A DNA stretch of 64,000 bases. It comes from Calothrix sp. PCC 7716 (GTDB lineage Bacteria > Cyanobacteriota > Cyanobacteriia > Cyanobacteriales > Nostocaceae). Numbering within the stretch: the stretch's first letter is position 1; each line of letters starts with the position of its first letter. A model generated the notes under the pieces. It searched no databases, had not been told where the DNA came from, and was given only the letters and a program-made list of their open reading frames with translations. Where the stretch lies: contig NZ_AP025018.1 of the NCBI RefSeq assembly GCF_019977735.1, forward strand, positions 7,010,580 to 7,074,579, in the 5' to 3' direction. Shown here piece after piece: positions 1 through 64,000 of this stretch. The position numbers and the translations under genes were made by a program.

Positions 1-48
1 ATTACCTAACCTTAAGGTTAAGGAATTTCAAGCAACAAGAAGGTATTT

Positions 49-627
49 ATGGTAGCTAACTCCAGCGAAATTAAAAAAAGTGTAAACGGCGCCCTCATAT
101 CAGGTATAATACTAACAGTATTGGGAATCGCAGCAATTGCATTACCAGTAGTATCTACAATATTTGCAGAGACTTGGGTAGCTTTAATCTTAATCACAGC
201 AGGATTTACCAAATTAGTATATGCCACCCAAACCCGTCATGAAGGTGGTTTCATCTGGAAGATTTTACTCAGCGCTTTATATATAGCAACAGGTATAATG
301 CTATTTGTCTACCCATTAACAGGAATTTTAACTTTGACACTGTTACTTGGTAGCTTCTTACTAACCGAAGGTACATTCGAGTTAATCCTAGCATTCCGTA
401 TTCGTCCACAACAAAACTGGACATGGGCATTAGGTAACGGTATTGTCACTTTAATATTAGGTGCCTTAATATGGTTCCAATTTCCATATAACGCACCTTG
501 GTTAATTGGTACAGGTCTAGGTGCCAGCATTTTAGCAACAGGTGTATCACGAGTAATGTTATCACTAAACGCGCGTTCAGCATTAAACAGCGCAGACCAA
601 AGTTTAGACCAAGGCGCCAGTGCTTAG
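49..627 (+). CDS. HdeD/DUF308-family membrane protein
   Basis: A 192-residue, strongly hydrophobic protein with about five to six predicted membrane segments, beginning near residue 15 (LISGIILTVLGIAAIALP). The pattern of short helical hairpins broken by small charged loops (QTRHEGG, RIRPQQNW) matches the DUF308/HdeD family, first known from acid resistance in enteric bacteria; the cyanobacterial role is not established. The start is ATG with a purine-rich AAGAAGG a few bases upstream. The next gene is on the other strand, so it is probably monocistronic. The family is assigned from topology and motifs; function remains unknown. Confidence 0.8.
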   Translation: MVANSSEIKKSVNGALISGIILTVLGIAAIALPVVSTIFAETWVALILITAGFTKLVYATQTRHEGGFIWKILLSALYIATGIMLFVYPLTGILTLTLLLGSFLLTEGTFELILAFRIRPQQNWTWALGNGIVTLILGALIWFQFPYNAPWLIGTGLGASILATGVSRVMLSLNARSALNSADQSLDQGASA

Positions 628-796
628 GTAAAAAAGATATAATTAGGGACAGGGCTTGCAATGCCCATCCCACAAAAATTATACTTTTCACTCCTCCCTC
701 ATGTCATGCTGAGGAACGAAGCATCTTATAGTACATTTATTTACCACAGAGACACAGAGTACACAGAGAGAAGAAAAAGAGATTTAAGATTGGCGC
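628..796. repeat. Intergenic dispersed repeats
   Basis: This gap carries three repeat fragments found elsewhere in the window: a 'cagggcttgcaatgcccatcccacaa' type unit (related units near 1675, 4440, 15070, 30030 and 36115), a 'tcatgctgaggaacgaagcatct' unit (related one near 5065), and 'accacagagacacagag' (again near 14630 and 25247). No gene is seen. Confidence 0.55.
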
Positions 797-1552
797 CTAT
801 AAAATTATGCTTCGTAACCAAGCTTCATTTTCTTTAGACAATTTAGGTGTACAAGCTTGTTTATAATCAATACCTAGTTCAAATCTGGCACGGTCATAAA
901 CTTTATGCAACAAAGATTGTAAATCTAAAACAGGTTCATTTTCACCAAAACGTAAAGGAACTGGAATAATTGGTATTATTTGTTGCAGGTTAAATGCATA
1001 TAGTTGTGCTTTTGGACGTTGGTAACTACGACTAATCATTATTCTATAATCTGAAGGAATAACGGCGCCCATTGGGAAAGGTTCACCACCTCGCAATAAA
1101 TCTATTTCAATTAAGTGTGTTGCACTAATTAAAATCTTTTGACGCTTTTGTAAATATGTACTACGTCCTTCACCATTACGTTTATTTTTAGGCGATATCA
1201 GTTCGATAATTGTAATTACATTTCCAGTGGCGCCTTCACGAATTTCCAAAAACCGCTCTTGTACTTCCTCAGCAATTGGAATTTCAATATTTAACGGTTG
1301 AGTAATTGGTTCTAAAGTAGCTGTTTGTGTTGTGCTTTGTAAAGAAGTAGTTACAGAAACATCTGGAATTCCAACCAGTATATTATTACCATCATCACTA
1401 AGGTATACACGCTTCTCGACGGCAACGCGGTAATCTCTACTGAGGCAATCATCCAGAGCATCAGCAATTGCTACAATCAAACGACTGTGAAACTCTGACC
1501 AAAATTCCGGATTTTCTAAATAAGGGTTCATGCCTGGTAGTGGTGAGGGCAT
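797..1552 (-). CDS. DUF4058 family protein
   Basis: A 251-residue protein whose N-terminus (MPSPLPGMNPYLE, then WSEFHSRLIVAIADAL) is the hallmark of DUF4058, a family greatly expanded in cyanobacteria and of unknown biochemical function. The middle contains the typical 'ITIIELISPKNKR..G' stretch and later LLRGGEPFP. The C-terminal part ends in DYKQACTPKLSKENEAWL, also typical. The length is normal for the family, so the gene looks intact. It stands alone between oppositely oriented or distant neighbours; nothing in context reveals a role. Confidence 0.88.
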   Translation of the reverse strand: MPSPLPGMNPYLENPEFWSEFHSRLIVAIADALDDCLSRDYRVAVEKRVYLSDDGNNILVGIPDVSVTTSLQSTTQTATLEPITQPLNIEIPIAEEVQERFLEIREGATGNVITIIELISPKNKRNGEGRSTYLQKRQKILISATHLIEIDLLRGGEPFPMGAVIPSDYRIMISRSYQRPKAQLYAFNLQQIIPIIPVPLRFGENEPVLDLQSLLHKVYDRARFELGIDYKQACTPKLSKENEAWLRSIIL

Positions 1553-1715
1553 AGTCGAATGCGTATCTTAAGTTAGTTTTATTATGCTTATTATAATTCA
1601 AATAATGGCGCCAATTTACCTGCGGTACACTACGTGAATAATCCCCCTCTGTGCCCTCTGCTTTATGATTTTGGCGGGCAGGGATGCCCGCTCCACAAGA
1701 GAAGACAAGACAAAT

Positions 1716-2603
1716 TTAATTTGCTAGCCAGATGGCTACATTTTTAACATAAGTATGGATATCATCTAGTGCGCGCGGTTCGGTTTTCATTCCGTTACCG
1801 GGTGGTTCATCTACAAAACTGGGGCAACCTTTTTCAATGTCCCAGTTATAATCTACTACGTGATGAAAGCTAGAGTTTGTAACGGCACGTCCTAAATTAT
1901 TTCCTGCGCTGTCTTGATGATGGTCGATAGCTACTACTAAGTTAAAGTCACGCCCTGTTATTATACTTTTACTTTTTGCTATTACACGCGCGTATTTATT
2001 ATTTGCAGGCGCCCCTATTCCTCCTTCATGTGGATGTGCTGGGAAGTATTCGATAGTTCCTGATGGTGAGTTGGGGTTTTTAAGAAGTTCGTGTGGTTCG
2101 AGTACGGTTATTTTTTGATAGTCACCGTTGGCGCCAGAATGATAGTTGGGAAAGTTAATATAAGTTGTATAAGGGTCATCACGAGTTAAACGTGCTGTAT
2201 CTGGGTCAGGGTTTTTGGTATGGAAGTAATGAGTATCACCAATATCTATTAACCCACACATCGAACATCCCATGTCTTGATGGTCGCGTGTTGTTAAAAT
2301 ACCACCACCACGTTGACGAAATGCATTAATACCTGCTATATCTTTTTCGCTTAGTCCTTCACCAACATCTAAGGCAAATAACCAAAGTTCGTCGAAGTCA
2401 GATTGGTCAAGCGAGCTTAATATTGGGTCATTACCTTCAATATCTGTCACCCTGTCACGTCCGAATACTTCAAACAAAGCATTTCCAGCTTCATCGCGTA
2501 ACGATGCTAGATAATTTTGTAGCATTGAGAAACGCGCAATACTCCAATCATCTTCGGTAGTAGGAATTGTGGTTTGTAGAAGAATGCGAATTGGTCTAAG
2601 CAT
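1716..2603 (-). CDS. ThuA-like hypothetical protein
   Basis: A 295-residue soluble protein. It starts RPIRILLQTTIPTTEDDW, has a 'DELWLFALDVGEGLSEKDIAGINAFRQRGGG' segment, and ends with GRAVTNSSFHHVVDYNW followed by a C-terminal helix. The order of a predicted strand, a 'what follows if the box is opened' helix and a GGG turn, then a histidine-rich SSFHH segment, resembles the ThuA / class I glutamine-amidotransferase-like fold. A CSMCG pair of cysteines lies near residue 125. No catalytic Cys-His pair can be assigned with confidence. The fold is inferred; the function is unknown. It lies 12 bp downstream of the M50-GNAT gene on the same strand and could be co-transcribed. Confidence 0.6.
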   Translation of the reverse strand: MLRPIRILLQTTIPTTEDDWSIARFSMLQNYLASLRDEAGNALFEVFGRDRVTDIEGNDPILSSLDQSDFDELWLFALDVGEGLSEKDIAGINAFRQRGGGILTTRDHQDMGCSMCGLIDIGDTHYFHTKNPDPDTARLTRDDPYTTYINFPNYHSGANGDYQKITVLEPHELLKNPNSPSGTIEYFPAHPHEGGIGAPANNKYARVIAKSKSIITGRDFNLVVAIDHHQDSAGNNLGRAVTNSSFHHVVDYNWDIEKGCPSFVDEPPGNGMKTEPRALDDIHTYVKNVAIWLAN

Positions 2604-2615
2604 TATTTACTCTCT

Positions 2616-3752
2616 TTAAGATAACGCACTTTTTCGATTTACTTTATATATATGAACTATTTTGTCGCACCATAGTGACTCTTTGACAAACTCCATGCCT
2701 ATTTTTTGTAAAACTCTTACTGATGCTGTATTTTCTGGTTCTACTATACCTAGTAAATATTCGAGGTGTAATGTATCAAATGCGTAATTAATACAACTAC
2801 TAGCTGCTTCGGTGGCAAAACCCTGGCGCCAAAAATCTGGGTCAAATCGATAACCTAGTTCGTTTTCTAAATTATTATCTATTTGTTCTATCGCTATTCC
2901 GCAGTAACCAATTAATTTTCCTGTATTACGGTGAATTACTGCCCATTTCCCATACCTATGTTGTTGATATGAGTCTATATAGCTTTTGATTTTGATTGCT
3001 GTTTCTTCGGTAGATATGGCGCCAGTAGGAGAATAATGCATTACTTCCGGTTTACTTAGAATATACGCTAAGTCATCTATATCTGACATTGTAAATTCAC
3101 GTATAATTAAACGTGGTGTTTCAATAATTGCCTGTATTTTATGCGTATTATTGATTAAATACTTGTCCAACCACTTGTTTTTTGAGCCTTGCCATAAAGT
3201 TAAAAGTAAAGCTATATGTAAAACAAGCGTCACTTGTGCATATGGTTGAATCGAGAAATCATAAATAGTTAGCCAATCTCCTCGAAAACCTGTAAACGAA
3301 ACAAGTGGATAGAAAATTAAAGAGTAAACTAACTGAGCAATAGCAAAAGTATAAAATAATTCTTTCAATGAAGGCTTTTTAACTACAGGCAGGATTAATA
3401 TAGCAATAATACCTAGTAAAATTGAAATTAAATTACCACTAAACGCTATCCACCAAATTTGGTCTATGGTAAAATTTCCAACAGGAACAACGTAACCCCA
3501 AAAAAGGCGCCATTGAAACTCTCGAACTTGACCACCAAACAGCCAAGTTGCCGCAGCATGTCCCAATTCATGAAAAAATACTCCAAATGGAATTAGTATA
3601 AAAGCTGCTGTTCGTTGAATTAAAAGCTTATCTTTTGCTGTTACAGAATCATCCCAAACAGAACTCCAACTATGTGATAAACGAATAATAGTATCAAGGC
3701 TGATAATGCTGTAAAGTATAGAAATTAAATCGAACGATGAATTGTTAAACAT
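2616..3752 (-). CDS. M50 metallopeptidase - GNAT acetyltransferase fusion
   Basis: A 378-residue protein with two parts. Residues 1 to about 195 form a membrane domain with an HELGH zinc-binding motif at 61-65, several hydrophobic helices and a WIAFSGNLISILLG segment: an M50-like (site-2-protease-type) putative metallopeptidase. Residues about 210-378 form a RimJ/RimL-like GNAT domain (TPRLIIREFTMSD at its start, FWRQGFATEAA for acetyl-CoA binding, PENTASVRVLQKIGM near the end). The reading frame is continuous across the junction. Each domain normally occurs as a separate protein. A second GNAT gene follows 15 bp upstream on the same strand. Domain identities are clear; the substrate and reason for the fusion are not. 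Confidence 0.75.
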   Translation of the reverse strand: MFNNSSFDLISILYSIISLDTIIRLSHSWSSVWDDSVTAKDKLLIQRTAAFILIPFGVFFHELGHAAATWLFGGQVREFQWRLFWGYVVPVGNFTIDQIWWIAFSGNLISILLGIIAILILPVVKKPSLKELFYTFAIAQLVYSLIFYPLVSFTGFRGDWLTIYDFSIQPYAQVTLVLHIALLLTLWQGSKNKWLDKYLINNTHKIQAIIETPRLIIREFTMSDIDDLAYILSKPEVMHYSPTGAISTEETAIKIKSYIDSYQQHRYGKWAVIHRNTGKLIGYCGIAIEQIDNNLENELGYRFDPDFWRQGFATEAASSCINYAFDTLHLEYLLGIVEPENTASVRVLQKIGMEFVKESLWCDKIVHIYKVNRKSALS

Positions 3753-3767
3753 AGATAATTTATACCA

Positions 3768-4199
3768 TCAATGCTCATTTCCATCATAAATCCACATTGC
3801 CTGACTATTTCCAGCTTTCTTGAACCCACACTTTTCATAAAAAGCAATAGCTTCGCCATCTGCGACTAGCATCTGCATATGGAAACCCTCGTACCGTCTC
3901 TTCAACATCTCTACCAAAGTTTTTCCTATTCCTTGCACTTGATAGTCTGGATGTACTAGCAAATGAGGATAATAAACTACCAACGAACCATCAGAAATAG
4001 CATTTCCTATACCAACTAATTGTGTATCATCCCACGCGGAAACAAGATAATGCGAGTTTAGCAAAGCTTGATGTAATGAATGTGGCTTCATAACTGAAGA
4101 CCAACGGTTAGCTTTGTACAACAGAACAACCTGTATCATTTCAATATCCCGCGTTTCAGAAAATACAATAGTCATAAATTTATTTATACAGGCAGCCAT
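3768..4199 (-). CDS. GNAT family N-acetyltransferase
   Basis: A 143-residue single-domain GNAT enzyme. The acetyl-CoA loop is seen as VHPDYQVQGIGKTLV, and the C-terminal FYEKCGFKKAG is the usual last helix-strand of the fold. The small-acetyltransferase length fits the family. Two in-frame ATG codons (4199 and 4175) are possible starts and neither has a strong ribosome site; the second gives MTIVFSETRD, which would be a more typical GNAT beginning. It is 15 bp ahead of the M50-GNAT fusion gene and may share its transcript. The substrate cannot be predicted. Confidence 0.8.
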   Translation of the reverse strand: MAACINKFMTIVFSETRDIEMIQVVLLYKANRWSSVMKPHSLHQALLNSHYLVSAWDDTQLVGIGNAISDGSLVVYYPHLLVHPDYQVQGIGKTLVEMLKRRYEGFHMQMLVADGEAIAFYEKCGFKKAGNSQAMWIYDGNEH

Positions 4200-4671
4200 T
4201 AAAGGAAATTACATATAAAACGAGTCTAACAAAATCACAACAGTAAGCCTACGTATAATTTAAATCCACCTCGCATACAGTAATTATGATGCATCTGATG
4301 AAAAACATCTGTTAATCGCAAACCGGGCTATATTAAACCTTATAAATTATTTCCGCAAGATTTGTGGTGACTTTATGTTCAAATTAGTACTTTTGTAACA
4401 AAAAGTTAACTTTTTGTAGATGGCAGTTCATATATCTGGGCAGGGCTTGCGATGCCCACTCCACAAGATAATAAATTGAATTAAAGAAAATTCCTCAATA
4501 GTTCGGTAAACCTCATCAACTCTTCAAGCACTGGCGAAGAAATAACGCATCTCTATTAAGCTATCTAAAGCAAATCGACAAAAACAGCTAGAGTACGGTA
4601 AGCTCATAACGCGCGTTCATCTAAACGACCGTTACAATCGAAGTAAGAAAACAAGTAGAGGAGCAACCAGG
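4200..4671. other. Intergenic region, no gene seen
   Basis: A 472-bp AT-rich divergent gap between the GNAT gene and the DUF4870 gene. It contains one 'gggcttgcgatgcccactccacaag' repeat unit (near 4440-4466) and must hold promoters for both flanking transcripts. No open frame with recognisable protein content and no structured RNA was recognised. Confidence 0.5.
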
Positions 4672-5046
4672 ATGCAAACGTCATACGATTTCGATAAGCG
4701 TAAACTGTTGTCCTGTCTGTGTCATGGAGCGATTTTCTTCAGTACAACGCTTTTGTCAGTGGGAGTTCCGATTGCAATTTACTTTGTTTCGGATGACCCA
4801 GTAGTAAGAAACAACGCGAAAGAGTCAATAAACTTTCACTTTAATGTTTGGTTCTGGGCAACTGTGATTGGTGTGCCCATTGGTATTTTATCTTTTATTA
4901 CCTTTGGTCTTGGTGGAATTTTATTCTTTCCAGTAGTTGCGCTCGGCTTTGCAATACACTGGGGTTTAACTATCATCGCGTTGCTGCACTGCATTAGTAA
5001 TGTCGATGAACCATTCCGTTACCCATTTATTTTTAGAGTATTTTAG
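4672..5046 (+). CDS. DUF4870 domain-containing membrane protein
   Basis: A 124-residue protein with three predicted membrane segments. It has the diagnostic DUF4870 features: a first helix following a short soluble start (LLSCLCHGAIFFSTTLL), then DDPVVRNNAKESINFHFN before the second helix, and a C-terminal hydrophobic block. The family is widespread and uncharacterised. A good ribosome site (AGAGGAG, about 10 bases before the ATG at 4672) supports the start. The gene is probably monocistronic; the following gene is on the other strand. Confidence 0.85.
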   Translation: MQTSYDFDKRKLLSCLCHGAIFFSTTLLSVGVPIAIYFVSDDPVVRNNAKESINFHFNVWFWATVIGVPIGILSFITFGLGGILFFPVVALGFAIHWGLTIIALLHCISNVDEPFRYPFIFRVF

Positions 5047-5148
5047 TTAATTTTTAGAGAATTGTCATGCTGAACGTAGTGAAGCATCTTTGATATACAG
5101 TCATACTATAGATTCTTCGCTGCGCTCAGAATGACAGTTTATGCTTAT
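5047..5148. repeat. Inverted 'tcatgctgaacg' repeat
   Basis: Between two convergent genes, 'tgtcatgctgaacgtagtgaagcatct' is followed by its imperfect inverse 'gattcttcgctgcgctcagaatgaca'. The arrangement could fold into a long hairpin and serve both convergent genes as a bidirectional terminator. A single arm of the same family occurs near 700. Confidence 0.55.
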
Positions 5149-5568
5149 TTACTTATATATATTTCCATCAGGCATTATGGCGCCGTCCCATGTTGCTCCA
5201 ATAGTATATGCTCCGTAAAGGTTTGCTTCGAGTAATTCTGCTGCCGTTAAATCTGCATCTATTAAATGTGCCATTTTTAATTCTGCTTTCTTTAATACAG
5301 CACCAGTAAGTTTCGCTTCATATAATTTTGCGCCACTTAGATTTGCACCACTGAGGTCGGCGCCACTAAGATTAGCACCAACAAGTGACGCTTCAGTTAA
5401 ATCAGCACCCATTAAGTTTGCTTGACTTAAATCTGCTTCACAAATCGTGGCGCCGTGTAAATTTGCCCCACTCAAATTCACACCGTTGAGATAACTACCA
5501 ATCAGATTTACGCCTTTAAAATTCCTTTCACCTGATTTGTATCTCAATAAAAGTTCGTCGATACTCAT
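5149..5568 (-). CDS. Pentapeptide repeat protein (short)
   Basis: A 139-residue protein made mostly of A(D/N)LxX pentapeptide units from about residue 21 to 125 (for example LSGANLHGATICEADLSQAN), which build a right-handed quadrilateral beta-helix. A short N-terminal cap, SIDELLLRYKSGERNFKGVNL, is typical of small cyanobacterial members. No catalytic domain is attached. The role is unknown; relatives act as structural or protein-binding scaffolds. The start ATG at 5568 is supported by the cap homology. Confidence 0.88.
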   Translation of the reverse strand: MSIDELLLRYKSGERNFKGVNLIGSYLNGVNLSGANLHGATICEADLSQANLMGADLTEASLVGANLSGADLSGANLSGAKLYEAKLTGAVLKKAELKMAHLIDADLTAAELLEANLYGAYTIGATWDGAIMPDGNIYK

Positions 5569-5745
5569 AACACTCTGATTAAAACTTGTTTTATTAGATT
5601 CACTAATATTTGAACATTTAACTGTAATTCTTGTTACTTATTGTTTAATTCAAAAAGTTTTATATTATTCTAAATCTAAAATTAGGCAATTTATTTGTAC
5701 AACTAATAACATATAAATATTATTTTCATAATTTAGTTTTACTCT

Positions 5746-7857
5746 CTAACCATTATCTAATCGACTAAAAAAACACACACATTGTTGCCACCAGCGAGCA
5801 GTTAAAATCATGCTATTCATTTCCCATATCCCCAAAAGCTTTATTCTCCAAGGGTTTTCAATAAAGCTAAAAAACGGTAAATGACCAAAAGCAGCATCTA
5901 GACTAAAATTCAAATAATCATAATCTAACCAGTTATCTTTAAGTCTCCAACCTACACGGTTTGCAAAATCAATACCTGTTTCACCAAATTTGACATTATC
6001 TTTACCAATGACCATTGCTAAAACGTAATCGTTAGGTTGGGTTGATTTTAAACTTTCCCAAATTTGCTTCTGAACACTAAAACCAAAACGTCCACCGCTA
6101 TACTTGACCCAAAGACTATCTATAGTATAAATGTCTTCACAAGCTAAATTATTAATATCTTCTAGCTTGAGATAGATGTTTTGATGAGCAAGCTCAAGTA
6201 GAATATGCGTTGTTTCATTATTTGCTTCCTGCCATTTCCCTGATTTGAGTAAATCATGTAATTTTTGGTAATTCGCGCCAAAATTTAAAGATATATCTTC
6301 TATATTTACTTTGTCTGTGAACAATGTTTGATTTAGCAGAATTTCAATAATGCCTTTTGTTCCCCATAACCAAAAATATGGTTTAATATTTGATGAAGCT
6401 AACTCGATTTGTAATTGAGTAATCCAACTTGCTGCCGTTAACCCTGATGCTTGGCGCCTTTGTTTTAAAGTAGTAAGTAGAATATTTGTGAATTGTTCTA
6501 AATTTTCCCCAGGTGATGCGGCAATTACACATTGTCCTTTATTATTATGATGTAGAGACGTTACATGTAATGTCTCTACCCATTCCCGCACCATATTTGG
6601 GCAATCTAAAATAATAATTTGTTGTAGATTTGGTATTTTTTGTAACTGTTTTTTCAGCCACGAACGAGTCATCTTTAAACTTGGCGATAATTCGAGCAAT
6701 GTTTCACCATCGGGTGTTGTTTCAATACTCGCACGTAGATACAACAAAACGGCGCCATGTTCCAATTCTAATAGTTTATTTATACTATAACGTAAATCAA
6801 CCGATGTTGCAGGTTGAAATAGATAATCCACATCAAAACCACCATCAACACGTAGTATTTCAATAATCCCTTGACAAGCATCACTCTTGTGAAGTCCTTC
6901 AATAACTAAAGCTTTTCGCAAAGGATGCTGTTTACCTTTACTACTTTTCAAACCCAAAATTAATTGTCCTACCCCTTCAACTATTCGCTTAGGAGTTTGC
7001 AAAGAATATTCTTGATAAGCTTGAGTAATTCCAATACTTCGGTTCTGCTGGTTAATTAATCTTAATTGTTGATTTGTCTTATCTATATATGAGAGCGTCT
7101 GTTGATAGACATACTTATATAAACCATCTGCATCTATTACACCTTGTGTGTCTGCCGCATCACCAAGCAACCCTTGCATGAGATAATACGTAAATAATCC
7201 ATGTTCCAACTCTGGAAATTCCCAAGATAACTGGTCTTGGTCACAAGATAGTAAAGCATAAAATCCTTTACTTTTAGCCGCACGTTGCCGCAACAAGTTG
7301 ACTAACTGGTTCGTAGAATTTCCTTCGTTTTCATTATCTCCTTTGGCGCCAAATAAAGTCATTCCTCCACTATGACAAGCATCCAACCAAACCACCTGCT
7401 GCTGTGCTGGACAAGTTTCGAGGGTTTGTAACAATTCCTGTAAACTTAAACCTGTGGCGCCTAAATTAGCCTTATGCGTATCTTGTAAACAAAGAACTAC
7501 ACGTGCGGAAGCATCAATAATTCCATGTCCAGAGAAATAAAATATCACCGTATCTTGCGGTTTAGCCGAAGTAGCAATTTTGCGTAAACTACCACGAACA
7601 GCTTCTAAGTATGGAAGTTGCTCAGTAAAATCATGATGAACCATCACTTGTTTTTGTGGAAACCCCTGTGTAGCTAGCAGTAAAGCATCAGCTAAACCTT
7701 GGCAATCTTGAGCCGAATAATTTAAGCCAGGTATATTTTTGTCTTCATATTGATTTACACCCACTAACAACTGCCATATTTTAGCGGCGCCTGTTTCTAA
7801 AGCGTTAGTGGACTTACTGGTACGAATAGCTACAGGACACATCTGGTAGTCTGGCAA
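5746..7857 (-). CDS. Caspase-family protease with C-terminal GUN4 domain
   Basis: A 703-residue protein. The N-terminal ~300 residues are a peptidase C14 (metacaspase/orthocaspase) domain: KIWQLLVGVNQYEDKNIPGL opens it, the catalytic His is His111 in FYFSGHG, and the catalytic Cys is Cys161 in WLDACHSGG. A middle region (about 300-530) resembles the regions linking caspase and effector modules but is not recognised. The C-terminus (about 535-695) is a GUN4-like tetrapyrrole-binding domain: SGKWQEANNETTHILLELA, then TIDSLWVKYSGGRFGFSVQ, and finally a tryptophan-rich end with GHLPFF. Both catalytic residues are intact. Such fusions are known in cyanobacteria, where the GUN4 module may be a sensor or substrate-recruiting part; that is inference. 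Confidence 0.85.
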   Translation of the reverse strand: MPDYQMCPVAIRTSKSTNALETGAAKIWQLLVGVNQYEDKNIPGLNYSAQDCQGLADALLLATQGFPQKQVMVHHDFTEQLPYLEAVRGSLRKIATSAKPQDTVIFYFSGHGIIDASARVVLCLQDTHKANLGATGLSLQELLQTLETCPAQQQVVWLDACHSGGMTLFGAKGDNENEGNSTNQLVNLLRQRAAKSKGFYALLSCDQDQLSWEFPELEHGLFTYYLMQGLLGDAADTQGVIDADGLYKYVYQQTLSYIDKTNQQLRLINQQNRSIGITQAYQEYSLQTPKRIVEGVGQLILGLKSSKGKQHPLRKALVIEGLHKSDACQGIIEILRVDGGFDVDYLFQPATSVDLRYSINKLLELEHGAVLLYLRASIETTPDGETLLELSPSLKMTRSWLKKQLQKIPNLQQIIILDCPNMVREWVETLHVTSLHHNNKGQCVIAASPGENLEQFTNILLTTLKQRRQASGLTAASWITQLQIELASSNIKPYFWLWGTKGIIEILLNQTLFTDKVNIEDISLNFGANYQKLHDLLKSGKWQEANNETTHILLELAHQNIYLKLEDINNLACEDIYTIDSLWVKYSGGRFGFSVQKQIWESLKSTQPNDYVLAMVIGKDNVKFGETGIDFANRVGWRLKDNWLDYDYLNFSLDAAFGHLPFFSFIENPWRIKLLGIWEMNSMILTARWWQQCVCFFSRLDNG

Positions 7858-7879
7858 AAGTAAGGTTACATTCTAATTA

Positions 7880-8311
7880 TCAATTATCAACATAGTTTTG
7901 AGCTACATCTTCAATCATCGAATTAACTTCCTCATCACTTAATCCATTATTCCTCGCCACATTACTTACATTACTACTAATAACTTGTTTCACAATATTT
8001 TCTGCGTATCGATGCGTGAACCCCTTTCTCGTTCCAACAAAATCAAGCTGCTCAGTAAAGGTTTTTCGGCATGTTTTACACTTAAATCTTCGCCTATTTA
8101 AATTTAGTATTACTTCTTTATCTCCTATAGGTAAATCTTTTACTAAGTGTTTTTGATTTTGGTGTAAATGTTCTGACTTTTTACCGCAATCCGGGCATAC
8201 TGCACTTTTGACCTTTTTACTTACTGATAAAATTAAGACTGAACCTTCTCGTAGACTGGACTCTACCACTACATTAGGCAAGTTTAATAGTTCGGTTAAA
8301 ACTCTTTTCAT
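7880..8311 (-). pseudogene. ISL3-family transposase, N-terminal fragment
   Basis: A 143-residue frame that matches only the N-terminal part of ISL3-type transposases: a start MKRVLTELLNLPNVVVES, a four-cysteine zinc finger (VCPDCGKKSEHLH and RRFKCKTCRKTFTE), and an HTH segment to about residue 130. Full enzymes are about 400 residues with a DDE catalytic core, which is absent. It ends 22 bp before the caspase gene. No terminal inverted repeats were recognised. It is either a decayed insertion element or a retained DNA-binding fragment. Confidence 0.72.
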
Positions 8312-8523
8312 AATAAATCTTACTGGGAAAAAGGATAGTTAACTTAACATTTTAGCACGTTAAGTACGCAAAAAACTTTTATCCTGACTTTACAGAAGCG
8401 CAAAAACGATAACTTAACCGTCGAATTGCTGATTATGACACTAACCCTAATAACGAATGGCACTTACTTAACGAATTGTAGGTTGGGTGGAGGCTTTGCG
8501 GAACCCAACATTAACGTCAAAAT

Positions 8524-10065
8524 TTGTTGGGTTTTGCTTTGCATAACCACCCTGCGGGAAAACTCCGTTTACGTTGGCGTTCGCTAGATGCCAAAGGCAA
8601 TAGCATCAGAGGTATCAAAGTTTGTGAACACCTGTCGATAGATTTTGGCTTACATATCTCTAATGCCGCTAAACCAAAGCTCATTTTAGAAGATTTGATT
8701 GAGGGAGTTAATTCTGCCCAACGCGGAACTAGCCTGATTGGAACTAGCCTGATTGGGGCTAACCTGATTGGGGCTAACCTGATGGGAGAAGACCTCACAA
8801 GAAAAGACCTCGTTAGGGCTTACCTCAGTGGGGCTAACCTGATTGGGGCTAACCTCATGGGAAAAGACCTCACCGGGGCTAACTTCATCGGGGCTAACCT
8901 CAGTAGAGCTAACCTCAGTGGGGCTAATCTCAGCGAGGCTAACCTTTACAAAGCTAACCTCAACGGTACTAACCTCAACGGTACTAACCTCAGCGGGACT
9001 AACCTCATCGGGACTAACCTCATCGCAGCCGACTTCAGCGGGGCTAATCTCAGCGGGGCTGACCTTAGTGGATTTGACCTCAGTGGAGTTAAACTCAGCG
9101 GTGCTAATCTCACTGGAGTTAACCTTACCGGAGTTAACCTTAGCGGACTTGACCTCAGCGGGGCTAATCTCAGCGGGGCTAACCTGAGTAAAGCTCAAGC
9201 GCTAGAAACAGATTTTACTGGTGCAAAGTTTACAGGAGCTTGTTTGGAAAACTGGAATATCAATAGTGCTTCAAAGTTAAATGACATTAATTGCCAGTAC
9301 ATCTATTTAAGAAATGACAAACAAGAATGCCGTCCTAGCAGTAGAGAATTCGCACCTGGAGAATTTACTAAATTATTTCAGAAATCTTTAGAAACCGTTG
9401 ACCTAATTTTTCGTAATGGTATTGATTGGAAAGCTTTTGCTTACTCATTTAAAAATACACGAATTTTAAATCAAAATACTCCATTGGAAATCCAAAGTAT
9501 TGAAAATAAAGATGAGGTAGTCTTAATTAGGGTCAGTGTCGTAGAAAATGCGGATAAGTCTAAAATTGAAGGTGACATCATGCACATCTACGAACTTGCC
9601 CACAAAGCATTAGATGCACTATATCAAGAAAGATTATTAGATAAAGATAAAGTAATTAATAATTTATTTTATACAGTTAATCAACTCAGTGAAAAACTAG
9701 GTGAGGTTCCAAAAATAATGGCTGAACAACCTAAAGTATATCAAAGTATCAATGGTAAAATTTATGGTGGTGTTGCTGGAAATGTTGAAGGAAATCAAAA
9801 CATTTACCCCTCAGAGCAAAAGCAAACGCTATCAGAAGCAGCAACAGAAATTCAGAGACTACTAAAACAATTAGAGAAAACTAACCCTACAGCAACGCAG
9901 GCAGAACAAAATGCTTACGTTACTGAGTCAATTTCTCCAAAACTCAGAACAAGATGCCTGAATGCTTTGCAAGCTGGCTGGAAAGAAGCTGTAAAAGAGT
10001 TCTTAGATAATTCTTATATTAACGTGGGAATTGCTATTTTAGAAGGCTGGAAGGAAGCAGAGTGA
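8524..10065 (+). CDS. Pentapeptide repeat protein with C-terminal cyanobacterial domain
   Basis: The frame encodes 513 residues. Residues about 65-235 are some 33 pentapeptide units (GANLxG style), beginning TSLIGTSLIGANLIG; the DNA is a near-repetitive 15-bp tract. Residues about 250-513 form a helical C-terminal domain seen with such repeats in cyanobacteria (SLETVDLIFRNGIDWKAF; NGKIYGGVAGNVEGNQNIY; TEIQRLLKQLEKTNPTATQ; GWKEAVKEFL). The N-terminal ~60 residues look unrelated: they resemble the end of a glutaminase (LDAKGNSIRGIKVCEHLS). The listed start is TTG inside a dispersed repeat; there is no convincing ATG before the repeats, so the true start is uncertain. The gene may be translated from a TTG near 8696. 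Confidence 0.75.
   Translation: MLGFALHNHPAGKLRLRWRSLDAKGNSIRGIKVCEHLSIDFGLHISNAAKPKLILEDLIEGVNSAQRGTSLIGTSLIGANLIGANLMGEDLTRKDLVRAYLSGANLIGANLMGKDLTGANFIGANLSRANLSGANLSEANLYKANLNGTNLNGTNLSGTNLIGTNLIAADFSGANLSGADLSGFDLSGVKLSGANLTGVNLTGVNLSGLDLSGANLSGANLSKAQALETDFTGAKFTGACLENWNINSASKLNDINCQYIYLRNDKQECRPSSREFAPGEFTKLFQKSLETVDLIFRNGIDWKAFAYSFKNTRILNQNTPLEIQSIENKDEVVLIRVSVVENADKSKIEGDIMHIYELAHKALDALYQERLLDKDKVINNLFYTVNQLSEKLGEVPKIMAEQPKVYQSINGKIYGGVAGNVEGNQNIYPSEQKQTLSEAATEIQRLLKQLEKTNPTATQAEQNAYVTESISPKLRTRCLNALQAGWKEAVKEFLDNSYINVGIAILEGWKEAE
8560..8690 (+). pseudogene. Glutaminase C-terminal remnant fused in frame
   Basis: Immediately before the pentapeptide tract the translation reads SLDAKGNSIRGIKVCEHLS then FGLHIS, which matches the C-terminal end of GlsA-type glutaminases (pattern LDxxGNSvxGIkvcexLSxxxGLHxF). 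Only about 35 residues of the enzyme are present, with no active-site serine-containing part. It is therefore a remnant that became fused to the pentapeptide gene, not an enzyme. The match is from memory of the family. Confidence 0.55.
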
Positions 10066-10341
10066 AAACCTGACTTTGCACTTATCTGCGGCTTGTAGGA
10101 GAGAACCAAATGGTGGATTAGTAATTGCTAGCGCTATTTATAAAGATGTCATTCCTCATGTTTTAATTCAAGGTGCCTCTGATATTTTAAAAATTTGATT
10201 TTTTTAGCGTTTAGTGGCTAAAAGTAGTAAAAAACATCCCTCCATGGCTTTGGTCTGAAAAGCTTGCCTGATAATACTTTTAGCAATTCGTCTAATTCCT
10301 TAGCGTACAAAATATCTTTTTTGGTGCGATGACCCCTTACT

Positions 10342-10545
10342 CACTGGGCAACAGATACCGAGCAAATTATTGAGAATGCTTATAAAGAATGCGCTCAGTA
10401 TGGGTTAGGAGCAATGGATGCTTTACATATCTCCGCAGCTATTTCAGTAGGTGCGGTAGAATTCCTAACCTATGAAAAACCTGAAAAATCGATCTTCCGC
10501 ACAAAAAGCATTCAAGTTATTTCTATTGTTTCAGGGTCGGACTAA
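10342..10545 (+). pseudogene. PIN-domain toxin remnant
   Basis: An open stretch without a proper start encodes the C-terminal end of a PIN-domain protein: AMDALHISAAISVGAVEFLTYEKPEKSIFR, where DALH(I/L)AAA and a following T-x-(D/E) are the usual last active-site region of VapC-like ribonucleases. The N-terminal half with the first acidic residues is missing, and no antitoxin lies nearby. Other unplaced coding-like pieces (10099-10197 and, on the minus strand, 10210-10300) surround it, showing that this 570-bp gap is gene debris. Confidence 0.5.
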
Positions 10546-10637
10546 TTTCTTGAGAAACTCAGCATCATCAAGATTTTGTTGGGTTAGATGGATATTGAAC
10601 AGCTTGGGAAAGCTGTTCCACAAGAGTTTTTACAGTG

Positions 10638-11939
<1,302 letters not shown>

Positions 11940-12479
11940 TTAAATCCAATGTTTAGGATAAGTTCTTTTTGCTACTAAATTATTGAAAGCATATGTGCAG
12001 GAGAGTATAATTATTGACCCTGCTAAGACTGGAGCAAATAGAAATCCCCACGAAGCGTGACTCATTGCTCCTACAAGTGCGACTGCTCCACCAGGAGGAT
12101 GAATTGTTTTTGTTAGCAGCATTAACTTAATTGCTACTGCAACAGAAGCTGCTTGAACCCACGGAGCTGACCCAAATAAATGAACTAAAATAATACATGT
12201 TAAAGCTCCGAGAATATTCCCTCCAATTACGTTACGAGGTTGTGCTAGAGGACTTTCTGGTACCGCATATAAAAGTACTGCACTTGCTCCGAAGGGCGCC
12301 GCTATTAATGGATAGTTTGTATGTAATGATAGGTATACAAGAGATGCTATACCTAAAAAGCTGCCTATGCCTGACAGTAAAATCTGTCTATAGGAGAAGC
12401 TTGGCTGATGTACAGAACTTCTATAGAGTTTTAAAAAATATCGTTTTACTTTATCTGACTTTTGCATAAATATTGCCAT
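11940..12479 (-). CDS. HPP family membrane protein
   Basis: A 179-residue protein with four predicted membrane helices starting near residue 28. The name-giving HPPGGAVALVGAMSHASWGF motif sits near residue 125, and the preceding PLAAPFGASAVLLYAVPESPLAQPRNVIGGN segment is also characteristic. Cyanobacterial members have been linked to nitrite transport into the cell; this assignment is only by family. The ATG start at 12479 gives a short basic cytoplasmic N-terminus (KSDKVKRYFLKLYR) before the first helix. Neighbours give no operon evidence. Confidence 0.9.
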   Translation of the reverse strand: MAIFMQKSDKVKRYFLKLYRSSVHQPSFSYRQILLSGIGSFLGIASLVYLSLHTNYPLIAAPFGASAVLLYAVPESPLAQPRNVIGGNILGALTCIILVHLFGSAPWVQAASVAVAIKLMLLTKTIHPPGGAVALVGAMSHASWGFLFAPVLAGSIIILSCTYAFNNLVAKRTYPKHWI

Positions 12480-12602
12480 TGCCTAAATCGCTCACGGGAT
12501 TTCCTTTGTATTCTGTCATGATAACTTAATATTTGAATAAAATGTAGCTAAATATACAGAATTACTGTTTGACTTTATTGATAGCAATAATAATTAGAAG
12601 CA

Positions 12603-12740
12603 ATGCTAGCCAATACAGCATTACAACCCCTTGTAGATTCACTGCGGGCTTGCCTGTCTACACCTGAAGAGCGCATTGAGCAGCACTATACTAGACTTAA
12701 AAGAAGTAACAACTTCATCCAAATCTATAAATGTGAGTAA
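12603..12740 (+). CDS. Small ORF of 45 codons upstream of the HNH pair
   Basis: An ATG-initiated 45-codon frame (MLANTALQPLVDSLRACLS, then TPEERIEQHYTRLK) ends 5 bases before the next gene. It is not recognised. Its helical, charged composition and tight spacing to the following two genes make it a plausible first gene of a small operon, or a truncated end of something larger. No ribosome site stands out. Low confidence. Confidence 0.35.
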   Translation: MLANTALQPLVDSLRACLSTPEERIEQHYTRLKRSNNFIQIYKCE

Positions 12741-12745
12741 TCAGT

Positions 12746-12955
12746 ATGTCTGAGGTAATTGAGATACCAGCGGAATTAACGCCATTTTTGCTTCCTAGCG
12801 CAGTTCAAAACCGTCTTCAATTTTTGTTAGACCGTCAGGATGCAGGCGAACTGTTAAGTGACGAAGAACGTCAAGAAGCAGAAGGATTAGTCGAATTGTC
12901 AGATTTTTTATCTCTACTTCGCTTAAGGTCACAGCGAGTTACGAAAAAACTATAA
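12746..12955 (+). CDS. Small acidic protein preceding HNH endonuclease
   Basis: A 69-residue protein, MSEVIEIPAELTPFLLPSA at the start, with a long charged helix (DRQDAGELLSDEERQEAEGLVEL). Similar small acidic proteins are found directly before HNH endonuclease genes in cyanobacteria. Its stop codon adjoins the ATG of the next gene (TAA then ATG, no gap), which implies translational coupling. By position and acidity it could be a partner or inhibitor of the endonuclease; that is inference. No known domain is recognised. Confidence 0.7.
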   Translation: MSEVIEIPAELTPFLLPSAVQNRLQFLLDRQDAGELLSDEERQEAEGLVELSDFLSLLRLRSQRVTKKL

Positions 12956-13372
12956 ATGTCAACATCAATTTCAGCTTCTTTGCGTAGATTAGTTATTCAA
13001 AGGGCGGGTAATCGCTGCGAGTATTGCGGTTTATCTCAAGCAGGACAAGAAGCGACATTTCACATTGACCATGTCACACCTGTTGTGGCAGGTGGGCAAA
13101 CGGTAGAAAATAATTTAGCGCTTGCTTGTGTATCCTGCTCATTACATAAATCTGCTCGACAAATGGTTCAAGACCCGCAAACAGGGGGAACTGTCAAAAT
13201 CTTTAATCCTCGTCAACAAATATGGAAAGAACATTTTGAGTGGGATGGTGTACGAGTTATTGGGTTGACTGCTACAGGACGAGGAACTATTGATGCTTTA
13301 CGTATGAATCGTGCATTAATACTAGCAATTCGATCTGAAGAGGAGCTTTTAGGCAGGCATCCACCACCATAA
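12956..13372 (+). CDS. HNH endonuclease
   Basis: A 138-residue protein with an HNH nuclease domain: the first zinc-binding pair is in RCEYCG (residues 19-24), the catalytic His-Asp-His core is FHIDHVTPVVAGG, the Asn is in VENNLALAC, and the second cysteine pair is in ACVSCSLHK. All expected residues are present. The C-terminal 60 residues (FNPRQQIWKEHFEWDG, LRMNR) are typical of the small cyanobacterial subfamily. It is translationally coupled to the small upstream gene. Whether it acts on phage DNA, mobile DNA or in repair is unknown. Confidence 0.9.
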   Translation: MSTSISASLRRLVIQRAGNRCEYCGLSQAGQEATFHIDHVTPVVAGGQTVENNLALACVSCSLHKSARQMVQDPQTGGTVKIFNPRQQIWKEHFEWDGVRVIGLTATGRGTIDALRMNRALILAIRSEEELLGRHPPP

Positions 13373-13379
13373 AACTTTA

Positions 13380-14432
13380 TTATTGTGACATCACAACTTC
13401 TTTTTCCTCGATAACTTCGTAGCCTGTAGCTAATTTGTCAATTGCTTTATCGAGTAATTCAACTCCTTGCTTTACGGTTTCTATTTTATTCAACTCACCA
13501 CGTAAATCAGAGGCGCCAACAAATCCTTTTGCGTACCAAGCCATATGTTTACGCGCTTGGTAAATACCGCGTTCTCCTTTATATTCATACAACGCTTCTA
13601 AATGTTCTTTGGCACATTCGAGTCTTTGTATAAGTGTTGGCGCCGCTAATATTTCCCCTGTTTTTAAAAAATAATCAATTTCTCCCACTAAAAACGGATA
13701 TCCCAAAGTACCGCGCGAACACATTACACCATCGGCACCTGTTTCTTCCAGACATCGCACTGCTGACTCTACAGAAAATATATCCCCGTTGGCAATTACT
13801 GGAATATCTAATACTTGTTTTACCTTTCCTATCCATTCCCAACGCGCGTTACCTGTATAACCTTGGGCACGAGTACGACCATGTACAGTTATCATTTGGG
13901 CGCCTGCATCTTGCATACGAAGAGCAAAATCTAGTATCGTAATCTCTGCATCATCCCAACCAATGCGTGTTTTTACGGTGACAGGTACATTAACTGCCTT
14001 AACTATTTCTCTTACTATTTCTTCTGCTACTTCTGGTTGTCGTAACAGCGAAGAACCCCCACCCTTGCGAGTAATTTTATTTACCGGACACCCCATATTA
14101 ATATCCACAGTATCGGCGCCTTCGGCAACCGCTTTTTGTGCAGCTTCAGCTAAAAAATGTGGACGGCAATCGAATAACTGAATGCTTACCGGGCGTTCGT
14201 TCGGGTCAATTTCCATAATAATGGGAATTTCCTTTATATGCTGTAACCTAGAAGCGTGAACCATCTCGGTATATAACATTGATTCTGGAGCATAACGACG
14301 AACAAGGCGCCGGAATACCAAATCTGTTACACCAGATAAAGGAGATTGAAGGACACGACTGTTTACTTCTAGGGCGCCGATTTTTAGAGGAGTAGAAAGT
14401 CTCGCTTTAAGGTGGGGAGGTAATTGCAGCAT
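13380..14432 (-). CDS. dusB: tRNA-dihydrouridine synthase (DusB type)
   Basis: An FMN enzyme that reduces specific uridines in tRNA to dihydrouridine. The chosen start (ATG at 14432, MLQLPPHLKARL) gives about 350 residues; an upstream ATG at 14474 would add 14 hydrophobic residues not usual for the family. Seen motifs: LQSPLSGVTDLVFR near the N-terminus, the active-site Cys in DINMGCPVNKITRKGGGS, VKTRIGWDD, ITVHGRTRAQGYTG, and IPVIANGDI. The C-terminal helical RNA-binding part includes ARKHMAWYAKG, found in bacterial DusB-like enzymes. It converges with the HNH gene (7-bp gap). Confidence 0.9.
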   Translation of the reverse strand: MLQLPPHLKARLSTPLKIGALEVNSRVLQSPLSGVTDLVFRRLVRRYAPESMLYTEMVHASRLQHIKEIPIIMEIDPNERPVSIQLFDCRPHFLAEAAQKAVAEGADTVDINMGCPVNKITRKGGGSSLLRQPEVAEEIVREIVKAVNVPVTVKTRIGWDDAEITILDFALRMQDAGAQMITVHGRTRAQGYTGNARWEWIGKVKQVLDIPVIANGDIFSVESAVRCLEETGADGVMCSRGTLGYPFLVGEIDYFLKTGEILAAPTLIQRLECAKEHLEALYEYKGERGIYQARKHMAWYAKGFVGASDLRGELNKIETVKQGVELLDKAIDKLATGYEVIEEKEVVMSQ

Positions 14433-14729
14433 AAAAAGTAAATATAAAATTACGTAGGGTGTGCTCTGAGCCATAACAAACTAGAAACGAAGCAAACAAT
14501 TAAACTGCTGTCACGCACCATCGAATATTTATTGAACACCAAACGGCGCCTTTCTAAAAGGATATTTTAAAAATTTTATTAATATACAATTATAACCTAA
14601 TTTATGTGTCTTTGTGTAAGACATTTTACCACAGAGACACACTAGAGTTCACCGATAAAAATGTTCTACAAGTTTAAATTAATCTTCTTATTTATATTAT
14701 GATGTGCAGCAAGCGGAAGCGACTAAATG

Positions 14730-15060
14730 TTAATTTTGTACTGTTAATAAACCAGGTTGCTGTGGAGTAGTTGCACTAAAAACACCTTGATTACCAAACT
14801 GTACACCACTCGCGGTAGTAACAACAAACGAACCGCGAACATCTAAGCGCGCATTTTCTCCAAAAAATATCCCGTTTGGATTGATTATAAATAAATTGGC
14901 GCCACCATCAACGCCCAAGATTCCCAAAATATTCGATGCGTTCCCACCTGTCACCCGTGCCAATATATTTGATACCCCAGACGGGTTACTAAAATACACT
15001 CGCTGTCCATTTCAACCAATTGTAGAAAATCTACCTAAAGACCCGAATGAAAAGGTAATT
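14730..15060 (-). pseudogene. Filamentous hemagglutinin (TPS) N-terminal fragment
   Basis: An 89-codon open stretch reads YFSNPSGVSNILARVTGG then GANLFIINPNGIFFGENA, the conserved two-partner-secretion (hemagglutination activity) domain found at the start of large exported adhesins. Upstream, the same frame continues as SFGSLGRFSTIG, a stop, then NGQRV, matching the domain across an in-frame TGA near 15012. The following several hundred to thousands of residues and the signal peptide are missing. It is a degenerate remnant. Confidence 0.72.
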
Positions 15061-15150
15061 TTTATTTTGTGGGGTGGGCATCCTTGCCCGCCCTACCCTA
15101 TATATTTGGAACATATTTGGAACGGGCAAGGATGCCCATTCCACAAGAGC
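15060..15150. repeat. Inverted 'gggcatccttgccc' repeat
   Basis: The unit 'tgtggggtgggcatccttgcccg' at 15066-15090 is followed by its inverse 'cgggcaaggatgcccattccacaag' at 15123-15147. The two arms can pair to a long hairpin. Related single or paired units occur near 1675, 4440, 30030 and 36115-36230, so this is a dispersed repeat family. It lies just past the end of the RodZ-like gene and could act as its terminator. Confidence 0.65.
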
Positions 15151-15165
15151 AATTTAAGTATCCTT

Positions 15166-16269
15166 TTATAGAGCTTCAGGTGCAGCAATGCCGGCGCCTA
15201 CTGAAACTTGACCGTTAGATTGTAATCCGGGTTTGGTATTTGTTTCTTTCTCTTGGGGTATTTTAGTGAAAGATGAAGTTGAAGATGTGTTTGTATCGGG
15301 GAGTAGTCGTTTTGCTTCTGCTTGCTGTGACATTAATGATAGTCCACTAACGGCGCCAGCTACGAGTGCTGTATAACCGACATATAAATGCATCGGTTTA
15401 ATATTTAATCCAATTCCACTACCAGAGCTTTTTTGTTCTTTATACCAAACTGGTGCAATTGTCTTTGCTGGTTCAGGAGCTGGTAAAGTCGCAACTAAAT
15501 TAGTTCCATTGAGTCCCAATGCATTACCCATTACACGAATGAACCCACGAACATATACTTCTTCAGGTAGATTTTCCCATTTCCCATTCTCAATTGCTTC
15601 CATTTGATGGACGGGTACATGAGTATAGATATTCAACTGAGTCAGTGACATTCCTTTCAACTCACGTGCTTGTCGCAATTGTTGACCGATGTCGTTTAAA
15701 GTTTTGATGCGTTGTTCTGCTGCTGCAAGTAAAGCTTGTTCTACTTTGGAAGGTTTTTTGTTTTTGTTCAACCACGGTAACAATAAGTTCGGTTTAACAG
15801 GGCTTTTAACTTCTACGCTAGGTGAATTACCATTGTCTACTACTGCATCAGTTTCATGTTCTGCTTTGGAATGAAACTTTGCGCTGGTTAAGCATTCAGA
15901 TAAATCACCATTGGGTTCTAGATTATGTTCAACAGAATGATTAACGTTTTCTTCTAATTGAGCTTTTTCTTCGTTATTTACAGAATTTGGAGATGAAGCA
16001 GCACCTGGTTGGACTTCTTCTATTTGTTGCTGCTGTTTAGCAAACTGATGAAAAGCTAAACCTATTGCTTCCCGTCCAATAGCTTTAAATAGCTGCTGTG
16101 CTTGTTCAGAAGATTCTCCGAACATTTTTTTTACAGTAGCTAACGCACGACGGTAAACTTTGCTGCGATGTAGCTCTGCTTCAATTTCGCCTAAGATTGA
16201 CCGTAGTTCGTCTTGGCTGATCTCAATAGCTGATTTTCCGGGAATACTTAGTGAGTATACAGCTGTCAT
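15166..16269 (-). CDS. RodZ-like helix-turn-helix protein with N-terminal extension
   Basis: A 367-residue protein. Residues 1-90 form an extra N-terminal region found in cyanobacterial members (ELRSILGEIEAELHRSKVYRRAL). Residues about 185-255 are an Xre/RodZ-type HTH (IGQQLRQARELKGMSLTQLN, VPVHQMEAIENGKWENLPEEVYVRGFIR). A short hydrophobic segment near residue 295-310 (MHLYVGYTALVAGAVSGLSLM) could be a membrane anchor. The low-complexity linker is acidic and Gln-rich. RodZ proteins link MreB to the membrane; this member lacks a clear DUF4115 tail, so the role is uncertain. Confidence 0.75.
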   Translation of the reverse strand: MTAVYSLSIPGKSAIEISQDELRSILGEIEAELHRSKVYRRALATVKKMFGESSEQAQQLFKAIGREAIGLAFHQFAKQQQQIEEVQPGAASSPNSVNNEEKAQLEENVNHSVEHNLEPNGDLSECLTSAKFHSKAEHETDAVVDNGNSPSVEVKSPVKPNLLLPWLNKNKKPSKVEQALLAAAEQRIKTLNDIGQQLRQARELKGMSLTQLNIYTHVPVHQMEAIENGKWENLPEEVYVRGFIRVMGNALGLNGTNLVATLPAPEPAKTIAPVWYKEQKSSGSGIGLNIKPMHLYVGYTALVAGAVSGLSLMSQQAEAKRLLPDTNTSSTSSFTKIPQEKETNTKPGLQSNGQVSVGAGIAAPEAL

Positions 16270-16470
16270 AATCTTTGTCTAAACCAATAATATTTATAAG
16301 AGCGAAAAAGCTTTCTCTGTGTAATTTATTCTCTTGATTGCGGGTGATTCCGGATTTTTGTGTATCAATCCATCAGGTATTTTGAACCACCAAAGTCATT
16401 TTTACAAACGCACGAAAATATAAACAATTACATCCTTGCTTAGGTGTAATTGCTTAAATCGGCACCTGTC

Positions 16471-16545
16471 AGAAACCTGGTTTCTTGGTCGATGATACAT
16501 ATAAATAAGATGATTTTGCGTAGAAACCAGGTTTCTTGGTTTCTT
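16471..16545. repeat. 'agaaacc(t/a)ggtttct' hairpin repeats
   Basis: Two palindromic units, 'agaaacctggtttct' and 'agaaaccaggtttct', lie about 50 bp apart just downstream of the hydrolase gene. The same family forms hairpins at 27553-27585 and 41367-41433 and a single unit near 22430. They are dispersed repeats that probably fold in RNA and may act as terminators. Confidence 0.6.
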
Positions 16546-17387
16546 TAATAAAAAGTTGGTCGTCTCGCTTCAATTAGTTTTATAAAAGACTGTACAGCTT
16601 TTATATATACTCCGGGAGCGAACTCTCCAACGTTGTTATGGTTTGCACCAGGAACAATTAGTACTTCTTTAGGCTTTGGAGCCGCATTATACAGCTGTTT
16701 ACTCATAAACGCTGGAACTGTTGAATCCTCGGCGCCGTGAATTAATAGGATAGGTATTTTTATCAGTGGTATTTTACTGATTGAATCAAAATTTTGTTTC
16801 AGAATCAACTTGACGGGGAAAAACCGGAAAAGTTTCCGAGCTACAATCACATTTCGTATTGATGTGAAAGTGCTTTCCACAATCAAACCGGCAGCTTCTG
16901 AATGCTTTGTGGCTAATTCTATCGCAACGGCGCCACCTAACGAGTGTCCATATATATAGATGTTGTGAGCAGCTACTTTTCTTTGTGTTACCAAATAATT
17001 CCAAGCTATGGACGCATCTTCGTAAACACTCTTTTCAGTAGGATGCTTACCAATACTCAGCCCAAACCCTCGATAATCAATTAACAATACTGAAAAACCT
17101 GCTTTATAATACCCAGTTGCTGCATAAAGATTGGCGCCAATGTTAGCTGCGTTACCGTGGAGATAGAGTAGCACTTTACCATCAGAGTACTTAGAATTAT
17201 CCATCCACCAAGCGTAAATTAGCTCATTGCCACTGGAACTTACAGGTATCCAAACTTCTTCAAAAGGTACATCATAAGCAGCAGGTGTTTTTTCAATCTC
17301 TGACGAAGGATAAAAAAGATACTTGTGCTGTCGTGCGTATAAAAATAAGCACGTTGCGATATAAGCAATAATAACCAGCAGCCCCAT
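16545..17387 (-). CDS. Alpha/beta hydrolase (BEM46-like)
   Basis: A 280-residue protein starting with one N-terminal membrane anchor (LLVIIAYIATCLFLYARQ), followed by an alpha/beta-hydrolase fold. Seen features: LLYLHGNAANIG (oxyanion-hole HG), LLIDYRGFGLSIG, the nucleophile elbow YGHSLGGAVAIELA with the catalytic Ser, ILLIHGAEDSTVP with the Asp, and GANHNN containing the His. All of the triad is present. BEM46/ABHD13-type enzymes are serine hydrolases of unclear substrate. It lies between two RodZ-like genes but is transcribed away from the second one. Confidence 0.85.
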   Translation of the reverse strand: MGLLVIIAYIATCLFLYARQHKYLFYPSSEIEKTPAAYDVPFEEVWIPVSSSGNELIYAWWMDNSKYSDGKVLLYLHGNAANIGANLYAATGYYKAGFSVLLIDYRGFGLSIGKHPTEKSVYEDASIAWNYLVTQRKVAAHNIYIYGHSLGGAVAIELATKHSEAAGLIVESTFTSIRNVIVARKLFRFFPVKLILKQNFDSISKIPLIKIPILLIHGAEDSTVPAFMSKQLYNAAPKPKEVLIVPGANHNNVGEFAPGVYIKAVQSFIKLIEARRPTFY

Positions 17388-17622
17388 ACCAAGAAGAAAC
17401 TTGGGGAGTAAATGTATTATATGTATCAGCTTTCCTGCCCTCCTTCAGGTAATTCTAAACACAATCATCATCATTTTTGTGACTAAATTTGGTACTCTAT
17501 TAAATTAGAGATACGATTGGCAAATATGAATTTTTATAATTGGGATTAATTAGTTTAATTATATACACAAAAATCAGTACTTTCTCTATTGAATAAGCAT
17601 AGGTGGATAAGAGGAGAATCAA

Positions 17623-18492
17623 GTGAAGTTAGCGACTGAGGCTCAAATAGAGCAATTAAGGGAGATTGGGGCTTACTTACGCAAACGACGCGAAGACAAA
17701 TCTATAAGTATAGATGAAATCGCAGTACATACGCGGATACGCCCAGCGTTCATACAAGCCATAGAAGAGGGAAATGCCGAGGTTCTTCCTGAAGCAGTAT
17801 TTGTACAGGGATTCATTCGCCGCTATTGTGATGCTATTGGCATTGATGGCGCCGCACTAACCACAAACTTTGGCGATGTATTTTTACCCGTACCAACTGA
17901 AAGCGAACCACAAGACATCGAAAAGAAACAAAGTTTATATATACCTCTAGCCGTACCGTATATCTTACTACTAGTTGCCGCTTCTTTAGGACTTATTTAT
18001 ATTCTTGTTCCTCGTCAAGGAGCTGAGTCGGTAGCTCAAAACAAAAGTAATACTACTAAAACAGCAGTTATTTCTAAAACTTCTCCCGTAGCATCATCGT
18101 TACCAAAACCAACATCAAGTCCAACAAGCTCTCAAGAAATCGCGTTAGCATCACCATCACCAACATTAACTTCTACCCCCCAAATAACACCAACTCCAAC
18201 TCCAACTATTCAAGCTGGGGAAGGAGTTGAAGTTGCTGTAGAACTGCAAGATAGTTCGTGGATACGAGTCAAAGTTGATGGAAAAACCGATTTTGAAGGA
18301 ACCTTAAATAAAGGAGAAAAAAGAACGTGGAAAGCTTTGAAAGAAGTTTCGATACGTTCGGGTAATGCTGGTGCTGTTTTAGTATCCCAAAATAAACAAC
18401 CTGCTACAGCTATGGGTCCTGAAGGTACTGTTCGAGATGTGAAGTATACTCCTGAAACTGGCGCCACACCAACACCTTCCCCAACACCATAA
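17623..18492 (+). CDS. RodZ-like HTH protein with DUF4115 domain
   Basis: A 289-residue protein with the full RodZ layout: an N-terminal HTH (IGAYLRKRREDKSISIDEIA, then AFIQAIEEGNAEVLPEAVFVQGFIRRY, residues 11-90), one membrane helix (about 110-130, IPLAVPYILLLVAASLGLIYIL), a Ser/Thr/Pro-rich linker (STPQITPTPTPTIQ), and a C-terminal DUF4115 beta domain (ELQDSSWIRVKVDGKTDFEGTL). In other bacteria RodZ supports MreB and rod shape. The start is GTG with an excellent GAGGAG ribosome site 7 bases before. The cyanobacterial role is inferred by domain content. Confidence 0.85.
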   Translation: MKLATEAQIEQLREIGAYLRKRREDKSISIDEIAVHTRIRPAFIQAIEEGNAEVLPEAVFVQGFIRRYCDAIGIDGAALTTNFGDVFLPVPTESEPQDIEKKQSLYIPLAVPYILLLVAASLGLIYILVPRQGAESVAQNKSNTTKTAVISKTSPVASSLPKPTSSPTSSQEIALASPSPTLTSTPQITPTPTPTIQAGEGVEVAVELQDSSWIRVKVDGKTDFEGTLNKGEKRTWKALKEVSIRSGNAGAVLVSQNKQPATAMGPEGTVRDVKYTPETGATPTPSPTP

Positions 18493-18497
18493 AAAAT

Positions 18498-18542
18498 GTA
18501 GAGACGCGAAAAATGTAAAGACGCGATTTATCGCGTCTCTAC
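18498..18542. terminator. 'gtagagacgcg' hairpin
   Basis: The inverted repeat 'gtagagacgcga' (18498-18509) and 'tcgcgtctctac' (18531-18542) closes a 12-bp stem six bases after the stop of the RodZ-like gene; an extra copy of 'agacgcga' lies in the loop. The same repeat forms a perfect hairpin at 49858-49887 and a variant at 58921-58946. It probably terminates transcription or stabilises RNA ends, and could serve the convergent gatA gene as well. Confidence 0.6.
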
Positions 18543-18570
18543 AATGACAAAAATGATTTGTTTTATTGAT

Positions 18571-20034
18571 TTAAATTTTGGGTTCGCGTGAATGCCAATC
18601 TGTTGCTTGCTCGTATGCATAAGCAACTTGGAATAACAAATCTTCCCGCAAAGCATTACCCACCAACTGTAAACCTATTGGCATTCCCTCATTATCAAAA
18701 CCGCATGGTACACTTATACCAGGTAATCCAGCTAAGTTAACAGGGATCGTCATTAAGTCAATTAAATACATACTCAATGGGTCGGTTGTTTTTTCTCCTG
18801 CTTTGAATGCCGTTGTGGGAGCAACTGGAGATACTAAAACATCAACTTTTTCAAATGCGCTTTCAAAGTCTTGTTTAATTAACGTGCGGACTTTTTGGGC
18901 TTTGAGATAATACGCATCGTAGTAACCTGAAGATAGTGCATAGGTACCTATCATTATACGACGTTTGACTTCGGCGCCGAAACCATTAGCACGAGTGCGG
19001 GTGTACATTGATAGTAAATTTTCGGCATCTTCTGCACGCATACCATATTTAACACCGTCATAACGGGCTAAATTCGCAGAAGCTTCTGAGGGAGCAATAA
19101 TGTAATAGCTTGGTAAACCGTAGCGGAAACGAGGACAAGAAATTTCAACGATTTCTGCTCCTAGTTCTTTAAGTTTTTCAATAGCAGTATTGACAGATTG
19201 CTCAACAGTGGCATCTAAACCTTCACCAAAAGTTTCCTTGATAATACCAATACGAATTTTTTTGCCGTTATACGACATCGAACCAGGTTTGAGATTTGCC
19301 GCATAATCAGGAATTTCAACTTTTAAACTCGTTGAGTCTTTAGGGTCATATCCTGCTATCGCATTTAGTAAAATAGCCGAATCTTCAACGCTACGCGAAA
19401 AAGGTCCAATTTGGTCGAGCGAAGAAGCAAATGCGACTAAACCATAGCGTGAGACAAGTCCATAAGTAGGTTTAATACCCACAACACCACAAAACGAAGC
19501 AGGTTGACGAATGGAACCACCTGTATCTGAACCTATTGACACAACACATTCACCTGCTGCAACTGCTGCTGCTGAACCTCCCGATGAACCACCTGGTACA
19601 CGCGATAAGTCCCAAGGATTTGCAGTTTTTTTATAAGCTGATGTTTCTGTGGAACCTCCCATTGCGAACTCATCAAGATTCGTTTTACCAACCATTACGG
19701 CGCCTTCGTCGAATAGCTTTTGCGTTACCGTTGATTCATAAGGTGGGACAAAATTCTCTAAAATACGTGAAGCGCAAGTTGTAGCAATTCCCTTCGTACA
19801 CATATTATCTTTGATCCCAATGGGGATACCAGCTAACATGCCGATTTCTTCACCTGCTGAAATTTTCGCATCCACAGCGCGTGCTTGTTCCATTGCCTTT
19901 TCAGCGGTAACACACAAGAAACTTTGTACTTTTGGTTCTAACGTTTCTATACGTTTGAGTGCTTCTTGGGCAATTTCAACCGCTGAACGCTCCTTTTTAA
20001 CTAATTGTTCATGTAATTCACGAATCGATGCCAT
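18571..20034 (-). CDS. gatA: Asp/Glu-tRNA amidotransferase subunit A
   Basis: A 487-residue amidase-signature protein, the glutaminase subunit of the GatCAB complex, which converts mischarged Glu-tRNA(Gln) and Asp-tRNA(Asn) to the amide forms. Seen motifs: PIGIKDN with the catalytic Lys near residue 76, the signature [34 protein letters not shown] with the catalytic Ser pair, and the late [10 protein letters not shown] and [13 protein letters not shown] stretches. Length and motif order are complete. The ATG at 20034 ([20 protein letters not shown]) is the family start. gatB and gatC are not nearby, which is usual in cyanobacteria. Confidence 0.97.
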
Positions 20035-20044
20035 AGTAATTCCC

Positions 20045-20185
20045 TTATTTAGTGCTGAGTGGAAAGTGCTGAGTGCTGAGTAGAGACGTGATTAATCCCT
20101 TCGGGAAATCCTCCGGATAACACGTCTGTACAGGAGTTAGGAGTTAAAAATCATAACTCAGCACTCAGCACTCAGCACTCATAAC
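20045..20185. repeat. 'gtgctga' heptamer repeat cluster
   Basis: Short tandem copies of 'agtgctg' ('agtgctgagtggaaagtgctgagtgctgagt') at 20051-20083 are followed about 70 bp later by their inverse ('actcagcactcagcactcagcactca') near 20155-20180. They can pair to a long stem. The same repeat follows dnaE, pdhA and fba in this window. It is the type of heptameric tandem repeat long known from heterocystous cyanobacteria. Confidence 0.75.
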
Positions 20186-20324
20186 TTATCAAAAGATTGA
20201 TTTTAATATAGGTTGGGCACGAGTAACTCGTTTTAAACTAGTATTGATGGCACAGCCAGAATTTTATAAATACCTGATATAAGTTGCTTTTAGTCAATTC
20301 CATAAGTATTCAGAGGCAAAATTA

Positions 20325-21671
20325 ATGGTAAAAATAACTGCTAAAAAAACTCTTGGTATACAAAATGTCTATGATATTGGGCTAGCGCAAGACCATAATT
20401 TTGTTATAAAACAAGGCTTTGTAGCTTCTAACTGCTTTAATAAATCACATTCTACTGCATATGGCTATGTAACTTATCAAACTGCGTACTTAAAAGCGAA
20501 TTATCCCATAGAGTACATGGCAGCGCTGTTAACAGCTAACAGTGCTGATACAGAGAAGGTACAGAGATATATTTCTGCCTGCGTCACCATGTCTATTCCA
20601 ATTGAGCCACCAAACGTAAATCGCTCTGGTATTCACTTTACCCCAACGGATAGCAAAATTGTTTTTGGATTGTCGGCTGTGCGTGGTTTAGGACAAGGCG
20701 CCATTTCGTCGATATTAGAAGCACGCTCCGAAGGTGGGGAATTTAAATCGCTTGGTGATTTTTGTGACCGTGTTGATTTGCGTGCTGTTACTCGTAAAAC
20801 TATAGAATCTTTAATATATTGCGGCGCCTTCGATACAATCCTTCAAAATCGTCAACAACTAATCCACGATTTAGAATTGACTTTTAACTGGGCTTTGAGT
20901 CGCGCAAAAGACCGTGCTAGCGGACAGGGAAACTTATTTGACTTGTTAGGAGGAGGATTTGGCAGTAACGATACTAGCAAAAAGAATAGCTTTGATACGG
21001 CGCCTAAAGCCAAACCCGTTCCAGATTTCCCTCCCCAAGAAAAACTTCATAAAGAAAAAGAACTACTTGGCTTTTACGTCTCTGACCACCCGCTTAAATC
21101 AATTCGCCAATCCGCGCGTATTCTTTCACCCGTAAACCTATCGCAAATCTCAGAACAAAAAGAAGACGCTGCTATTTGCACGGTTGTGATGCTTAATAAC
21201 GTCATCAAACGCATCACCCAAAAAGGCGATCCAATGGCAATTTTACAAATCGAAGACCTAACAACACAATCTGAAGCCGTCGTTTTCCCTAAAATATACG
21301 AACGTATTAGTCCACTACTTCAAGTCGATGCACGATTAATTATTTGGGCAAAAATCAAACGTCGCGACGATCAAAATCAAATAATTGTAGACGATGTAGA
21401 GCCAGTCGAACAAGTACAAATAATAATGGTCGAACTTACCCCTGAACAAGCCACCGTTATCGAAGAACAAGACCGTTTGCGAAACGTCTTAGTCAAACAA
21501 GCAGGTGGCAGCGAAAAAGGTAAAACACCCGTTATCGGAGTCGTCCAATCTGGAGGAACTCGTCAACTCGTTCGTTTCGGCAGACAATTTTGGGTGCAAG
21601 ATTCCATCAACGCTATCACCGCACTCCAAAATGCCGACTTCAAAGCACGTCTCCAACCCCTAACCAATTAA
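20325..21671 (+). CDS. dnaE: DNA polymerase III alpha subunit, C-terminal part with split-intein C fragment
   Basis: A 448-residue protein. Residues 1-36 (MVKITAKKTLGIQNVYDIGL to VASN) are the C-terminal half of the cyanobacterial split DnaE intein: block F DHNF at 23-26, terminal Asn36, and the extein +1 Cys37 in CFNKS. Residues 37-448 are the DnaE C-terminal extein (KSHSTAYGYVTYQTAYLKANYP; a later OB-fold region near VVMLNNVIKRITQKGDPMAI). The gene encoding the N-terminal half with the intein N fragment must be elsewhere. Trans-splicing joins the two halves to make the replicative polymerase subunit. All splicing residues are intact. The identification is very secure. Confidence 0.97.
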   Translation: MVKITAKKTLGIQNVYDIGLAQDHNFVIKQGFVASNCFNKSHSTAYGYVTYQTAYLKANYPIEYMAALLTANSADTEKVQRYISACVTMSIPIEPPNVNRSGIHFTPTDSKIVFGLSAVRGLGQGAISSILEARSEGGEFKSLGDFCDRVDLRAVTRKTIESLIYCGAFDTILQNRQQLIHDLELTFNWALSRAKDRASGQGNLFDLLGGGFGSNDTSKKNSFDTAPKAKPVPDFPPQEKLHKEKELLGFYVSDHPLKSIRQSARILSPVNLSQISEQKEDAAICTVVMLNNVIKRITQKGDPMAILQIEDLTTQSEAVVFPKIYERISPLLQVDARLIIWAKIKRRDDQNQIIVDDVEPVEQVQIIMVELTPEQATVIEEQDRLRNVLVKQAGGSEKGKTPVIGVVQSGGTRQLVRFGRQFWVQDSINAITALQNADFKARLQPLTN

Positions 21672-21755
21672 GTGCTGAGTGTTGAGTGTTGAGTGCTGAG
21701 TGGGATTTGGAATATTACTCAGCACTCAGCACTTTCTACTCAGCACTCTATTGTC
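21670..21755. repeat. 'gtgctga' heptamer inverted repeat after dnaE
   Basis: Starting at the dnaE stop codon, 'agtgctgagtgttgagtgttgagtgctgagt' is followed by 'actcagcactcagcactttctactcagcact', giving a strong hairpin. It is positioned like a terminator and belongs to the family found at 20045, 35015, 36306 and 37565. Confidence 0.7.
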
Positions 21756-21880
21756 ATCAGTATAATAACGTAAGTATTCTGTATTTAAATCATATAATTA
21801 GTTACTTATGCGGATGAGAAATATTGCATATGTATGGTATCGTTTTATGCCATATACTATTTGTATGCAGCATCAGTGGA

Positions 21881-22429
21881 ATGAACAAAGATTGCATGAG
21901 CGCAGATGAACTGAATAAATTTGTGGCTTACTGCAAAAAAATTCAGCCCCAATCACAGCAGGACATAAAACGTTTTTTTGAAGGAGTTGTGGGGTTTCCC
22001 TACGATAAAGAACTCCTTTTACAAGCGTATTTATTTTTAAACATCCAGAGCTTGTTCACGAATTGCTCTGAGTTACTGCTGTTTGAAAAATCTCCGATTG
22101 CTGACTATACTGATTTGGGTAAATGTGATTTTGTTTACCTAACTACCACTGGTAACTTATTTCTTATCGAAACCAAATTTATTGATACCGAAGCAACAGG
22201 CGCCACCGAACGTAAACGTCGTAATAAGCACAGAAATAAAGTCTTTGACCAAGTAATTACTCTAAAAAGTCGATTTAGTGAGTACTGGGATATTCAGCTT
22301 GCGTACCTAAGTTGTGGTGTCTTTACTACCGACCCCGAAGTGGAATGGCGTGGTAATAATGCTGGTGTTATTACAGAGTCTATTTCAATAGAAAAACTCG
22401 AACAATGGCGCCGAAATTACCAACCCTAA
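21881..22429 (+). CDS. Hypothetical protein with PD-(D/E)XK nuclease-like motif
   Basis: About 182 residues from the chosen ATG (MNKDCMSADELNKFVAY); a longer frame starts at 21824 but its extra residues are hydrophobic and unlike the rest. The central sequence DLGKCDFVYLTTTGNLFLIETKF fits the D-x(n)-E-x-K core of the PD-(D/E)XK nuclease superfamily. It is followed by a basic stretch (ATERKRRNKHRNKVFDQV), which also suits a nucleic-acid-binding protein. No family name is recognised. The 3' end overlaps the convergent glycosidase gene by 4 bp. Activity is a prediction. Confidence 0.6.
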   Translation: MNKDCMSADELNKFVAYCKKIQPQSQQDIKRFFEGVVGFPYDKELLLQAYLFLNIQSLFTNCSELLLFEKSPIADYTDLGKCDFVYLTTTGNLFLIETKFIDTEATGATERKRRNKHRNKVFDQVITLKSRFSEYWDIQLAYLSCGVFTTDPEVEWRGNNAGVITESISIEKLEQWRRNYQP

Positions 22430-23397
22430 AAACCCGGTTTCTTATATATTAAAAACACCGAACCTATGAGTCCTGGGTTTTCGACGTAGATTTTATTATC
22501 GTAGTACAAACCTGGAGACATTCCCCCGTCAAATAGCATTGCTTCTTGAATTGAACCTAAACAGTTATTTTTCGTTATCCCCATCAAAACATTATCAAAC
22601 TGGTCAGGCAACAACTCTTGATTATTCTCTGATACGCTTATATCCGAGTTCGCTTTTGCGTCATTGACTAATAAAATTACATAACCGCGATTAGTAACAG
22701 CCACCATAGAACGATTAGTTGCTTGTTTACAAGCAAATTCACCTAAATCTTGACAAATATCTTTAAAACTTCCATCTCGATAAAATCTACCGTTACCACC
22801 AACAAGGTTGTAATTTAATATATCTTCCTTCCTTCTACCTGTAGCAATTGTCGCTCGGCGCCTTGTTGCCTCTCCAGAAGATATTCCAAACGACGAGCGC
22901 TTACTTTGAAAATCACCTGCATACGCAACACCTCGCGAAATATTCAAACCTTGAGGTTTATTTAGCGTATCTATATAATCAGCATTAATCGCAGCGATTG
23001 GTAATTTCCCCTTCAACTTCGCATTTTCATCACTAATAATTTCACGAAACGTTTTTGGTACATACTCTCGTTTTACTTTACCTTGATTATCTTTCTCATA
23101 TAGTTTATGTCCCAACCCCACATTCACCTTAAAATCAAGCTTATTAGACTTTGGATTAAAAATAATTACGTGATTAATACCTTTCTCATACACCTCCCCA
23201 GAATTATTCGTCTTAAAAAACTCAATACTAAAATCTTTATTTTCTCCAAAACAATCCTTTTTTGGCGCCAACTCAACTGGTTCTAACTTTAATATAGGAG
23301 ACTGACTTATATCTCGTTGAGTTATACCCTCCCTTTGACAACCCACAAAAATCGCTAAAACACTAAAGGCACACACCAACTTAATAACATCCTTCAT
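22426..23397 (-). CDS. Phosphodiester glycosidase-family lipoprotein
   Basis: A 323-residue protein. The N-terminus is a lipoprotein signal (KLVCAFSVLAIFVGC, lipobox Cys20), so it is probably anchored in a membrane and faces the periplasm or outside. The rest fits the NAGPA/DUF2233 phosphodiester glycosidase family: AAINADYID near residue 135, RSSFGIS, and the closing EAMLFDGGMSPGLYYDNK with the conserved DGG. These enzymes remove sugars from phosphodiester-linked glycans in known cases; the substrate here is unknown. It converges with the nuclease-like gene. Confidence 0.82.
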   Translation of the reverse strand: MKDVIKLVCAFSVLAIFVGCQREGITQRDISQSPILKLEPVELAPKKDCFGENKDFSIEFFKTNNSGEVYEKGINHVIIFNPKSNKLDFKVNVGLGHKLYEKDNQGKVKREYVPKTFREIISDENAKLKGKLPIAAINADYIDTLNKPQGLNISRGVAYAGDFQSKRSSFGISSGEATRRRATIATGRRKEDILNYNLVGGNGRFYRDGSFKDICQDLGEFACKQATNRSMVAVTNRGYVILLVNDAKANSDISVSENNQELLPDQFDNVLMGITKNNCLGSIQEAMLFDGGMSPGLYYDNKIYVENPGLIGSVFLIYKKPGF

Positions 23398-23523
23398 AAC
23401 AAATAATACATCCGTTACATCCGTTGCAAAAAACCCACCATAACTTTTATAGTGGGCTTCAATAACATTTAGCTACTAGTTGGGTATTAAGTTTTATTTA
23501 ATCCATCCATGTGCGGAGCAAAA

Positions 23524-24780
23524 CTAATTAAACCATTCCAACACTGCTTCATCTTTAGTATTGGTATGGCGCGATGGGGTTTCGCGGTTAAACTTCATTT
23601 GAATTGAACGAGTTTGTTCTCCATCTGCTGCTACTGCCATGATGGGGTAATCAATCAATCCATCTTGGAACGACATTTGGAAGCGGAAAGTTCCATCTGG
23701 ATTTAACTTAATTGGGCGCCCACCAATTGTAACAGTTGCATCTGGCTCAGTTGCACCGTAAACAATCAACTCAGCATCAGCAATTAACCAAAACTTGCGG
23801 GGTTGCATTGGAACTTCACCCAAACCAACACCCGACATACCTACACCAGACATATTCAAACCTGATGTGGTGGGTACTGCCCACATACCTACACCAGATG
23901 GGAATACGTAAGAACTAATTGCTTGCTCAGGCGCCATCGAACCAGGTACGTGCTGCATTGAACCAAACAACGAACCAGCTACACGTAGAGCTTCGGTAGA
24001 TTCTGCCATACCAAAGATTTGGTCGTAAATGCCATTACCATTGGCGCCTGCAACACCCGCACCCGCACCCGCAGCGGCAACTTTCTTAGCTGGAGGAACA
24101 AGTTCGTATAAAGTTTTACTGCGGAGATCTTCTTCAAAGTTGACGGTAATGAAGACATCTTCAATCCAGTCAGATGGATACACAGGAGGAATGTGAACGC
24201 GCGCGGAACGAGCAAGCACCAACCAGCGACCGTCAGCACAACGATAACCAATATCAATTACATAATCTCTATCGCTTACAGGAATAGGTAAATACCATTC
24301 CCGCGCCATTTCATCGCTTGGATATTCTTGAATACTGTGGGGGCTTTGGTGGTCAAAGTTTATATCAGTAACATCGTAGATTCTTAAAGCTAATTGCTGT
24401 CCACCATTGCGACGCAACTCTTCTTTATGCTCCTTGGGTATATCCCAGTAAGCATACGCCCATTGTGGGTCACGAGGCATTAATACAATGCGGCTTTCAC
24501 CATAACCACCTGGCAGGTCAGCTAAAAACTCATCGACATCCGAGAGATTTCCTGCATTGCGGTCTACTTGTCCTAACTCAAACTTTGCTGCTTCCACGAC
24601 TTCCTGTGCCTCTAATGTACGAGATTGATTTAATGAAGGTTTGCTACGTTCTACTTCTAAAATGGATGCAAGTAATTGGGTCTTACGCATCCGGCTGTAA
24701 CGAGATACACCATAAGCACTAGCTACTTTACGTAACTGTCGCAATGTCATCTCATCTAACGGTGGGCGTTCTTTTGCCAT
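23524..24780 (-). CDS. DUF4912 protein with Rho-N-like N-terminus
   Basis: A 418-residue protein. Residues 5-45 (LDEMTLRQLRKVASAYGVSRYSRMRKTQL) form a Rho-N/SAP-like helical motif, often a nucleic-acid-binding element. Residues about 85-215 are DUF4912 (SRIVLMPRDPQWAYAYWDIP, WYLPIPVSDRDYVIDIGYRCADGRW). A Gly/Met-rich linker follows (SGLNMSGVGMSGVGLGEVPM), then a second beta-rich segment (AELIVYGATEPDATVTIGGR). The family is common in cyanobacteria and of unknown role. A long 5' gap precedes it. Length is typical. Confidence 0.85.
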   Translation of the reverse strand: MAKERPPLDEMTLRQLRKVASAYGVSRYSRMRKTQLLASILEVERSKPSLNQSRTLEAQEVVEAAKFELGQVDRNAGNLSDVDEFLADLPGGYGESRIVLMPRDPQWAYAYWDIPKEHKEELRRNGGQQLALRIYDVTDINFDHQSPHSIQEYPSDEMAREWYLPIPVSDRDYVIDIGYRCADGRWLVLARSARVHIPPVYPSDWIEDVFITVNFEEDLRSKTLYELVPPAKKVAAAGAGAGVAGANGNGIYDQIFGMAESTEALRVAGSLFGSMQHVPGSMAPEQAISSYVFPSGVGMWAVPTTSGLNMSGVGMSGVGLGEVPMQPRKFWLIADAELIVYGATEPDATVTIGGRPIKLNPDGTFRFQMSFQDGLIDYPIMAVAADGEQTRSIQMKFNRETPSRHTNTKDEAVLEWFN

Positions 24781-25246
24781 GAATATTAACTCCAGTTTTT
24801 TCCTAAGATTTTTAAGTTTTACTTCCCCTGGCTAATTCAACTAATGAGCATAAATGTCGTTCACATAATCAAAAATTAACGTTCTTATTTGCTAAACTTA
24901 TAGCTTAAGAAACGTGCTTTTATTTGAATTAATTTACCTTTTACAACTTGCTTTTCTCCTACGGGTATTCACTAAGAGCGAAACAAGTCTTTATGTTAAT
25001 GAATATTAACCAATTACCCCCACTAGGGATCAAGGGGTCTCAAAGGGTATTTTTTAAGCTTTCAACGAATTTACACGCTTTCGGGGAGCAAAATGTCATC
25101 ATTTCATAACATCTGACGGAATTACAAGCTTTTTCAGCCTTCAAATCGCCAAAATCATGTCATGTAATCATAACATTTGAATTCGGGGGTGCAAATTGAT
25201 GTGGCACAGGCATACGAACTGTGCAATGCATAATGTTTCTATTTTT
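24781..25246. other. Intergenic region upstream of the DUF4912 gene
   Basis: A 466-bp gap with no protein-like frame. It must contain the promoter and leader of the DUF4912 gene. Several related 'tgtcat' strings ('aaaatgtcatcatttcataacat', 'atcatgtcatgtaatcataacat') appear at 25090-25182 and could be imperfect repeated binding sites. Its 3' border is a 'accacagagacacagagttcacagagagg' dispersed repeat at 25247-25275. Confidence 0.4.
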
Positions 25247-25328
25247 ACCACAGAGACACAGAGTTCACAGAGAGGAGGAATAAAAAACGGCGCCTATCTC
25301 ACCGAAATGCAGCATTCCATTAAATTTT

Positions 25329-25571
25329 TCAGATGGAAAAAGAAGTCCTTGCTTTAATTTCTAGTTTATGAAAAGTCCATTCATCAGGTAATTGGATTTT
25401 TGCAGGTAAGGGTTCTTGACGAGAGTTTATTGGATACGGGTCATTAATTAAGCCTTCTAGAGCTTCTGTGACAAGTTTAGCAAAACCAGCGCCAAGAGTT
25501 TTAGCAACTTTTTTAAGAGAACGCTGAAAATTATCAGTTGTTTCAATCGAGAAGGGAGTTAATCCAGTCAC
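25329..25571 (-). CDS. RelE/ParE-like toxin, probably C-terminally truncated
   Basis: An 80-residue frame, TGLTPFSIETTDNFQRSLKK to LPDEWTFHKLEIKARTSFSI. It matches the first two-thirds of a RelE/ParE-superfamily subfamily in which ...PLP.K..LP.EWTFHKLE is followed by a second beta-sheet half with the catalytic or ribosome-binding residues. That half is absent here; the frame ends early and a dispersed repeat begins 50 bp beyond. The 5' end overlaps the antitoxin gene by 29 bp, as in a toxin-antitoxin operon. It is probably inactive. Confidence 0.65.
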   Translation of the reverse strand: MTGLTPFSIETTDNFQRSLKKVAKTLGAGFAKLVTEALEGLINDPYPINSRQEPLPAKIQLPDEWTFHKLEIKARTSFSI

Positions 25572-26130
25572 GGACTTCTCCTTTTTTAATACGAATTGAT
25601 GACTCCGAAGTCAAAGCATCTTCTAATACTTTGGACATGACTATTTCATAGGCCGGGTGATTACGTTCTATGAAATCAAGCTTTTGATAGCCTAATGCTT
25701 TCATATCTTCAACAGGTATTGGTTCAGTCGAACTTGCTCTAGGTGCTAATCCTTTACGTGCTTTTTTCCAAGGAAATTCCCCATGAGTCATCTCACTAAG
25801 TTTATAAGCATGATAACCACCAAAATTTTCCCATACCTCCTCTAGAAGCTTTTTCTTATCATCAGGAATATCTTCCAAAAACTCTTTACTTGGGACAGGT
25901 AATTGTTGAGCTTCAAACTCGCTATAATATTTATAAGCAGGAGGGCATACAGGCCCATATCGCCATGCTTGGATTTCTTCTATAAATAACGGTTCATCGT
26001 ACATTGCCAAGTGAAGGCATTGCGAATAATATAAAAGCTTTTGAATCTTCATATTAGTAATTTCCGCTTCCATACCATCTTCATAGGCTCTGATGATAAA
26101 GTAGCGAGCCACATCTAGTAATTCAACCAT
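25543..26130 (-). CDS. Panacea-domain (DUF4065/SocA-like) antitoxin
   Basis: A 195-residue protein with the Panacea (DUF4065, GepA/SocA) domain: VELLDVARYFIIRAYEDG, the diagnostic TNMKIQKLLYYSQCLHLAMYDEPLF, then EIQAWRYGPVCPPAYKYYSEF. Members act as antitoxins for many unrelated toxins, including RelE-like ones, often by chaperone-like action. The gene is first in a two-gene minus-strand operon and overlaps the toxin by 29 bp. Length and motifs are complete, so it looks intact although its toxin seems truncated. Confidence 0.88.
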   Translation of the reverse strand: MVELLDVARYFIIRAYEDGMEAEITNMKIQKLLYYSQCLHLAMYDEPLFIEEIQAWRYGPVCPPAYKYYSEFEAQQLPVPSKEFLEDIPDDKKKLLEEVWENFGGYHAYKLSEMTHGEFPWKKARKGLAPRASSTEPIPVEDMKALGYQKLDFIERNHPAYEIVMSKVLEDALTSESSIRIKKGEVRDWINSLLD

Positions 26131-26220
26131 ATTTAGACGTGCAAATTAGATTTGCTACTTTTAGTATTTATTAAATAAAGTTTATGATTTTATATTATAG
26201 CATAAATATTTATATTAAAA

Positions 26221-26240
26221 AGCCTGCGCGTTGGCAGGCT
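26221..26240 (-). terminator. Hairpin terminator after the amidase-like gene
   Basis: 'agcctgc' and 'gcaggct' form a perfect 7-bp stem with a six-base loop. Read on the minus strand it is followed by TTTTAATATAAA, so it suits intrinsic termination of the minus-strand gene ending at 26326. Confidence 0.6.
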
Positions 26241-26325
26241 CTGCTAGTATAGCGATGCTTGAAATTAGAGATACTTCACGTAGTGAGGATGACAATATTG
26301 TAATATGTTCAGTATGACACTTTAA

Positions 26326-27459
26326 TTACATTTTGGTGTTAGGACGCATTAACCAAATAGCTTCTTCTGCCATTAGAGCTTCAATGCTTTCTTCGCGAGT
26401 TAACGAACTATCAAAACTTGCTTGTGCGAAGGAAATTGTACCGTTGCTTGAGAAATTGTTCTTGGTTGCAACGCGCGTGTGTCCACCATCTTGAACTCCG
26501 CTACCTTGATGGTCAACCAGCAAGAAGTCACCGGGTTGAATTTTTGTAAATAGTTGTTGAAGTCTTGTTCTTAGTTGCGCTTCGGTTAATGATGTTGGTT
26601 TGATTTCGTCTATTAATAGGAAACGAACGGGGTTGTTGTTTGCAGCAGCGTATTTATCTGTCCATCTAAACCATTGGTTCGCGTTGGGATATTCACCTTT
26701 ATTGTCGTTGGTGTTGTCTCTGTAATAAGGAGGTTCGTAACCACCTTTACGCAAAACGTTTCCACCGAATAAGTTGCATTTCCAACGGTCTTTGAGAAAA
26801 TCAAAGGGTCTGTTGGTAGGTACGTTATGTCTGGGGTCAATGTTTATCCAAGGTTGAGGTACACCATAAAATTTTGCTACTTCACCTGTAGAAAGTTCAA
26901 TTGCTGCGTTTACTAAATCTTTGGGACTGGCGCCTGTAATTCCTGGTACATCAGTTTTACGAAGTGCTGCATCGATGGCTTTCGCTGTTTTGGCACCAAC
27001 TTTACCATCAACGAGTAATGCATTACCTTGTTGAAATGCCCGTACAGCTTTAATTGTTTCATCACCATAGTCACCATCGGCGCCAAACTCTCTTAACATA
27101 TAATTTAATTTACTAGTGCGGCTGGCTAAAGCAATTAGCGCGCGTTGAATATTACGAACAGAGGGATGATTACGTCCTGAGTCGGGTAAACTAATATTGC
27201 CATTGAGTAAATCAGTATCGTTAGCAAGATTAGCAATTGGTTGTGCAACTGTAACGTTGCTACCAAGAGATTTTAAAAGTTTATTTAACCAGCTACCTAC
27301 ACCTGGTTCTATTGTGTCAGCGTAACGAGTCGCTATTACTTCTGCTTCTTGTCTATTTGTTTGCCCTGCTTTAATGCGTCTTTCTAACTCGACCATTTCG
27401 GCAACAGTAAAACGCGCGTTGGTTATTAAATTTTGAATAGGAGTTGATAAAGCTGGCAT
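26326..27459 (-). CDS. Peptidoglycan-binding protein with possible Cys-His amidase domain
   Basis: About 377 residues from the chosen ATG at 27459 (MPALSTPIQNLITNARFTV), which has a GGAGA ribosome site; an upstream ATG at 27534 adds an unlikely basic stretch. The middle carries a peptidoglycan-binding repeat (VRNIQRALIALAS, FGADGDYGDETIKAVRAFQ, DGKVGAKTAKAI). The C-terminal part has WKCNLFGGNVL and later IQPGDFLLVDHQGSG then GGHTRVAT, a layout resembling NlpC/P60 or CHAP amidases with a catalytic Cys and His. It has no signal peptide. Wall hydrolysis is inferred; the binding repeat is clear. Confidence 0.65.
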   Translation of the reverse strand: MPALSTPIQNLITNARFTVAEMVELERRIKAGQTNRQEAEVIATRYADTIEPGVGSWLNKLLKSLGSNVTVAQPIANLANDTDLLNGNISLPDSGRNHPSVRNIQRALIALASRTSKLNYMLREFGADGDYGDETIKAVRAFQQGNALLVDGKVGAKTAKAIDAALRKTDVPGITGASPKDLVNAAIELSTGEVAKFYGVPQPWINIDPRHNVPTNRPFDFLKDRWKCNLFGGNVLRKGGYEPPYYRDNTNDNKGEYPNANQWFRWTDKYAAANNNPVRFLLIDEIKPTSLTEAQLRTRLQQLFTKIQPGDFLLVDHQGSGVQDGGHTRVATKNNFSSNGTISFAQASFDSSLTREESIEALMAEEAIWLMRPNTKM

Positions 27460-27552
27460 GTAGTTTCTCCGCAATAATAATATTTTTCGTTGGAATTTTC
27501 TTGTGGTTTTGACTACATGCACCGTCTGAATCATTTCGGAAAATACAGACCA

Positions 27553-27585
27553 AGAAACCAGGCTTCTTTAAAAAGCCTGGTTTCT
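27553..27585. terminator. 'agaaaccaggctt' hairpin
   Basis: 'agaaaccaggctt' and 'aagcctggtttct' form a perfect 13-bp stem with a seven-base loop, between the end of the Uma2-like gene and the start of the amidase-like gene. It belongs to the repeat family seen at 16471 and 41367 and is probably a terminator for the Uma2-like transcript. Confidence 0.6.
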
Positions 27586-27596
27586 CAAGAGATATT

Positions 27597-28236
27597 TTAT
27601 CTAGCTGCCTCAACTTCTTGGACAGTTAATGAAAGCGCTTGTGCAACTTGTTCAACGCTTAATCCCATTTGTAGCAATTGAGATACCGCGTCTAATCTTG
27701 CCTGCCGTTCGGCATCAGCGCGTTGCTGTTGGGTGTCAGCACGTTGTTGTTCAGCTTCTTCTGGCAGTAAAACCAGATTTCCGGCTTCGTCGTAAAACCT
27801 TAGCCAAACTGCGTCATCATCTTCAATAACACCTTGCCAAGTCCCTAACCATAGACGTAAACTCTCGCACCACAACCACCCTCGCGAATCTTCTTCGATT
27901 GGTTGGTACCCTTTGTAGCTATCAAGGCGCCATCCTTGTAGTGAGTTGACCTTGAAGGGATGAAATACAAAATAATCTTTGGTTTTAAAGACTTTTTCGT
28001 ACAGCGCTTTTTTTTCTCCTAGGTCATTTACTTCTGTAGTATCAGAAAGTAACTCAACAATCATGTCAGGATAACGTCCGTTTTCTTCCCAAACTACCCA
28101 ACCTTGACGTGCCGGGTCAGGTGGCACATCTAAGACAATAAAAAAGTCTGGGCCTTTAAATTCTTTATTTTTAACTTGCTGACTGTCATAATATCCACAG
28201 TGGTCATGGCGCCACCCGATTACAATATTTTGAAAA
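27597..28236 (-). pseudogene. Uma2-family (DUF820) protein, 5'-truncated
   Basis: From a GTG at 28127 the frame reads PPDPARQGWVVWEENGRYPD, but homologous sequence continues upstream without a start codon: HDHCGYYDSQQVKNKEFKGP, then DFFIVLDV. This is the Uma2 (PD-(D/E)XK-like) fold with MIVELLSD as the second motif. About 60-70 N-terminal residues normally found are missing and two stops lie just before. The C-terminal end is a Gln/Ala-rich coiled coil (EEAEQQRADTQQQRADAERQ) typical of the family. The gene may be dead, or use a rare start codon. Confidence 0.65.
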
Positions 28237-28416
28237 CTTTTGTACTATTATACTACTTGCTATTAACTGGCACGTGATCATAGTTAGTAAACATTAGACT
28301 AGTAATAAAATACTCTAATCAAACTTAAATACTAAAAAGTACATTTGTTACAGATATTTTACTGGCACTAATAAAGTATTCATTTCTGCCGTTAAATGCT
28401 GGTTTTCTATCGATTT

Positions 28417-28527
28417 GATCCCCCCTAACCCCCCTTAATAAGGGGGGAACTGGAGAAGAGAGTAATTATTTTTACATGGGGAAATAGTAATATAAAGCCC
28501 CCCTTATCAAGGGGGGTTGGGGGGATC
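28417..28527. repeat. MITE-like inverted-repeat element, copy A
   Basis: A 111-bp element bounded by 'gatccccccctaacccccctt' and 'aaggggggttggggggatc', with an inner 'aataagggggg' making each end itself a small hairpin. A second full copy is at 41452-41561 and a half copy at 38812-38841. The size, terminal inverted repeats and dispersion fit a non-autonomous mobile element; no transposase is seen with it. Confidence 0.7.
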
Positions 28528-28595
28528 GAACTTTTCCGTAATGCTTAAGTGTATACTTGTATAAATAGAAAAGTTTATACAAAAATACATATAGT

Positions 28596-30011
28596 ATGAA
28601 ATTAGAAAATATAACTTCTCGTCTTAGCGAAGAACAAGTAAAAGCTGATAATGAGTTAGTTACACAAATTCAAATTAAATTACGAGGTTTAGGTTTATAT
28701 CCGGGTGGAAAGTTTGTTGATGGTGACTTTGGCCCAAGAACTAGGAATGCGATTAAAAGCTTTTGTGATGCTGTTGGTATTCCCTTTCCTCAATATGATA
28801 GAAACTTTGCTCAAAATCTTTTAACCAAAAAGCAGTTACCTTCTGTTTTAGGAATGGTTACTAGTAACCGCACGCAAACTTTCCAAAATTTACTTGATAT
28901 TGCCAAAGCTACCCGACCTCCTGAAGGGGAAGTTGCTTTTTTACACAGAGGTATTCAAAAATCTAAGTACATTCCAGAAATTGCTGAGTATGCAGAACGC
29001 TTAACAACTAAGCATGAACCTCAAGCTTTACCATCAACTTATACACCGTATCCGAAACGAGGAGTTATTCCGAATATAGATAGTCAAGGTTTAAATTTTC
29101 TTCATTCTGATATTAAAGAAGCTTGTATTTGTATTGGTAATTTTGCTAATGAGGAAATAAAAACCCGCTGGTTAGGGAAAAGTGCTCTTGAAGAACGTCA
29201 GTTCTGGAGTGCTAGCAAGATTATTCCAATTTTAAATATTGTTTGCGATGCTAACACTAAGGCGCCTGGAGTTGATATTGCGAACTGCTATATAAATGAA
29301 TCACGAAACAAATTTACTGATATCGCTTTAGATATTATTAGCTACCGAGGCAAAATTACTTCCTCAAATGCCGGAGCAGCTTGCTTAAAGCTGTTTCAAA
29401 CTCCAACAGCGTTAGAAACATGGGTAAAAAATATTACAGGTAATCAACAGCTTAGTTTTCGGGGTGGGTATGGTGAAAATGCATTTATTAGACAACCGAA
29501 ACTATTCGATAGAATCTCAGGCAAACAAATACTCACTTCACCGGGCGCCCCACTAGATGGTCAAAATTTATTATCAGCATACGATTTGACGCGGTTAATC
29601 TCAATGTTAGGATGGCATTGGCATTTACCCGGAGATGCACGTTTACCCGGCGCCCAATGGCAAAGTTTAAAATCTATAGTTCAAGCAATGGGTAATGACA
29701 GAGCAAGATATATAGATGTGGCAATAGAAACTCTTGGACTAGAAAATGTTATTACCTCTCCGGTGATTATCTCAAAACTAGGTAATGGTTTTAGCGAAAG
29801 TAGAACTTCACACGAAATTACTTATGTTGCGTTCGTAGAATTCATCGATGAACGTAACAGTAACGCAAACCAACCTGGTAAATTCAAAACGTTAGCAATG
29901 ACATTACGAGCAGCAGTGCAACCACCTCGTACTTTGGTTGAAGTTGACGCGCGTATGGCAGCAGATGTCACCGAAATTATTCGTCGCGTCATAGTTAATG
30001 AAATTATTTAG
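28596..30011 (+). CDS. Peptidoglycan-binding protein with serine beta-lactamase-like motifs
   Basis: A 471-residue protein. Residues about 20-75 are a peptidoglycan-binding repeat (VTQIQIKLRGLGLYPGGKFV, DGDFGPRTRNAIKSF). Further on, FWSASKIIPIL puts an S-x-x-K tetrad at 205-208, and VIISKLGNGFSES near 390 could be the matching KxG motif of the serine beta-lactamase/penicillin-binding fold. Between them are YDLTRLISMLGWHWHLPG and DVAIETLGLE. There is no signal peptide. If the reading is right it could be a cytoplasmic or non-classically exported DD-peptidase-like protein. The SxxK link is inference; it is not a recognised family. Confidence 0.55.
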   Translation: MKLENITSRLSEEQVKADNELVTQIQIKLRGLGLYPGGKFVDGDFGPRTRNAIKSFCDAVGIPFPQYDRNFAQNLLTKKQLPSVLGMVTSNRTQTFQNLLDIAKATRPPEGEVAFLHRGIQKSKYIPEIAEYAERLTTKHEPQALPSTYTPYPKRGVIPNIDSQGLNFLHSDIKEACICIGNFANEEIKTRWLGKSALEERQFWSASKIIPILNIVCDANTKAPGVDIANCYINESRNKFTDIALDIISYRGKITSSNAGAACLKLFQTPTALETWVKNITGNQQLSFRGGYGENAFIRQPKLFDRISGKQILTSPGAPLDGQNLLSAYDLTRLISMLGWHWHLPGDARLPGAQWQSLKSIVQAMGNDRARYIDVAIETLGLENVITSPVIISKLGNGFSESRTSHEITYVAFVEFIDERNSNANQPGKFKTLAMTLRAAVQPPRTLVEVDARMAADVTEIIRRVIVNEII

Positions 30012-30124
30012 TAGTCTTTTGAATGAACGGGCAAGGATGCCCATTCCACAAGAAATTTTTGGCAACCTGTTAGCAGTACTACTGGTTAACTCAACCAGTA
30101 GTACCAAATTGGGGCACTTGCAGC

Positions 30125-31102
30125 TTATCCAAATACAAAAATCCATAAGGGCAATACAAAAAGCAACAATATTGTTGATACAAGAATACTGCTAGCAATT
30201 AAATCACGGTCTAAATTATATTCTTCTGCCAGAATTAAACCCAGAAATGCAGATGGCATCCCTGACATCAGCACCATTGCCAAGCTTGATGAAGCAGGCA
30301 GTTTAAGTACAAATTTAGTAAAAATTCCAACTAATAAAGGTATTATAATAACTCGCAAGGTAGCTGGAATAAGGGCTAATTTAAGGCTTTTCCATCCTTG
30401 TAGTTGAGCTAGTCTAATTCCGATGAGTAAAAAAGCACATGCAATAACGATGCTAATTGATTGTTGAAGTCCTATTTCAATAGCATCTGGTAGTTTTAAA
30501 GAGCGCGTAAAGTATCCAAATATAAATGCCCATAACGGAGGAACTATTAAAATATCTCGTAGTTGCGTTAAAAAGTTATTTTGTTGCTGAGTGTGGCTAT
30601 AGTAACTAGCAATCCATACTCCTAAACCAAATGGACCAATAACATTGTGGGTAATACTGAATATTACTGCTAAATTTAATGCATTAGCATCAACTAACGA
30701 AGGTGCAATTGCCAGTCCAACAAAACCAGTATTACCTAAAATTGCAGCGAGAAGAAAACTCCCCTCGCTGACTCGACTCAGTGGTTGTATTTTTGAGTCG
30801 TGTTCAGACTTTTGCTGGTTGGCTAATAATTTCCATATCCATATAACTGATAGTGTCACCAGTAAACCAATTATTAATGTACCAACGGTTATTACTGGCG
30901 CCAATACGGAGGTATCAATTGCTTGATACTGCCCAGAGTTACCCTGACGAGACAACGCAATAAGTTCCAGAGGGACTCCAACCCAGTAAAGACCACGACC
31001 TAATATTTTTGAGAAAGACTTAGGTAGTAAGCGACATACCAGCAACCCTAACCCTATCCAGATAATTAAAGGTGTATAAGCTTGAAATAAAGTGTCAGTC
31101 AT
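30125..31102 (-). CDS. AEC family transporter
   Basis: A 325-residue protein with about ten predicted membrane helices and no long soluble domain. The auxin efflux carrier (AEC) family is suggested by the two-fold pattern of five helices, and by TGFVGLAIAPSLVD, VIGPFGLGVWIASYY and SGMPSAFLGLILAEEYNLD, the last being the family's conserved C-terminal segment. Members export organic anions or move malate or other acids; the substrate is not predictable. It is oriented opposite to the 28596 gene and convergent with it. Confidence 0.85.
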   Translation of the reverse strand: MTDTLFQAYTPLIIWIGLGLLVCRLLPKSFSKILGRGLYWVGVPLELIALSRQGNSGQYQAIDTSVLAPVITVGTLIIGLLVTLSVIWIWKLLANQQKSEHDSKIQPLSRVSEGSFLLAAILGNTGFVGLAIAPSLVDANALNLAVIFSITHNVIGPFGLGVWIASYYSHTQQQNNFLTQLRDILIVPPLWAFIFGYFTRSLKLPDAIEIGLQQSISIVIACAFLLIGIRLAQLQGWKSLKLALIPATLRVIIIPLLVGIFTKFVLKLPASSSLAMVLMSGMPSAFLGLILAEEYNLDRDLIASSILVSTILLLFVLPLWIFVFG

Positions 31103-31202
31103 TAAAGTAATTTGCTTGTAATGGCTAGTTGGGAACAGTAAAATTTACTTTTTTCCCAACTTAAATGCAGTCCAATACCAAGTTACCTTAATTAAGTAAA
31201 AG

Positions 31203-33422
31203 TTAGTTGACCAAAGCAATATCGCGAATACGCCACCCGTTGTCTACGCGCACTACTTCGTATCTAACTCTGACTTTATCTTTTTCTGTTTCCTTTGTTT
31301 GTCCGTTTTCGTAGTAAGTCGTACTTTCTACTACTGTTGCTTCTACCGTTGCGTGGTTTTTATTATTAGCATCTGGTTTAACAGATACGTTTGATACTGT
31401 ATGTTCGTACTGTCGATACTTATTGCTTGATTTGACTTGCAAAGCAATACCTCTCCAGTATGATAATGCTGGACCTGTTAGTATTTGGTTCAAACTATCT
31501 ATATCATGCTTAGAACCTAAAGAAGCTGATTTTGCTGATAACCAACTCTGAACTACTTGTGTTGCAGATTCTTTGGTTAAATCTCCCTCTGGGTACTGCG
31601 GTTGACTACCCGGTGTAGGAATCGCTACAGGTGGTTCATTTATTTCTATTGCTAGCTGTTTCCCTTGTAATGCTGGGCCTGGAATTAATATATTTTTTAA
31701 CCAGCCAAATGTTGTACTAATTAACAGCCAAAATAATAATACACCCGCGACCGAAGCTAATACTTTTAGCAGCAAACTCGCACTTTTATTACGAGATTGT
31801 CTGCGTCTTGGCGCCACACGTTGGTTCGCGTTCGGAATATTCTTGACACTACCAGATGGTTTATGTCTACGTCTAGGAGATTTTGGCGCCGTAACTGTGT
31901 TTGTCGCAATTTGACTATTTTGATTTTTTGGTACACGACCGTTCGGTTGCGGTCTTGAAGTAACAGGCGCCTCGTGATTAAATCTAGTATCGTAGTTATC
32001 GGTTGATATGTTGTAATTTACAGGCGCCGACTTGGAAATTTCTGTTACCCTATCGCGATAATTAGGTCGAGCCGTAACTGTAGAATTATTATAATTACTT
32101 GATGTAGTGTTTGATGTGCCATTTGGAGACTTAAGTGTAGAACTACGCCAGTCACCATCAACGTTTTCTGCATCGCTGGGTAAAACTTCTAAATAAGCTT
32201 GCACGTTAGGGTCTGCAAAATATTCCTTGAGCGATGCTACTTGGTCTTCTAAATCACGAAAATGTGGAAATACTTCATTTTGTAACCAACGTTCACCGTA
32301 TAAGCACAGTCCTGGTAATAAATCTGGCGATGACTGAGAATGTTCGCGAATAAAAGCCAAAGCTTCGTATTCTTGACTTAATTCTAATGCCTTAGTAGCT
32401 TCTTCTGTTTGTCCCAAAAGTAGCGCGCATAACGATTGCTCAAGGTGAACATCTTGCCGTTTACCCAAACGCAACAGCATTTGCTTTGCTTGCCTAACTA
32501 ATGCTGGTTGACGTTGAGTAAATCCACGTGCGATTAAAGCATAAACGGCTAAATATGTGGCAACTGCTGAAGGACGTTTACTTTCTGATTCAAATAGATG
32601 ATGCTGTTCAGCTACGGTTAAATGATGTCGTAACTGCTGAACAAAACGTAAAAAATCATCAACGTTTAATCCTGACTCATCGTTGAGAGACCCATCTATA
32701 CCACCACGTTCTTCTAAAACCTGCTGTAATAGCTGTAATCCTTGCTTCCTTTCTGCTGCATGGTCAAGTGGCAATGCAACTAATTCGAGAATACGATATG
32801 GACGCAATCTATTTAAATCAGCTTGAATTTCAACTCGAACGCTAGGAAACATTCCTTCTTTTGCTAACAATTCTTCTCCTGTCTCTAAGGAAATTGCTGC
32901 GTTTTCATAGTTTCCTTGCTGCCATTGTTCGCGTCCTAATTCTAAACAGGCTAATGCGACTGTTAGTACTACATCCGGACGTTCGGAGGCAAAACTTTCA
33001 TTATCTGTTTTTCTGTTAACAAGGTATGGGCGCCCAAGTTTAAGAACTTGTTCGTATTCTCCAAGCTCTTGTAAAATCAGCAAGGCGCCGACTAATTCGT
33101 CTTCATTAACATCTATAGTTGGGTTTTGAGTATCAGAATTTGGGTTTCGAGCAACTCTGTTCTCAACAGCGACAGCGACATCGGTGCCGTTTTGAGTATA
33201 TGCAGACGCTAAATACACCCTGTCGTATTCTTTGCGCTCTAAAGGATTAGATAAAACCACGTAAGCTTCTTCAACTAATTGTTTTCGCGATGTAGTTGCT
33301 GCAATTGAATATTCCCGTCGTGGTAGCTGGACAATGCGGTCATTATAAGCTTGCCGCAATTGTTCCCTTGTTGCCGCCAACGGTAATCCTAATATACGGT
33401 AGTAATCGAGCGGAATTCGCAC
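31203..33422 (-). CDS. ftn2: Cell division protein Ftn2/ZipN (ARC6 family)
   Basis: A 739-residue protein. It begins with a degenerate DnaJ domain (LDYYRILGLPLAATREQLRQAY, without the HPD triad), continues with a helical region to about residue 420, a low-complexity linker (about 425-560), one membrane helix (ASLLLKVLASVAGVLLFWLLI, about 565-585) and a C-terminal IMS-like domain (VVQSWLSAKSASLGSKHDID, GWRIRDIAL). This is the ARC6/Ftn2/ZipN layout: it tethers FtsZ to the membrane in cyanobacteria and chloroplasts. The start is GTG. The call is secure. Confidence 0.93.
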   Translation of the reverse strand: MRIPLDYYRILGLPLAATREQLRQAYNDRIVQLPRREYSIAATTSRKQLVEEAYVVLSNPLERKEYDRVYLASAYTQNGTDVAVAVENRVARNPNSDTQNPTIDVNEDELVGALLILQELGEYEQVLKLGRPYLVNRKTDNESFASERPDVVLTVALACLELGREQWQQGNYENAAISLETGEELLAKEGMFPSVRVEIQADLNRLRPYRILELVALPLDHAAERKQGLQLLQQVLEERGGIDGSLNDESGLNVDDFLRFVQQLRHHLTVAEQHHLFESESKRPSAVATYLAVYALIARGFTQRQPALVRQAKQMLLRLGKRQDVHLEQSLCALLLGQTEEATKALELSQEYEALAFIREHSQSSPDLLPGLCLYGERWLQNEVFPHFRDLEDQVASLKEYFADPNVQAYLEVLPSDAENVDGDWRSSTLKSPNGTSNTTSSNYNNSTVTARPNYRDRVTEISKSAPVNYNISTDNYDTRFNHEAPVTSRPQPNGRVPKNQNSQIATNTVTAPKSPRRRHKPSGSVKNIPNANQRVAPRRRQSRNKSASLLLKVLASVAGVLLFWLLISTTFGWLKNILIPGPALQGKQLAIEINEPPVAIPTPGSQPQYPEGDLTKESATQVVQSWLSAKSASLGSKHDIDSLNQILTGPALSYWRGIALQVKSSNKYRQYEHTVSNVSVKPDANNKNHATVEATVVESTTYYENGQTKETEKDKVRVRYEVVRVDNGWRIRDIALVN

Positions 33423-33971
33423 AGCCTACTTCCCCTACAGCGTATTATGTGATGTTTCACCTAGACCATTCCAGGCATTATTAAACCTAAATAGGTAGCT
33501 ATATTCATTCTCAAGTTAGCAACGAATTATACATCGTTGTGAACTATTGTTCGCTACTATAGAGCGAGTAAAATTCTACCACAACGACATTATTGTTACA
33601 ATTACCTAGAAGCACATTGCTGATAAGTAACGCTGTGCCGAAAGCTAAAAATTGTTAATCAATATGCAGAATCTTGCTATCCTAACTGTTAGTGTATAGC
33701 CGAGGGTAGCGAAAGCGCGCCGACTACGACATCAAATAAGGTTGCTTCCTTACAATCAAATGAATGAGTTTCGAGTCATCGAATCTTGATTTTGACAGTT
33801 TATTTGCTGCTTCTAAGTTTAGAGAGTAGTAAAGTCGAAGCGATTGGACGCTCTTGGGTAGCGCTCTTGCCTGCATTAAAAGGAAGTCGCCTATAAATCG
33901 GGTAAGCGCGCATGAGCGTCATAATAAATAATGGTGACATTAAGTGTTACTACGGGGATACTCAAAAGATA
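33423..33971. other. Divergent intergenic region between ftn2 and pdhA
   Basis: A 549-bp gap holding promoters of two divergent transcripts. Upstream of pdhA there is a GC-richer 'gagggtagcgaaagcgcgccgactacgac' block (33703-33730). An alternative ATG for pdhA lies at 33912. No gene or known RNA was recognised. Confidence 0.4.
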
Positions 33972-35006
33972 ATGGTTCAAGAACGCACGTTACCAACGTT
34001 TGATGCGGCATCCGCACAAATTACGAAGCAAGAAGGCTTGCTGCTTTACGAAGACATGGTTTTGGGGCGCATGTTTGAAGACAAGTGCGCCGAAATGTAC
34101 TACCGGGGAAAAATGTTTGGCTTTGTCCACCTTTACAACGGTCAAGAAGCTGTTTCCAGTGGTATTGTCAAAGCTATGAAACCGGGAGAAGACTATGTTA
34201 GCAGCACATACCGCGACCACGTTCATGCTTTAAGTGCTGGAGTCCCAGCGCGCGAAGTTATGGCAGAGCTATTTGGCAAAGCTACAGGTTGTAGCAAAGG
34301 ACGCGGTGGTTCGATGCACATGTTTTCTGCGGAACATCGCTTACTCGGTGGATATGCGTTTGTTGCTGAAGGTATTCCTGTAGCGGCGGGTGCTGCATTT
34401 AAAAGTAAGTACCGCAAAGAAGTGTTAGGTGATACCAATCCGATGGAGGTAACAGCTTGTTTCTTCGGTGATGGCGCCGCCAACAACGGGCAATTTTTCG
34501 AGACGCTCAACATGGCAGCGTTATGGAAATTGCCAATACTCTTTGTTGTCGAAAATAATAAATGGGCAATAGGGATGGCGCACGAACGCGCAACATCTGA
34601 CCCCGAAATCTACAAAAAAGCCAGCGTCTTCAACATGGTGGGTGTTGAAGTTGATGGTATGGACGTTCTTGCAGTGTATTCAGCAGCCAAAGAAGCTGTG
34701 CGACGTGCGCGCTCTGGAGAAGGACCAACTTTAATCGAAGCATTAACCTACCGTTTCCGAGGACACTCGTTAGCAGACCCTGACGAACTGCGAAGCAAAG
34801 AAGAAAAAGAATTTTGGTTTGCACGCGACCCAATCAAAAAGCTAGCCAGCGAATTGATTGCAAGAAAACTAGCAACTGCCAACGAATTAAAAGCCATCGA
34901 CAAAAAGATACAAACAGAAGTCGAAGAGGCCGTCAAATTTGCCGAAAGCAGTCCCGAACCAAGTCCAGACGAGTTATACCGCTTTATCTTCGCCGAAGAC
35001 GAGTAA
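33972..35006 (+). CDS. pdhA: Pyruvate dehydrogenase E1 component, alpha subunit
   Basis: About 344 residues from the chosen ATG ([19 protein letters not shown]), the usual cyanobacterial start; an upstream ATG at 33912 adds 20 unlike residues. The enzyme decarboxylates pyruvate with thiamine diphosphate in the pyruvate dehydrogenase complex. Seen features: [30 protein letters not shown], the TPP/Mg-binding [23 protein letters not shown] ending with VVENN, and [15 protein letters not shown]. All are diagnostic of E1 alpha. The beta subunit is not next to it. Secure call. Confidence 0.96.
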
Positions 35007-35013
35007 ACAAGTA

Positions 35014-35082
35014 AAAAGTGCTGAGTGCTGAGTGCTGAGTAAAAAACACTCAGAACTCAGCACTCAGAACTTAGCACTCTAA
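35014..35082. repeat. 'gtgctga' heptamer hairpin after pdhA
   Basis: 'agtgctgagtgctgagtgctgagt' is followed by 'actcagaactcagcactcagaacttagcact', forming a long stem within the 80-bp gap between pdhA and the epimerase gene. It is the same family as at 20045, 21670, 36306 and 37565. Confidence 0.7.
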
Positions 35083-35087
35083 AACAT

Positions 35088-35960
35088 ATGTATTCAATTT
35101 CTCTCCAACAGAATCAATATAAAACCTACATCCTCACGGATGAAAGCGCTAACTCCCAGTTAGAAGTTGTACCAGAACGTGGTGGAATAATTACTAAATG
35201 GCGCCTTGATGGAAAAGAAATTTTTTACCTAGATGAAGAACGCTTTGTTAATCCAGAGTTGAGTGTTCGAGGAGGTAATCCAATTTTATTTCCCATTTGC
35301 GGTAACTTGCCAGAAAACACCTACACCACAGGGGGCAAACAGTATACTCTTAAGCAGCATGGATTTGCGCGCGATTTACCTTGGGTGTCTCTTGGTTCTG
35401 TATCAGATGAAGGAGTGTCGCTGCAAGCTACTTTACATAGCAACGAGCAAACACAAGCAGTTTACCCTTTCAACTTTCAGATAACTTTTACCTATCAACT
35501 TCAAGGTAACAGTTTGAATGTTGGACAGCATTATATAAACAAGTCATCTCAACCCATGCCCTTTTCCTTTGGGTTTCATCCTTACTTTGTCGTGCAGGAT
35601 AAAAATCAACTTCAGTTTGATATACCATCGCGAGAGTACCAAGACCAGAAAACCAAAGAAAATCATACATTTAACGGCAGCTTTGACTTTAACCGTGATG
35701 AAATCGATGTAGCTTTCAAACAAATTAGCAGTCAAACAGCTACCGTTACCGACTTAAGTCGTAAACTCAAATTAACCTTCGATTACGACAACGTATTTTC
35801 AACCCTAGTATTTTGGACACTCAAAGGCAAAGACTTTTACTGTCTCGAACCTTGGAGCGCTGGTAGAAACGCCATTAACACAGGCGAAAACCTTACAGTG
35901 CTGCAACCAGGCGCCAGTTACTCAACATTTTTCAAACTCACAGCAAATTTTTTCTCTTAA
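35088..35960 (+). CDS. Aldose 1-epimerase family protein
   Basis: A 290-residue beta-sandwich protein of the galactose mutarotase / aldose epimerase superfamily. Seen features: VVPERGGIITKWRLDGKEI, GNPILFPICGNLP (N-terminal core), KQHGFARDLPW with a conserved His, and PFSFGFHPYF with a second His; the C-terminal CLEPWSAGRNAI carries the usual Glu. The D-hexose-6-phosphate epimerase group also has this look. The exact sugar substrate is not clear. It lies 81 bp behind pdhA with a hairpin between, so it may be a separate transcript. Confidence 0.87.
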   Translation: MYSISLQQNQYKTYILTDESANSQLEVVPERGGIITKWRLDGKEIFYLDEERFVNPELSVRGGNPILFPICGNLPENTYTTGGKQYTLKQHGFARDLPWVSLGSVSDEGVSLQATLHSNEQTQAVYPFNFQITFTYQLQGNSLNVGQHYINKSSQPMPFSFGFHPYFVVQDKNQLQFDIPSREYQDQKTKENHTFNGSFDFNRDEIDVAFKQISSQTATVTDLSRKLKLTFDYDNVFSTLVFWTLKGKDFYCLEPWSAGRNAINTGENLTVLQPGASYSTFFKLTANFFS

Positions 35961-36022
35961 CCCCTTTACAAAACTATATACCCTTGTGTTAGAGTGTATA
36001 AGCCAGCGAAAAAACGCGGCAC

Positions 36023-36094
36023 GGGTGACTAACTCAATGGTAGAGTACTCGGCTTTTAACCGATTAGTTCCGGGTTCGAGTCCCGGGTTACCCA
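36023..36094 (+). tRNA. tRNA-Lys (anticodon TTT)
   Basis: A 72-base sequence that folds as a cloverleaf: acceptor GGGTGAC pairs with GTTACCC, the D arm has ACTC and GAGT, the anticodon loop is CTTTTAA giving anticodon TTT, and the T arm is CCGGG/TTCGAGT/CCCGG. The 3' CCA is not encoded; a single A follows the acceptor. The next gene downstream is fba, about 390 bp away. Confidence 0.96.
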
Positions 36095-36109
36095 TACTAA
36101 ACATTAAAA

Positions 36110-36335
36110 TACTCTTGTGGGGTAGGCATCCTTGCCTGCCCTCAAAATTTAATTAACAGTAACAGGCAGGGATGCCTGTCCCACAAGGCTGTTCCACAAG
36201 ACTGTTCTACAAGACTGTTCCACAAGATAGAATAAGACTATTGAACTATAAGTTACAGATTAAATTTTCTCTTCAACTCATAATTCTTCATTATCACCCT
36301 CTATTCACTTAGCACTCAGCACTCAGCACTTCTTC
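36110..36335. repeat. Dispersed repeats between tRNA-Lys and fba
   Basis: An inverted pair 'gtggggtaggcatccttgcctgcc' and 'ggcagggatgcctgtcccacaag' at 36117-36188 is followed by three degenerate 'ctgttccacaaga' direct copies to about 36228, and 'actcagcactcagcact' at 36310-36330. They combine the 'ggcatccttgcc' family and the heptamer family. No gene is seen from 36095 to 36470. Confidence 0.6.
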
Positions 36336-36469
36336 ACTTCTTATCTTTCTTAAACTTTTTAAACATAAACACCAATCACTAGTTATAATTTCCTATAAGT
36401 TGAAAAAAACATTAAGATTCAGCGTAGTACATACGCTCATCGTTCAACCGATTATCTGACAACACATTC

Positions 36470-36475
36470 AGGAGG
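36470..36475 (+). promoter_or_regulatory. Strong ribosome binding site of fba
   Basis: A perfect AGGAGG lies 7 bases before the ATG of the aldolase gene, unusual in this window, where most genes have weak sites. It fits a highly expressed Calvin-cycle gene. Confidence 0.7.
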
Positions 36476-36482
36476 ACTATCT

Positions 36483-37562
36483 ATGGCGCTCGTACCAATG
36501 CGGCTCATGTTGGACCACGCCGCTGAGAACGGTTACGGCATTCCAGCTTTCAACGTTAACAACCTGGAGCAGATTCAAGCAATTGTGCAGGCTGCCCATG
36601 AGACAGATAGCCCCGTAATATTACAAGCATCACGCGGCGCCCGTAAATATGCAGGTGAGAATTTCCTTCGCCATTTAATTTTGGCAGCAGTGGAAACTTA
36701 TCCTCATCTTCCTATTGCGATGCACCAAGACCACGGTAACGAGCCAGCAACTTGCTATTCAGCAATGAAAAATGGCTTTACCAGTGTAATGATGGATGGT
36801 TCATTACAAGCTGATGCCAAAACCCCCGCAAGCTTTGAGTATAACGTTAACGTTACTCGCGAAGTAGTGAAAGTAGCTCACTCTTTGGGTGTAAGTGTTG
36901 AAGGTGAACTTGGCTGTTTGGGTTCATTGGAAACAGGTATGGGTGAAGCAGAAGACGGACATGGTTTTGAAGGTAAACTCGACCATTCCCAACTTCTAAC
37001 CGACCCCGACGAAGCGGTTCAATTCGTTGAACAAACACAAGTAGATGCTTTAGCTGTTGCTATTGGTACCAGCCACGGCGCCTACAAGTTTACCCGCAAA
37101 CCAACTGGCGAAATTTTGGCAATTAGCCGCATTGAAGAAATTCACCGTCGTTTGCCTAACACCCACTTGGTAATGCACGGTTCTTCATCTGTACCAGAAG
37201 ATTTAATTGCATTAATTAACCAATACGGTGGCGCCATCCCAGAAACCTACGGTGTACCAGTTGAAGAAATTCAAAAAGGTATCAAGTGCGGTGTACGTAA
37301 AGTAAACATCGACACCGATAACCGTTTGGCTATCACCGCTGCTGTGCGTGAAGCGTTAGCGAAAGACACTAAGGAATTTGACCCCCGTCACTTCCTCAAA
37401 CCTTCTATTAAGTACATGCAAAAAGTTTGTGCTGACCGATATCAACAGTTTGGTACTGCTGGTAACGGAAGCAAAATCAAGCAAATGTCTTTAGATGACT
37501 TCGCTGCTAAGTACGCTAAAGGCGAACTTGCTGCACTCACCAAAGCTGCTGCAACAGTATAA
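36483..37562 (+). CDS. fba: Class II fructose-bisphosphate aldolase (Calvin cycle type)
   Basis: A 359-residue zinc-dependent aldolase that makes fructose-1,6-bisphosphate or sedoheptulose-1,7-bisphosphate in the Calvin cycle and also serves glycolysis. Seen features: [19 protein letters not shown] start, [14 protein letters not shown], zinc ligand His in [24 protein letters not shown] with the second His, [10 protein letters not shown] with the third, and [13 protein letters not shown] for phosphate binding. The length and [10 protein letters not shown] stretch mark the cyanobacterial/Calvin-cycle subtype. Start supported by AGGAGG. Secure call. Confidence 0.96.
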
Positions 37563-37564
37563 AT

Positions 37565-37640
37565 AGAGTGCTGAGTTGAAAGTGCTGAGTGCTGAGTAAT
37601 AACTCTTAAATTGCCACTCAGCACTCAGCACTCAGCACTT
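37565..37640. repeat. 'gtgctga' heptamer hairpin after fba
   Basis: 'agtgctgagttgaaagtgctgagtgctgagt' followed by 'actcagcactcagcactcagcact' begins a few bases after the fba stop codon and ends near the stop of the convergent deacetylase gene. It could terminate both. Confidence 0.7.
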
Positions 37641-37641
37641 T

Positions 37642-38673
37642 TTACTTATTTACGCCTCCCCAAGCTTGTGCGAGGGCATTCTTTAACCCTGATTGACCAA
37701 TACGTTCAACAGCTAATAAATTATTGGAAACTCCAGCAAATTTGTCTGAAGTGTCATCCATTGTAAATGCAAGCTCATAGCCCGATTTTTTTACCCAATT
37801 AGCGACTCTTTCATCAAACTTACCAACAGGGTAGGTAAAGTAGCGTATAGGAATATGTAAATATGATTCCAAAATACTTTTGGATTGCATAACTTCGATT
37901 TGCAGTTGCTCGTCAGACAGGCGCCTTAAATCAAGCGGATGGGTTAAAGTGTGGCATGATATTGTCACTAGTGGGTTAGATGCCATTTCTTTTACTTGTT
38001 CCCAGCTAACGTGCCTTCTTCCAACATTATTTCCTACACCTTTAATATAAATTCCGAACATTGCTGGAAAATTATATTTTTTAAGCAGTGGATAGACATA
38101 CTCATAATGCCCAGCATAACCGTCATCAAATGTCAATACAATTGGTTTTTTAGGTAACGGTATTCCTGTTCGTAAATGCATCGCCAATAAATCTATACTA
38201 ATAGGAGTGGCGCCACTTGCTTTAATTTCTTGAAAATGTTGCTCTAATTCAGCAGGAGTTACATCCCAAGAAACTACCTTTTGCGGCAGGATGTCGTGGT
38301 ACATAATAACAGGTACTTTAGCTAATCTCGCACGTGCATGAATAGAGTGCCAAACTGCGGAGTGAAAGTAAGCATAAACATAAGGAGTATATTGCTCAAT
38401 AACACTTTTAACTAACTTAGGTTGTAACCAATTAGATATTTGTACAGCAGCATTTGACGGAATCATAATTATTCTGCCCAACACCGTACTACTTTGATTA
38501 GTATTAAACACTTTAGTGTTTTGGTTAGTATTACTTATAGTACTAAACACTTTAGTATTTTGGTTCACTTCAGCAGAAACACTTACTAAGCAAAATCTCC
38601 AAATCCAAAATCCCCAGCAAAAGATATAAAATAATCTGTGTTCCCAGAATTTTACTTTAGAGATTAGAGTCAT
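37642..38673 (-). CDS. Polysaccharide deacetylase family protein
   Basis: A 343-residue exported protein. The N-terminus has a hydrophobic segment (YIFCWGFWIWRFCLVSVSA) likely to be a signal peptide or anchor. Then comes a short repeat region NQNTKVF ... NQNTKVFNTNQ. The NodB-homology domain starts near residue 115: VPVIMYHDI, PIVLTFDDGYAGHY with the metal-binding Asp pair, SCHTLTHPLDL with the His pair, and YFTYPVGKFDE. Metal ligands are present, so a carbohydrate N-deacetylase acting on wall or exopolysaccharide is likely. It converges with fba. Confidence 0.85.
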   Translation of the reverse strand: MTLISKVKFWEHRLFYIFCWGFWIWRFCLVSVSAEVNQNTKVFSTISNTNQNTKVFNTNQSSTVLGRIIMIPSNAAVQISNWLQPKLVKSVIEQYTPYVYAYFHSAVWHSIHARARLAKVPVIMYHDILPQKVVSWDVTPAELEQHFQEIKASGATPISIDLLAMHLRTGIPLPKKPIVLTFDDGYAGHYEYVYPLLKKYNFPAMFGIYIKGVGNNVGRRHVSWEQVKEMASNPLVTISCHTLTHPLDLRRLSDEQLQIEVMQSKSILESYLHIPIRYFTYPVGKFDERVANWVKKSGYELAFTMDDTSDKFAGVSNNLLAVERIGQSGLKNALAQAWGGVNK

Positions 38674-38811
38674 AATACTTAATTAATAAAAATTCTTCTT
38701 TAACTGGTAATAGGTAAAGCCCTTATTTATTGTGAACTATGAAGTTTATCTAGCTAGTACACAAACAATAAAAGAGTCTTTAATAATTAATTAAGCTTTT
38801 TGTGCCATAAA

Positions 38812-38841
38812 ATCCCCCCAACCCCCCTTAATAAGGGTGGC
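38812..38841. repeat. Half copy of the MITE-like element, copy C
   Basis: 'atccccccaacccccctta ataaggg' matches one end of the elements at 28417 and 41452, but the other end is missing. It lies immediately before the stop codon end of the response-regulator gene. Confidence 0.6.
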
Positions 38842-38842
38842 T

Positions 38843-39808
38843 TTAAACTTCTAAATGTTGGAAAATAACCTTCATCAATTGAACTTGTGTAAATGGTTTC
38901 GTTATATACCCAGAGGCGCCGACAATTTTAGCTTTAGCTTTATCGACTAAACTAGTCCTTGCTGTCACCATAATTACAGGTGTATTTTTAAAATACGAGT
39001 GCTTTCTTAATAAAGAACAGAATTCATGACCATTTAAATTTGGCATTCCAATATCGAGTAAAATTAAATCAGGTTTGACGCGAATAGTTTGCATCAAAGC
39101 CTTTACAGAATCATTGAGTTGCACAACATCAAAAAAAGTTTCATCTAAAAACGTTTTAATAGCATGTAACATACTTGGGCTATCATCGATACACATAATT
39201 GTGTATTGTAATTTTGGAAGTTTTGTCGGTGATGGTTTAGATGTATTATATTTATTAGTTGTGTTTTGAGTTTGATATTTTTGTTTATTTGGAGAAGAAA
39301 TTTTTTCAACGAGTGACAGAATATTTAAACGGCAGTATTTTTGCATTTTATCCATGAAGCTATTAGATGCCAATTCATAACAACCTTCTTGTAATAATAA
39401 AAATGATTTTAAAACTTCGACTGCTATTTCCTCAATAAGCATTGCAGCTTGAGTTAGGTTGATATATTTTTGCTCGACCAACCAGCATATTGCTAAGTAA
39501 TCTGAATTAGGTATTGCTTGATTTTCAATACTAGTTTCAAAAATAGCCTTTAGTCGAGTATATACTTCACGATTAAGTGTTGGAACAGTTTTACTAAGTA
39601 CCTGCAACTTTTTATATAGTATCTCAAACATTCCTGACTCATAGCAAGCGTATACAAGCTTACCCTTTTCTAAATGTATAAGCCAGGAAGCAGAAGCACT
39701 AAAAACTTGTAAACAACCAGTTGCGTGTGCATTAACAGAAGAGCTTAAAATTTGCAATGGTTGTAAACGCTGAAAAAATCGGTATCGACCAATAGGAAGT
39801 GTTTGCAT
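38843..39808 (-). CDS. PatA-like response regulator (DUF4388 + REC)
   Basis: A 321-residue protein. Residues 1 to about 185 form a PatA-type N-terminal region: a DUF4388 start (LQPLQILSSSVNAHATGCLQ, WLIHLEKGKLVYACYESG) and an alpha-helical middle. Residues about 200-320 are a receiver domain: TIMCIDDSPSML (acidic pair), LILLDIGMPNLNG (phospho-acceptor Asp), MVTARTS (Thr) and ITKPFT (Lys). All phosphorylation residues are kept. In heterocystous cyanobacteria PatA regulates heterocyst pattern, and related proteins control phototaxis or polysaccharide output. Which signal it obeys is not evident. Confidence 0.85.
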   Translation of the reverse strand: MQTLPIGRYRFFQRLQPLQILSSSVNAHATGCLQVFSASASWLIHLEKGKLVYACYESGMFEILYKKLQVLSKTVPTLNREVYTRLKAIFETSIENQAIPNSDYLAICWLVEQKYINLTQAAMLIEEIAVEVLKSFLLLQEGCYELASNSFMDKMQKYCRLNILSLVEKISSPNKQKYQTQNTTNKYNTSKPSPTKLPKLQYTIMCIDDSPSMLHAIKTFLDETFFDVVQLNDSVKALMQTIRVKPDLILLDIGMPNLNGHEFCSLLRKHSYFKNTPVIMVTARTSLVDKAKAKIVGASGYITKPFTQVQLMKVIFQHLEV

Positions 39809-40217
39809 TTTTATACTGTTTTTAATAATATAAGTTGGTAATCTAAATAACTACTTATGATAGGTTTATCTGTACTTATAAATGTAACCTAATAAATTAA
39901 GTGCGTGAACAACCTATTTTTAGCAATTTAGCAGTTATTCGTCAATCTTGCAGGTTAATCATCCTTTATATGCATTAGATATAATTTCTTATATCAAGAT
40001 TATTTTCCGGACATTTTAAAATTAGAAATTCTCAATATGGGGTTGAGTTTAGTTTTAAGTTTTAAGCACATGCATTTTTTTATACTTTTGTATTGTTGCA
40101 TTTTTCAGGAATAGGCGATTAGGCTGCAAAAAATAGAGATAAATAGAGAGAATTCAAGATTTAACTATAATTAGATTTGTAATATAATTTACAAATGTAA
40201 TATTAATATAGATAATT
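39809..40217. other. Divergent intergenic region, no gene seen
   Basis: A 409-bp very AT-rich gap between the divergent PatA-like and pseudouridine synthase genes; it must contain both promoters. No repeat family member, RNA or protein-like frame was recognised. Confidence 0.4.
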
Positions 40218-41150
40218 GTGACTGAATTTTATTTTGAAGCTGAAGATACTGGAGAACGTTTAGACCGCTATTTGGCATCGGAACTGCCAGATTTATCTCG
40301 TTCGCGCGTTCAAAGTCTTATCGAACAAGGTTGTGTTTACGTCAACAACAACGAATGTACATCAAAAAAGGTAGTGGTCAAATCGGGTGATTTAGTAACG
40401 ATTACTATTCCCGAAGCTCAACCTCTGGAACTCTCTGCCGAAAATATCCCGCTTGATATTCTTTACGAAGATGACCAGTTAATAATTCTTAATAAAGCAG
40501 CAGGTATAGTAGTTCATCCTGCACCAGGTCATCCTAACGGCACGTTAGTTAATGCCTTGCTCGCACATTGTCCTAACTTACCTGGAATTGGTGGAGTTCA
40601 GCGTCCGGGTATTGTGCATCGTTTAGACAAAGATACTACAGGCGCCATTGTTATTGCCAAAACAGAACAAGCGCACCAGCACCTGCAAGCACAACTCAAA
40701 GCCAAAACCGCGCGTCGTGAATATCTTGGTATAGTTTATGGGGCGCCGAAAACTGAAACTGGTACAATTGATTTACCAATTGGGCGCCATCCGATAGACC
40801 GTAAAAAAATGGCAGTAGTTCCAGTAGAAAAAGGAGGACGCGAAGCTGTTACTCACTGGCAAGCACAAGAACGTTTAGGAAATTATACACTTGTACGCTT
40901 TCAGTTAGAAACTGGACGTACTCATCAAATTCGAGTTCATAGCGCACAAATTGGTCATCCTATTGTTGGAGACCCAATATATAGTTCAGCACGTTCTATC
41001 GGTGTCAATTTATCTGGTCAAGCACTCCACGCATGGCGCCTAAAATTACAACACCCCGTTACACAAGAATATATAGAAGCTACAGCGGCGCCTCCCCAGG
41101 AGTTTACAAAACTTTTAGAAGCGCTACGAAGACGCAGTGGCGCTGTATAG
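40218..41150 (+). CDS. RluA-family pseudouridine synthase (RluD-like)
   Basis: A 310-residue enzyme that isomerises uridines in large-subunit rRNA. An S4 RNA-binding domain occupies residues about 10-75 (GERLDRYLASELPDLSRSRV, IEQGCVYVNN). The catalytic domain contains PGIVHRLDKDTTGAIVIAKT, with the catalytic Asp, then ARREYLGIVYG and ETGRTHQIRVHSAQIGHPIVGD. Length and order match RluD-type enzymes. The start is GTG at 40218 after an AT-rich leader. Exact target uridines cannot be stated from sequence alone. Confidence 0.93.
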   Translation: MTEFYFEAEDTGERLDRYLASELPDLSRSRVQSLIEQGCVYVNNNECTSKKVVVKSGDLVTITIPEAQPLELSAENIPLDILYEDDQLIILNKAAGIVVHPAPGHPNGTLVNALLAHCPNLPGIGGVQRPGIVHRLDKDTTGAIVIAKTEQAHQHLQAQLKAKTARREYLGIVYGAPKTETGTIDLPIGRHPIDRKKMAVVPVEKGGREAVTHWQAQERLGNYTLVRFQLETGRTHQIRVHSAQIGHPIVGDPIYSSARSIGVNLSGQALHAWRLKLQHPVTQEYIEATAAPPQEFTKLLEALRRRSGAV

Positions 41151-41366
41151 GGACGCATTGATGTACAAGGTTACAAATTTAAAACTGAGATATCTGCGGC
41201 ATCTTCCGGATAAGTGCAGAATGAGATGAAAATATACTCATGACCCCCCTTTTGTCACTGAGATGAACATAATGTTTATAAAATGTGTCATAAATTGTAT
41301 CAAACTTTTCCGGAAAGTAAATATTGTATAATGTATATAGGAAAGTGAAGACAAAATTACCTAATT

Positions 41367-41433
41367 AGAAACCGGGCTTCTAATCGAAGATTTTGCTAGA
41401 AACCTTAATTTATCAAAAAGAAGCCCGGTTTCT
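41367..41433. repeat. 'agaaaccgggcttct' inverted repeat
   Basis: A perfect 15-bp inverted repeat: 'agaaaccgggcttct' at 41367-41381 and 'agaagcccggtttct' at 41419-41433. It is a member of the same hairpin family as 16471 and 27553. It lies 215 bp past the pseudouridine synthase stop. Confidence 0.65.
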
Positions 41434-41451
41434 TTAGCATAAAAAATGTTT

Positions 41452-41561
41452 ATCCCCCCTAACCCCCCTTAATAAGGTGGGAATAAGAAGGGGTTATAGA
41501 CTGCGCTAATAAAAAAAGACAAGCTCTTAAAGCCCCCCTTATTAAGGGGAGTTGGGGGGAT
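41452..41561. repeat. MITE-like inverted-repeat element, copy B
   Basis: About 110 bp with ends 'atcccccctaacccccctt' and 'aaggggagttgggggga', the same structure and length as copy A at 28417-28527, although the interior differs. No open frame lies inside. It is probably a non-autonomous mobile element. Confidence 0.65.
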
Positions 41562-41703
41562 TCATTACAGGTATATTAAAATAATATTTCGCAGCATTGG
41601 CACATTTAATTGATTATTTGACGATATTAAATGTATGGAGTAAAATTAATAGTACAGAGTAATAACAATTTACTATTTCAAAACTAACTCTAGGGATATA
41701 AGT

Positions 41704-41931
41704 ATGAGACTCAAACGATGGGAATCTCCCCGAAAGGAAGGGAGAAATGACAAAGGTCGAGGTGGTTCGGCAAGGCAACGACAAATTAAGAAGCAACAGC
41801 AAATGCTGCGGAAGCGACTAAAGGAGGAAACGAAGCAAAACCAGAATCAAGACAAAAATCAGAACAAAAATAAAAATCAAGACAATCAAGACTGGGGGAA
41901 GAAAAGAGATTCTTCTCCCAGTTTTTTTTAA
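41704..41931 (+). CDS. Small basic Lys/Gln/Asn-rich protein (uncertain)
   Basis: A 75-codon frame with ATG start. It encodes an extremely basic N-terminal half (RLKRWESPRKEGRNDKGRG, IKKQQQMLRKRLKEE) and a low-complexity tail of Gln, Asn, Lys and Asp (QNQDKNQNKNKNQ). It ends inside a strong terminator hairpin, which is unusual for a real gene. It may be a small nucleic-acid-binding protein or a chance frame over a non-coding RNA. Not recognised. Confidence 0.35.
   Translation: MRLKRWESPRKEGRNDKGRGGSARQRQIKKQQQMLRKRLKEETKQNQNQDKNQNKNKNQDNQDWGKKRDSSPSFF
41891..41929 (+). terminator. Intrinsic terminator
   Basis: 'actgggggaagaa' pairs with 'ttcttctcccagt' (one G-T wobble) across a six-base loop and is followed by a run of seven to eight T. 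This is a classical rho-independent terminator on the plus strand and implies a short transcript from about 41.65 kb. Confidence 0.85.
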
Positions 41932-42350
41932 TTAATTATGTCAAGCAATTATAATTTTTTTATCTATTATTCCTCTATATATAAATTTCACAAATCAATC
42001 AAAAATTCAGTAGTTCAATAATTTTTTATACTACGTGGCTATTTATATTTAAATTGTTTAAATAGCTTAGAAGCCTGTTTTTAGGTATATGTTAAAAAAA
42101 TAACAAGCTAATATAAATTGAATGTAAAGTTATCGCAAATAAGTAATAAGCATTTTTTTTGTGAGTAAAGTAATATACAATAGCCTTAATGAAAAAATTA
42201 CCAGGAAGCCGAAAATTTACTGAGAGCTAGTGCATCTCCATGTGTTGACTCGCGATATTCCTCCAGTAAGAAAAAGTAGTTGATAACACTACTCACTTCT
42301 GGCAAGGAGCGCTTCAATTTGTCAAATTTTTAAACACAAGGAGTTTAGTT
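41932..42350. other. Leader region of the WecG-type gene
   Basis: A 419-bp gap with no gene. Near 42222-42345 a less AT-rich segment contains 'gtagttgataacactac' and a final 'acaaggag' ribosome site 12 bases before the ATG at 42351. It likely carries a long 5' leader. No riboswitch family was recognised. Confidence 0.4.
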
Positions 42351-43148
42351 ATGGTAGGAGAAAACTTTCTCCCTACTAAGAAGGTTCTTGATTTCCCTAT
42401 AACAGCTTTAAAGCTTGATGATCAAGTACAGACGATTTTAGATTGGGCTGTTGAACGTGAAAGTAAAACAGTGTGCGTAGCAAATGTACATATGCTGATG
42501 GAAGCGCATTGGAATCCGGAGTTTGCAAATATTCTTAAAGATGCAGATATTGTGACTCCAGATGGTATGCCTCTAGTTTGGATGATGCGTCAAATGGGCG
42601 CCCGATATCAAGACAGAGTAGCGGGAATGGATATTATGATGTCACTGTGTAAATTAGCTGAAGCTAAAAACATCAGTGTATTCTATTTAGGTTCGCAGTC
42701 TGAGATTCTTTCGCGGATGCGGATGCGCTTGAACAAGGAATTTCCTAGACTGAAAATAGCAGCAATGGAACCTCTACCTTTTCGTCCCTTGACAGAAGCA
42801 GAAGACCAAGCGCTGATTAAAAAGATTCACTCTAGTGGTGCTGGTGTAGTACTCGTGTCTTTAGGTTGCCCTAAACAAGAAAACTGGATGGCTCAACATA
42901 AAGGTAAAGTTCAGGCAGTCATGATTGGATTAGGTGGTGTATTCCCTGTTTACGCAGGAATTCATAAGCGGGCGCCTCGTGTTGTTCGTGATATGGGATT
43001 AGAATGGCTCTACCGTTGGATGCAGGAACCGCGCCGACTTTGGCAACGTTACACAAAGACAATTCCACCATTTATCTGGCTTGCACTTAAACAACTGCTA
43101 ACAGATAAAAGCATTCCACAAGCATATCTAGATGGAACGACTGATTAA
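42351..43148 (+). CDS. WecG/TagA/CpsF family glycosyltransferase
   Basis: A 265-residue GT26-type enzyme, which transfers a sugar (such as N-acetylmannosaminuronate or a related one) onto a lipid-linked acceptor in exopolysaccharide or wall-polymer synthesis. Seen motifs: KTVCVANVHMLMEA, DADIVTPDGMPLVWMMRQ, the RVAGMDIM motif with the conserved Gly-Asp, VSLGCPKQENWMA, and KRAPRVVRDMGLEWLYRWMQEP at the C-terminus. Length is typical. The membrane-associated C-terminal helix is present. The neighbouring terminator suggests it ends its own transcript before the lasso operon. Confidence 0.92.
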   Translation: MVGENFLPTKKVLDFPITALKLDDQVQTILDWAVERESKTVCVANVHMLMEAHWNPEFANILKDADIVTPDGMPLVWMMRQMGARYQDRVAGMDIMMSLCKLAEAKNISVFYLGSQSEILSRMRMRLNKEFPRLKIAAMEPLPFRPLTEAEDQALIKKIHSSGAGVVLVSLGCPKQENWMAQHKGKVQAVMIGLGGVFPVYAGIHKRAPRVVRDMGLEWLYRWMQEPRRLWQRYTKTIPPFIWLALKQLLTDKSIPQAYLDGTTD

Positions 43149-43210
43149 ACTTAAAAGTAAAATTATAAGTCAGGGTTCTATAAGATTTTTGTGAAATATC
43201 GTCACGAATA

Positions 43211-43252
43211 ACTTGCACTCCGGCGGCAATAAAATTTGCCGTCTACGCAAGT
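43211..43252. other. Imperfect hairpin after the WecG-type gene
   Basis: 'acttgc' and 'gcaagt' enclose 'ggcggcaa' and 'tttgccgtc', giving a long imperfect stem 60 bp after the gene's stop. It lacks a T run. It may be an RNA 3'-end structure or a repeat. Confidence 0.4.
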
Positions 43253-43383
43253 TTGCTAATATCACATGCTTTTATATTTTCTTATCAATATTATATTGTA
43301 ATTAAGGAAGCTATTTTTATGAATACTTGTTAGCTGAAATAAATCAAACAATATTATTTAATCAACAAAAAATACGTGTTTTT

Positions 43384-43424
43384 AGAAGTCATGATTTATT
43401 GTAAAATCCGACTTCTATTTTTTT
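43384..43424 (+). terminator. Intrinsic terminator upstream of lasso operon 1
   Basis: 'agaagtc' (43384-43390) pairs with 'gacttct' (43410-43416), and 'gattt' with 'aaatc' inside, followed by seven T (43418-43424). It ends incoming transcription before the conserved promoter segment at 43430. Whether it terminates the WecG-type transcript or a short leader RNA is unknown. Confidence 0.6.
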
Positions 43425-43429
43425 GAGAA

Positions 43430-43511
43430 TACTTTACCTAATTTTTATGATGTACGTATATTTGGTTATTTTTGTATATTTTGCAAGAAGTCATATTTTT
43501 AACACTTGCCA
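43430..43511 (+). promoter_or_regulatory. Putative promoter segment of lasso operon 1
   Basis: About 82 bp are conserved with 50200-50282 upstream of operon 2. In the best 41-bp stretch (43471-43511 versus 50242-50282) 32 positions agree, including 'tatattttnCAAnAAGTC'. Conservation outside coding sequence at the same relative place in both copies suggests a shared promoter or regulator site. A further 'agaagtcat' direct copy is at 43384 and 43486. Confidence 0.5.
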
Positions 43512-43715
43512 TTTAATTTACGTATTGTTAGACTTTAGTAGTTTGAAATTAGCCCAAAATGCTTAAAGCTTATTGCTCATTGAATTTATGAACTAAACAA
43601 GATTCTAAATCTTTTTATTTTCAAAAAATTATTCCTGACAACATACAATTACTGAGCATAGATAATACAGTATATTAAATAAAATAAGTAAATGTACTAA
43701 GTGGATACTAACCTC

Positions 43716-44030
43716 ATGATTGCAAAACAATTAGAACGAACAATACTCGAATCATCAGTTGTGGTTGCCAGCCCCGACCAAATTTCTTCTGACCTTGGGG
43801 ATGAAGCTGTAATTTTAAATTTAAAGTCAGGAGTTTACCACGGGTTAAATGAAGTTGGAGCAAAAGTTTGGGCTTTTATTCAACAGGCAAAAAAAGTGGA
43901 AGAAATTTTAAAAATGTTATTGCAAGAGTATGATGTTGACGCCGAACAATGCAATAATGATTTGATAGCACTACTATGTAACTTTTCCGCAGCAGAATTA
44001 ATTAGTATTAGCAATGAAACGACTGCGTAG
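43716..44030 (+). CDS. Lasso peptide B1 protein (PqqD-like, RRE), copy 1
   Basis: A 104-residue PqqD-family protein. Such RiPP recognition elements bind the leader of a precursor and hand it to the B2 protease. The chosen ATG at 43716 (MIAKQLERTILESS) aligns exactly with the copy-2 start (MILKELDQKMLESS); a GTG at 43701 is also possible. The core AVILNLKSGVYHGLNEVGA is the PqqD beta-wing helix signature. It overlaps the B2 remnant by 17 bp, exactly as in copy 2. PQQ synthesis is ruled out by the context: an asparagine-synthetase-like cyclase follows. Confidence 0.88.
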   Translation: MIAKQLERTILESSVVVASPDQISSDLGDEAVILNLKSGVYHGLNEVGAKVWAFIQQAKKVEEILKMLLQEYDVDAEQCNNDLIALLCNFSAAELISISNETTA

Positions 44031-44115
44031 TTTTTTCAAATTGAGAACGCGCGCACGTGTTCTTTTACTTATAACTTTAGTATTCCTACCATCGTTCGAA
44101 GGAGTAAGAACATGA
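44014..44115 (+). pseudogene. Lasso peptide B2 protease remnant, copy 1
   Basis: A 33-codon frame: its first 23 residues (MKRLRSFFKLRTRARVLLL) align with the B2 start of copy 2 (MKRLRNFLKMTNRARVLLL), and its last 10 (FLPSFEGVRT) with the B2 end of copy 2 (PLPSLEGVKI). The 115 codons between, including catalytic Cys and His, are missing. The loss is an exact multiple of three and retains the ATGA overlap with the cyclase start. It cannot be an active protease. Retained translation may serve only coupling. Confidence 0.85.
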
Positions 44116-46175
44116 GTGGTATTCTGGGAATTCACAACATTAACGGCGCCCATATAGACCGAACAGATTTGGAAAAAATGGTGGATATATTGGCACATCG
44201 CGGACCTGATGGCGCCGATATATGGGTTGATGGCTCAATTGGGCTTGGACATCGGATGCTGTGGACAACACCAGAATCATTGTTAGAGAAATTACCTTTT
44301 ATAGATGAAACAGGTGAATTTGTTATTACATCCGATGCTCGCATAGATAATCGCGAAGAGCTGATTGATGCGTTACAGTTTAACAACTGTTCACCAGAAA
44401 AAATTACAGATAGCGAACTTATACTAGCAGCTTATAAAAAGTGGGGTAATTATTGCCCTGAGCATCTTTTAGGGGATTTTGCTTTTGCAATTTGGGATAA
44501 GCGCAATCAATTACTGTTTTGTGCCAGAGACCATTTTGGAGTCAAGCCTTTTTACTACTATTACAAAGAAAGCGAAATCTTTGTTTTTGGGACGGAAATC
44601 AAGGCACTATTTGCATTCAACCGAATACCCCGTCGTCTCAACGAGGTGAGAATTGCTGATTTTTTAGCATTGATGATGGAAGATAAAACAATTACTTCCT
44701 ATGAAAACGTGCTAAGGTTACCACCCGCACATGCGATGGTTATCAGCCAATCTGGAATGCAACTGCGGTGTTACTGGTCGCTTGACCCACATCGAGAAAT
44801 TAAATTACCCTCTAATCAAGCTTACGCCGAAGAATTTCGGAAAATATTTACCGAAGCAGTTCGCTGTCGTATGCGTAGCGCTTTTCCTATTATCAGTCAC
44901 TTAAGTGGTGGGCTTGATTCTTCTTCGGTAACTTGTGTCGCGCGCGATATACTTAGTAAAGAAAAAAACACAAAACTACACACAATTTCAACTATCTATA
45001 ATAAAATAACAGAGTGTGATGAACGTGCTTACATCAACGCAGTATTAGAACAGGGTGGACTTATTCCTCATTACGTTTACGGTGAAGAAATTGGTCCGCT
45101 GTCAAATATGGACATGATTTTTCAGTACGAAGATGAAGGTTTACTTGGTCCAAGCCATTTCTATCCTTGGCTTGTTAACCGTGCCTCTAAAGAATTAGGA
45201 ATGCGGATAGCTTTAGATGGGTTTGATGGTGATACTACAGTCAGCCACGGAATTAACAGACTAAGAGAGCTAGCGCAGCGAGGACAATGGAAAAGTTTTT
45301 TCCATGAAGTTAAAGCTATTTCACCTAATTACAATGCTTCACCTGCCAGTCTATTTCGGGGTTACGGTTTACAATACCTGATTGAACAAGCGACTCAAGG
45401 GCGATGGTTGACGTTTGTGAAAGCTGTGCGGATTATTCATAAGCATTTACGCATGTCGCGCAAGCAATTAGTCATCAATTTTGGTTTAAAACCTATTTTG
45501 CAACAGGTGCGAGGATTTATCAGGAGTTTTTTCAAAGGTTTATTCAAAGGTACTATTAAATCGCAACGCCAACTTCAAAATTCTTCTGCTCAATCTTTTA
45601 TACCAGATAAACCTCTACTAAATAGTGATTTTGCCAAGCAGATAAATTTGAATGAGCGCATTCAGATTATGGAGACGAGTGAACCACCTCAAAATTTAAG
45701 AGAAGAACATTGGCGCGGCATGACTCAGGGTGTAATGTCTTATACTTTAGAATTGGCAGATAGATATGCTGCAATGTTTTCTATCGAAACTCGTCATCCA
45801 TTTATGGATAAGCGATTGATGGAATTTTGTCTAGCTTTACCTGCGGAACAAAAGTTATTCAACGGTTTTGGAAGAGTTGTAATGCGTCGCGCGCTAGAAG
45901 GAATATTACCAGAAAAAGTTCAGTGGCGTGGCGGCAAAGCTGATTTAAGTGCAAATTTTGACGATGGATTTATCAACCGCAACCGTGAAATTTTAGATGA
46001 TGTGATGTCTAATCAAATTAGATACTTGGAAAAGTACATTAATTCAGATTTTGTGCAAGCTGCTTATCAGCGATTGATATCAACAGGAAACGAAGTCAGA
46101 GATGAGGATATTACAGCAACTTGGCAGGCAGTTACTTTAGCTTTGTGGTTCGACTACAAGCAAATGGCGCCGTAA
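44112..46175 (+). CDS. Lasso cyclase (asparagine synthetase-like C protein), copy 1
   Basis: A 687-residue enzyme with an N-terminal Ntn amidotransferase-like domain (SGILGIHNINGAHIDRTD, HRGPDGADIW) and a C-terminal ATP-pyrophosphatase domain (LSGGLDSSSVTCVARD, ALDGFDGDTTVSHG). Residue 2 is Ser, not the Cys needed for glutamine hydrolysis, as expected for lasso cyclases that activate an Asp or Glu side chain by AMP to close the ring with the core N-terminus. It is translationally coupled to the B2 remnant (ATGA). A precursor gene follows 133 bp downstream. Confidence 0.9.
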   Translation: MSGILGIHNINGAHIDRTDLEKMVDILAHRGPDGADIWVDGSIGLGHRMLWTTPESLLEKLPFIDETGEFVITSDARIDNREELIDALQFNNCSPEKITDSELILAAYKKWGNYCPEHLLGDFAFAIWDKRNQLLFCARDHFGVKPFYYYYKESEIFVFGTEIKALFAFNRIPRRLNEVRIADFLALMMEDKTITSYENVLRLPPAHAMVISQSGMQLRCYWSLDPHREIKLPSNQAYAEEFRKIFTEAVRCRMRSAFPIISHLSGGLDSSSVTCVARDILSKEKNTKLHTISTIYNKITECDERAYINAVLEQGGLIPHYVYGEEIGPLSNMDMIFQYEDEGLLGPSHFYPWLVNRASKELGMRIALDGFDGDTTVSHGINRLRELAQRGQWKSFFHEVKAISPNYNASPASLFRGYGLQYLIEQATQGRWLTFVKAVRIIHKHLRMSRKQLVINFGLKPILQQVRGFIRSFFKGLFKGTIKSQRQLQNSSAQSFIPDKPLLNSDFAKQINLNERIQIMETSEPPQNLREEHWRGMTQGVMSYTLELADRYAAMFSIETRHPFMDKRLMEFCLALPAEQKLFNGFGRVVMRRALEGILPEKVQWRGGKADLSANFDDGFINRNREILDDVMSNQIRYLEKYINSDFVQAAYQRLISTGNEVRDEDITATWQAVTLALWFDYKQMAP

Positions 46176-46209
46176 GTCCAGTAGTCTTGGCTGGTTATGG
46201 CGGGAAATA

Positions 46210-46227
46210 TTGTCGTATTTACGACAA
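46210..46227 (+). other. Perfect palindrome before precursor 1
   Basis: 'ttgtcgta' and 'tacgacaa' are separated by two T, an 8-bp perfect stem 80 bp before the precursor start, flanked by two 'ccgtaagtcca' copies (46171 and 46238). It could be an operator or an mRNA processing structure that sets precursor expression apart from the enzyme genes. Confidence 0.4.
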
Positions 46228-46308
46228 CCATGCCACACCGTAAGTCCAATTATGGGGCACTACCGTCAAAAACTAGTACATCAATAGTTCAAAATCAGGA
46301 AATAGATC

Positions 46309-46524
46309 ATGAAAAGTTCTTACACTGCTCCCAAATTGACTGTTTACGGTAATGTTGCTGAGATTACACAAATTCTTGGTTCATCGTCAAGGAGAGATTT
46401 TATCTTTTTAAATGGCACAGCTAGTCCTGACGCTGATGCCTCTCCTGACCAAGGTTCACGAGATGTTTGCTTAGGACGTAGAGATCCTGCTCAACCACCA
46501 GCCAATTGCGATCCTCGGTTCTAG
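46309..46524 (+). CDS. Lasso peptide precursor A, copy 1
   Basis: A 71-residue precursor. The leader MKSSYTAPKLTVYGNVAEITQ has the Tyr-x-x-Pro-x-Leu and Gly-Asn-Val motif recognised by B1 proteins, and closely matches copy 2. If cleaved after TQ, as predicted in copy 2, the core starts ILGSSSRRDFIFLNG, so Asp is at position 9 and would close a nine-residue ring from Ile1; cleavage before the Gly would give a seven-residue ring to Asp7. The core would be 50 residues, with a long Asp/Pro-rich tail and two cysteines (VCLG, NCDP). An AGGAAA ribosome site precedes the ATG. Precursor role is strong; cleavage site is inferred. Confidence 0.82.
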   Translation: MKSSYTAPKLTVYGNVAEITQILGSSSRRDFIFLNGTASPDADASPDQGSRDVCLGRRDPAQPPANCDPRF

Positions 46525-46914
46525 TGTTTATGAACTGTGCATTTAGCACACAGCGCTTGCTCTTTGAAACTAGTGTTTCATCTCATTACTTTTGATGGCT
46601 CAATAAGTTCATAGTCACGAATTTAGTTTTTGATTTGAGTGCTTAAATACTCAAATCAAACCCCTGAAAATTAATGATGCAGAACACTAGTAAGTAACTG
46701 GATAAATATATACCAGTATGTTTGGGAGAGCGGGGAAGTTAGATTCTCGACTTATTTAATAAGTCGGGAATCAGTTTCACCACAAATTTTCATGTAGATT
46801 ATAAGATTGCTATATATAATTATTTGAATTTTGGAAGCGTAATCATACCAAGACAAAATTATTGATATTTTTTTAGAAAATGTCTGTTATTATTGCACTA
46901 AATAATATTAAACA
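46525..46914. other. Intergenic region after precursor 1, two hairpins
   Basis: A 390-bp gap before the kinase gene. 'tgatttgagt' pairs with 'actcaaatca' (46631-46658) and 'gattctcgactta' with 'taagtcgggaatc' (about 46741-46771). Neither has a clean T run, but both could stabilise or separate the precursor message from the kinase-transporter message. No other precursor-like frame was found. Confidence 0.5.
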
Positions 46915-47820
46915 ATGAAATATTATAAAGCCTACAACTTATGCATTGCTTCCGAATTGCAACTTCCTGAACTGGTGGAAACTGAGGGTGAACCAGATGT
47001 AATTGTGCGGTTTGGCAAAATAGATAATGCAATCGCGATACAACATGATGGCGGTCAAAATTTTCTGGGAGAAATGCCAGAAGTAGCTGAGTGTTTTATT
47101 CGCAATGGACAAGAAATTATTATCAATCCTCTACCAGGTGTTGACGAAGCTCTTCTTCGCACTGTACTTCTGGGCCCCATATTATGCGTACTGCTGCGAC
47201 AAAGGGGTCTGTTAGTTCTACATGCTAGTTGTATTGATATCAATCACAAGGGTGTAGCGTTTATGGGTGGTTCCGGTTGGGGAAAGTCTACTTTGGCAAC
47301 TGCTTTTCACACTAAGGGCTATGATGTTTTAACAGATGATGTATTACCTATTGAAATTAAGACAGGTCAACCTGTTGTTTTCCCGAGCTATCCGCAATTT
47401 AAACTTTGCCCGGATGCCGCAACTTCTTTAGGACACGATACTAATAGCTTATCGCCTGTTTCGCAAAACTCATTCAAACTAGCATATAAACTTTCTGATG
47501 GTTTCCAACAAACTCCCCTTCCATTACATCATATTTATGTATTGGATAAGGGAAGCGAACACAAAATTACCAGAATTAAACCCCAAGAAGCCTTCATTGA
47601 GTTGGTGCGTCATACTCGCGCTATTAGCTCAATTTCTAAACAGGAATTTATGGCAAATCACTTACATTTTTGTAGCGAGCTTATCAAAAATGTTAGATTT
47701 TCTCGCTTTACGCGCAAACCTTCTTTAGGAGATTTACCTGAGCTTATGAAGTTAGTTGAGGATGACTTGGCACAATCGTACCAAAACGACAGCACAAATG
47801 CCCTTAATTTTGTATCTTAA
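46915..47820 (+). CDS. HPr-kinase-like protein (K), copy 1
   Basis: A 301-residue protein with an N-terminal ~105-residue domain and a P-loop at 118-125 (GGSGWGKS), followed by a DDV Walker-B-like pair (DVLTDDVLPIE). It matches the HPr kinase-like proteins found in lasso clusters, where the paeninodin kinase phosphorylates the precursor's C-terminal serine. Here neither precursor ends in Ser, so the target could be another residue. It lies between precursor and exporter in both cluster copies. Kinase activity is inferred from family and P-loop. Confidence 0.82.
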   Translation: MKYYKAYNLCIASELQLPELVETEGEPDVIVRFGKIDNAIAIQHDGGQNFLGEMPEVAECFIRNGQEIIINPLPGVDEALLRTVLLGPILCVLLRQRGLLVLHASCIDINHKGVAFMGGSGWGKSTLATAFHTKGYDVLTDDVLPIEIKTGQPVVFPSYPQFKLCPDAATSLGHDTNSLSPVSQNSFKLAYKLSDGFQQTPLPLHHIYVLDKGSEHKITRIKPQEAFIELVRHTRAISSISKQEFMANHLHFCSELIKNVRFSRFTRKPSLGDLPELMKLVEDDLAQSYQNDSTNALNFVS

Positions 47821-47866
47821 TCTTTGTTAGCTACTATATAAATCAAAGTCGATTAATTATTTATTT

Positions 47867-49729
47867 TTGAATTCACAGGGTTTTAATATTTTGATTAGCA
47901 AACTCCGTAGCGCAAACACCATATTCTCCCATTTAGCAAAAACTCTCAACTTGGTGTGGGTAGCGTCTCGCTACTGGACTGTAGCTTGGATGTTTTTGCT
48001 GCTGCTTCAAGGATTGCTTCCCGCAGCTTCGATATCCCTGACTCCACAGGCAATTAATGCTTTAGTGTCAGTAACTGGATCGGGCATTTCTGCGGCAAAC
48101 GTCGAGAAAGTAATTGTGCCAGTAGGGTTGATGGCAGGTATCGTGCTAGTGGGGGAGATTTTAAATAGTACTGCTGAATGGATTCGCACGGCTCAGTCAG
48201 AATTAGTACAGGATTACGTCACTGGTTTGATTCAAAAACAGTCAGTGACGGTGGATTATGGCTTTTATGAATACTCTGAGTACAACGATCAACTCAATCG
48301 CGCGCGCGAAGGTGCTAGTGGTAGATCGCTTGCTTTACTAGAAAATACTGGCAGGTTATTACAAAACACCGTTACTTTGTTTGCGATGGCTGGGATTTTG
48401 GCGCCTTATGGTTTTGGGCTACCCATCACTTTAGTAGTCAGTGCTTTTCCTGCTTTCTATGTTTTGACATATTTCAATAAAATTCAGTATCAATGGTCAC
48501 AGCGTACAACAACTGATCGCCGATGGTTGATGTATTATGACTACTTGCTGACAAACAATGCCACTGCGGCAGAAGTACGATTGTTTGACTATGCTGATTA
48601 CTTCCAGTCATCTTACCGTAATCTCCGGCGGCGCCTCAGACACGAACAATTCCATCTATTAAAACTACAAACGTTAGGTCGCTTTGTTGCTACCATAATC
48701 GCACTATCAATTGCTGGTGGAGCTATGGCCTGGATAGGACGACAGGTATTGCTAGGAATTTTGACCTTAGGAGATTTAGCTCTGTTTTTTCAGGCATTTG
48801 GTCAGGGACAAAGCATTGTCAGAGACTTATTAAACAACCTAGGACAAATTTATCGCAATAGCTTGTTTCTTGGTAATTTATTTGAATTCTTACAAATCCA
48901 GTCCAAAATAGTAGAGCCGCTTAATCCTGTCCCCGTACCGTCAACACCTAAAAAGGGAATTCTTTTTCGGCAAGTTACTTTCCGCTATCCTGGTACATCA
49001 GAACCAGTGTTAAATAATTTTAACCTGACACTACCAGCAGGCAAAATTGTCGCGATTGTTGGTGATAATGGTGCTGGCAAAAGTACGCTAATTAAGCTTT
49101 TGTGCCGTTTTTATGACCCTGAGTCGGGAAGCATTGAATTAGACGGTATTGATTTGCGTAACTTTTCGGTGAAAGCATTCCGCAGGTTAATTACTGTTTT
49201 ATTCCAGTCACCAATTCACTACTACACCACGGCAGGGGAAAATATTGGTTTGGGTGACATATCAGCAGCATCAAATTATACAGAAATTCAAGCAGCTGCC
49301 AAAGCATCGGGTATCGACGATAAGATTGACCGCTTGCCCCTAGGTTATAACACTATGTTAGGTAAGTTGTTTCCTGAAGGAACTGATTTAAGTGGCGGTC
49401 AATGGCAACGTTTAGCATTGGCTAGGGCATTTTTTAGACGCGCGCAAATCATTATTTTAGATGAACCTACTAGCGCTATGGACCCTTGGGCCGAACACGA
49501 CTGGTTAGAAAGATTTCGCACATTAGCAAGCAATCGTACTGCGGTGGTGATTACTCACCGCTTTACATTGGCAATGCGGGCTGATATTATTCACGTCATG
49601 CGTGCTGGGGAAATTGTAGAGTCAGGTACTCATGATGAATTGTTGGCTCAGGGTGGTTTTTATGCTCAGTCTTGGAAATCACAAATGGAGTCTAATTTTA
49701 GTAACTCAGTTGAAAGCGCGGTTGTTTAG
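47867..49729 (+). CDS. Lasso peptide ABC exporter (D), copy 1
   Basis: A 620-residue half-transporter with an N-terminal six-helix membrane domain (WTVAWMFLLLLQGLLPAAS; ITLGDLALFFQAFGQGQSIV) and a C-terminal nucleotide-binding domain: Walker A GDNGAGKST, signature LSGGQWQRLALARAF, Walker B IIILDEPTSAMDP. It probably works as a homodimer to export the mature peptide and give self-immunity. The start is TTG (47867) or an in-frame TTG at 47891 that aligns with the copy-2 ATG; no ATG is available. The gene is intact otherwise. It is 46 bp behind K. Confidence 0.88.
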   Translation: MNSQGFNILISKLRSANTIFSHLAKTLNLVWVASRYWTVAWMFLLLLQGLLPAASISLTPQAINALVSVTGSGISAANVEKVIVPVGLMAGIVLVGEILNSTAEWIRTAQSELVQDYVTGLIQKQSVTVDYGFYEYSEYNDQLNRAREGASGRSLALLENTGRLLQNTVTLFAMAGILAPYGFGLPITLVVSAFPAFYVLTYFNKIQYQWSQRTTTDRRWLMYYDYLLTNNATAAEVRLFDYADYFQSSYRNLRRRLRHEQFHLLKLQTLGRFVATIIALSIAGGAMAWIGRQVLLGILTLGDLALFFQAFGQGQSIVRDLLNNLGQIYRNSLFLGNLFEFLQIQSKIVEPLNPVPVPSTPKKGILFRQVTFRYPGTSEPVLNNFNLTLPAGKIVAIVGDNGAGKSTLIKLLCRFYDPESGSIELDGIDLRNFSVKAFRRLITVLFQSPIHYYTTAGENIGLGDISAASNYTEIQAAAKASGIDDKIDRLPLGYNTMLGKLFPEGTDLSGGQWQRLALARAFFRRAQIIILDEPTSAMDPWAEHDWLERFRTLASNRTAVVITHRFTLAMRADIIHVMRAGEIVESGTHDELLAQGGFYAQSWKSQMESNFSNSVESAVV

Positions 49730-49857
49730 TTGTATTCAAAGGGTTTGTTAGTTAGGTATGATTGCCGCTGCTTTTGATAGAACTGGAATTCTAATTACTC
49801 ACGGCTTTACCGGGAGTTATATCATGTCCGGTTAATTACCCATAATTTCCACATTAC

Positions 49858-49887
49858 GTAGAGACGCGATGTTCCTCGCGTCTCTAC
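49858..49887. terminator. 'gtagagacgcga' perfect hairpin
   Basis: A 12-bp perfect stem (gtagagacgcga / tcgcgtctctac) with a six-base loop, 128 bp after the exporter gene; a copy of the dispersed hairpin also seen at 18498 and 58921. It likely ends or stabilises the operon 1 transcript. Confidence 0.6.
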
Positions 49888-50199
49888 AGCGTTCGGATTT
49901 TACAAATGATTTAGGACTGCTATAGATATTTCTAGCATCCCTGAAAAATCTGAATTTTCACGTATGTGGAAAACGCCATTTTGAGCGTTTCTTTAACCCT
50001 GATTATTACGTTAGGCTTTCTCATTAATTCAAAGCTATTGCGAATTAGCCTGTGGAAAAAGTCACGTGTTTTCGTGGTTTGAGGACTTACCGTGAAAAGT
50101 CAGATGAAAAATAAGATTACTGATAACTTCTACGAAGGCGGGAATCTGAACAACACAAAGTAGTATTATATAATCAAAAAAAAGTTTCATTATCAGCAT

Positions 50200-50282
50200 T
50201 ACTTTATATAATTTTTACATTTTATGTATTTTCACCGTAGTTTTATATATTTTACAATAAGTCTTATTTGTTACAGTTGTTA
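50200..50282 (+). promoter_or_regulatory. Putative promoter segment of lasso operon 2
   Basis: Counterpart of 43430-43511: 'tactttatataatttttac' and then 'tatattttacaataagtc' agree with the copy-1 segment. It lies about 440 bp ahead of B1 copy 2, compared with about 205 bp in copy 1, so the leader is longer here. Confidence 0.45.
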
Positions 50283-50719
50283 AACTACTTAGGTGTTGTT
50301 ACACTTAAAAAGTAGAAAGTTAAAGAAAGAACAAATTAAAGTTGTTCTCTTGCAAAAGGGAAGCATCCTAATGCAAGCAAAGATAAGGCTGTTCTGGATA
50401 TAGCGCGAAGCAGAGCTTTAAAAGCACGAAGAATCTAAAAGATTTAGAGATTTTGACAGATGCTTGGTTCTGCTGTACTACTGCACTCATAATTATATAC
50501 TTGCACAACCACAAACGGTTTCTATAAAAGGAAACCTTCACTAAAAGCCAAGTATAAATACTTATTGTAATTCGGGTTAGAGGTTTTGGACTGCGGTAGC
50601 ACAATTTACACAGATTTTTTCTACTTTAAAGAGAAAATTCCGGATACCGTCAAGAGCCAGCGAAGAATTTATACAATAAAAAAGAAATTCAGTAAATTTA
50701 CTAAGAGGATAGGAAAGTT

Positions 50720-51034
50720 ATGATTTTAAAAGAACTAGATCAAAAAATGTTGGAGTCTTCAGTGATAGTTGCATCAACTGAGCAAATATCTTCTGACCTT
50801 GGTTCTGAAGCAGTAATTTTAAATCTTAAGTCTGGAGTTTACCACGGGTTAAACGAAGTCGGTGCCAGCATTTGGAAGCTGATTCAAGAACCAAAGACAA
50901 TCATAGAAATTGAACAGAAACTTTTGGAAGAATACGACGTTGAACCCCAACAGTGCCACAGCGACGTAATCGCCTTAGTCGAAGAACTTTTAGCAGCAGA
51001 ACTGGTTGTGATTAAGAATGAAACGACTGCGTAA
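50720..51034 (+). CDS. Lasso peptide B1 protein (PqqD-like, RRE), copy 2
   Basis: A 104-residue PqqD-family RiPP recognition element, strongly similar to copy 1 (LESSVIVASTEQISSDLGSE; AVILNLKSGVYHGLNEVGAS). It should bind the leader YTKPKLSVHGNV of precursor 2 and, given the near-identical leader, perhaps also precursor 1. Start ATG with a GAGGAT site. It overlaps B2 by 17 bp, so the two proteins are translationally coupled. The last residues (IKNETTA) are the same as in copy 1, showing recent duplication. Confidence 0.9.
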   Translation: MILKELDQKMLESSVIVASTEQISSDLGSEAVILNLKSGVYHGLNEVGASIWKLIQEPKTIIEIEQKLLEEYDVEPQQCHSDVIALVEELLAAELVVIKNETTA

Positions 51035-51464
51035 TTTTCTAAAGATGACCAACCGAGCGCGCGTTCTGCTGTTAGCAGCATCAATACTATTAACAGGCGT
51101 TCGATTAGGTTTATTGCTACTACCCTTCCGTAATTTGATTAAACTAGTAACACATATTAGTGAAGGGTTTTTGTACTCGGTTGCTGTAAACAAAGTTTCT
51201 CTCGGTCAAATTGTTTGGGCGGTAAACGTTGTTACTCATTATATGCCAGGTGGCGCCAAATGTCTTGCGCGTGCGTTGACAACACAAGTATTGATGAGTT
51301 GGTGCGGCTATAAACCTGAACTCCGTATTGGTGTTGCTAAAGGTAAAACTGGAAACTTTGAGGCACATGCTTGGATTGAATATCAAGGACGAGTGGTAAT
51401 CGGTTATCTTCAAGACCTTCCACGCTTTGTGCCTTTACCATCTCTTGAAGGAGTCAAAATATGA
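51018..51464 (+). CDS. Lasso peptide B2 leader protease (transglutaminase-like), copy 2
   Basis: A 148-residue protein of the lasso B2 family, which cuts the leader from the core. The cysteine protease dyad appears as GAKCLARAL (Cys near residue 81) and GNFEAHAWIEYQG (His near 117), followed by the family's Glu. An N-terminal helix (ARVLLLAASILLTG) is typical. It overlaps B1 by 17 bp and the cyclase by 4 bp (ATGA). As copy 1 lacks this gene, this enzyme probably serves both precursors; that is inference. Confidence 0.9.
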   Translation: MKRLRNFLKMTNRARVLLLAASILLTGVRLGLLLLPFRNLIKLVTHISEGFLYSVAVNKVSLGQIVWAVNVVTHYMPGGAKCLARALTTQVLMSWCGYKPELRIGVAKGKTGNFEAHAWIEYQGRVVIGYLQDLPRFVPLPSLEGVKI

Positions 51465-53434
51465 GCGGCATTATGGGGATTTACCACCTTGATGGTAGCC
51501 CAGTAGAACGTGAAAACTTGGTGAAGATGGTTGACATTTTGGCACACCGAGGACTTGATGGCGCCGATATTTGGATTGAGGGTGCAGTTGGGTTTGGGCA
51601 TCGGATGCTGTGGACAACTCCTGAATCTTTGCTAGAAAAGTTACCTTTGGTTAATCAAACCAGCGATATTGTCATTACAACTGATTGTCGCATTGATAAT
51701 AGGGAAGAACTTATTTCTGTATTGCAGTTTGAGAACTGTCCACCTGAGAAAATTACAGATAGCCAGTTAATATTAGCAGCCTATGAGAAATGGGGTGAAC
51801 AATGTCCAGAGCATTTATTAGGGGACTTTGCCTTTGCAATTTGGGATAAGCAACAGCAAAAGTTATTCTGTGCAAGAGACCATTTTGGGGTTAAGCCTTT
51901 TTACTACTATCACCAGGCTGGTCAAACTTTTGTTTTTGCCAGCGAAATTAAAGGTATATTATGCCAGCCAGAGGTGCCACATCAGATTAATGAAGTCAGA
52001 ATTGGCGATTACCTGACATCAATGTTTCATGACACAGCGATAACTTTCTATGAAAATATCTTCCGACTCCCACCTGCTCATCGGATGACTGTAAGCCGTA
52101 AAGGAATACAGTTACAGTGTTACTGGTCTGTTGACCCTAAGCGTGAGTTGCATTTGGGTTCAGACGAAGAGTATGCAGAGGCGTTTCGGGAAATTTTTAT
52201 AGAAGCAGTGCGCTGCCGTCTACGTAGTGCGTTTCCCGTTGGTTCAATGTTGAGCGGTGGACTCGATTCTTCATCTATTACCTGCACAGCAAGAAAACTG
52301 CTGACGGAAAATGCGGCGCAGCAGCAACTACACACCTTCTCCGCAGTATTTGATAAGTTAACCGAATGTGACGAGCGTCCCTATATCAACGCAGTTCTTG
52401 CTCAAGGTGGAATCGAGCCGCACTATGTTAAGGGCGATTCGTCAAGCCCTTTAAAAGACTTAGACCGGATGTTCTGGCATCAAGATCAAGCCTTTTACGC
52501 TCCTAATTGGTCTATGAGTTGGGAGTTGTATAAAGAAATTCAAGGGCAAGGTGTTCGTGTAGTTTTAGATGGTTATGATGGTGATAACGTCGTCTCTAAT
52601 GGTTATGGATACTTAAGTGAATTAGCACGGGCAGGGCGTTGGCTCACTTTAAGCAGAGAAGTTAAGGAACTGTCTAAAACTTTAAATCAACCTTTTTGGG
52701 GATGGCTGTGGAGTTACGTGCAGCACTATGCAATCAATCCAACAATTTCCAGATATCGACCCTTTAGGCTGATACGACGGATTTGGCAAAAACTAAAGCC
52801 TTTACGTTGGGAAAATAAGCAACCTGTATGGAGTGAGATCGTTAATCCTGAGTTTGCCCAGCGTATTGGTCTAGAAGAACGCTATAAGGTTTGGGGAAAG
52901 CTCCAAGGTCACTTTGGTCTAGACGAAAGAGAAAGGCACTACCGAAACATTGCTACTCAAGGTCTAACATCATTTGCCCTTGAGTATATGGACAAAAGTT
53001 CTGCTGCTTGTTTTATTGATCAACGCTACCCATTTTGGGATAAAAGATTGGTGGAGTTTTGCCTTGCCCTACCTCCTGAGCAAAAGCTGCACATGGGCTG
53101 GAGCCGCGTCGTGATGCGCCGTGCGATGGCAAATATTCTGCCTGCAAAAGTACAATGGCGCAGAGGCAAAGCAGATTTTTCTCCAAATCTTTCCCACGGT
53201 TTGTTGTATTTTGAGCAAGAGCGTTTGGAGGAATTAATTCTCAATGATTTAGGAACCTTTGAGAAATATGTAGATAGCACCACCCTACGGAAAATTTATC
53301 AACGATTTGTTTCCAGTGAATCTCAAACCACAGGCATGGATGCACGCAAAATTTGGATCGCTATTTCTCTGGTTTTATGGTTGGACTATACAGCAGAAGG
53401 CAGACTTAATGAAATTAGACAAAAAGCAGTTTAA
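51461..53434 (+). CDS. Lasso cyclase (asparagine synthetase-like C protein), copy 2
   Basis: A 657-residue lasso cyclase. The N-terminal domain begins SGIMGIYHLDGSPVERENL and has HRGLDGADIW (a Leu where copy 1 and most relatives have Pro); the initial Ser replaces the amidotransferase Cys. The synthetase domain has LSGGLDSSSITCTARK for pyrophosphate binding and VLDGYDGDNVVSNG. It is probably ATP-dependent and forms the isopeptide bond between Gly1 and Asp9 of core 2. It is coupled to B2 (ATGA) and followed after 177 bp by the precursor gene. Confidence 0.9.
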   Translation: MSGIMGIYHLDGSPVERENLVKMVDILAHRGLDGADIWIEGAVGFGHRMLWTTPESLLEKLPLVNQTSDIVITTDCRIDNREELISVLQFENCPPEKITDSQLILAAYEKWGEQCPEHLLGDFAFAIWDKQQQKLFCARDHFGVKPFYYYHQAGQTFVFASEIKGILCQPEVPHQINEVRIGDYLTSMFHDTAITFYENIFRLPPAHRMTVSRKGIQLQCYWSVDPKRELHLGSDEEYAEAFREIFIEAVRCRLRSAFPVGSMLSGGLDSSSITCTARKLLTENAAQQQLHTFSAVFDKLTECDERPYINAVLAQGGIEPHYVKGDSSSPLKDLDRMFWHQDQAFYAPNWSMSWELYKEIQGQGVRVVLDGYDGDNVVSNGYGYLSELARAGRWLTLSREVKELSKTLNQPFWGWLWSYVQHYAINPTISRYRPFRLIRRIWQKLKPLRWENKQPVWSEIVNPEFAQRIGLEERYKVWGKLQGHFGLDERERHYRNIATQGLTSFALEYMDKSSAACFIDQRYPFWDKRLVEFCLALPPEQKLHMGWSRVVMRRAMANILPAKVQWRRGKADFSPNLSHGLLYFEQERLEELILNDLGTFEKYVDSTTLRKIYQRFVSSESQTTGMDARKIWIAISLVLWLDYTAEGRLNEIRQKAV

Positions 53435-53611
53435 GCCAGCGTCACAGTTCTTTAATAGACTCAACATTATACATCAGATCGTTGTCCTGTTGGCTATTGC
53501 CTTTTAGGGAACATCCAACAGCACAGCGAGTCTGGTTGTTAACCAAATAGCTGTATTTTAGGCTCTCTACGAGTCAATCTTCTAATTCAACGAAACTCAA
53601 AGGATAAAACT

Positions 53612-53776
53612 ATGACTTCCCAAAATAAAGTCTACACCAAGCCCAAACTCTCCGTTCATGGAAATGTCGAAGCTCTGACCCAAGGTGGAAGCACCGGTAA
53701 TTTTCTCGACAGAGACTTCCCAGATGGTACACCCAGAGGTGACTTGACCTTCTCTGAAACTCCCATGAGAGGATAA
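53612..53776 (+). CDS. Lasso peptide precursor A, copy 2 (54 residues)
   Basis: A short gene, ATG with AAAGGAT seven bases upstream, encoding leader MTSQNKVYTKPKLSVHGNVE then ALTQ, and core GGSTGNFLD, RDFPDGTPRG, DLTFSETPMRG. The Tyr-x-x-Pro-x-Leu...Gly leader motif and a Thr at position -2 before the cut are canonical lasso features; Gly1 and Asp9 fit a nine-residue macrolactam ring. The tail is 21 residues. Its position after the cyclase is the same as that of precursor 1. Too short for ordinary gene callers, it could be missed in annotation. Confidence 0.88.
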   Translation: MTSQNKVYTKPKLSVHGNVEALTQGGSTGNFLDRDFPDGTPRGDLTFSETPMRG

Positions 53777-53807
53777 TCTAATAGTACGGTTTGGTTAAAG
53801 TAAGATA

Positions 53808-53828
53808 CCTAGGTTTCTAGAGCCTAGG
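53808..53828. terminator. Short hairpin after precursor 2
   Basis: 'cctagg' and 'cctagg' (self-complementary arms) enclose 'tttctagag', forming a small stem 31 bp after the precursor stop; no T run follows. It may mark a processed 3' end that raises precursor mRNA stability. Confidence 0.4.
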
Positions 53829-53862
53829 CATTCCTTCTAGCTAAACTCTGCTTAGATTGCAA

Positions 53863-53992
53863 CTAGTGGTCTATGTCATTAATTTTAGCGAGTTCTTGTA
53901 GCATAGGCATCTCGCTTGTGCATTGGTCAGGCAGGACAGCTAACTTACGAATCATTCATTATACCAACAAAATTAATGACATGGACTACTAG
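53863..53992. repeat. Putative MITE, 130 bp, with 24-bp terminal inverted repeats
   Basis: Left end 'ctagtggtctatgtcattaa'+'tttt' and right end 'aaaa'+'ttaatgacatggactactag' are inverse copies with 22 of 24 positions matching. The 80-bp interior is unrelated to either end and has no frame. It lies between precursor 2 and the kinase gene and is a candidate non-autonomous mobile element, different from those at 28417 and 41452. Confidence 0.6.
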
Positions 53993-54202
53993 GCAGAGGT
54001 ATCAACCGATGCAATTACAAATATATTAGTCTATTTTTGCAACCCAATATGTAGGGAATTACGTTCCTACAAAACAAATTGAGTTGTTTTGTTAAATCAG
54101 TATACTAACCGTTTATCTTAACTCGCCAGTGGGCAAACAACAAGACACAGACGAGTGTTCAATGTTCGGTTCAGAAACATACTTTTGATGGAGTTTATTT
54201 AG

Positions 54203-55129
54203 ATGTATGCTTACAATGCTTACGGTCTGAGCATTTGCTCTGATTTACCTTTGCCCGAACTACAAGTCTCAACAGAAGCTAGAGCAGATGTAGTCATTCG
54301 GCTTGGCACAATAAATTGGTCTCCACCAGTACCTCTCCCTAAGTGGAGTTATTTTCATGTTGATGGCGATTCAGCATACTTCTACTGGGAAGTAGTTGGT
54401 AAATTTCAAGTCAAGTCTGGATCCGAGATTATTATTGAACCACTTTTAAATGTAGAAGAGGGTGTAATTCACCTCCCCTTATTGGGATCGGTCTTAGCAA
54501 TGGTACTTCACCAGCGGCAGCGTTTAGTGTTACATGCTAGTGCTGTTGCCATCAATGGCAATGCTGCCATATTTTTGGGAGCATCTGGGCAAGGTAAGTC
54601 TACAATGGCAGCTACACTTTATGGCAGAGGTCATAAACTGATGGCTGATGACGTGGCTGCTATAAACTTAGAAAGCGTCACCAAGCCTATATTAATTCCA
54701 GGCTTTCCTCAAATCAAACTTTGGCCCGAAGCTCTCACTGCTGCCTTGGGTGATAATCCAGAAAGTTTAAACAGAATTCACCCGGAGGTTGAGAAACGTG
54801 CCCGCCCCACCATTGATAATTTCTTGCAAGCACCGTTGACTCTCAAGCGTATCTACGTACTTCGTAAAGGCTTTCATCCTGAAATTAAACCTCTCCAACC
54901 TCAAGAGGCTATAGCCCAACTTATTGCAAATTCCTTTATTCCGATGTTGCTGGGCAATAAATTTCTCCAAAGTTCAAAAGCTGCTTTGCACTTACGTCAA
55001 TGTAGTAGTCTTGCCCAGAATTTACCTATTTATAGCCTTGAACGGCCCCGCTCCCTTGATTTGTTACCTAATATTGCGCGGTTAGTGGAAGAAGATTTGG
55101 CAAATGAGCTTGAGCCAGCAATGACTTAA
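54203..55129 (+). CDS. HPr-kinase-like protein (K), copy 2
   Basis: A 308-residue counterpart of K copy 1: N-terminal YAYNAYGLSICSDLPLPEL matches YYKAYNLCIASELQLPEL, Walker A is GASGQGKS at 126-133, and LMADDVAAIN contains the acidic pair. It is probably a kinase that modifies the lasso precursor, by analogy with the paeninodin kinase; core 2 has Ser3, Thr4, Thr16, Thr22 and Ser24 as possible targets but no C-terminal Ser. It is 19 bp ahead of the exporter start and probably co-transcribed. Confidence 0.82.
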   Translation: MYAYNAYGLSICSDLPLPELQVSTEARADVVIRLGTINWSPPVPLPKWSYFHVDGDSAYFYWEVVGKFQVKSGSEIIIEPLLNVEEGVIHLPLLGSVLAMVLHQRQRLVLHASAVAINGNAAIFLGASGQGKSTMAATLYGRGHKLMADDVAAINLESVTKPILIPGFPQIKLWPEALTAALGDNPESLNRIHPEVEKRARPTIDNFLQAPLTLKRIYVLRKGFHPEIKPLQPQEAIAQLIANSFIPMLLGNKFLQSSKAALHLRQCSSLAQNLPIYSLERPRSLDLLPNIARLVEEDLANELEPAMT

Positions 55130-55148
55130 TTTTCGACTATTGTTTACT

Positions 55149-56984
55149 ATGTCAAGAAATTTTACGACTAAATTACGTAGCTCTATCACTCAGCTATCTT
55201 ACTTACCACAAACTTTTAATTTAATTTGGGCTGCATCCCGAAATTGGACTTTAGCTTGGATTATTTTACTAGTCTTTCAGGGAGTACTACCTGCTGCTTC
55301 TGTTTACCTAACTCGACTAGTAGTTAATAGCGTAGTGCAAGTAGTTGGTAAAGGTATTTCTTGGGAAAGTATCCAAACAATTTTAATCCCAGTCGGTTTG
55401 ATGGCAGGTGTTCTACTTCTAACTGAATTTTTGCAAGGTGCCAGCGAATGGATTAGGACTGCACAGTCCGAATTAGTACAAGATTATATTAGCGGGTTAG
55501 TTCACAAACAGTCTATAGCTATTGATTTTGGTTGCTATGAATCCTCAGAATACAACGACCGCTTAGAAAGAGCGCGAGAGGGTGCTGGTAGTCGTTCGCT
55601 TGCTTTGTTAGAAAATACTGGTACTTTGTTGCAGAACAGCATCACGCTTTTTGCAGTAGCAGCAATACTTATTCCCTATGGTTTTTGGCTACCGATTATT
55701 TTAGTTGCTAGCGCTTTCCCTGCTTTTTATGTGGCTTTTCGTCTAAATTTACACCAATATCAGTGGTCACAGCGGACAACTACAGACCGACGGCGCCTTC
55801 AATATTATGAGTTGCTACTAACCAGCAGTTGGGCTGCAAAAGAATTACGGCTATTTAATTTTGGTTCCTATTTTCAATCAGCTTATCAAAAATTGCGGCG
55901 CCGCCTACGCAACGAGCAGATCAAACTGATTGAACAGCGAACTGTGAGTCGTCTGGTTGCTGGGTTTATAGCGCTGTTAGTTACTAGTGCTTCTCTTGCT
56001 TGGATGGGTCGGCAAGTGTTACTAGGAATTATTACTTTAGGTGATTTGGCACTTTTCTATCAAGCTTTTAACCAAGGGCAGAGCATCGTAAAGTCTCTGT
56101 TAGGAAGTTTAGGGCAGATATACAAAAATAGTTTATTTGTTAGTAATTTATTTGAGTTTTTGAAAATAAAACCCAAAATTGTAGACCCACCGCAACCCTT
56201 GCCTATACCCTCAAAACTTCAACAAGGAATTAATCTTCGACAAGTTACCTTCCGCTATCCAGGTAGCGAAAAACCAGTATTAAAGAACTTTAATCTTACT
56301 ATTCCTGCTGGTAAAATTGTGGCAATTGTTGGGGATAACGGTGCTGGTAAAAGTACCCTTATCAAACTTCTATGTCGTTTTTACGACCCAGAGTCTGGAA
56401 GCATTGAGCTAGATGATAATGATATCCGAGAGTATTGCGTTGAAGCATTCCGAAAATTAATTACGGTCTTGTTTCAAGACCCACTACCCTACTATGTTTC
56501 GGTTACAGATAATATTGCGATGGGTGATTTATCTATAACTCCCAGCCAATCTGAAATTGAAGCATCTGCTAGAGGCGCCGGAATTCATGATAAAATTGTG
56601 CGCCTAAGAGATGGTTACGACTCAATGCTGGGTAAATGGTTTCCCGGTGGTACCGATTTAAGCGGTGGAGAATGGCAGCGTTTAGCACTAGCACGAGCAT
56701 TCTTGAGAAAAGGCGAGATTATTATCCTCGATGAACCAACAAGTGCAATGGATCCTTGGGCAGAGCATGATTGGCTAGATCGCTTCCGGAAAATGGCGAA
56801 TGGTCGTACTGCAATTGTAATTACTCACCGTTTTACCTTAGCTATACGCGCGGATATTATTCATGTTATGCGTGCGGGTAAAATTGTGGAATCGGGTAGC
56901 CATGATGAATTGCTGGCTTTGGGTGGTTTGTATGCTGAGTCATGGAAATCGCAAATGGAATCACATCACGAAGTCAGTGTATAA
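55149..56984 (+). CDS. Lasso peptide ABC exporter (D), copy 2
   Basis: About 611 residues from ATG 55149 (MSRNFTTKLRSSITQ); a TTG three codons earlier is less likely. The membrane domain (six helices) and the NBD (GDNGAGKST, LSGGEWQRLALARAF, IIILDEPTSAMDP) are highly similar to copy 1 throughout, which supports a tandem duplication of the whole operon. It should export the mature peptide. All nucleotide-binding residues are intact. Confidence 0.9.
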   Translation: MSRNFTTKLRSSITQLSYLPQTFNLIWAASRNWTLAWIILLVFQGVLPAASVYLTRLVVNSVVQVVGKGISWESIQTILIPVGLMAGVLLLTEFLQGASEWIRTAQSELVQDYISGLVHKQSIAIDFGCYESSEYNDRLERAREGAGSRSLALLENTGTLLQNSITLFAVAAILIPYGFWLPIILVASAFPAFYVAFRLNLHQYQWSQRTTTDRRRLQYYELLLTSSWAAKELRLFNFGSYFQSAYQKLRRRLRNEQIKLIEQRTVSRLVAGFIALLVTSASLAWMGRQVLLGIITLGDLALFYQAFNQGQSIVKSLLGSLGQIYKNSLFVSNLFEFLKIKPKIVDPPQPLPIPSKLQQGINLRQVTFRYPGSEKPVLKNFNLTIPAGKIVAIVGDNGAGKSTLIKLLCRFYDPESGSIELDDNDIREYCVEAFRKLITVLFQDPLPYYVSVTDNIAMGDLSITPSQSEIEASARGAGIHDKIVRLRDGYDSMLGKWFPGGTDLSGGEWQRLALARAFLRKGEIIILDEPTSAMDPWAEHDWLDRFRKMANGRTAIVITHRFTLAIRADIIHVMRAGKIVESGSHDELLALGGLYAESWKSQMESHHEVSV

Positions 56985-57105
56985 AGCTAGATTGTGTAAC
57001 AAGTCTATTTTTTTGTCTTTAAGTTCCTGATGGTAGCAAATTAACCCGTAATAGTGCTTAAGTATACTTAGTCTTATTGCTATTTTATATTTAGAGGATT
57101 TAATA

Positions 57106-57732
57106 ATGTTTGCATATGAACAGTTAAATGTACAGCAAGAAGTTAGCGAAAGAGATGCGTTTACAATTGAGCGGTATCAGCAGTTTTATCACTTTTTTCC
57201 TGCAAATGCTCGTAATGTACTAGATATAGGGTGCAATACAGGTAGAGGTGGGCAAGTGCTAAAAACTCTTGATAGTAAACTTGAAATTTCTGGTCTGGAT
57301 TGCGTTAAAGACAGGCTTAATAAGCTACCTAAGCAAGCATATACTAATGGAATTTATGGGTTATCAACAGAAATTCCTTGTGATGACTATAGTTTTGATG
57401 TTGTAGTAGCTGGGGAATTTATTGAGCATATATATGCTGTAGATGTTGACAAGACATTGGCAGAAATATTTCGAGTTTTAAAAATTGGTGGCAAATTTTT
57501 GCTAACAACTCCTAACCCTCTAGATATAAAAAAAAGAATGCGTGGTGAAAGTGTTTTGGGTGGCGCCCATGTTTCTCAACACTTCCCTGACACTTTGAAA
57601 ATGAAAATGAAAATGATGGGTTATTCCCAAACTAAAGTTTACGGCAGCGGCAAAATGTCTCGGCTTTTTGGCTATCATTTCCCTTGGTTAGATATCTATG
57701 GAAGTTACCTAGCAACAGGTACAAAAAAATAA
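57106..57732 (+). CDS. Class I SAM-dependent methyltransferase
   Basis: A 208-residue methyltransferase. Motif I is VLDIGCNTGRGG (residues 40-51), the acidic residue of motif II is in SGLDCVKDR, and motif IV is DVVVAGEFIEHI; VLKIGGKFLLTTPNP is the usual motif VI. It belongs to the Methyltransf_11 type, with no substrate specificity visible. It could tailor the lasso peptide or, more likely given the following genes, a glycan. A GAGG site lies ahead of the ATG. It is 121 bp behind the exporter. Confidence 0.85.
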   Translation: MFAYEQLNVQQEVSERDAFTIERYQQFYHFFPANARNVLDIGCNTGRGGQVLKTLDSKLEISGLDCVKDRLNKLPKQAYTNGIYGLSTEIPCDDYSFDVVVAGEFIEHIYAVDVDKTLAEIFRVLKIGGKFLLTTPNPLDIKKRMRGESVLGGAHVSQHFPDTLKMKMKMMGYSQTKVYGSGKMSRLFGYHFPWLDIYGSYLATGTKK

Positions 57733-57782
57733 TTATAACTAATCTAAATTAAATATATTGGTCAAGACAACAAATAAATTAA

Positions 57783-58910
57783 ATGAAAACTATATTAAAA
57801 TCCAAACAAAACAGTAATGTTTTAGGAATAACTCTTCGCCCTGAAGATGAGCTAATTCTTTGTTGTGCGCGAGCAAAATTAGAAGATGAAACAGTTCAAC
57901 GTATAAAAGATTTAATACAAGAAGATTTTGACTGGCAATATTTTATCAAAAAAGCTGGCTTCCATAGGGTAATTCCGCTTGTATATCCAAATTTAAATAA
58001 TATTGCAAAAGGAATTATTCCCAATAACATATTTGATAAAATTAGTCTCGCTTTTCATAACAACGTTAATCGCACTTTACTTTTAAGTGGAGAACTTATC
58101 AAAATTTTGCGATTGTTAAACGAAAGAGGCATAGCAGCAGTTCCTTATAAAGGTCCAGCTTTGTCAGCATTATTATATGGTAACGTCGCATTGCGACCTG
58201 CGGGTGATTTAGACATTGTTGTGCAAAAAGAACATGTTTTTAAGTTCAAACATTTACTAGCTCCTTATGGATATGAACCTGTAGATAAAGTGACTAATGC
58301 CGAAGAAATTGCTTATCTTGAAGATAAAAGAAAACATACTTATAGTTTGATTAACAAAAGCAAGGATGCTTTGATTGAAATTCATTGGCGAATTACACCA
58401 GAATATACATCGCCAATTGAAACCAAACATTTTTGGGGAAAACTAGAGCCATTTGTATTTAATTGTACAAAAATATCAACTTTGTCACTAGAAGATTGGT
58501 TACCAATTTTGTGCGTACATGCTTCTCGGCATCGTTGGGAAAGATTAAATTGGCTGTGTGATATTGCAGACCTTATCCGAGTTCAACCAAAGATTAACTG
58601 GGATAGTGTAATTCAATTAACACATCAATTAGATTGTCAAAGAATGCTGTTCTTAGGTCTTTATCTAGCTCATAATCTTCTGGAAGTTAACTTACCAGTC
58701 GAAGTGTTACAAAAAATAGAAGCAGATAAAGAATCAGTTGCTCTCGCATACGGTATTTGTCAGGAAATCTTTACAGATAATCAACCGAAATTTCTAGCAA
58801 AGACTATCTACCACATCCGAATTAAACAACGTTGGCAAAACAAATTTCTTTATTTTCAATCTTTCATACGTTGGTTAATTACACCGAATAAAGAAGAGCA
58901 TAGTCATTAG
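57783..58910 (+). CDS. Nucleotidyltransferase family protein (NTP_transf_5 type) 1
   Basis: A 375-residue protein. The core LNERGIAAVPYKGPALSALL (residues about 112-131) followed by LRPAGDLDIVVQKEHVFKFK carries the D-x-D nucleotidyltransferase pair, and VCVHASRHRWERLNWLCDIADL is the family's later helix. The NTP_transf_5 family is found beside kinase-containing lasso clusters, for example in the paeninodin type, where its role is not established. It is followed by a second member. Its link to the lasso genes is inferred from proximity. Confidence 0.8.
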   Translation: MKTILKSKQNSNVLGITLRPEDELILCCARAKLEDETVQRIKDLIQEDFDWQYFIKKAGFHRVIPLVYPNLNNIAKGIIPNNIFDKISLAFHNNVNRTLLLSGELIKILRLLNERGIAAVPYKGPALSALLYGNVALRPAGDLDIVVQKEHVFKFKHLLAPYGYEPVDKVTNAEEIAYLEDKRKHTYSLINKSKDALIEIHWRITPEYTSPIETKHFWGKLEPFVFNCTKISTLSLEDWLPILCVHASRHRWERLNWLCDIADLIRVQPKINWDSVIQLTHQLDCQRMLFLGLYLAHNLLEVNLPVEVLQKIEADKESVALAYGICQEIFTDNQPKFLAKTIYHIRIKQRWQNKFLYFQSFIRWLITPNKEEHSH

Positions 58911-58920
58911 TTGAGAGTTG

Positions 58921-58946
58921 TAGAGACGTGACATGTCACGTCTCTA
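58921..58946. terminator. 'tagagacgtgac' hairpin
   Basis: A perfect 12-bp inverted repeat (tagagacgtgac / gtcacgtctcta) with a two-base loop, 11 bp after the first nucleotidyltransferase gene. It is a sequence variant of the gagacgcg hairpin at 18498 and 49858. Confidence 0.6.
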
Positions 58947-59028
58947 GTAGTCCGGATAGGATGCAATATACATGTAATAGGTTAAAGTAAGTACAGTTTG
59001 TAAAAATAACTACCAAATTTTCAAAAAT

Positions 59029-60243
59029 ATGCAAACTTTAACTATATCCGATATCAAAAAAGCGGAAAATAATTATAATTTCTCGACCGAACTTGAGCTA
59101 CTTCTTTGTTGTACTCGTACTCAAATTGATAACTCAACAACTGAGCATATAAAAACTCTTGTTAAGCAAAATATTGATTGGCAATATCTCGTACAAACAG
59201 CAATGAGACATGGGGTAATGCCGTTGTTATACTGGAGTTTGAAAAGTACTTGTCCAGAATCTGTTCCAGATAACGCCTTGGATTTTCTCCATAAGGTTGC
59301 CCAAAAAAATACTTGCAATAATCTGATTCTAACTCAAGAATTAGTAAATGTTTTACATTTATTTGAAACCCATCAAATTCCTGCTCTCGCTTATAAAGGA
59401 CCTTTGCTAGCAACTTCTGTCTATGACAACCTTTCCCTACGTTATATCTCAGACTTAGATATCCTAGTCAGCAAAGAAAACTTTCAAAAAGCCGCTGACT
59501 TGCTATTAGCTCAGGGATATAAATATTCCGAAGAAGCCAATGTACGGTGGGAAAGTCATTTTATCAAGGATGATGGTATACATAACATAGACCTTCATAG
59601 TGAAATTATACCTCAGCATCTTGCATGTTCTATCAACGAAAATTACTGGTGGGAAAATACACAGCCATTTTCTTTCGCAGGTCTAACAGTACCTAACCTT
59701 TTACCAGAAGCCATGTTTTTCCTAATTTGTCTAAATGGCAACAAGGAATGTTGGAAGCATTTAAATCGCATTTGTGATGTTGCTGAGATCATTCGCGCTT
59801 ATCCACAAATGAATTGGCAAGAAATTTTCCAAAAAGCCGATACATTGGGATGCAAAAGGCTAATTTCTCTGGCACTTTTTTTAGCGAAAGACCTACTGCA
59901 AGCACCTGTACCAGAAGCTGTTTTAGAACAGATACAGATGTATCCAAAAGCAAAAGTTTTGGCGCAACAAACTATCCAAAAGCTTTTTGCTCAAAGTAAT
60001 GAGCGAATTTTAGAAGTTCATAGATGCCTATTCCATATTAAGACTCGAGAAAATCTACAATCAAAAATCAAAGTTTTAGTAGACTTAATGAATTATTCTG
60101 GTTGGTTGCAACCAACAGAAAAAGATTTAGATTTAGTAAATTTACCCAAATCTCTTTACTTCCTATATTATTTGGTTCGTCCAATTAGAGTTTTGCATAA
60201 ATATCAACGTCCTTTGTTAAGGTGTATAGGTATTAATATTTAG
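59029..60243 (+). CDS. Nucleotidyltransferase family protein (NTP_transf_5 type) 2
   Basis: A 404-residue paralogue of the preceding gene, aligned along its length: ETHQIPALAYKGPLLATSVY, then LRYISDLDILVSKENFQKA with the D-x-D pair, and MFFLICLNGNKECWKHLNRI. A C-terminal extension (LVRPIRVLHKYQRPLLR) is longer than in the first copy. Pairs of these genes are known in some RiPP-linked regions; the activity (nucleotide transfer to peptide or protein) is a family-based guess. Its stop overlaps a possible GTG start of the next gene by one base. Confidence 0.78.
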   Translation: MQTLTISDIKKAENNYNFSTELELLLCCTRTQIDNSTTEHIKTLVKQNIDWQYLVQTAMRHGVMPLLYWSLKSTCPESVPDNALDFLHKVAQKNTCNNLILTQELVNVLHLFETHQIPALAYKGPLLATSVYDNLSLRYISDLDILVSKENFQKAADLLLAQGYKYSEEANVRWESHFIKDDGIHNIDLHSEIIPQHLACSINENYWWENTQPFSFAGLTVPNLLPEAMFFLICLNGNKECWKHLNRICDVAEIIRAYPQMNWQEIFQKADTLGCKRLISLALFLAKDLLQAPVPEAVLEQIQMYPKAKVLAQQTIQKLFAQSNERILEVHRCLFHIKTRENLQSKIKVLVDLMNYSGWLQPTEKDLDLVNLPKSLYFLYYLVRPIRVLHKYQRPLLRCIGINI

Positions 60244-60269
60244 TGATTGCAATACTTTATAAGAGCAAT

Positions 60270-61496
60270 ATGAATACTAATCTTTATAATACTAAACGAA
60301 AAGTTATGTTATTTGATCTTTGTATTAAAGGTCATCACTCAAATTACATTCGGCATTTAATTAAGTATTGGCAAGATAAAAAGTTGTTCGGTCACCTAGA
60401 TATTGTTGTCTCGGCAAAATTCTTCAAAAAACATGCTGATGTAGTAGCTTTATCTTCAGATAATGTCAAATTCACGGCAATTACAGATAAGGAAGAAGCT
60501 AACCTTAATTCTGGGAAATCAAAGGTTATACGGAATTTACGTAACTTTAAAGAATGGACAATCTATACTAAGTACGCTAAGTATTTGCAAGCTTCACACA
60601 GTTTGTTAATGTACTTTGATACATATAAACTACCCATTATTTTGGGTGTAAAATCCCCCTGTCCATTTTCTGGTATTTATTTCCGCCCTACACTCCACTA
60701 CAACGAGTTTACAGATTATCAACCTTCTTGGAAAGACCGCGCACAGGAGTTGCGGGAAAGATTTCTTTTGTCTAGGATATTGAGAAATAGCCAATTACAA
60801 ACTTTATTTTCCCTTGACCCGTTTGCAGTCAAACACTTAAGTAAATTTAATAGCCACGTTAAAGCTGTCTATTTGCCAGACCCAGTAGAAATGCTTAAGG
60901 TCTCAGAAACTCAACCAAGCAGCATTAAAGAAAATTTAGGTGTTGAAGCAGGTAGACAGATATTTCTTTTGTTTGGAGTTATAACAGCACGCAAGGGAAT
61001 TTATCAGTTATTAGAATCTTTATTATTGTTACCATCCGAAGTTTGTCAAAAATTATGCTTATTAATTGTGGGAGAGTCAGAAATTAAAGACGAACTCGAA
61101 AAACTTATAGTAAATATTTGTCAAGTTAAACCTATACAAATTATTAGACGTTACGACTTTATTCCTGGTTCCGAAGTGCAAAGTTATTTTCAACTCACAG
61201 ATTTTGTATTGGCGCCTTACCAACGCCATGTTGGCATGAGTGGTATTTTACTGTTAGGCGCCGCTGCACAAAAACCAATCTTAAGCTCAAACTATGCTTT
61301 AATGGGAGAAATGGTGCGGCGCCACCAGCTTGGTTTGACTGTGGATACAACGAAACCCGAAGAAATTGCCAGTGGGTTAACTCGCTTGCTCTTAGAATCT
61401 CCTCAATCATTATGTAACCATATGCAAATGAGCTTGTTTGCCCAAGAAAATTCAATTGAACGCTTCGCTAGTGTTATATTTAACCATCTTTGTTAG
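60270..61496 (+). CDS. Glycosyltransferase (GT4-like)
   Basis: About 408 residues from the ATG at 60270 (MNTNLYNTKRKVMLFDLCIKGHHSN), or nine more from a GTG at 60243. The C-terminal half has the GT-B fold signs of GT4 enzymes: FLLFGVITARKGIYQLLESL, LLIVGESEIKDELEKLI, and FVLAPYQRHVGMSGILLLGAAAQKPIL near the donor site; no clean E-x7-E was recognised. It probably adds a sugar in polysaccharide synthesis, together with the next gene. It follows the nucleotidyltransferase pair directly. Confidence 0.8.
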   Translation: MNTNLYNTKRKVMLFDLCIKGHHSNYIRHLIKYWQDKKLFGHLDIVVSAKFFKKHADVVALSSDNVKFTAITDKEEANLNSGKSKVIRNLRNFKEWTIYTKYAKYLQASHSLLMYFDTYKLPIILGVKSPCPFSGIYFRPTLHYNEFTDYQPSWKDRAQELRERFLLSRILRNSQLQTLFSLDPFAVKHLSKFNSHVKAVYLPDPVEMLKVSETQPSSIKENLGVEAGRQIFLLFGVITARKGIYQLLESLLLLPSEVCQKLCLLIVGESEIKDELEKLIVNICQVKPIQIIRRYDFIPGSEVQSYFQLTDFVLAPYQRHVGMSGILLLGAAAQKPILSSNYALMGEMVRRHQLGLTVDTTKPEEIASGLTRLLLESPQSLCNHMQMSLFAQENSIERFASVIFNHLC

Positions 61497-61571
61497 CAAT
61501 AATAGTTGTAGGTTGGGTTCCGTTCCTCCACCCAACCTACTATTCAAGTAAATACTATTAAATATCATTCT

Positions 61572-63824
61572 ATGTCAGTAGAGCAGTTATATGAGCCAAT
61601 AAGGGAATTGATCGACGAAATATTTGTTGTATCTAAGAGGGTTAAATTTAATTTAACTAAACAAATATTTTCTCCTTTACTGTCTGCTTCACTGATTAAA
61701 TTAAATACTCCGAAAACTTCTATTATATCTTATAATATCCAGGGCTTATCAGCCTTATCACTAAAGGAACTCTATTCCCTATATCCGAATCGGATTGAAA
61801 GATTGTTTACCAAGCTTGACCTTAATAAAAAAGGATTAGAAACAGTAAAAAAGGCTGTTATTACAAAAGATTTTCCAGCTGCTTGCGAAGCTCTAATTAC
61901 CTATTATAGAGATGCTGAAACTGTGACTTGGCTGCGGAATGAAGCTGCAACAATGAGTGCTATTGGTCAAGAGTCAGTGCAGGCAATGCTTAACGATACT
62001 TTTACATTTCAGCTAGTAACGGGTAAAGCCTCACGTCACGACAGTGGTTTACTTGACTGGTCTTATAAAGGTCCTCAAAACGATAAAGAATGGGCATGGT
62101 TTTTCAATCGCCACTACCATTTGCTAGATTTATGTGTTGCGTATCAAAAAACTGGTAATTTAGATTATGTTTATTGTATTAATAACCATGTAATTGACTG
62201 GGTTCTCTCTAGTCCTTGTAAAACAAGTCCTCAAACATGGGCAACTTGGCGCGGTTTGGAAGTTGCTTTTCGCGTTGTTCATTGGGCTACACTGTTTTAT
62301 GCTTTGCAAGAGGTCAATGAGTTCAGTGACGCATCTCGCATTCTGATGCTGTCAAGTATTGCCGAACACGCTTCTTACCTTAAATACATGCATACTTGGC
62401 GCCCGAACTTATTTATCCAAGAGATGAACGGTTTGGCGACAGCAGGCTTATGTTGGCCAGAGTTTAAAGATGCCAAGCAATGGTTTGAGTATGCTAGCAG
62501 TCGCTTAGTTAATCAAAGCAAACAACAGGTTTATCCTGATGGTGTTCACAAAGAGCTAACAAGCCATTACCACCTGGTTACGCTACAAAATTTTGAAAAA
62601 TTTGCTCAATTAAGTCGCGCGTCAGGTTATTTTATTCCTTCAGAATTTAAAGATAGACTGGAACGCATGTGGAACTATCTTGCTTACTCAATGCGTCCAG
62701 ACGGTCACAGTTTGCTTAACAACGATTCTGACAGAGACTATAATCGACCTTTAGTTAATGAATTTGCAGCAACTTACCAGCGACCAGACTGGATTTATAT
62801 TGCGACTAATGGCTCAGAGGGTAAAAAGCCAGAGGGTACACCATCAAGATTTTTCCCTTGGGCAGGTCAAATGATTATGCGAAGTGGCTGGAATAATGCA
62901 GATCATTGGGCTTTTTTTGATATTGGTGCTTTGGGAACTAACTACCATGTACATTACGATAAATTGCACTTGTCTATTGCTGCTTATGGACGGGATTTAT
63001 TAGTAGACAGTGGAAGGTTTCGTTATGTACGCGATAATTTTTGGGGATACTTCCGAGAATCTGCTGGTCATAATGTAATTTTAATTGACGGCAAAGGTCA
63101 AAAAAATGACATTAAGCAACTCCACTCGCCTATAATTGGAAAGACTGCTATTGACCCCGAATTTGATTTTGCGAAAGGCACATTCAACGGAGGTTTTAGT
63201 GGCATCCAAGGAAAAGCAACTCATTCACGGGCTGTCGTCTACTTACGGGGAAAATACTGGGTAGTAGTTGACTATATTTTTACAAATAAGCCACGTATAA
63301 TAGAAGCAATTTGGCATTTCCATCCAGATTGTACCGTGACTGTTGAAGGACAATCAGTTGGCTCAATTGATGCCGATGTTGGAAATTTAAAAATTTTCCC
63401 AGTTTCCAATTTTTATTGGACAGTGGATATTGTCAAAGGACAAGAATCTCCTGTGCAAGGCTGGTGGAGTCGGGAATATAACCATATAACCCCAACCCCC
63501 ACAGCAATTTATTCGACAAAAATTGCAGCATCTACTACCTTCGCTTGGGTATTGGCGCCAGCTAAAGGTGAAATACCGAAAATCACCGTGGAAATTCTAC
63601 CTTATCCAGAAGCCTCATTATTTTTAACCATTAAAATTGACGGTACACCAGAAGAAAAAATTGCCGTTCGCATGAGTGGTCATGAAGTAATTAACCTGGG
63701 TGATGGTTTAGAGTTAGATGGTGATTGTGCTATTCTCCGTACTGGTAAAAAACCACTTGTTGCTTTGGGGTGCATTAGTGATAAAAATGGCAATATTATC
63801 GCCACATCAAACGATGTAACATAA
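61572..63824 (+). CDS. Heparinase II/III-like / alginate lyase family protein
   Basis: A 750-residue protein. The N-terminal ~380 residues form the helical (alpha/alpha toroid) domain of heparinase II/III-like enzymes (LDWSYKGPQNDKEWAWFFNR, HTWRPNLFIQEMNGLATAGL), and the C-terminal part the beta-sheet domain (GALGTNYHVHYDKLHLSIAA, GRDLLVDSGRFRYVRDNFWG, RESAGHNVILIDG). His residues in GTNYHVHYDKL and in AGHNVI are in the expected positions. No signal peptide is visible. In polysaccharide clusters such proteins cleave uronic-acid-type polymers; the substrate is unknown. It ends 11 bp before the next gene. Confidence 0.83.
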   Translation: MSVEQLYEPIRELIDEIFVVSKRVKFNLTKQIFSPLLSASLIKLNTPKTSIISYNIQGLSALSLKELYSLYPNRIERLFTKLDLNKKGLETVKKAVITKDFPAACEALITYYRDAETVTWLRNEAATMSAIGQESVQAMLNDTFTFQLVTGKASRHDSGLLDWSYKGPQNDKEWAWFFNRHYHLLDLCVAYQKTGNLDYVYCINNHVIDWVLSSPCKTSPQTWATWRGLEVAFRVVHWATLFYALQEVNEFSDASRILMLSSIAEHASYLKYMHTWRPNLFIQEMNGLATAGLCWPEFKDAKQWFEYASSRLVNQSKQQVYPDGVHKELTSHYHLVTLQNFEKFAQLSRASGYFIPSEFKDRLERMWNYLAYSMRPDGHSLLNNDSDRDYNRPLVNEFAATYQRPDWIYIATNGSEGKKPEGTPSRFFPWAGQMIMRSGWNNADHWAFFDIGALGTNYHVHYDKLHLSIAAYGRDLLVDSGRFRYVRDNFWGYFRESAGHNVILIDGKGQKNDIKQLHSPIIGKTAIDPEFDFAKGTFNGGFSGIQGKATHSRAVVYLRGKYWVVVDYIFTNKPRIIEAIWHFHPDCTVTVEGQSVGSIDADVGNLKIFPVSNFYWTVDIVKGQESPVQGWWSREYNHITPTPTAIYSTKIAASTTFAWVLAPAKGEIPKITVEILPYPEASLFLTIKIDGTPEEKIAVRMSGHEVINLGDGLELDGDCAILRTGKKPLVALGCISDKNGNIIATSNDVT

Positions 63825-63834
63825 ATAAAATACA

Positions 63835-64000
63835 ATGAATGACCAACGAATAGCTTGGTTACTAACCGCAGCACCCTATTACTGGCATCCTGTCTTCAGT
63901 GAGTTTGCACGTCAATTTCCCCAGACAATTCTATTTACAGCCAAATGGCCTAAATTTGCTCGCGGCTACGAAGATTCATTTACAGTTAAAGTAGTAGGAA
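63835..64000 (+). CDS. Glycosyltransferase-like gene, 5' part (cut by window end)
   Basis: The first 55 codons of a gene that continues beyond the window (MNDQRIAWLLTAAPYYWHPV). The stretch IAWLLTAAPYYWHPVFSEFA with a histidine after a short hydrophobic strand resembles the N-terminus of a GT-B glycosyltransferase, consistent with the polysaccharide genes upstream, but too little is present to be sure. Confidence 0.5.
   Translation, partial: MNDQRIAWLLTAAPYYWHPVFSEFARQFPQTILFTAKWPKFARGYEDSFTVKVVG

Follow-up and report, generated by a model that had tools for sequence, protein, structure and literature searches.

Two adjoining lasso-peptide operons occupy positions 43716-56984 of the window (the whole stretch of 64,000 nucleotides of Calothrix sp. 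PCC 7716 DNA that was analysed). They lie on the same strand, and each contains genes for B1, C, A, K and D. Both are real lasso-peptide operons, and they are not the result of a whole-operon duplication. We consider it likely that a joint explanation holds, in which one B2 leader peptidase is common to both operons, B2 was lost in frame from operon 1, and front and cassette recombined beside wecG. The pathway type is already known; the new part is the proposed pattern of a B2 acting in trans and of exchanged cassettes. In the openly licensed literature (titles and the starts of abstracts, a scope outside which the original pseudomycoidin and paeninodin papers and the RODEO survey fall) no mention was found of a B2 common to lasso operons or of cassette exchange.

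Gene content of the two operons

The genes of the locus are:

42351..43148, + strand, WecG/TagA-type glycosyltransferase (PF03808 E 2.4e-61), conserved gene flanking the lasso locus on the left
43716..44030, + strand, B1a, PqqD-like leader-binding protein of operon 1 (PF05402 E 1.6e-17; NF033536 72.5 bits, below the cut-off of 80); an alternative in-frame start is GTG at 43701
44014..44115, + strand, remnant B2 reading frame in operon 1, 33 codons long (tblastn versus an intact B2, E 1.4e-7)
44112..46175, + strand, C1, lasso macrolactam cyclase (in a clade with congeners G003, G004, G006 and with G054)
46309..46524, + strand, A1 precursor (NF033528 73.8 bits, E 7.7e-21; 21-residue leader, 50-residue core)
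46915..47820, + strand, K1, HPr-kinase-like tailoring kinase (PF07475 E 3.9e-6, below the Pfam gathering score; His-Lys-Asp-Asp present)
47867..49729, + strand, D1, ABC exporter (PF00005 E 1.5e-32)
50720..51034, + strand, B1b, leader-binding protein of operon 2 (PF05402 E 1e-20; NF033536 78.3 bits, also below 80)
51018..51464, + strand, B2 leader peptidase, the sole intact one in the locus (NF033537 108 bits)
51461..53434, + strand, C2, lasso macrolactam cyclase (nearest L071/L072/L075/L081; clade other than that of C1)
53612..53776, + strand, A2 precursor (NF033521 21.8 bits; NF033528 28.4, under cut-off; 24-residue leader, 30-residue core)
54203..55129, + strand, K2, HPr-kinase-like tailoring kinase (PF07475 E 1.3e-7, below the Pfam gathering score; HKDD present)
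55140..56984, + strand, D2, ABC exporter (PF00005 E 5.8e-32; 91% identity to D of G002 operon 2)
57106..57732, + strand, SAM methyltransferase (PF08241 E 5.8e-13)
57783..58910, + strand, NT1, PF14907 nucleotidyltransferase-like protein, PsmN-type candidate (E 6.5e-60)
59029..60243, + strand, NT2, second PF14907 protein (E 5.2e-55)

The lasso call made in the initial annotation stands. C1 and C2 reach 1043 and 972 bits with the lasso cyclase model NF033535 versus 275 and 301 with asparagine synthase, and an asparagine synthetase identity was rejected for the C proteins. Both start with Met-Ser-Gly and have no glutaminase Cys2, as expected of lasso cyclases. The cut-offs applied were 525 bits for NF033535, 33 for NF033528 (lasso_cyano), 19 for NF033521 (leader), 33 for NF033537 (B2) and 80 for NF033536 (B1). 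The annotated duplication of the order B1-B2-C-A-K-D holds for B1, C, A, K and D and fails for B2, which is missing from operon 1. Copy-to-copy identities are 67% (D), 64% (B1), 48.5% (C), 43% (A, over 37 residues) and 37% (K). The position of the precursor after the cyclase, initially taken as unusual, is normal here because the order B1-B2-C-K-D was present in 46 of the 59 stretches from relatives (read by eye), and B1-B2-C-A-K-D is how operons of this family are usually arranged. That such clusters are little described is only partly right: dedicated cyanobacterial NCBIfam models exist, 53 of 150 genomes have a cyclase, and a cluster is described in the available text of one publication (PMC9332814).

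The gene set runs beyond 56984, with the methyltransferase and the two PF14907 proteins; methyltransferase-like genes were seen in 3 of the 59 stretches from relatives (L050, L059, L076). The WecG/TagA-type gene has a match of 89-98% identity in six other genomes of the genus. A promoter scan was uninformative, with 36 sites versus 34.8 expected.

Mosaic structure of the operons

Judged by sequence identity, both operons are mosaics, in which genus-resident B1-B2 fronts are joined at sharp DNA breakpoints to C/A/K/D segments of other lineages. The features concerned are:

45950..46050 (approximate), + strand, recombination junction in the C1 3' end (sliding DNA identity, best-match scan)
51750..55100 (approximate ends), + strand, exchanged segment of operon 2 with the C2 body, A2 and K2 (sequence identity to G002 operon 2)

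The DNA to the left of the junction at ~46,000 is like that of the congener G003, and the DNA to its right (C1 end, A1, K1 and D1) is like that of L062/L051 from other genera. Taking the best hit for each 300-base piece, A1-K1-D1 shares 87-95% identity with operons from other genera, and it seems to have been acquired later. Identity to G003 is 97% across the front of operon 1 and ~91% across the C1 body, and some of the C1 divergence may therefore predate the deletion of B2. Compared with operon 2 of G002, the flanks in operon 2 show an identity of 0.84-0.93 and the exchanged segment one of 0.48-0.70.

Trees were built by quick searches without a mixture model; L090 was dropped after the first C tree, and L080, L068_B1_3424 and L076_D_10954 were dropped as long branches in the clade tests. 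The congener B2 (7 rows, SH-aLRT 95) and the congener B1 (9 rows, SH-aLRT 87, not starred) each formed one side of a branch. For C, K and D, the AU test rejected a single congener clade (p-AU 2.8e-38, 1.6e-60 and 1.2e-43, respectively). Of the 33 same-genus operon pairs with a C identity <0.65, 27 had a B2 identity of 0.64-0.93; these represent 7 genera, and 20 of them come from the genus of the window. The 985 different-genus operon pairs had a median B2 identity of 0.56 with a 95th percentile of 0.64. The B2 of G004 shares an identity of just 0.64-0.67 with those of the other congeners.

A simple tandem duplication followed by divergence would account for a gene order that is alike except for B2, for the 64-67% identity of B1 and D and for the presence of both B1a and B1b inside the congener group. 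C1 and C2, as well as K1 and K2, fall however in separate clades and are each nearer to other genomes, and with the DNA breakpoints the status of a duplicate is possible for the B1-B2 front only. The idea of a duplicated machinery is thus not borne out, and we regard a tandem duplication as highly improbable. Gene conversion within the lineage could homogenise the B1-B2 fronts while the cassettes do not move, and the fronts adjoin the conserved wecG flank, which favours homologous exchange. Against this, in the single operon of the congener G005 the genus front stands beside a cyclase that clusters with the one in G087 from another genus, and we consider this process rather doubtful as the explanation. 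The functional conclusion is the same for gene conversion and for cassette movement.

For this cyanobacterial family we lean slightly towards a resident B1-B2, with a B2 that would serve several pathways in trans, combined with horizontally exchanged C/A/K/D and with unusually long peptides outside the C2 clade. Recombination would join the genus-resident front to C-A-K-D of other lineages beside wecG, and a genome would in that case gain new lasso products without gaining a protease. Such a pattern offers a testable route for the spread of new lasso products and predicts which cyclase-precursor cassettes fit which B1-B2.

B2 loss and cyclase number

Between the B1 stop (44030) and the C1 start (44112) of operon 1 no intact B2 was found, and only the 33-codon ORF is present. 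This remnant joins ~24 residues from the N-terminus of B2 in frame to ~9 from its C-terminus and is 345 nt shorter than the intact gene in operon 2. Like that gene, it overlaps the stop of B1 and, via ATGA, the start of C. The same remnant is present in the congener G003 (L034), with 3 base differences in 102 bases and 1 amino-acid change (counted by eye), numbers that are uninformative on a possible function of the remnant itself. An in-frame deletion would have removed B2 while sparing the overlapping frames of B1, B2 remnant and C. For a single event, the chance of an in-frame state is 1 in 3.

The first set of relatives consisted of 150 genomes, the own genome included, and the 53 with a cyclase have one over the NF033535 cut-off; more distant lasso cyclases, such as that of the own third cluster (L090), fall outside these counts. 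A B2-less cyclase, defined as one with no B2 within 1,500 bases upstream, was found in none of the 36 single-cyclase genomes and in 12 of the 17 with several cyclases (script count; Fisher p 2.3e-8, from counts that are not phylogenetically independent). At least one B2 was present in all 53 genomes. A paired test on the C tree with 18 independent pairs gave a mean of 5.6 concordant and 0 discordant pairs over 10 changes (median p 0.031, range 0.016-0.125). The 59 stretches from relatives and the stretch of the own third cluster cover, together with the window, 66 of 72 cyclases, and six (G077:C20, G076:C323, G104:C35, G037:C99, G148:C49 and G115:C62) were judged by coordinates alone. A second set comprised 217 family members and overlapped the first, 47 of its 83 genomes with a cyclase being already in the first set. 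In the 36 further genomes, a B2-less cyclase was found in 3 of 6 multi-cyclase and 0 of 29 evaluable single-cyclase genomes (read off by hand), and the three losses are confined to two genera already showing B2 loss. The single-cyclase genome G265, in which B2 was not found, is 84% complete, and only 126 bases separate its cyclase from the end of the contig; it was counted as not evaluable, and with G265 included the count is 1 of 30. The single-cyclase genome G191, 38% contaminated, was kept.

Five of the 17 multi-cyclase genomes have no B2-less cyclase, and in G054 and G115 B2 adjoins none of the NF033535 cyclases and occurs only elsewhere. B2 debris was also seen in G006, G087 and G089 and in 3 of 3 cases of the second set; it was weak or not found at L064 (G037), L040 and L041 (G054), L080 and L084-L087, and at L038 (G052) reached only E 0.02.

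Operon 1 could be dying, silenced by the B2 loss with the rest still undecayed. B1 is also missing upstream of some B2-less cyclases (G006, G052, G054, and G089 near a contig end), and operon 1 of G003 is without K and D. On the other hand, the reading frames of C1, A1, K1 and D1 are open, the apparently later acquisition of A1-K1-D1 does not fit a dying operon, and neither does the absence of B2 loss from the single-cyclase genomes of the first set. The dN/dS of C1 versus G003 is 0.117 (codons 1-612; 0.15 for the whole gene), compared to 0.174 and 0.204 for other B2-less pairs and 0.086-0.241 for four B2-bearing pairs, and cyclases kept without B2 look constrained. We therefore consider a dying operon unlikely. 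Operon 1 might instead have no need of B2, if the leader is dealt with by a protease of the host or by nothing but the cyclase. A pseudomycoidin paper reports, according to its title, synthesis without leader and leader peptidase, which counts against a B2 acting in trans, and B2 might therefore be dispensable and not shared. The pseudomycoidin cluster contains B2. If B2 were unneeded, single-cyclase genomes should lose it too, but none of the 36 and none of the 29 further evaluable ones did so, and B2 occurs somewhere in every cyclase genome of the first set; we find this alternative very unlikely.

Operon 1, without a protease of its own, thus probably borrows the B2 of operon 2. A1 would be processed by this B2 or, less likely, by that of the distant third cluster (L090), which is the only other B2 match in the genome and lies 3.8 Mb away. 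With a second front present one B2 would be redundant and decay; should B2 serve more than one lasso operon in trans, redundant copies are expected to be lost. Cleavage in trans would also mean that operon-by-operon mining misjudges B2-less lasso operons as dead and that one protease is usable for several products in engineering.

Predicted products and comparison with known systems

Lasso precursors of this kind are recognised by a YxxPxL leader, Thr(-2) and an Asp or Glu at core position 7-9; A1 and A2 each have Tyr(-17), Thr(-2) and Asp9. The core start was assigned from the Y(-17) to L(-12) register given in the available text on BsfA (PMC10368454). The A1 core (46372-46521) has a predicted Ile1-Asp9 ring, with Cys33 and Cys46 in the tail, and the A2 core (53684-53773) a predicted Gly1-Asp9 ring. 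Cleavage of A1 would fall behind Thr-Gln. The calculated monoisotopic masses for A1 are 5326.54 (core less water), 5324.52 (also with the disulphide) and 5404.49 (disulphide and one phosphate), and those for A2 are 3181.45 (core less water) and 3261.42 (with one phosphate). A 7-residue ring from Gly3 of A1 was rejected because this register, Tyr(-17)/Leu(-12) together with Thr(-2), puts residue 1 at Ile, and A2, with Gly1, shares that register. Conservation of the A frames extends to relatives: of 88 unique related cores, 73 have Asp9 (shuffled mean 10.3, maximum 22). Selection of the 88 cores relied on a leader motif that already included the Thr, which makes the set uninformative on Thr(-2) retention, and cores of <12 residues or with a run of X were left out.

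The C-terminal Ser of paeninodin-type precursors is absent from both: A1 ends in Phe, and A2 ends in Gly, with six extra residues after the Ser of its LTFS motif. A terminal Ser is present in 11 of the 18 C2-clade cores and in 4 of the 70 others. Outside the C2 clade, 64 of 70 cores are 35-55 residues long, residue 1 is hydrophobic and rarely Gly, and a disulphide is possible in 41 of the 70 unique cores. Paired Cys and a non-Gly residue 1 predict a lasso type beyond the usual set, which to our knowledge lacks it. HKDD is present in 63 of 64 aligned K proteins, K1 and K2 included (L080 left out). With a kinase and a PF14907 nucleotidyltransferase-like protein of predicted function both present, the A1 and A2 products are perhaps phosphorylated and glycosylated, by analogy to paeninodin and pseudomycoidin, and would be exported by the D proteins. 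Candidate phosphate positions are, in A1, the Ser at core position 29 (in Gly-Ser-Arg-Asp) or Ser4-6 and, in A2, the LTFS Ser.

As far as the available texts of the cited papers go, the locus resembles cyanobacterial lasso operons (NF033535/NF033528; Cyanocohniella cluster, PMC9332814) in cyclase family, A1 precursor type and discrete B1 and B2, and differs in the deletion of B2 from one of two adjacent operons, in the mosaic structure and in two cyclase clades abreast. With paeninodin-type clusters (PadeK, ThcoK, SyanK), which have an HPr-kinase-like K with His-Lys-Asp-Asp (PMC9266682, PMC13381572), it shares a K with HKDD, a PF14907-type NTP transferase, an exporter and a polysaccharide-locus setting, and the nearest relatives of A2 mostly end in Ser. 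In contrast to these clusters, A1 lacks the C-terminal Ser, its 50-residue core carries two Cys in the tail, A2 continues for six residues after Ser, and the leader motif has Tyr and not Trp. In pseudomycoidin biosynthesis (PsmK, PsmN), a kinase and a nucleotidyltransferase-like protein lead to a phosphorylated and hexosylated product (PMC9266682); judged from the genes, such a pair is also present here, but unlike in the Bacillus system there are two PF14907 genes, and just one of the operons has B2. The Bradymonas precursor BsfA (PMC10368454) is alike in its kinase cluster with discrete B1/B2 and in the leader register, and differs in having Ile(-2) and Asp8 where A1 and A2 have Thr(-2) and Asp9.

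Two adjacent lasso-peptide operons

Two lasso-peptide operons are located on the same strand at 43716-56984 of the window (G000:C1:7010580-7074579, in a genome of 12.4 Mb). The initial annotation had given both the identical order B1-B2-C-A-K-D (leader-binding protein, leader peptidase, cyclase, precursor, HPr-kinase-like protein and ABC exporter). Operon 2 indeed has this full set, whereas operon 1 has only a remnant of B2. The architecture is ordinary for the cyanobacterial lasso family.

Features of the two operons (window coordinates, all on the same strand)
43716-44030, B1a, operon 1
44014-44115, B2 remnant, operon 1
44112-46175, C1, operon 1
46309-46524, A1, operon 1
46915-47820, K1, operon 1
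47867-49729, D1, operon 1
50720-51034, B1b, operon 2
51018-51464, B2, operon 2
51461-53434, C2, operon 2
53612-53776, A2, operon 2
54203-55129, K2, operon 2
55140-56984, D2, operon 2

Operon 2 is followed on its 3' side by a methyltransferase gene, two genes for PF14907 proteins (NT1 and NT2, nucleotidyltransferase-like), a glycosyltransferase gene and a heparinase-like gene, and wecG (WecG/TagA-type glycosyltransferase) is found 5' of operon 1. The assignment to lasso peptides made from the sequence holds, as C1 and C2 score far higher with NF033535 (1043 and 972 bits, cut-off 525) than with asparagine synthase (275 and 301). Both proteins begin with Met-Ser-Gly and thus lack the glutaminase Cys2.

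Precursor cores were selected by a leader motif that requires Thr at a set position, which gave 88 unique cores from 52 loci. Asp is present at core position 9 in 73 of them; when residues 1-30 of every core were shuffled, the count averaged 10.3 and never exceeded 22. The cores contain either no Cys (42/88) or exactly two (46/88; related cores are not independent), a pattern which suggests a disulphide in the latter; the two Cys of A1 (positions 33 and 46) belong to the tail. Lasso leaders are reported to follow a Y(-17) to L(-12) register (PMC10368454), by which residue 1 is Ile in A1 and Gly in A2. Arrays of similar lasso precursors within a single operon were seen in two stretches from relatives, with five members in L078 (9351-10539) and six, one of them partly masked, in L045 (5767-7843).

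A third, distant lasso-type cluster is present in the same genome (L090, G000:C1:10861000-10877500). It contains B2 (NF033537, 86.6 bits), a cyclase-like protein (153 bits to C2), a weakly HprK-like protein and an ABC exporter, together with methyltransferase-like and transposase-like reading frames (both named by eye); no precursor with the leader motif used was found in it. Elsewhere in the window, the reading frame at 20325-21671 has HHH_6 and OB-fold matches, and its start resembles the C-terminal half of the split DnaE intein, followed by the C-terminal part of DnaE. A pentapeptide-repeat-like protein (by eye) and a long open frame on the opposite strand were noted at 8524-10065 and 8686-9198; such a frame is a usual by-product of the pentapeptide repeat.

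Loss of B2 in operon 1 and across the family

B2 of operon 2 is 148 residues long, and at the equivalent place operon 1 has a 33-codon reading frame composed of both ends of B2. This remnant is 345 nt shorter than B2, in frame, overlaps the stop of B1 and the start of C in the same way, and matches intact B2 proteins with an E value of 1.4e-7 (tblastn). The congener G003 shares this remnant, its copy differing at three bases (counted by eye). Operon 1 of the congener G006 (L037 1-400) has a different B2 deletion, with most of B1 gone and a B2 start of ~38 residues left; the neighbouring operon 2 is complete. B2 has been kept in G004, a congener that has only one such operon.

In a first census 150 genomes were searched, our own included; 53 contained 72 cyclases over the NF033535 cut-off, and all 53 also contained B2. 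B2 was missing within 1,500 bases upstream in none of the 36 single-cyclase genomes, and at least one cyclase without B2 was found in 12 of the 17 multi-cyclase genomes (Fisher p 2.3e-8). A limit of 100 bases gave 4/36 and 13/17, higher counts because some B2 genes are slightly farther away. A kinship-aware test on 18 independent pairs gave a mean of 5.6 concordant and no discordant pairs (median p 0.031, range 0.016-0.125), and B2 loss requires at least 10 changes on the cyclase tree. The second set consisted of the 217 family-search genomes minus those of the first set, 36 with a cyclase. B2 was found within 1,500 bases upstream in 29 of 30 single-cyclase genomes, the exception being at a contig end, and a B2-less cyclase in three of six multi-cyclase genomes (hand counts; Fisher 0.003, or 0.010 if the exception is included). 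All three cases have B2 debris upstream; they are only partly independent, since their genera already showed loss in the first set.

The dN/dS of C1 between the window and G003 is 0.117 (codons 1-612), next to 0.174 and 0.204 for two other B2-less cyclase pairs and 0.086, 0.136, 0.138 and 0.241 for four B2-bearing pairs. As the C1 body is less alike between the two genomes (about 91%) than the front of the operon (97%), the C1 divergence need not all postdate the B2 deletion. B1 is retained upstream of 8 of the 14 B2-less cyclases in the stretches from relatives and the window, truncated in one of the eight, and in the genome G259 an intact-looking B1 precedes B2 debris. From these patterns B2 seems to have been lost before B1. 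We infer that the A1 leader would be cleaved by B2 in trans.

Mosaic structure of the operons

Identity of operon 1 to G003 is 0.87-0.99 up to ~45,950, then 0.40-0.65, after which no counterpart is found. Against L062, a stretch from a relative, identity climbs there from 0.77 to 0.90; apart from a dip in the A1-K1 spacer, it is then mostly about 0.9 all the way through D1. K1 and D1 cluster with L051/L055/L062/L038, apart from the K and D proteins of G003/G004/G006. In 300-base pieces, operon 2 is 0.84-0.93 identical to operon 2 of the congener G002 at starts 50,800-51,550, 0.48-0.70 at 51,850-55,000 and again 0.84-0.92 at 55,150-56,650. C2 and K2 cluster with L071/L072/L075/L081 with at most 72% protein identity, placing the actual donor outside the sampled set.

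The B2 sequences of the genus form one group in the tree (7 rows, support 95), as do those of B1 (9 rows, support 87, not starred), whereas for C (10 rows), K (9) and D (8) a single genus group is rejected. Among same-genus operon pairs, 27 of 33 have a C identity < 0.65 (they come from 7 genera, with 20 in this genus). B2 identity in these 27 pairs is 0.64-0.93, with the lowest values in pairs that include G004 or come from genus 46; in 985 different-genus pairs the median is 0.56 and the 95th percentile 0.64. Judged from these trees and identities, the leader-processing front (B1-B2) travels with the lineage and the other operon parts are exchanged. What is new is that one operon has lost B2, that such loss is linked, across the family, to the presence of further cyclases, and that a resident front is paired with an exchanged cassette.

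Kinase sites and the wecG locus

The His-Lys-Asp-Asp residues, necessary in PadeK/ThcoK-type kinases according to PMC9266682, are present in K1, K2 and 63 of 64 aligned K proteins. Ser is the last residue of 11 of 18 cores in the C2 clade and of 4 of 70 others (p 1e-6), and 51 of these 70 have an internal Gly-Ser-x-Asp/Asn motif. The kinase target is the C-terminal Ser in paeninodin (PMC9266682) and Ser3 in BsfA (PMC10368454). Unlike paeninodin, neither A1 nor A2 has a C-terminal Ser. A2 (53612-53776) continues for six residues after LTFS, where most of its nearest relatives end; it was apparently lengthened past the likely kinase site by a small indel. Phosphorylation of A2 at the LTFS Ser and of A1 at the Ser of Gly-Ser-Arg-Asp is tentatively proposed. 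Of the 59 stretches from relatives, 36 encode proteins like NT1 or NT2 (by eye; stretch ends vary in distance); the described example is PsmN of pseudomycoidin (PMC9266682).

wecG was found in all seven genomes of the genus examined. The lasso locus adjoins it in G002-G005 and the window, and in G006 both are at contig ends. In G001 no lasso operon was found at the wecG site, which has polysaccharide-type genes (named by eye). The downstream block is common to G002 (NT1 77%, NT2 82%, glycosyltransferase 83%, heparinase-like 89%). In G002 (L103 3649-7422), NT1 and NT2 are separated by genes for dTDP-rhamnose-type synthesis (named by eye), of which the window has none at this place. In its polysaccharide-locus setting the lasso locus resembles the paeninodin-like clusters of Bacilli, which likewise sit in capsular polysaccharide loci (PMC13381572).
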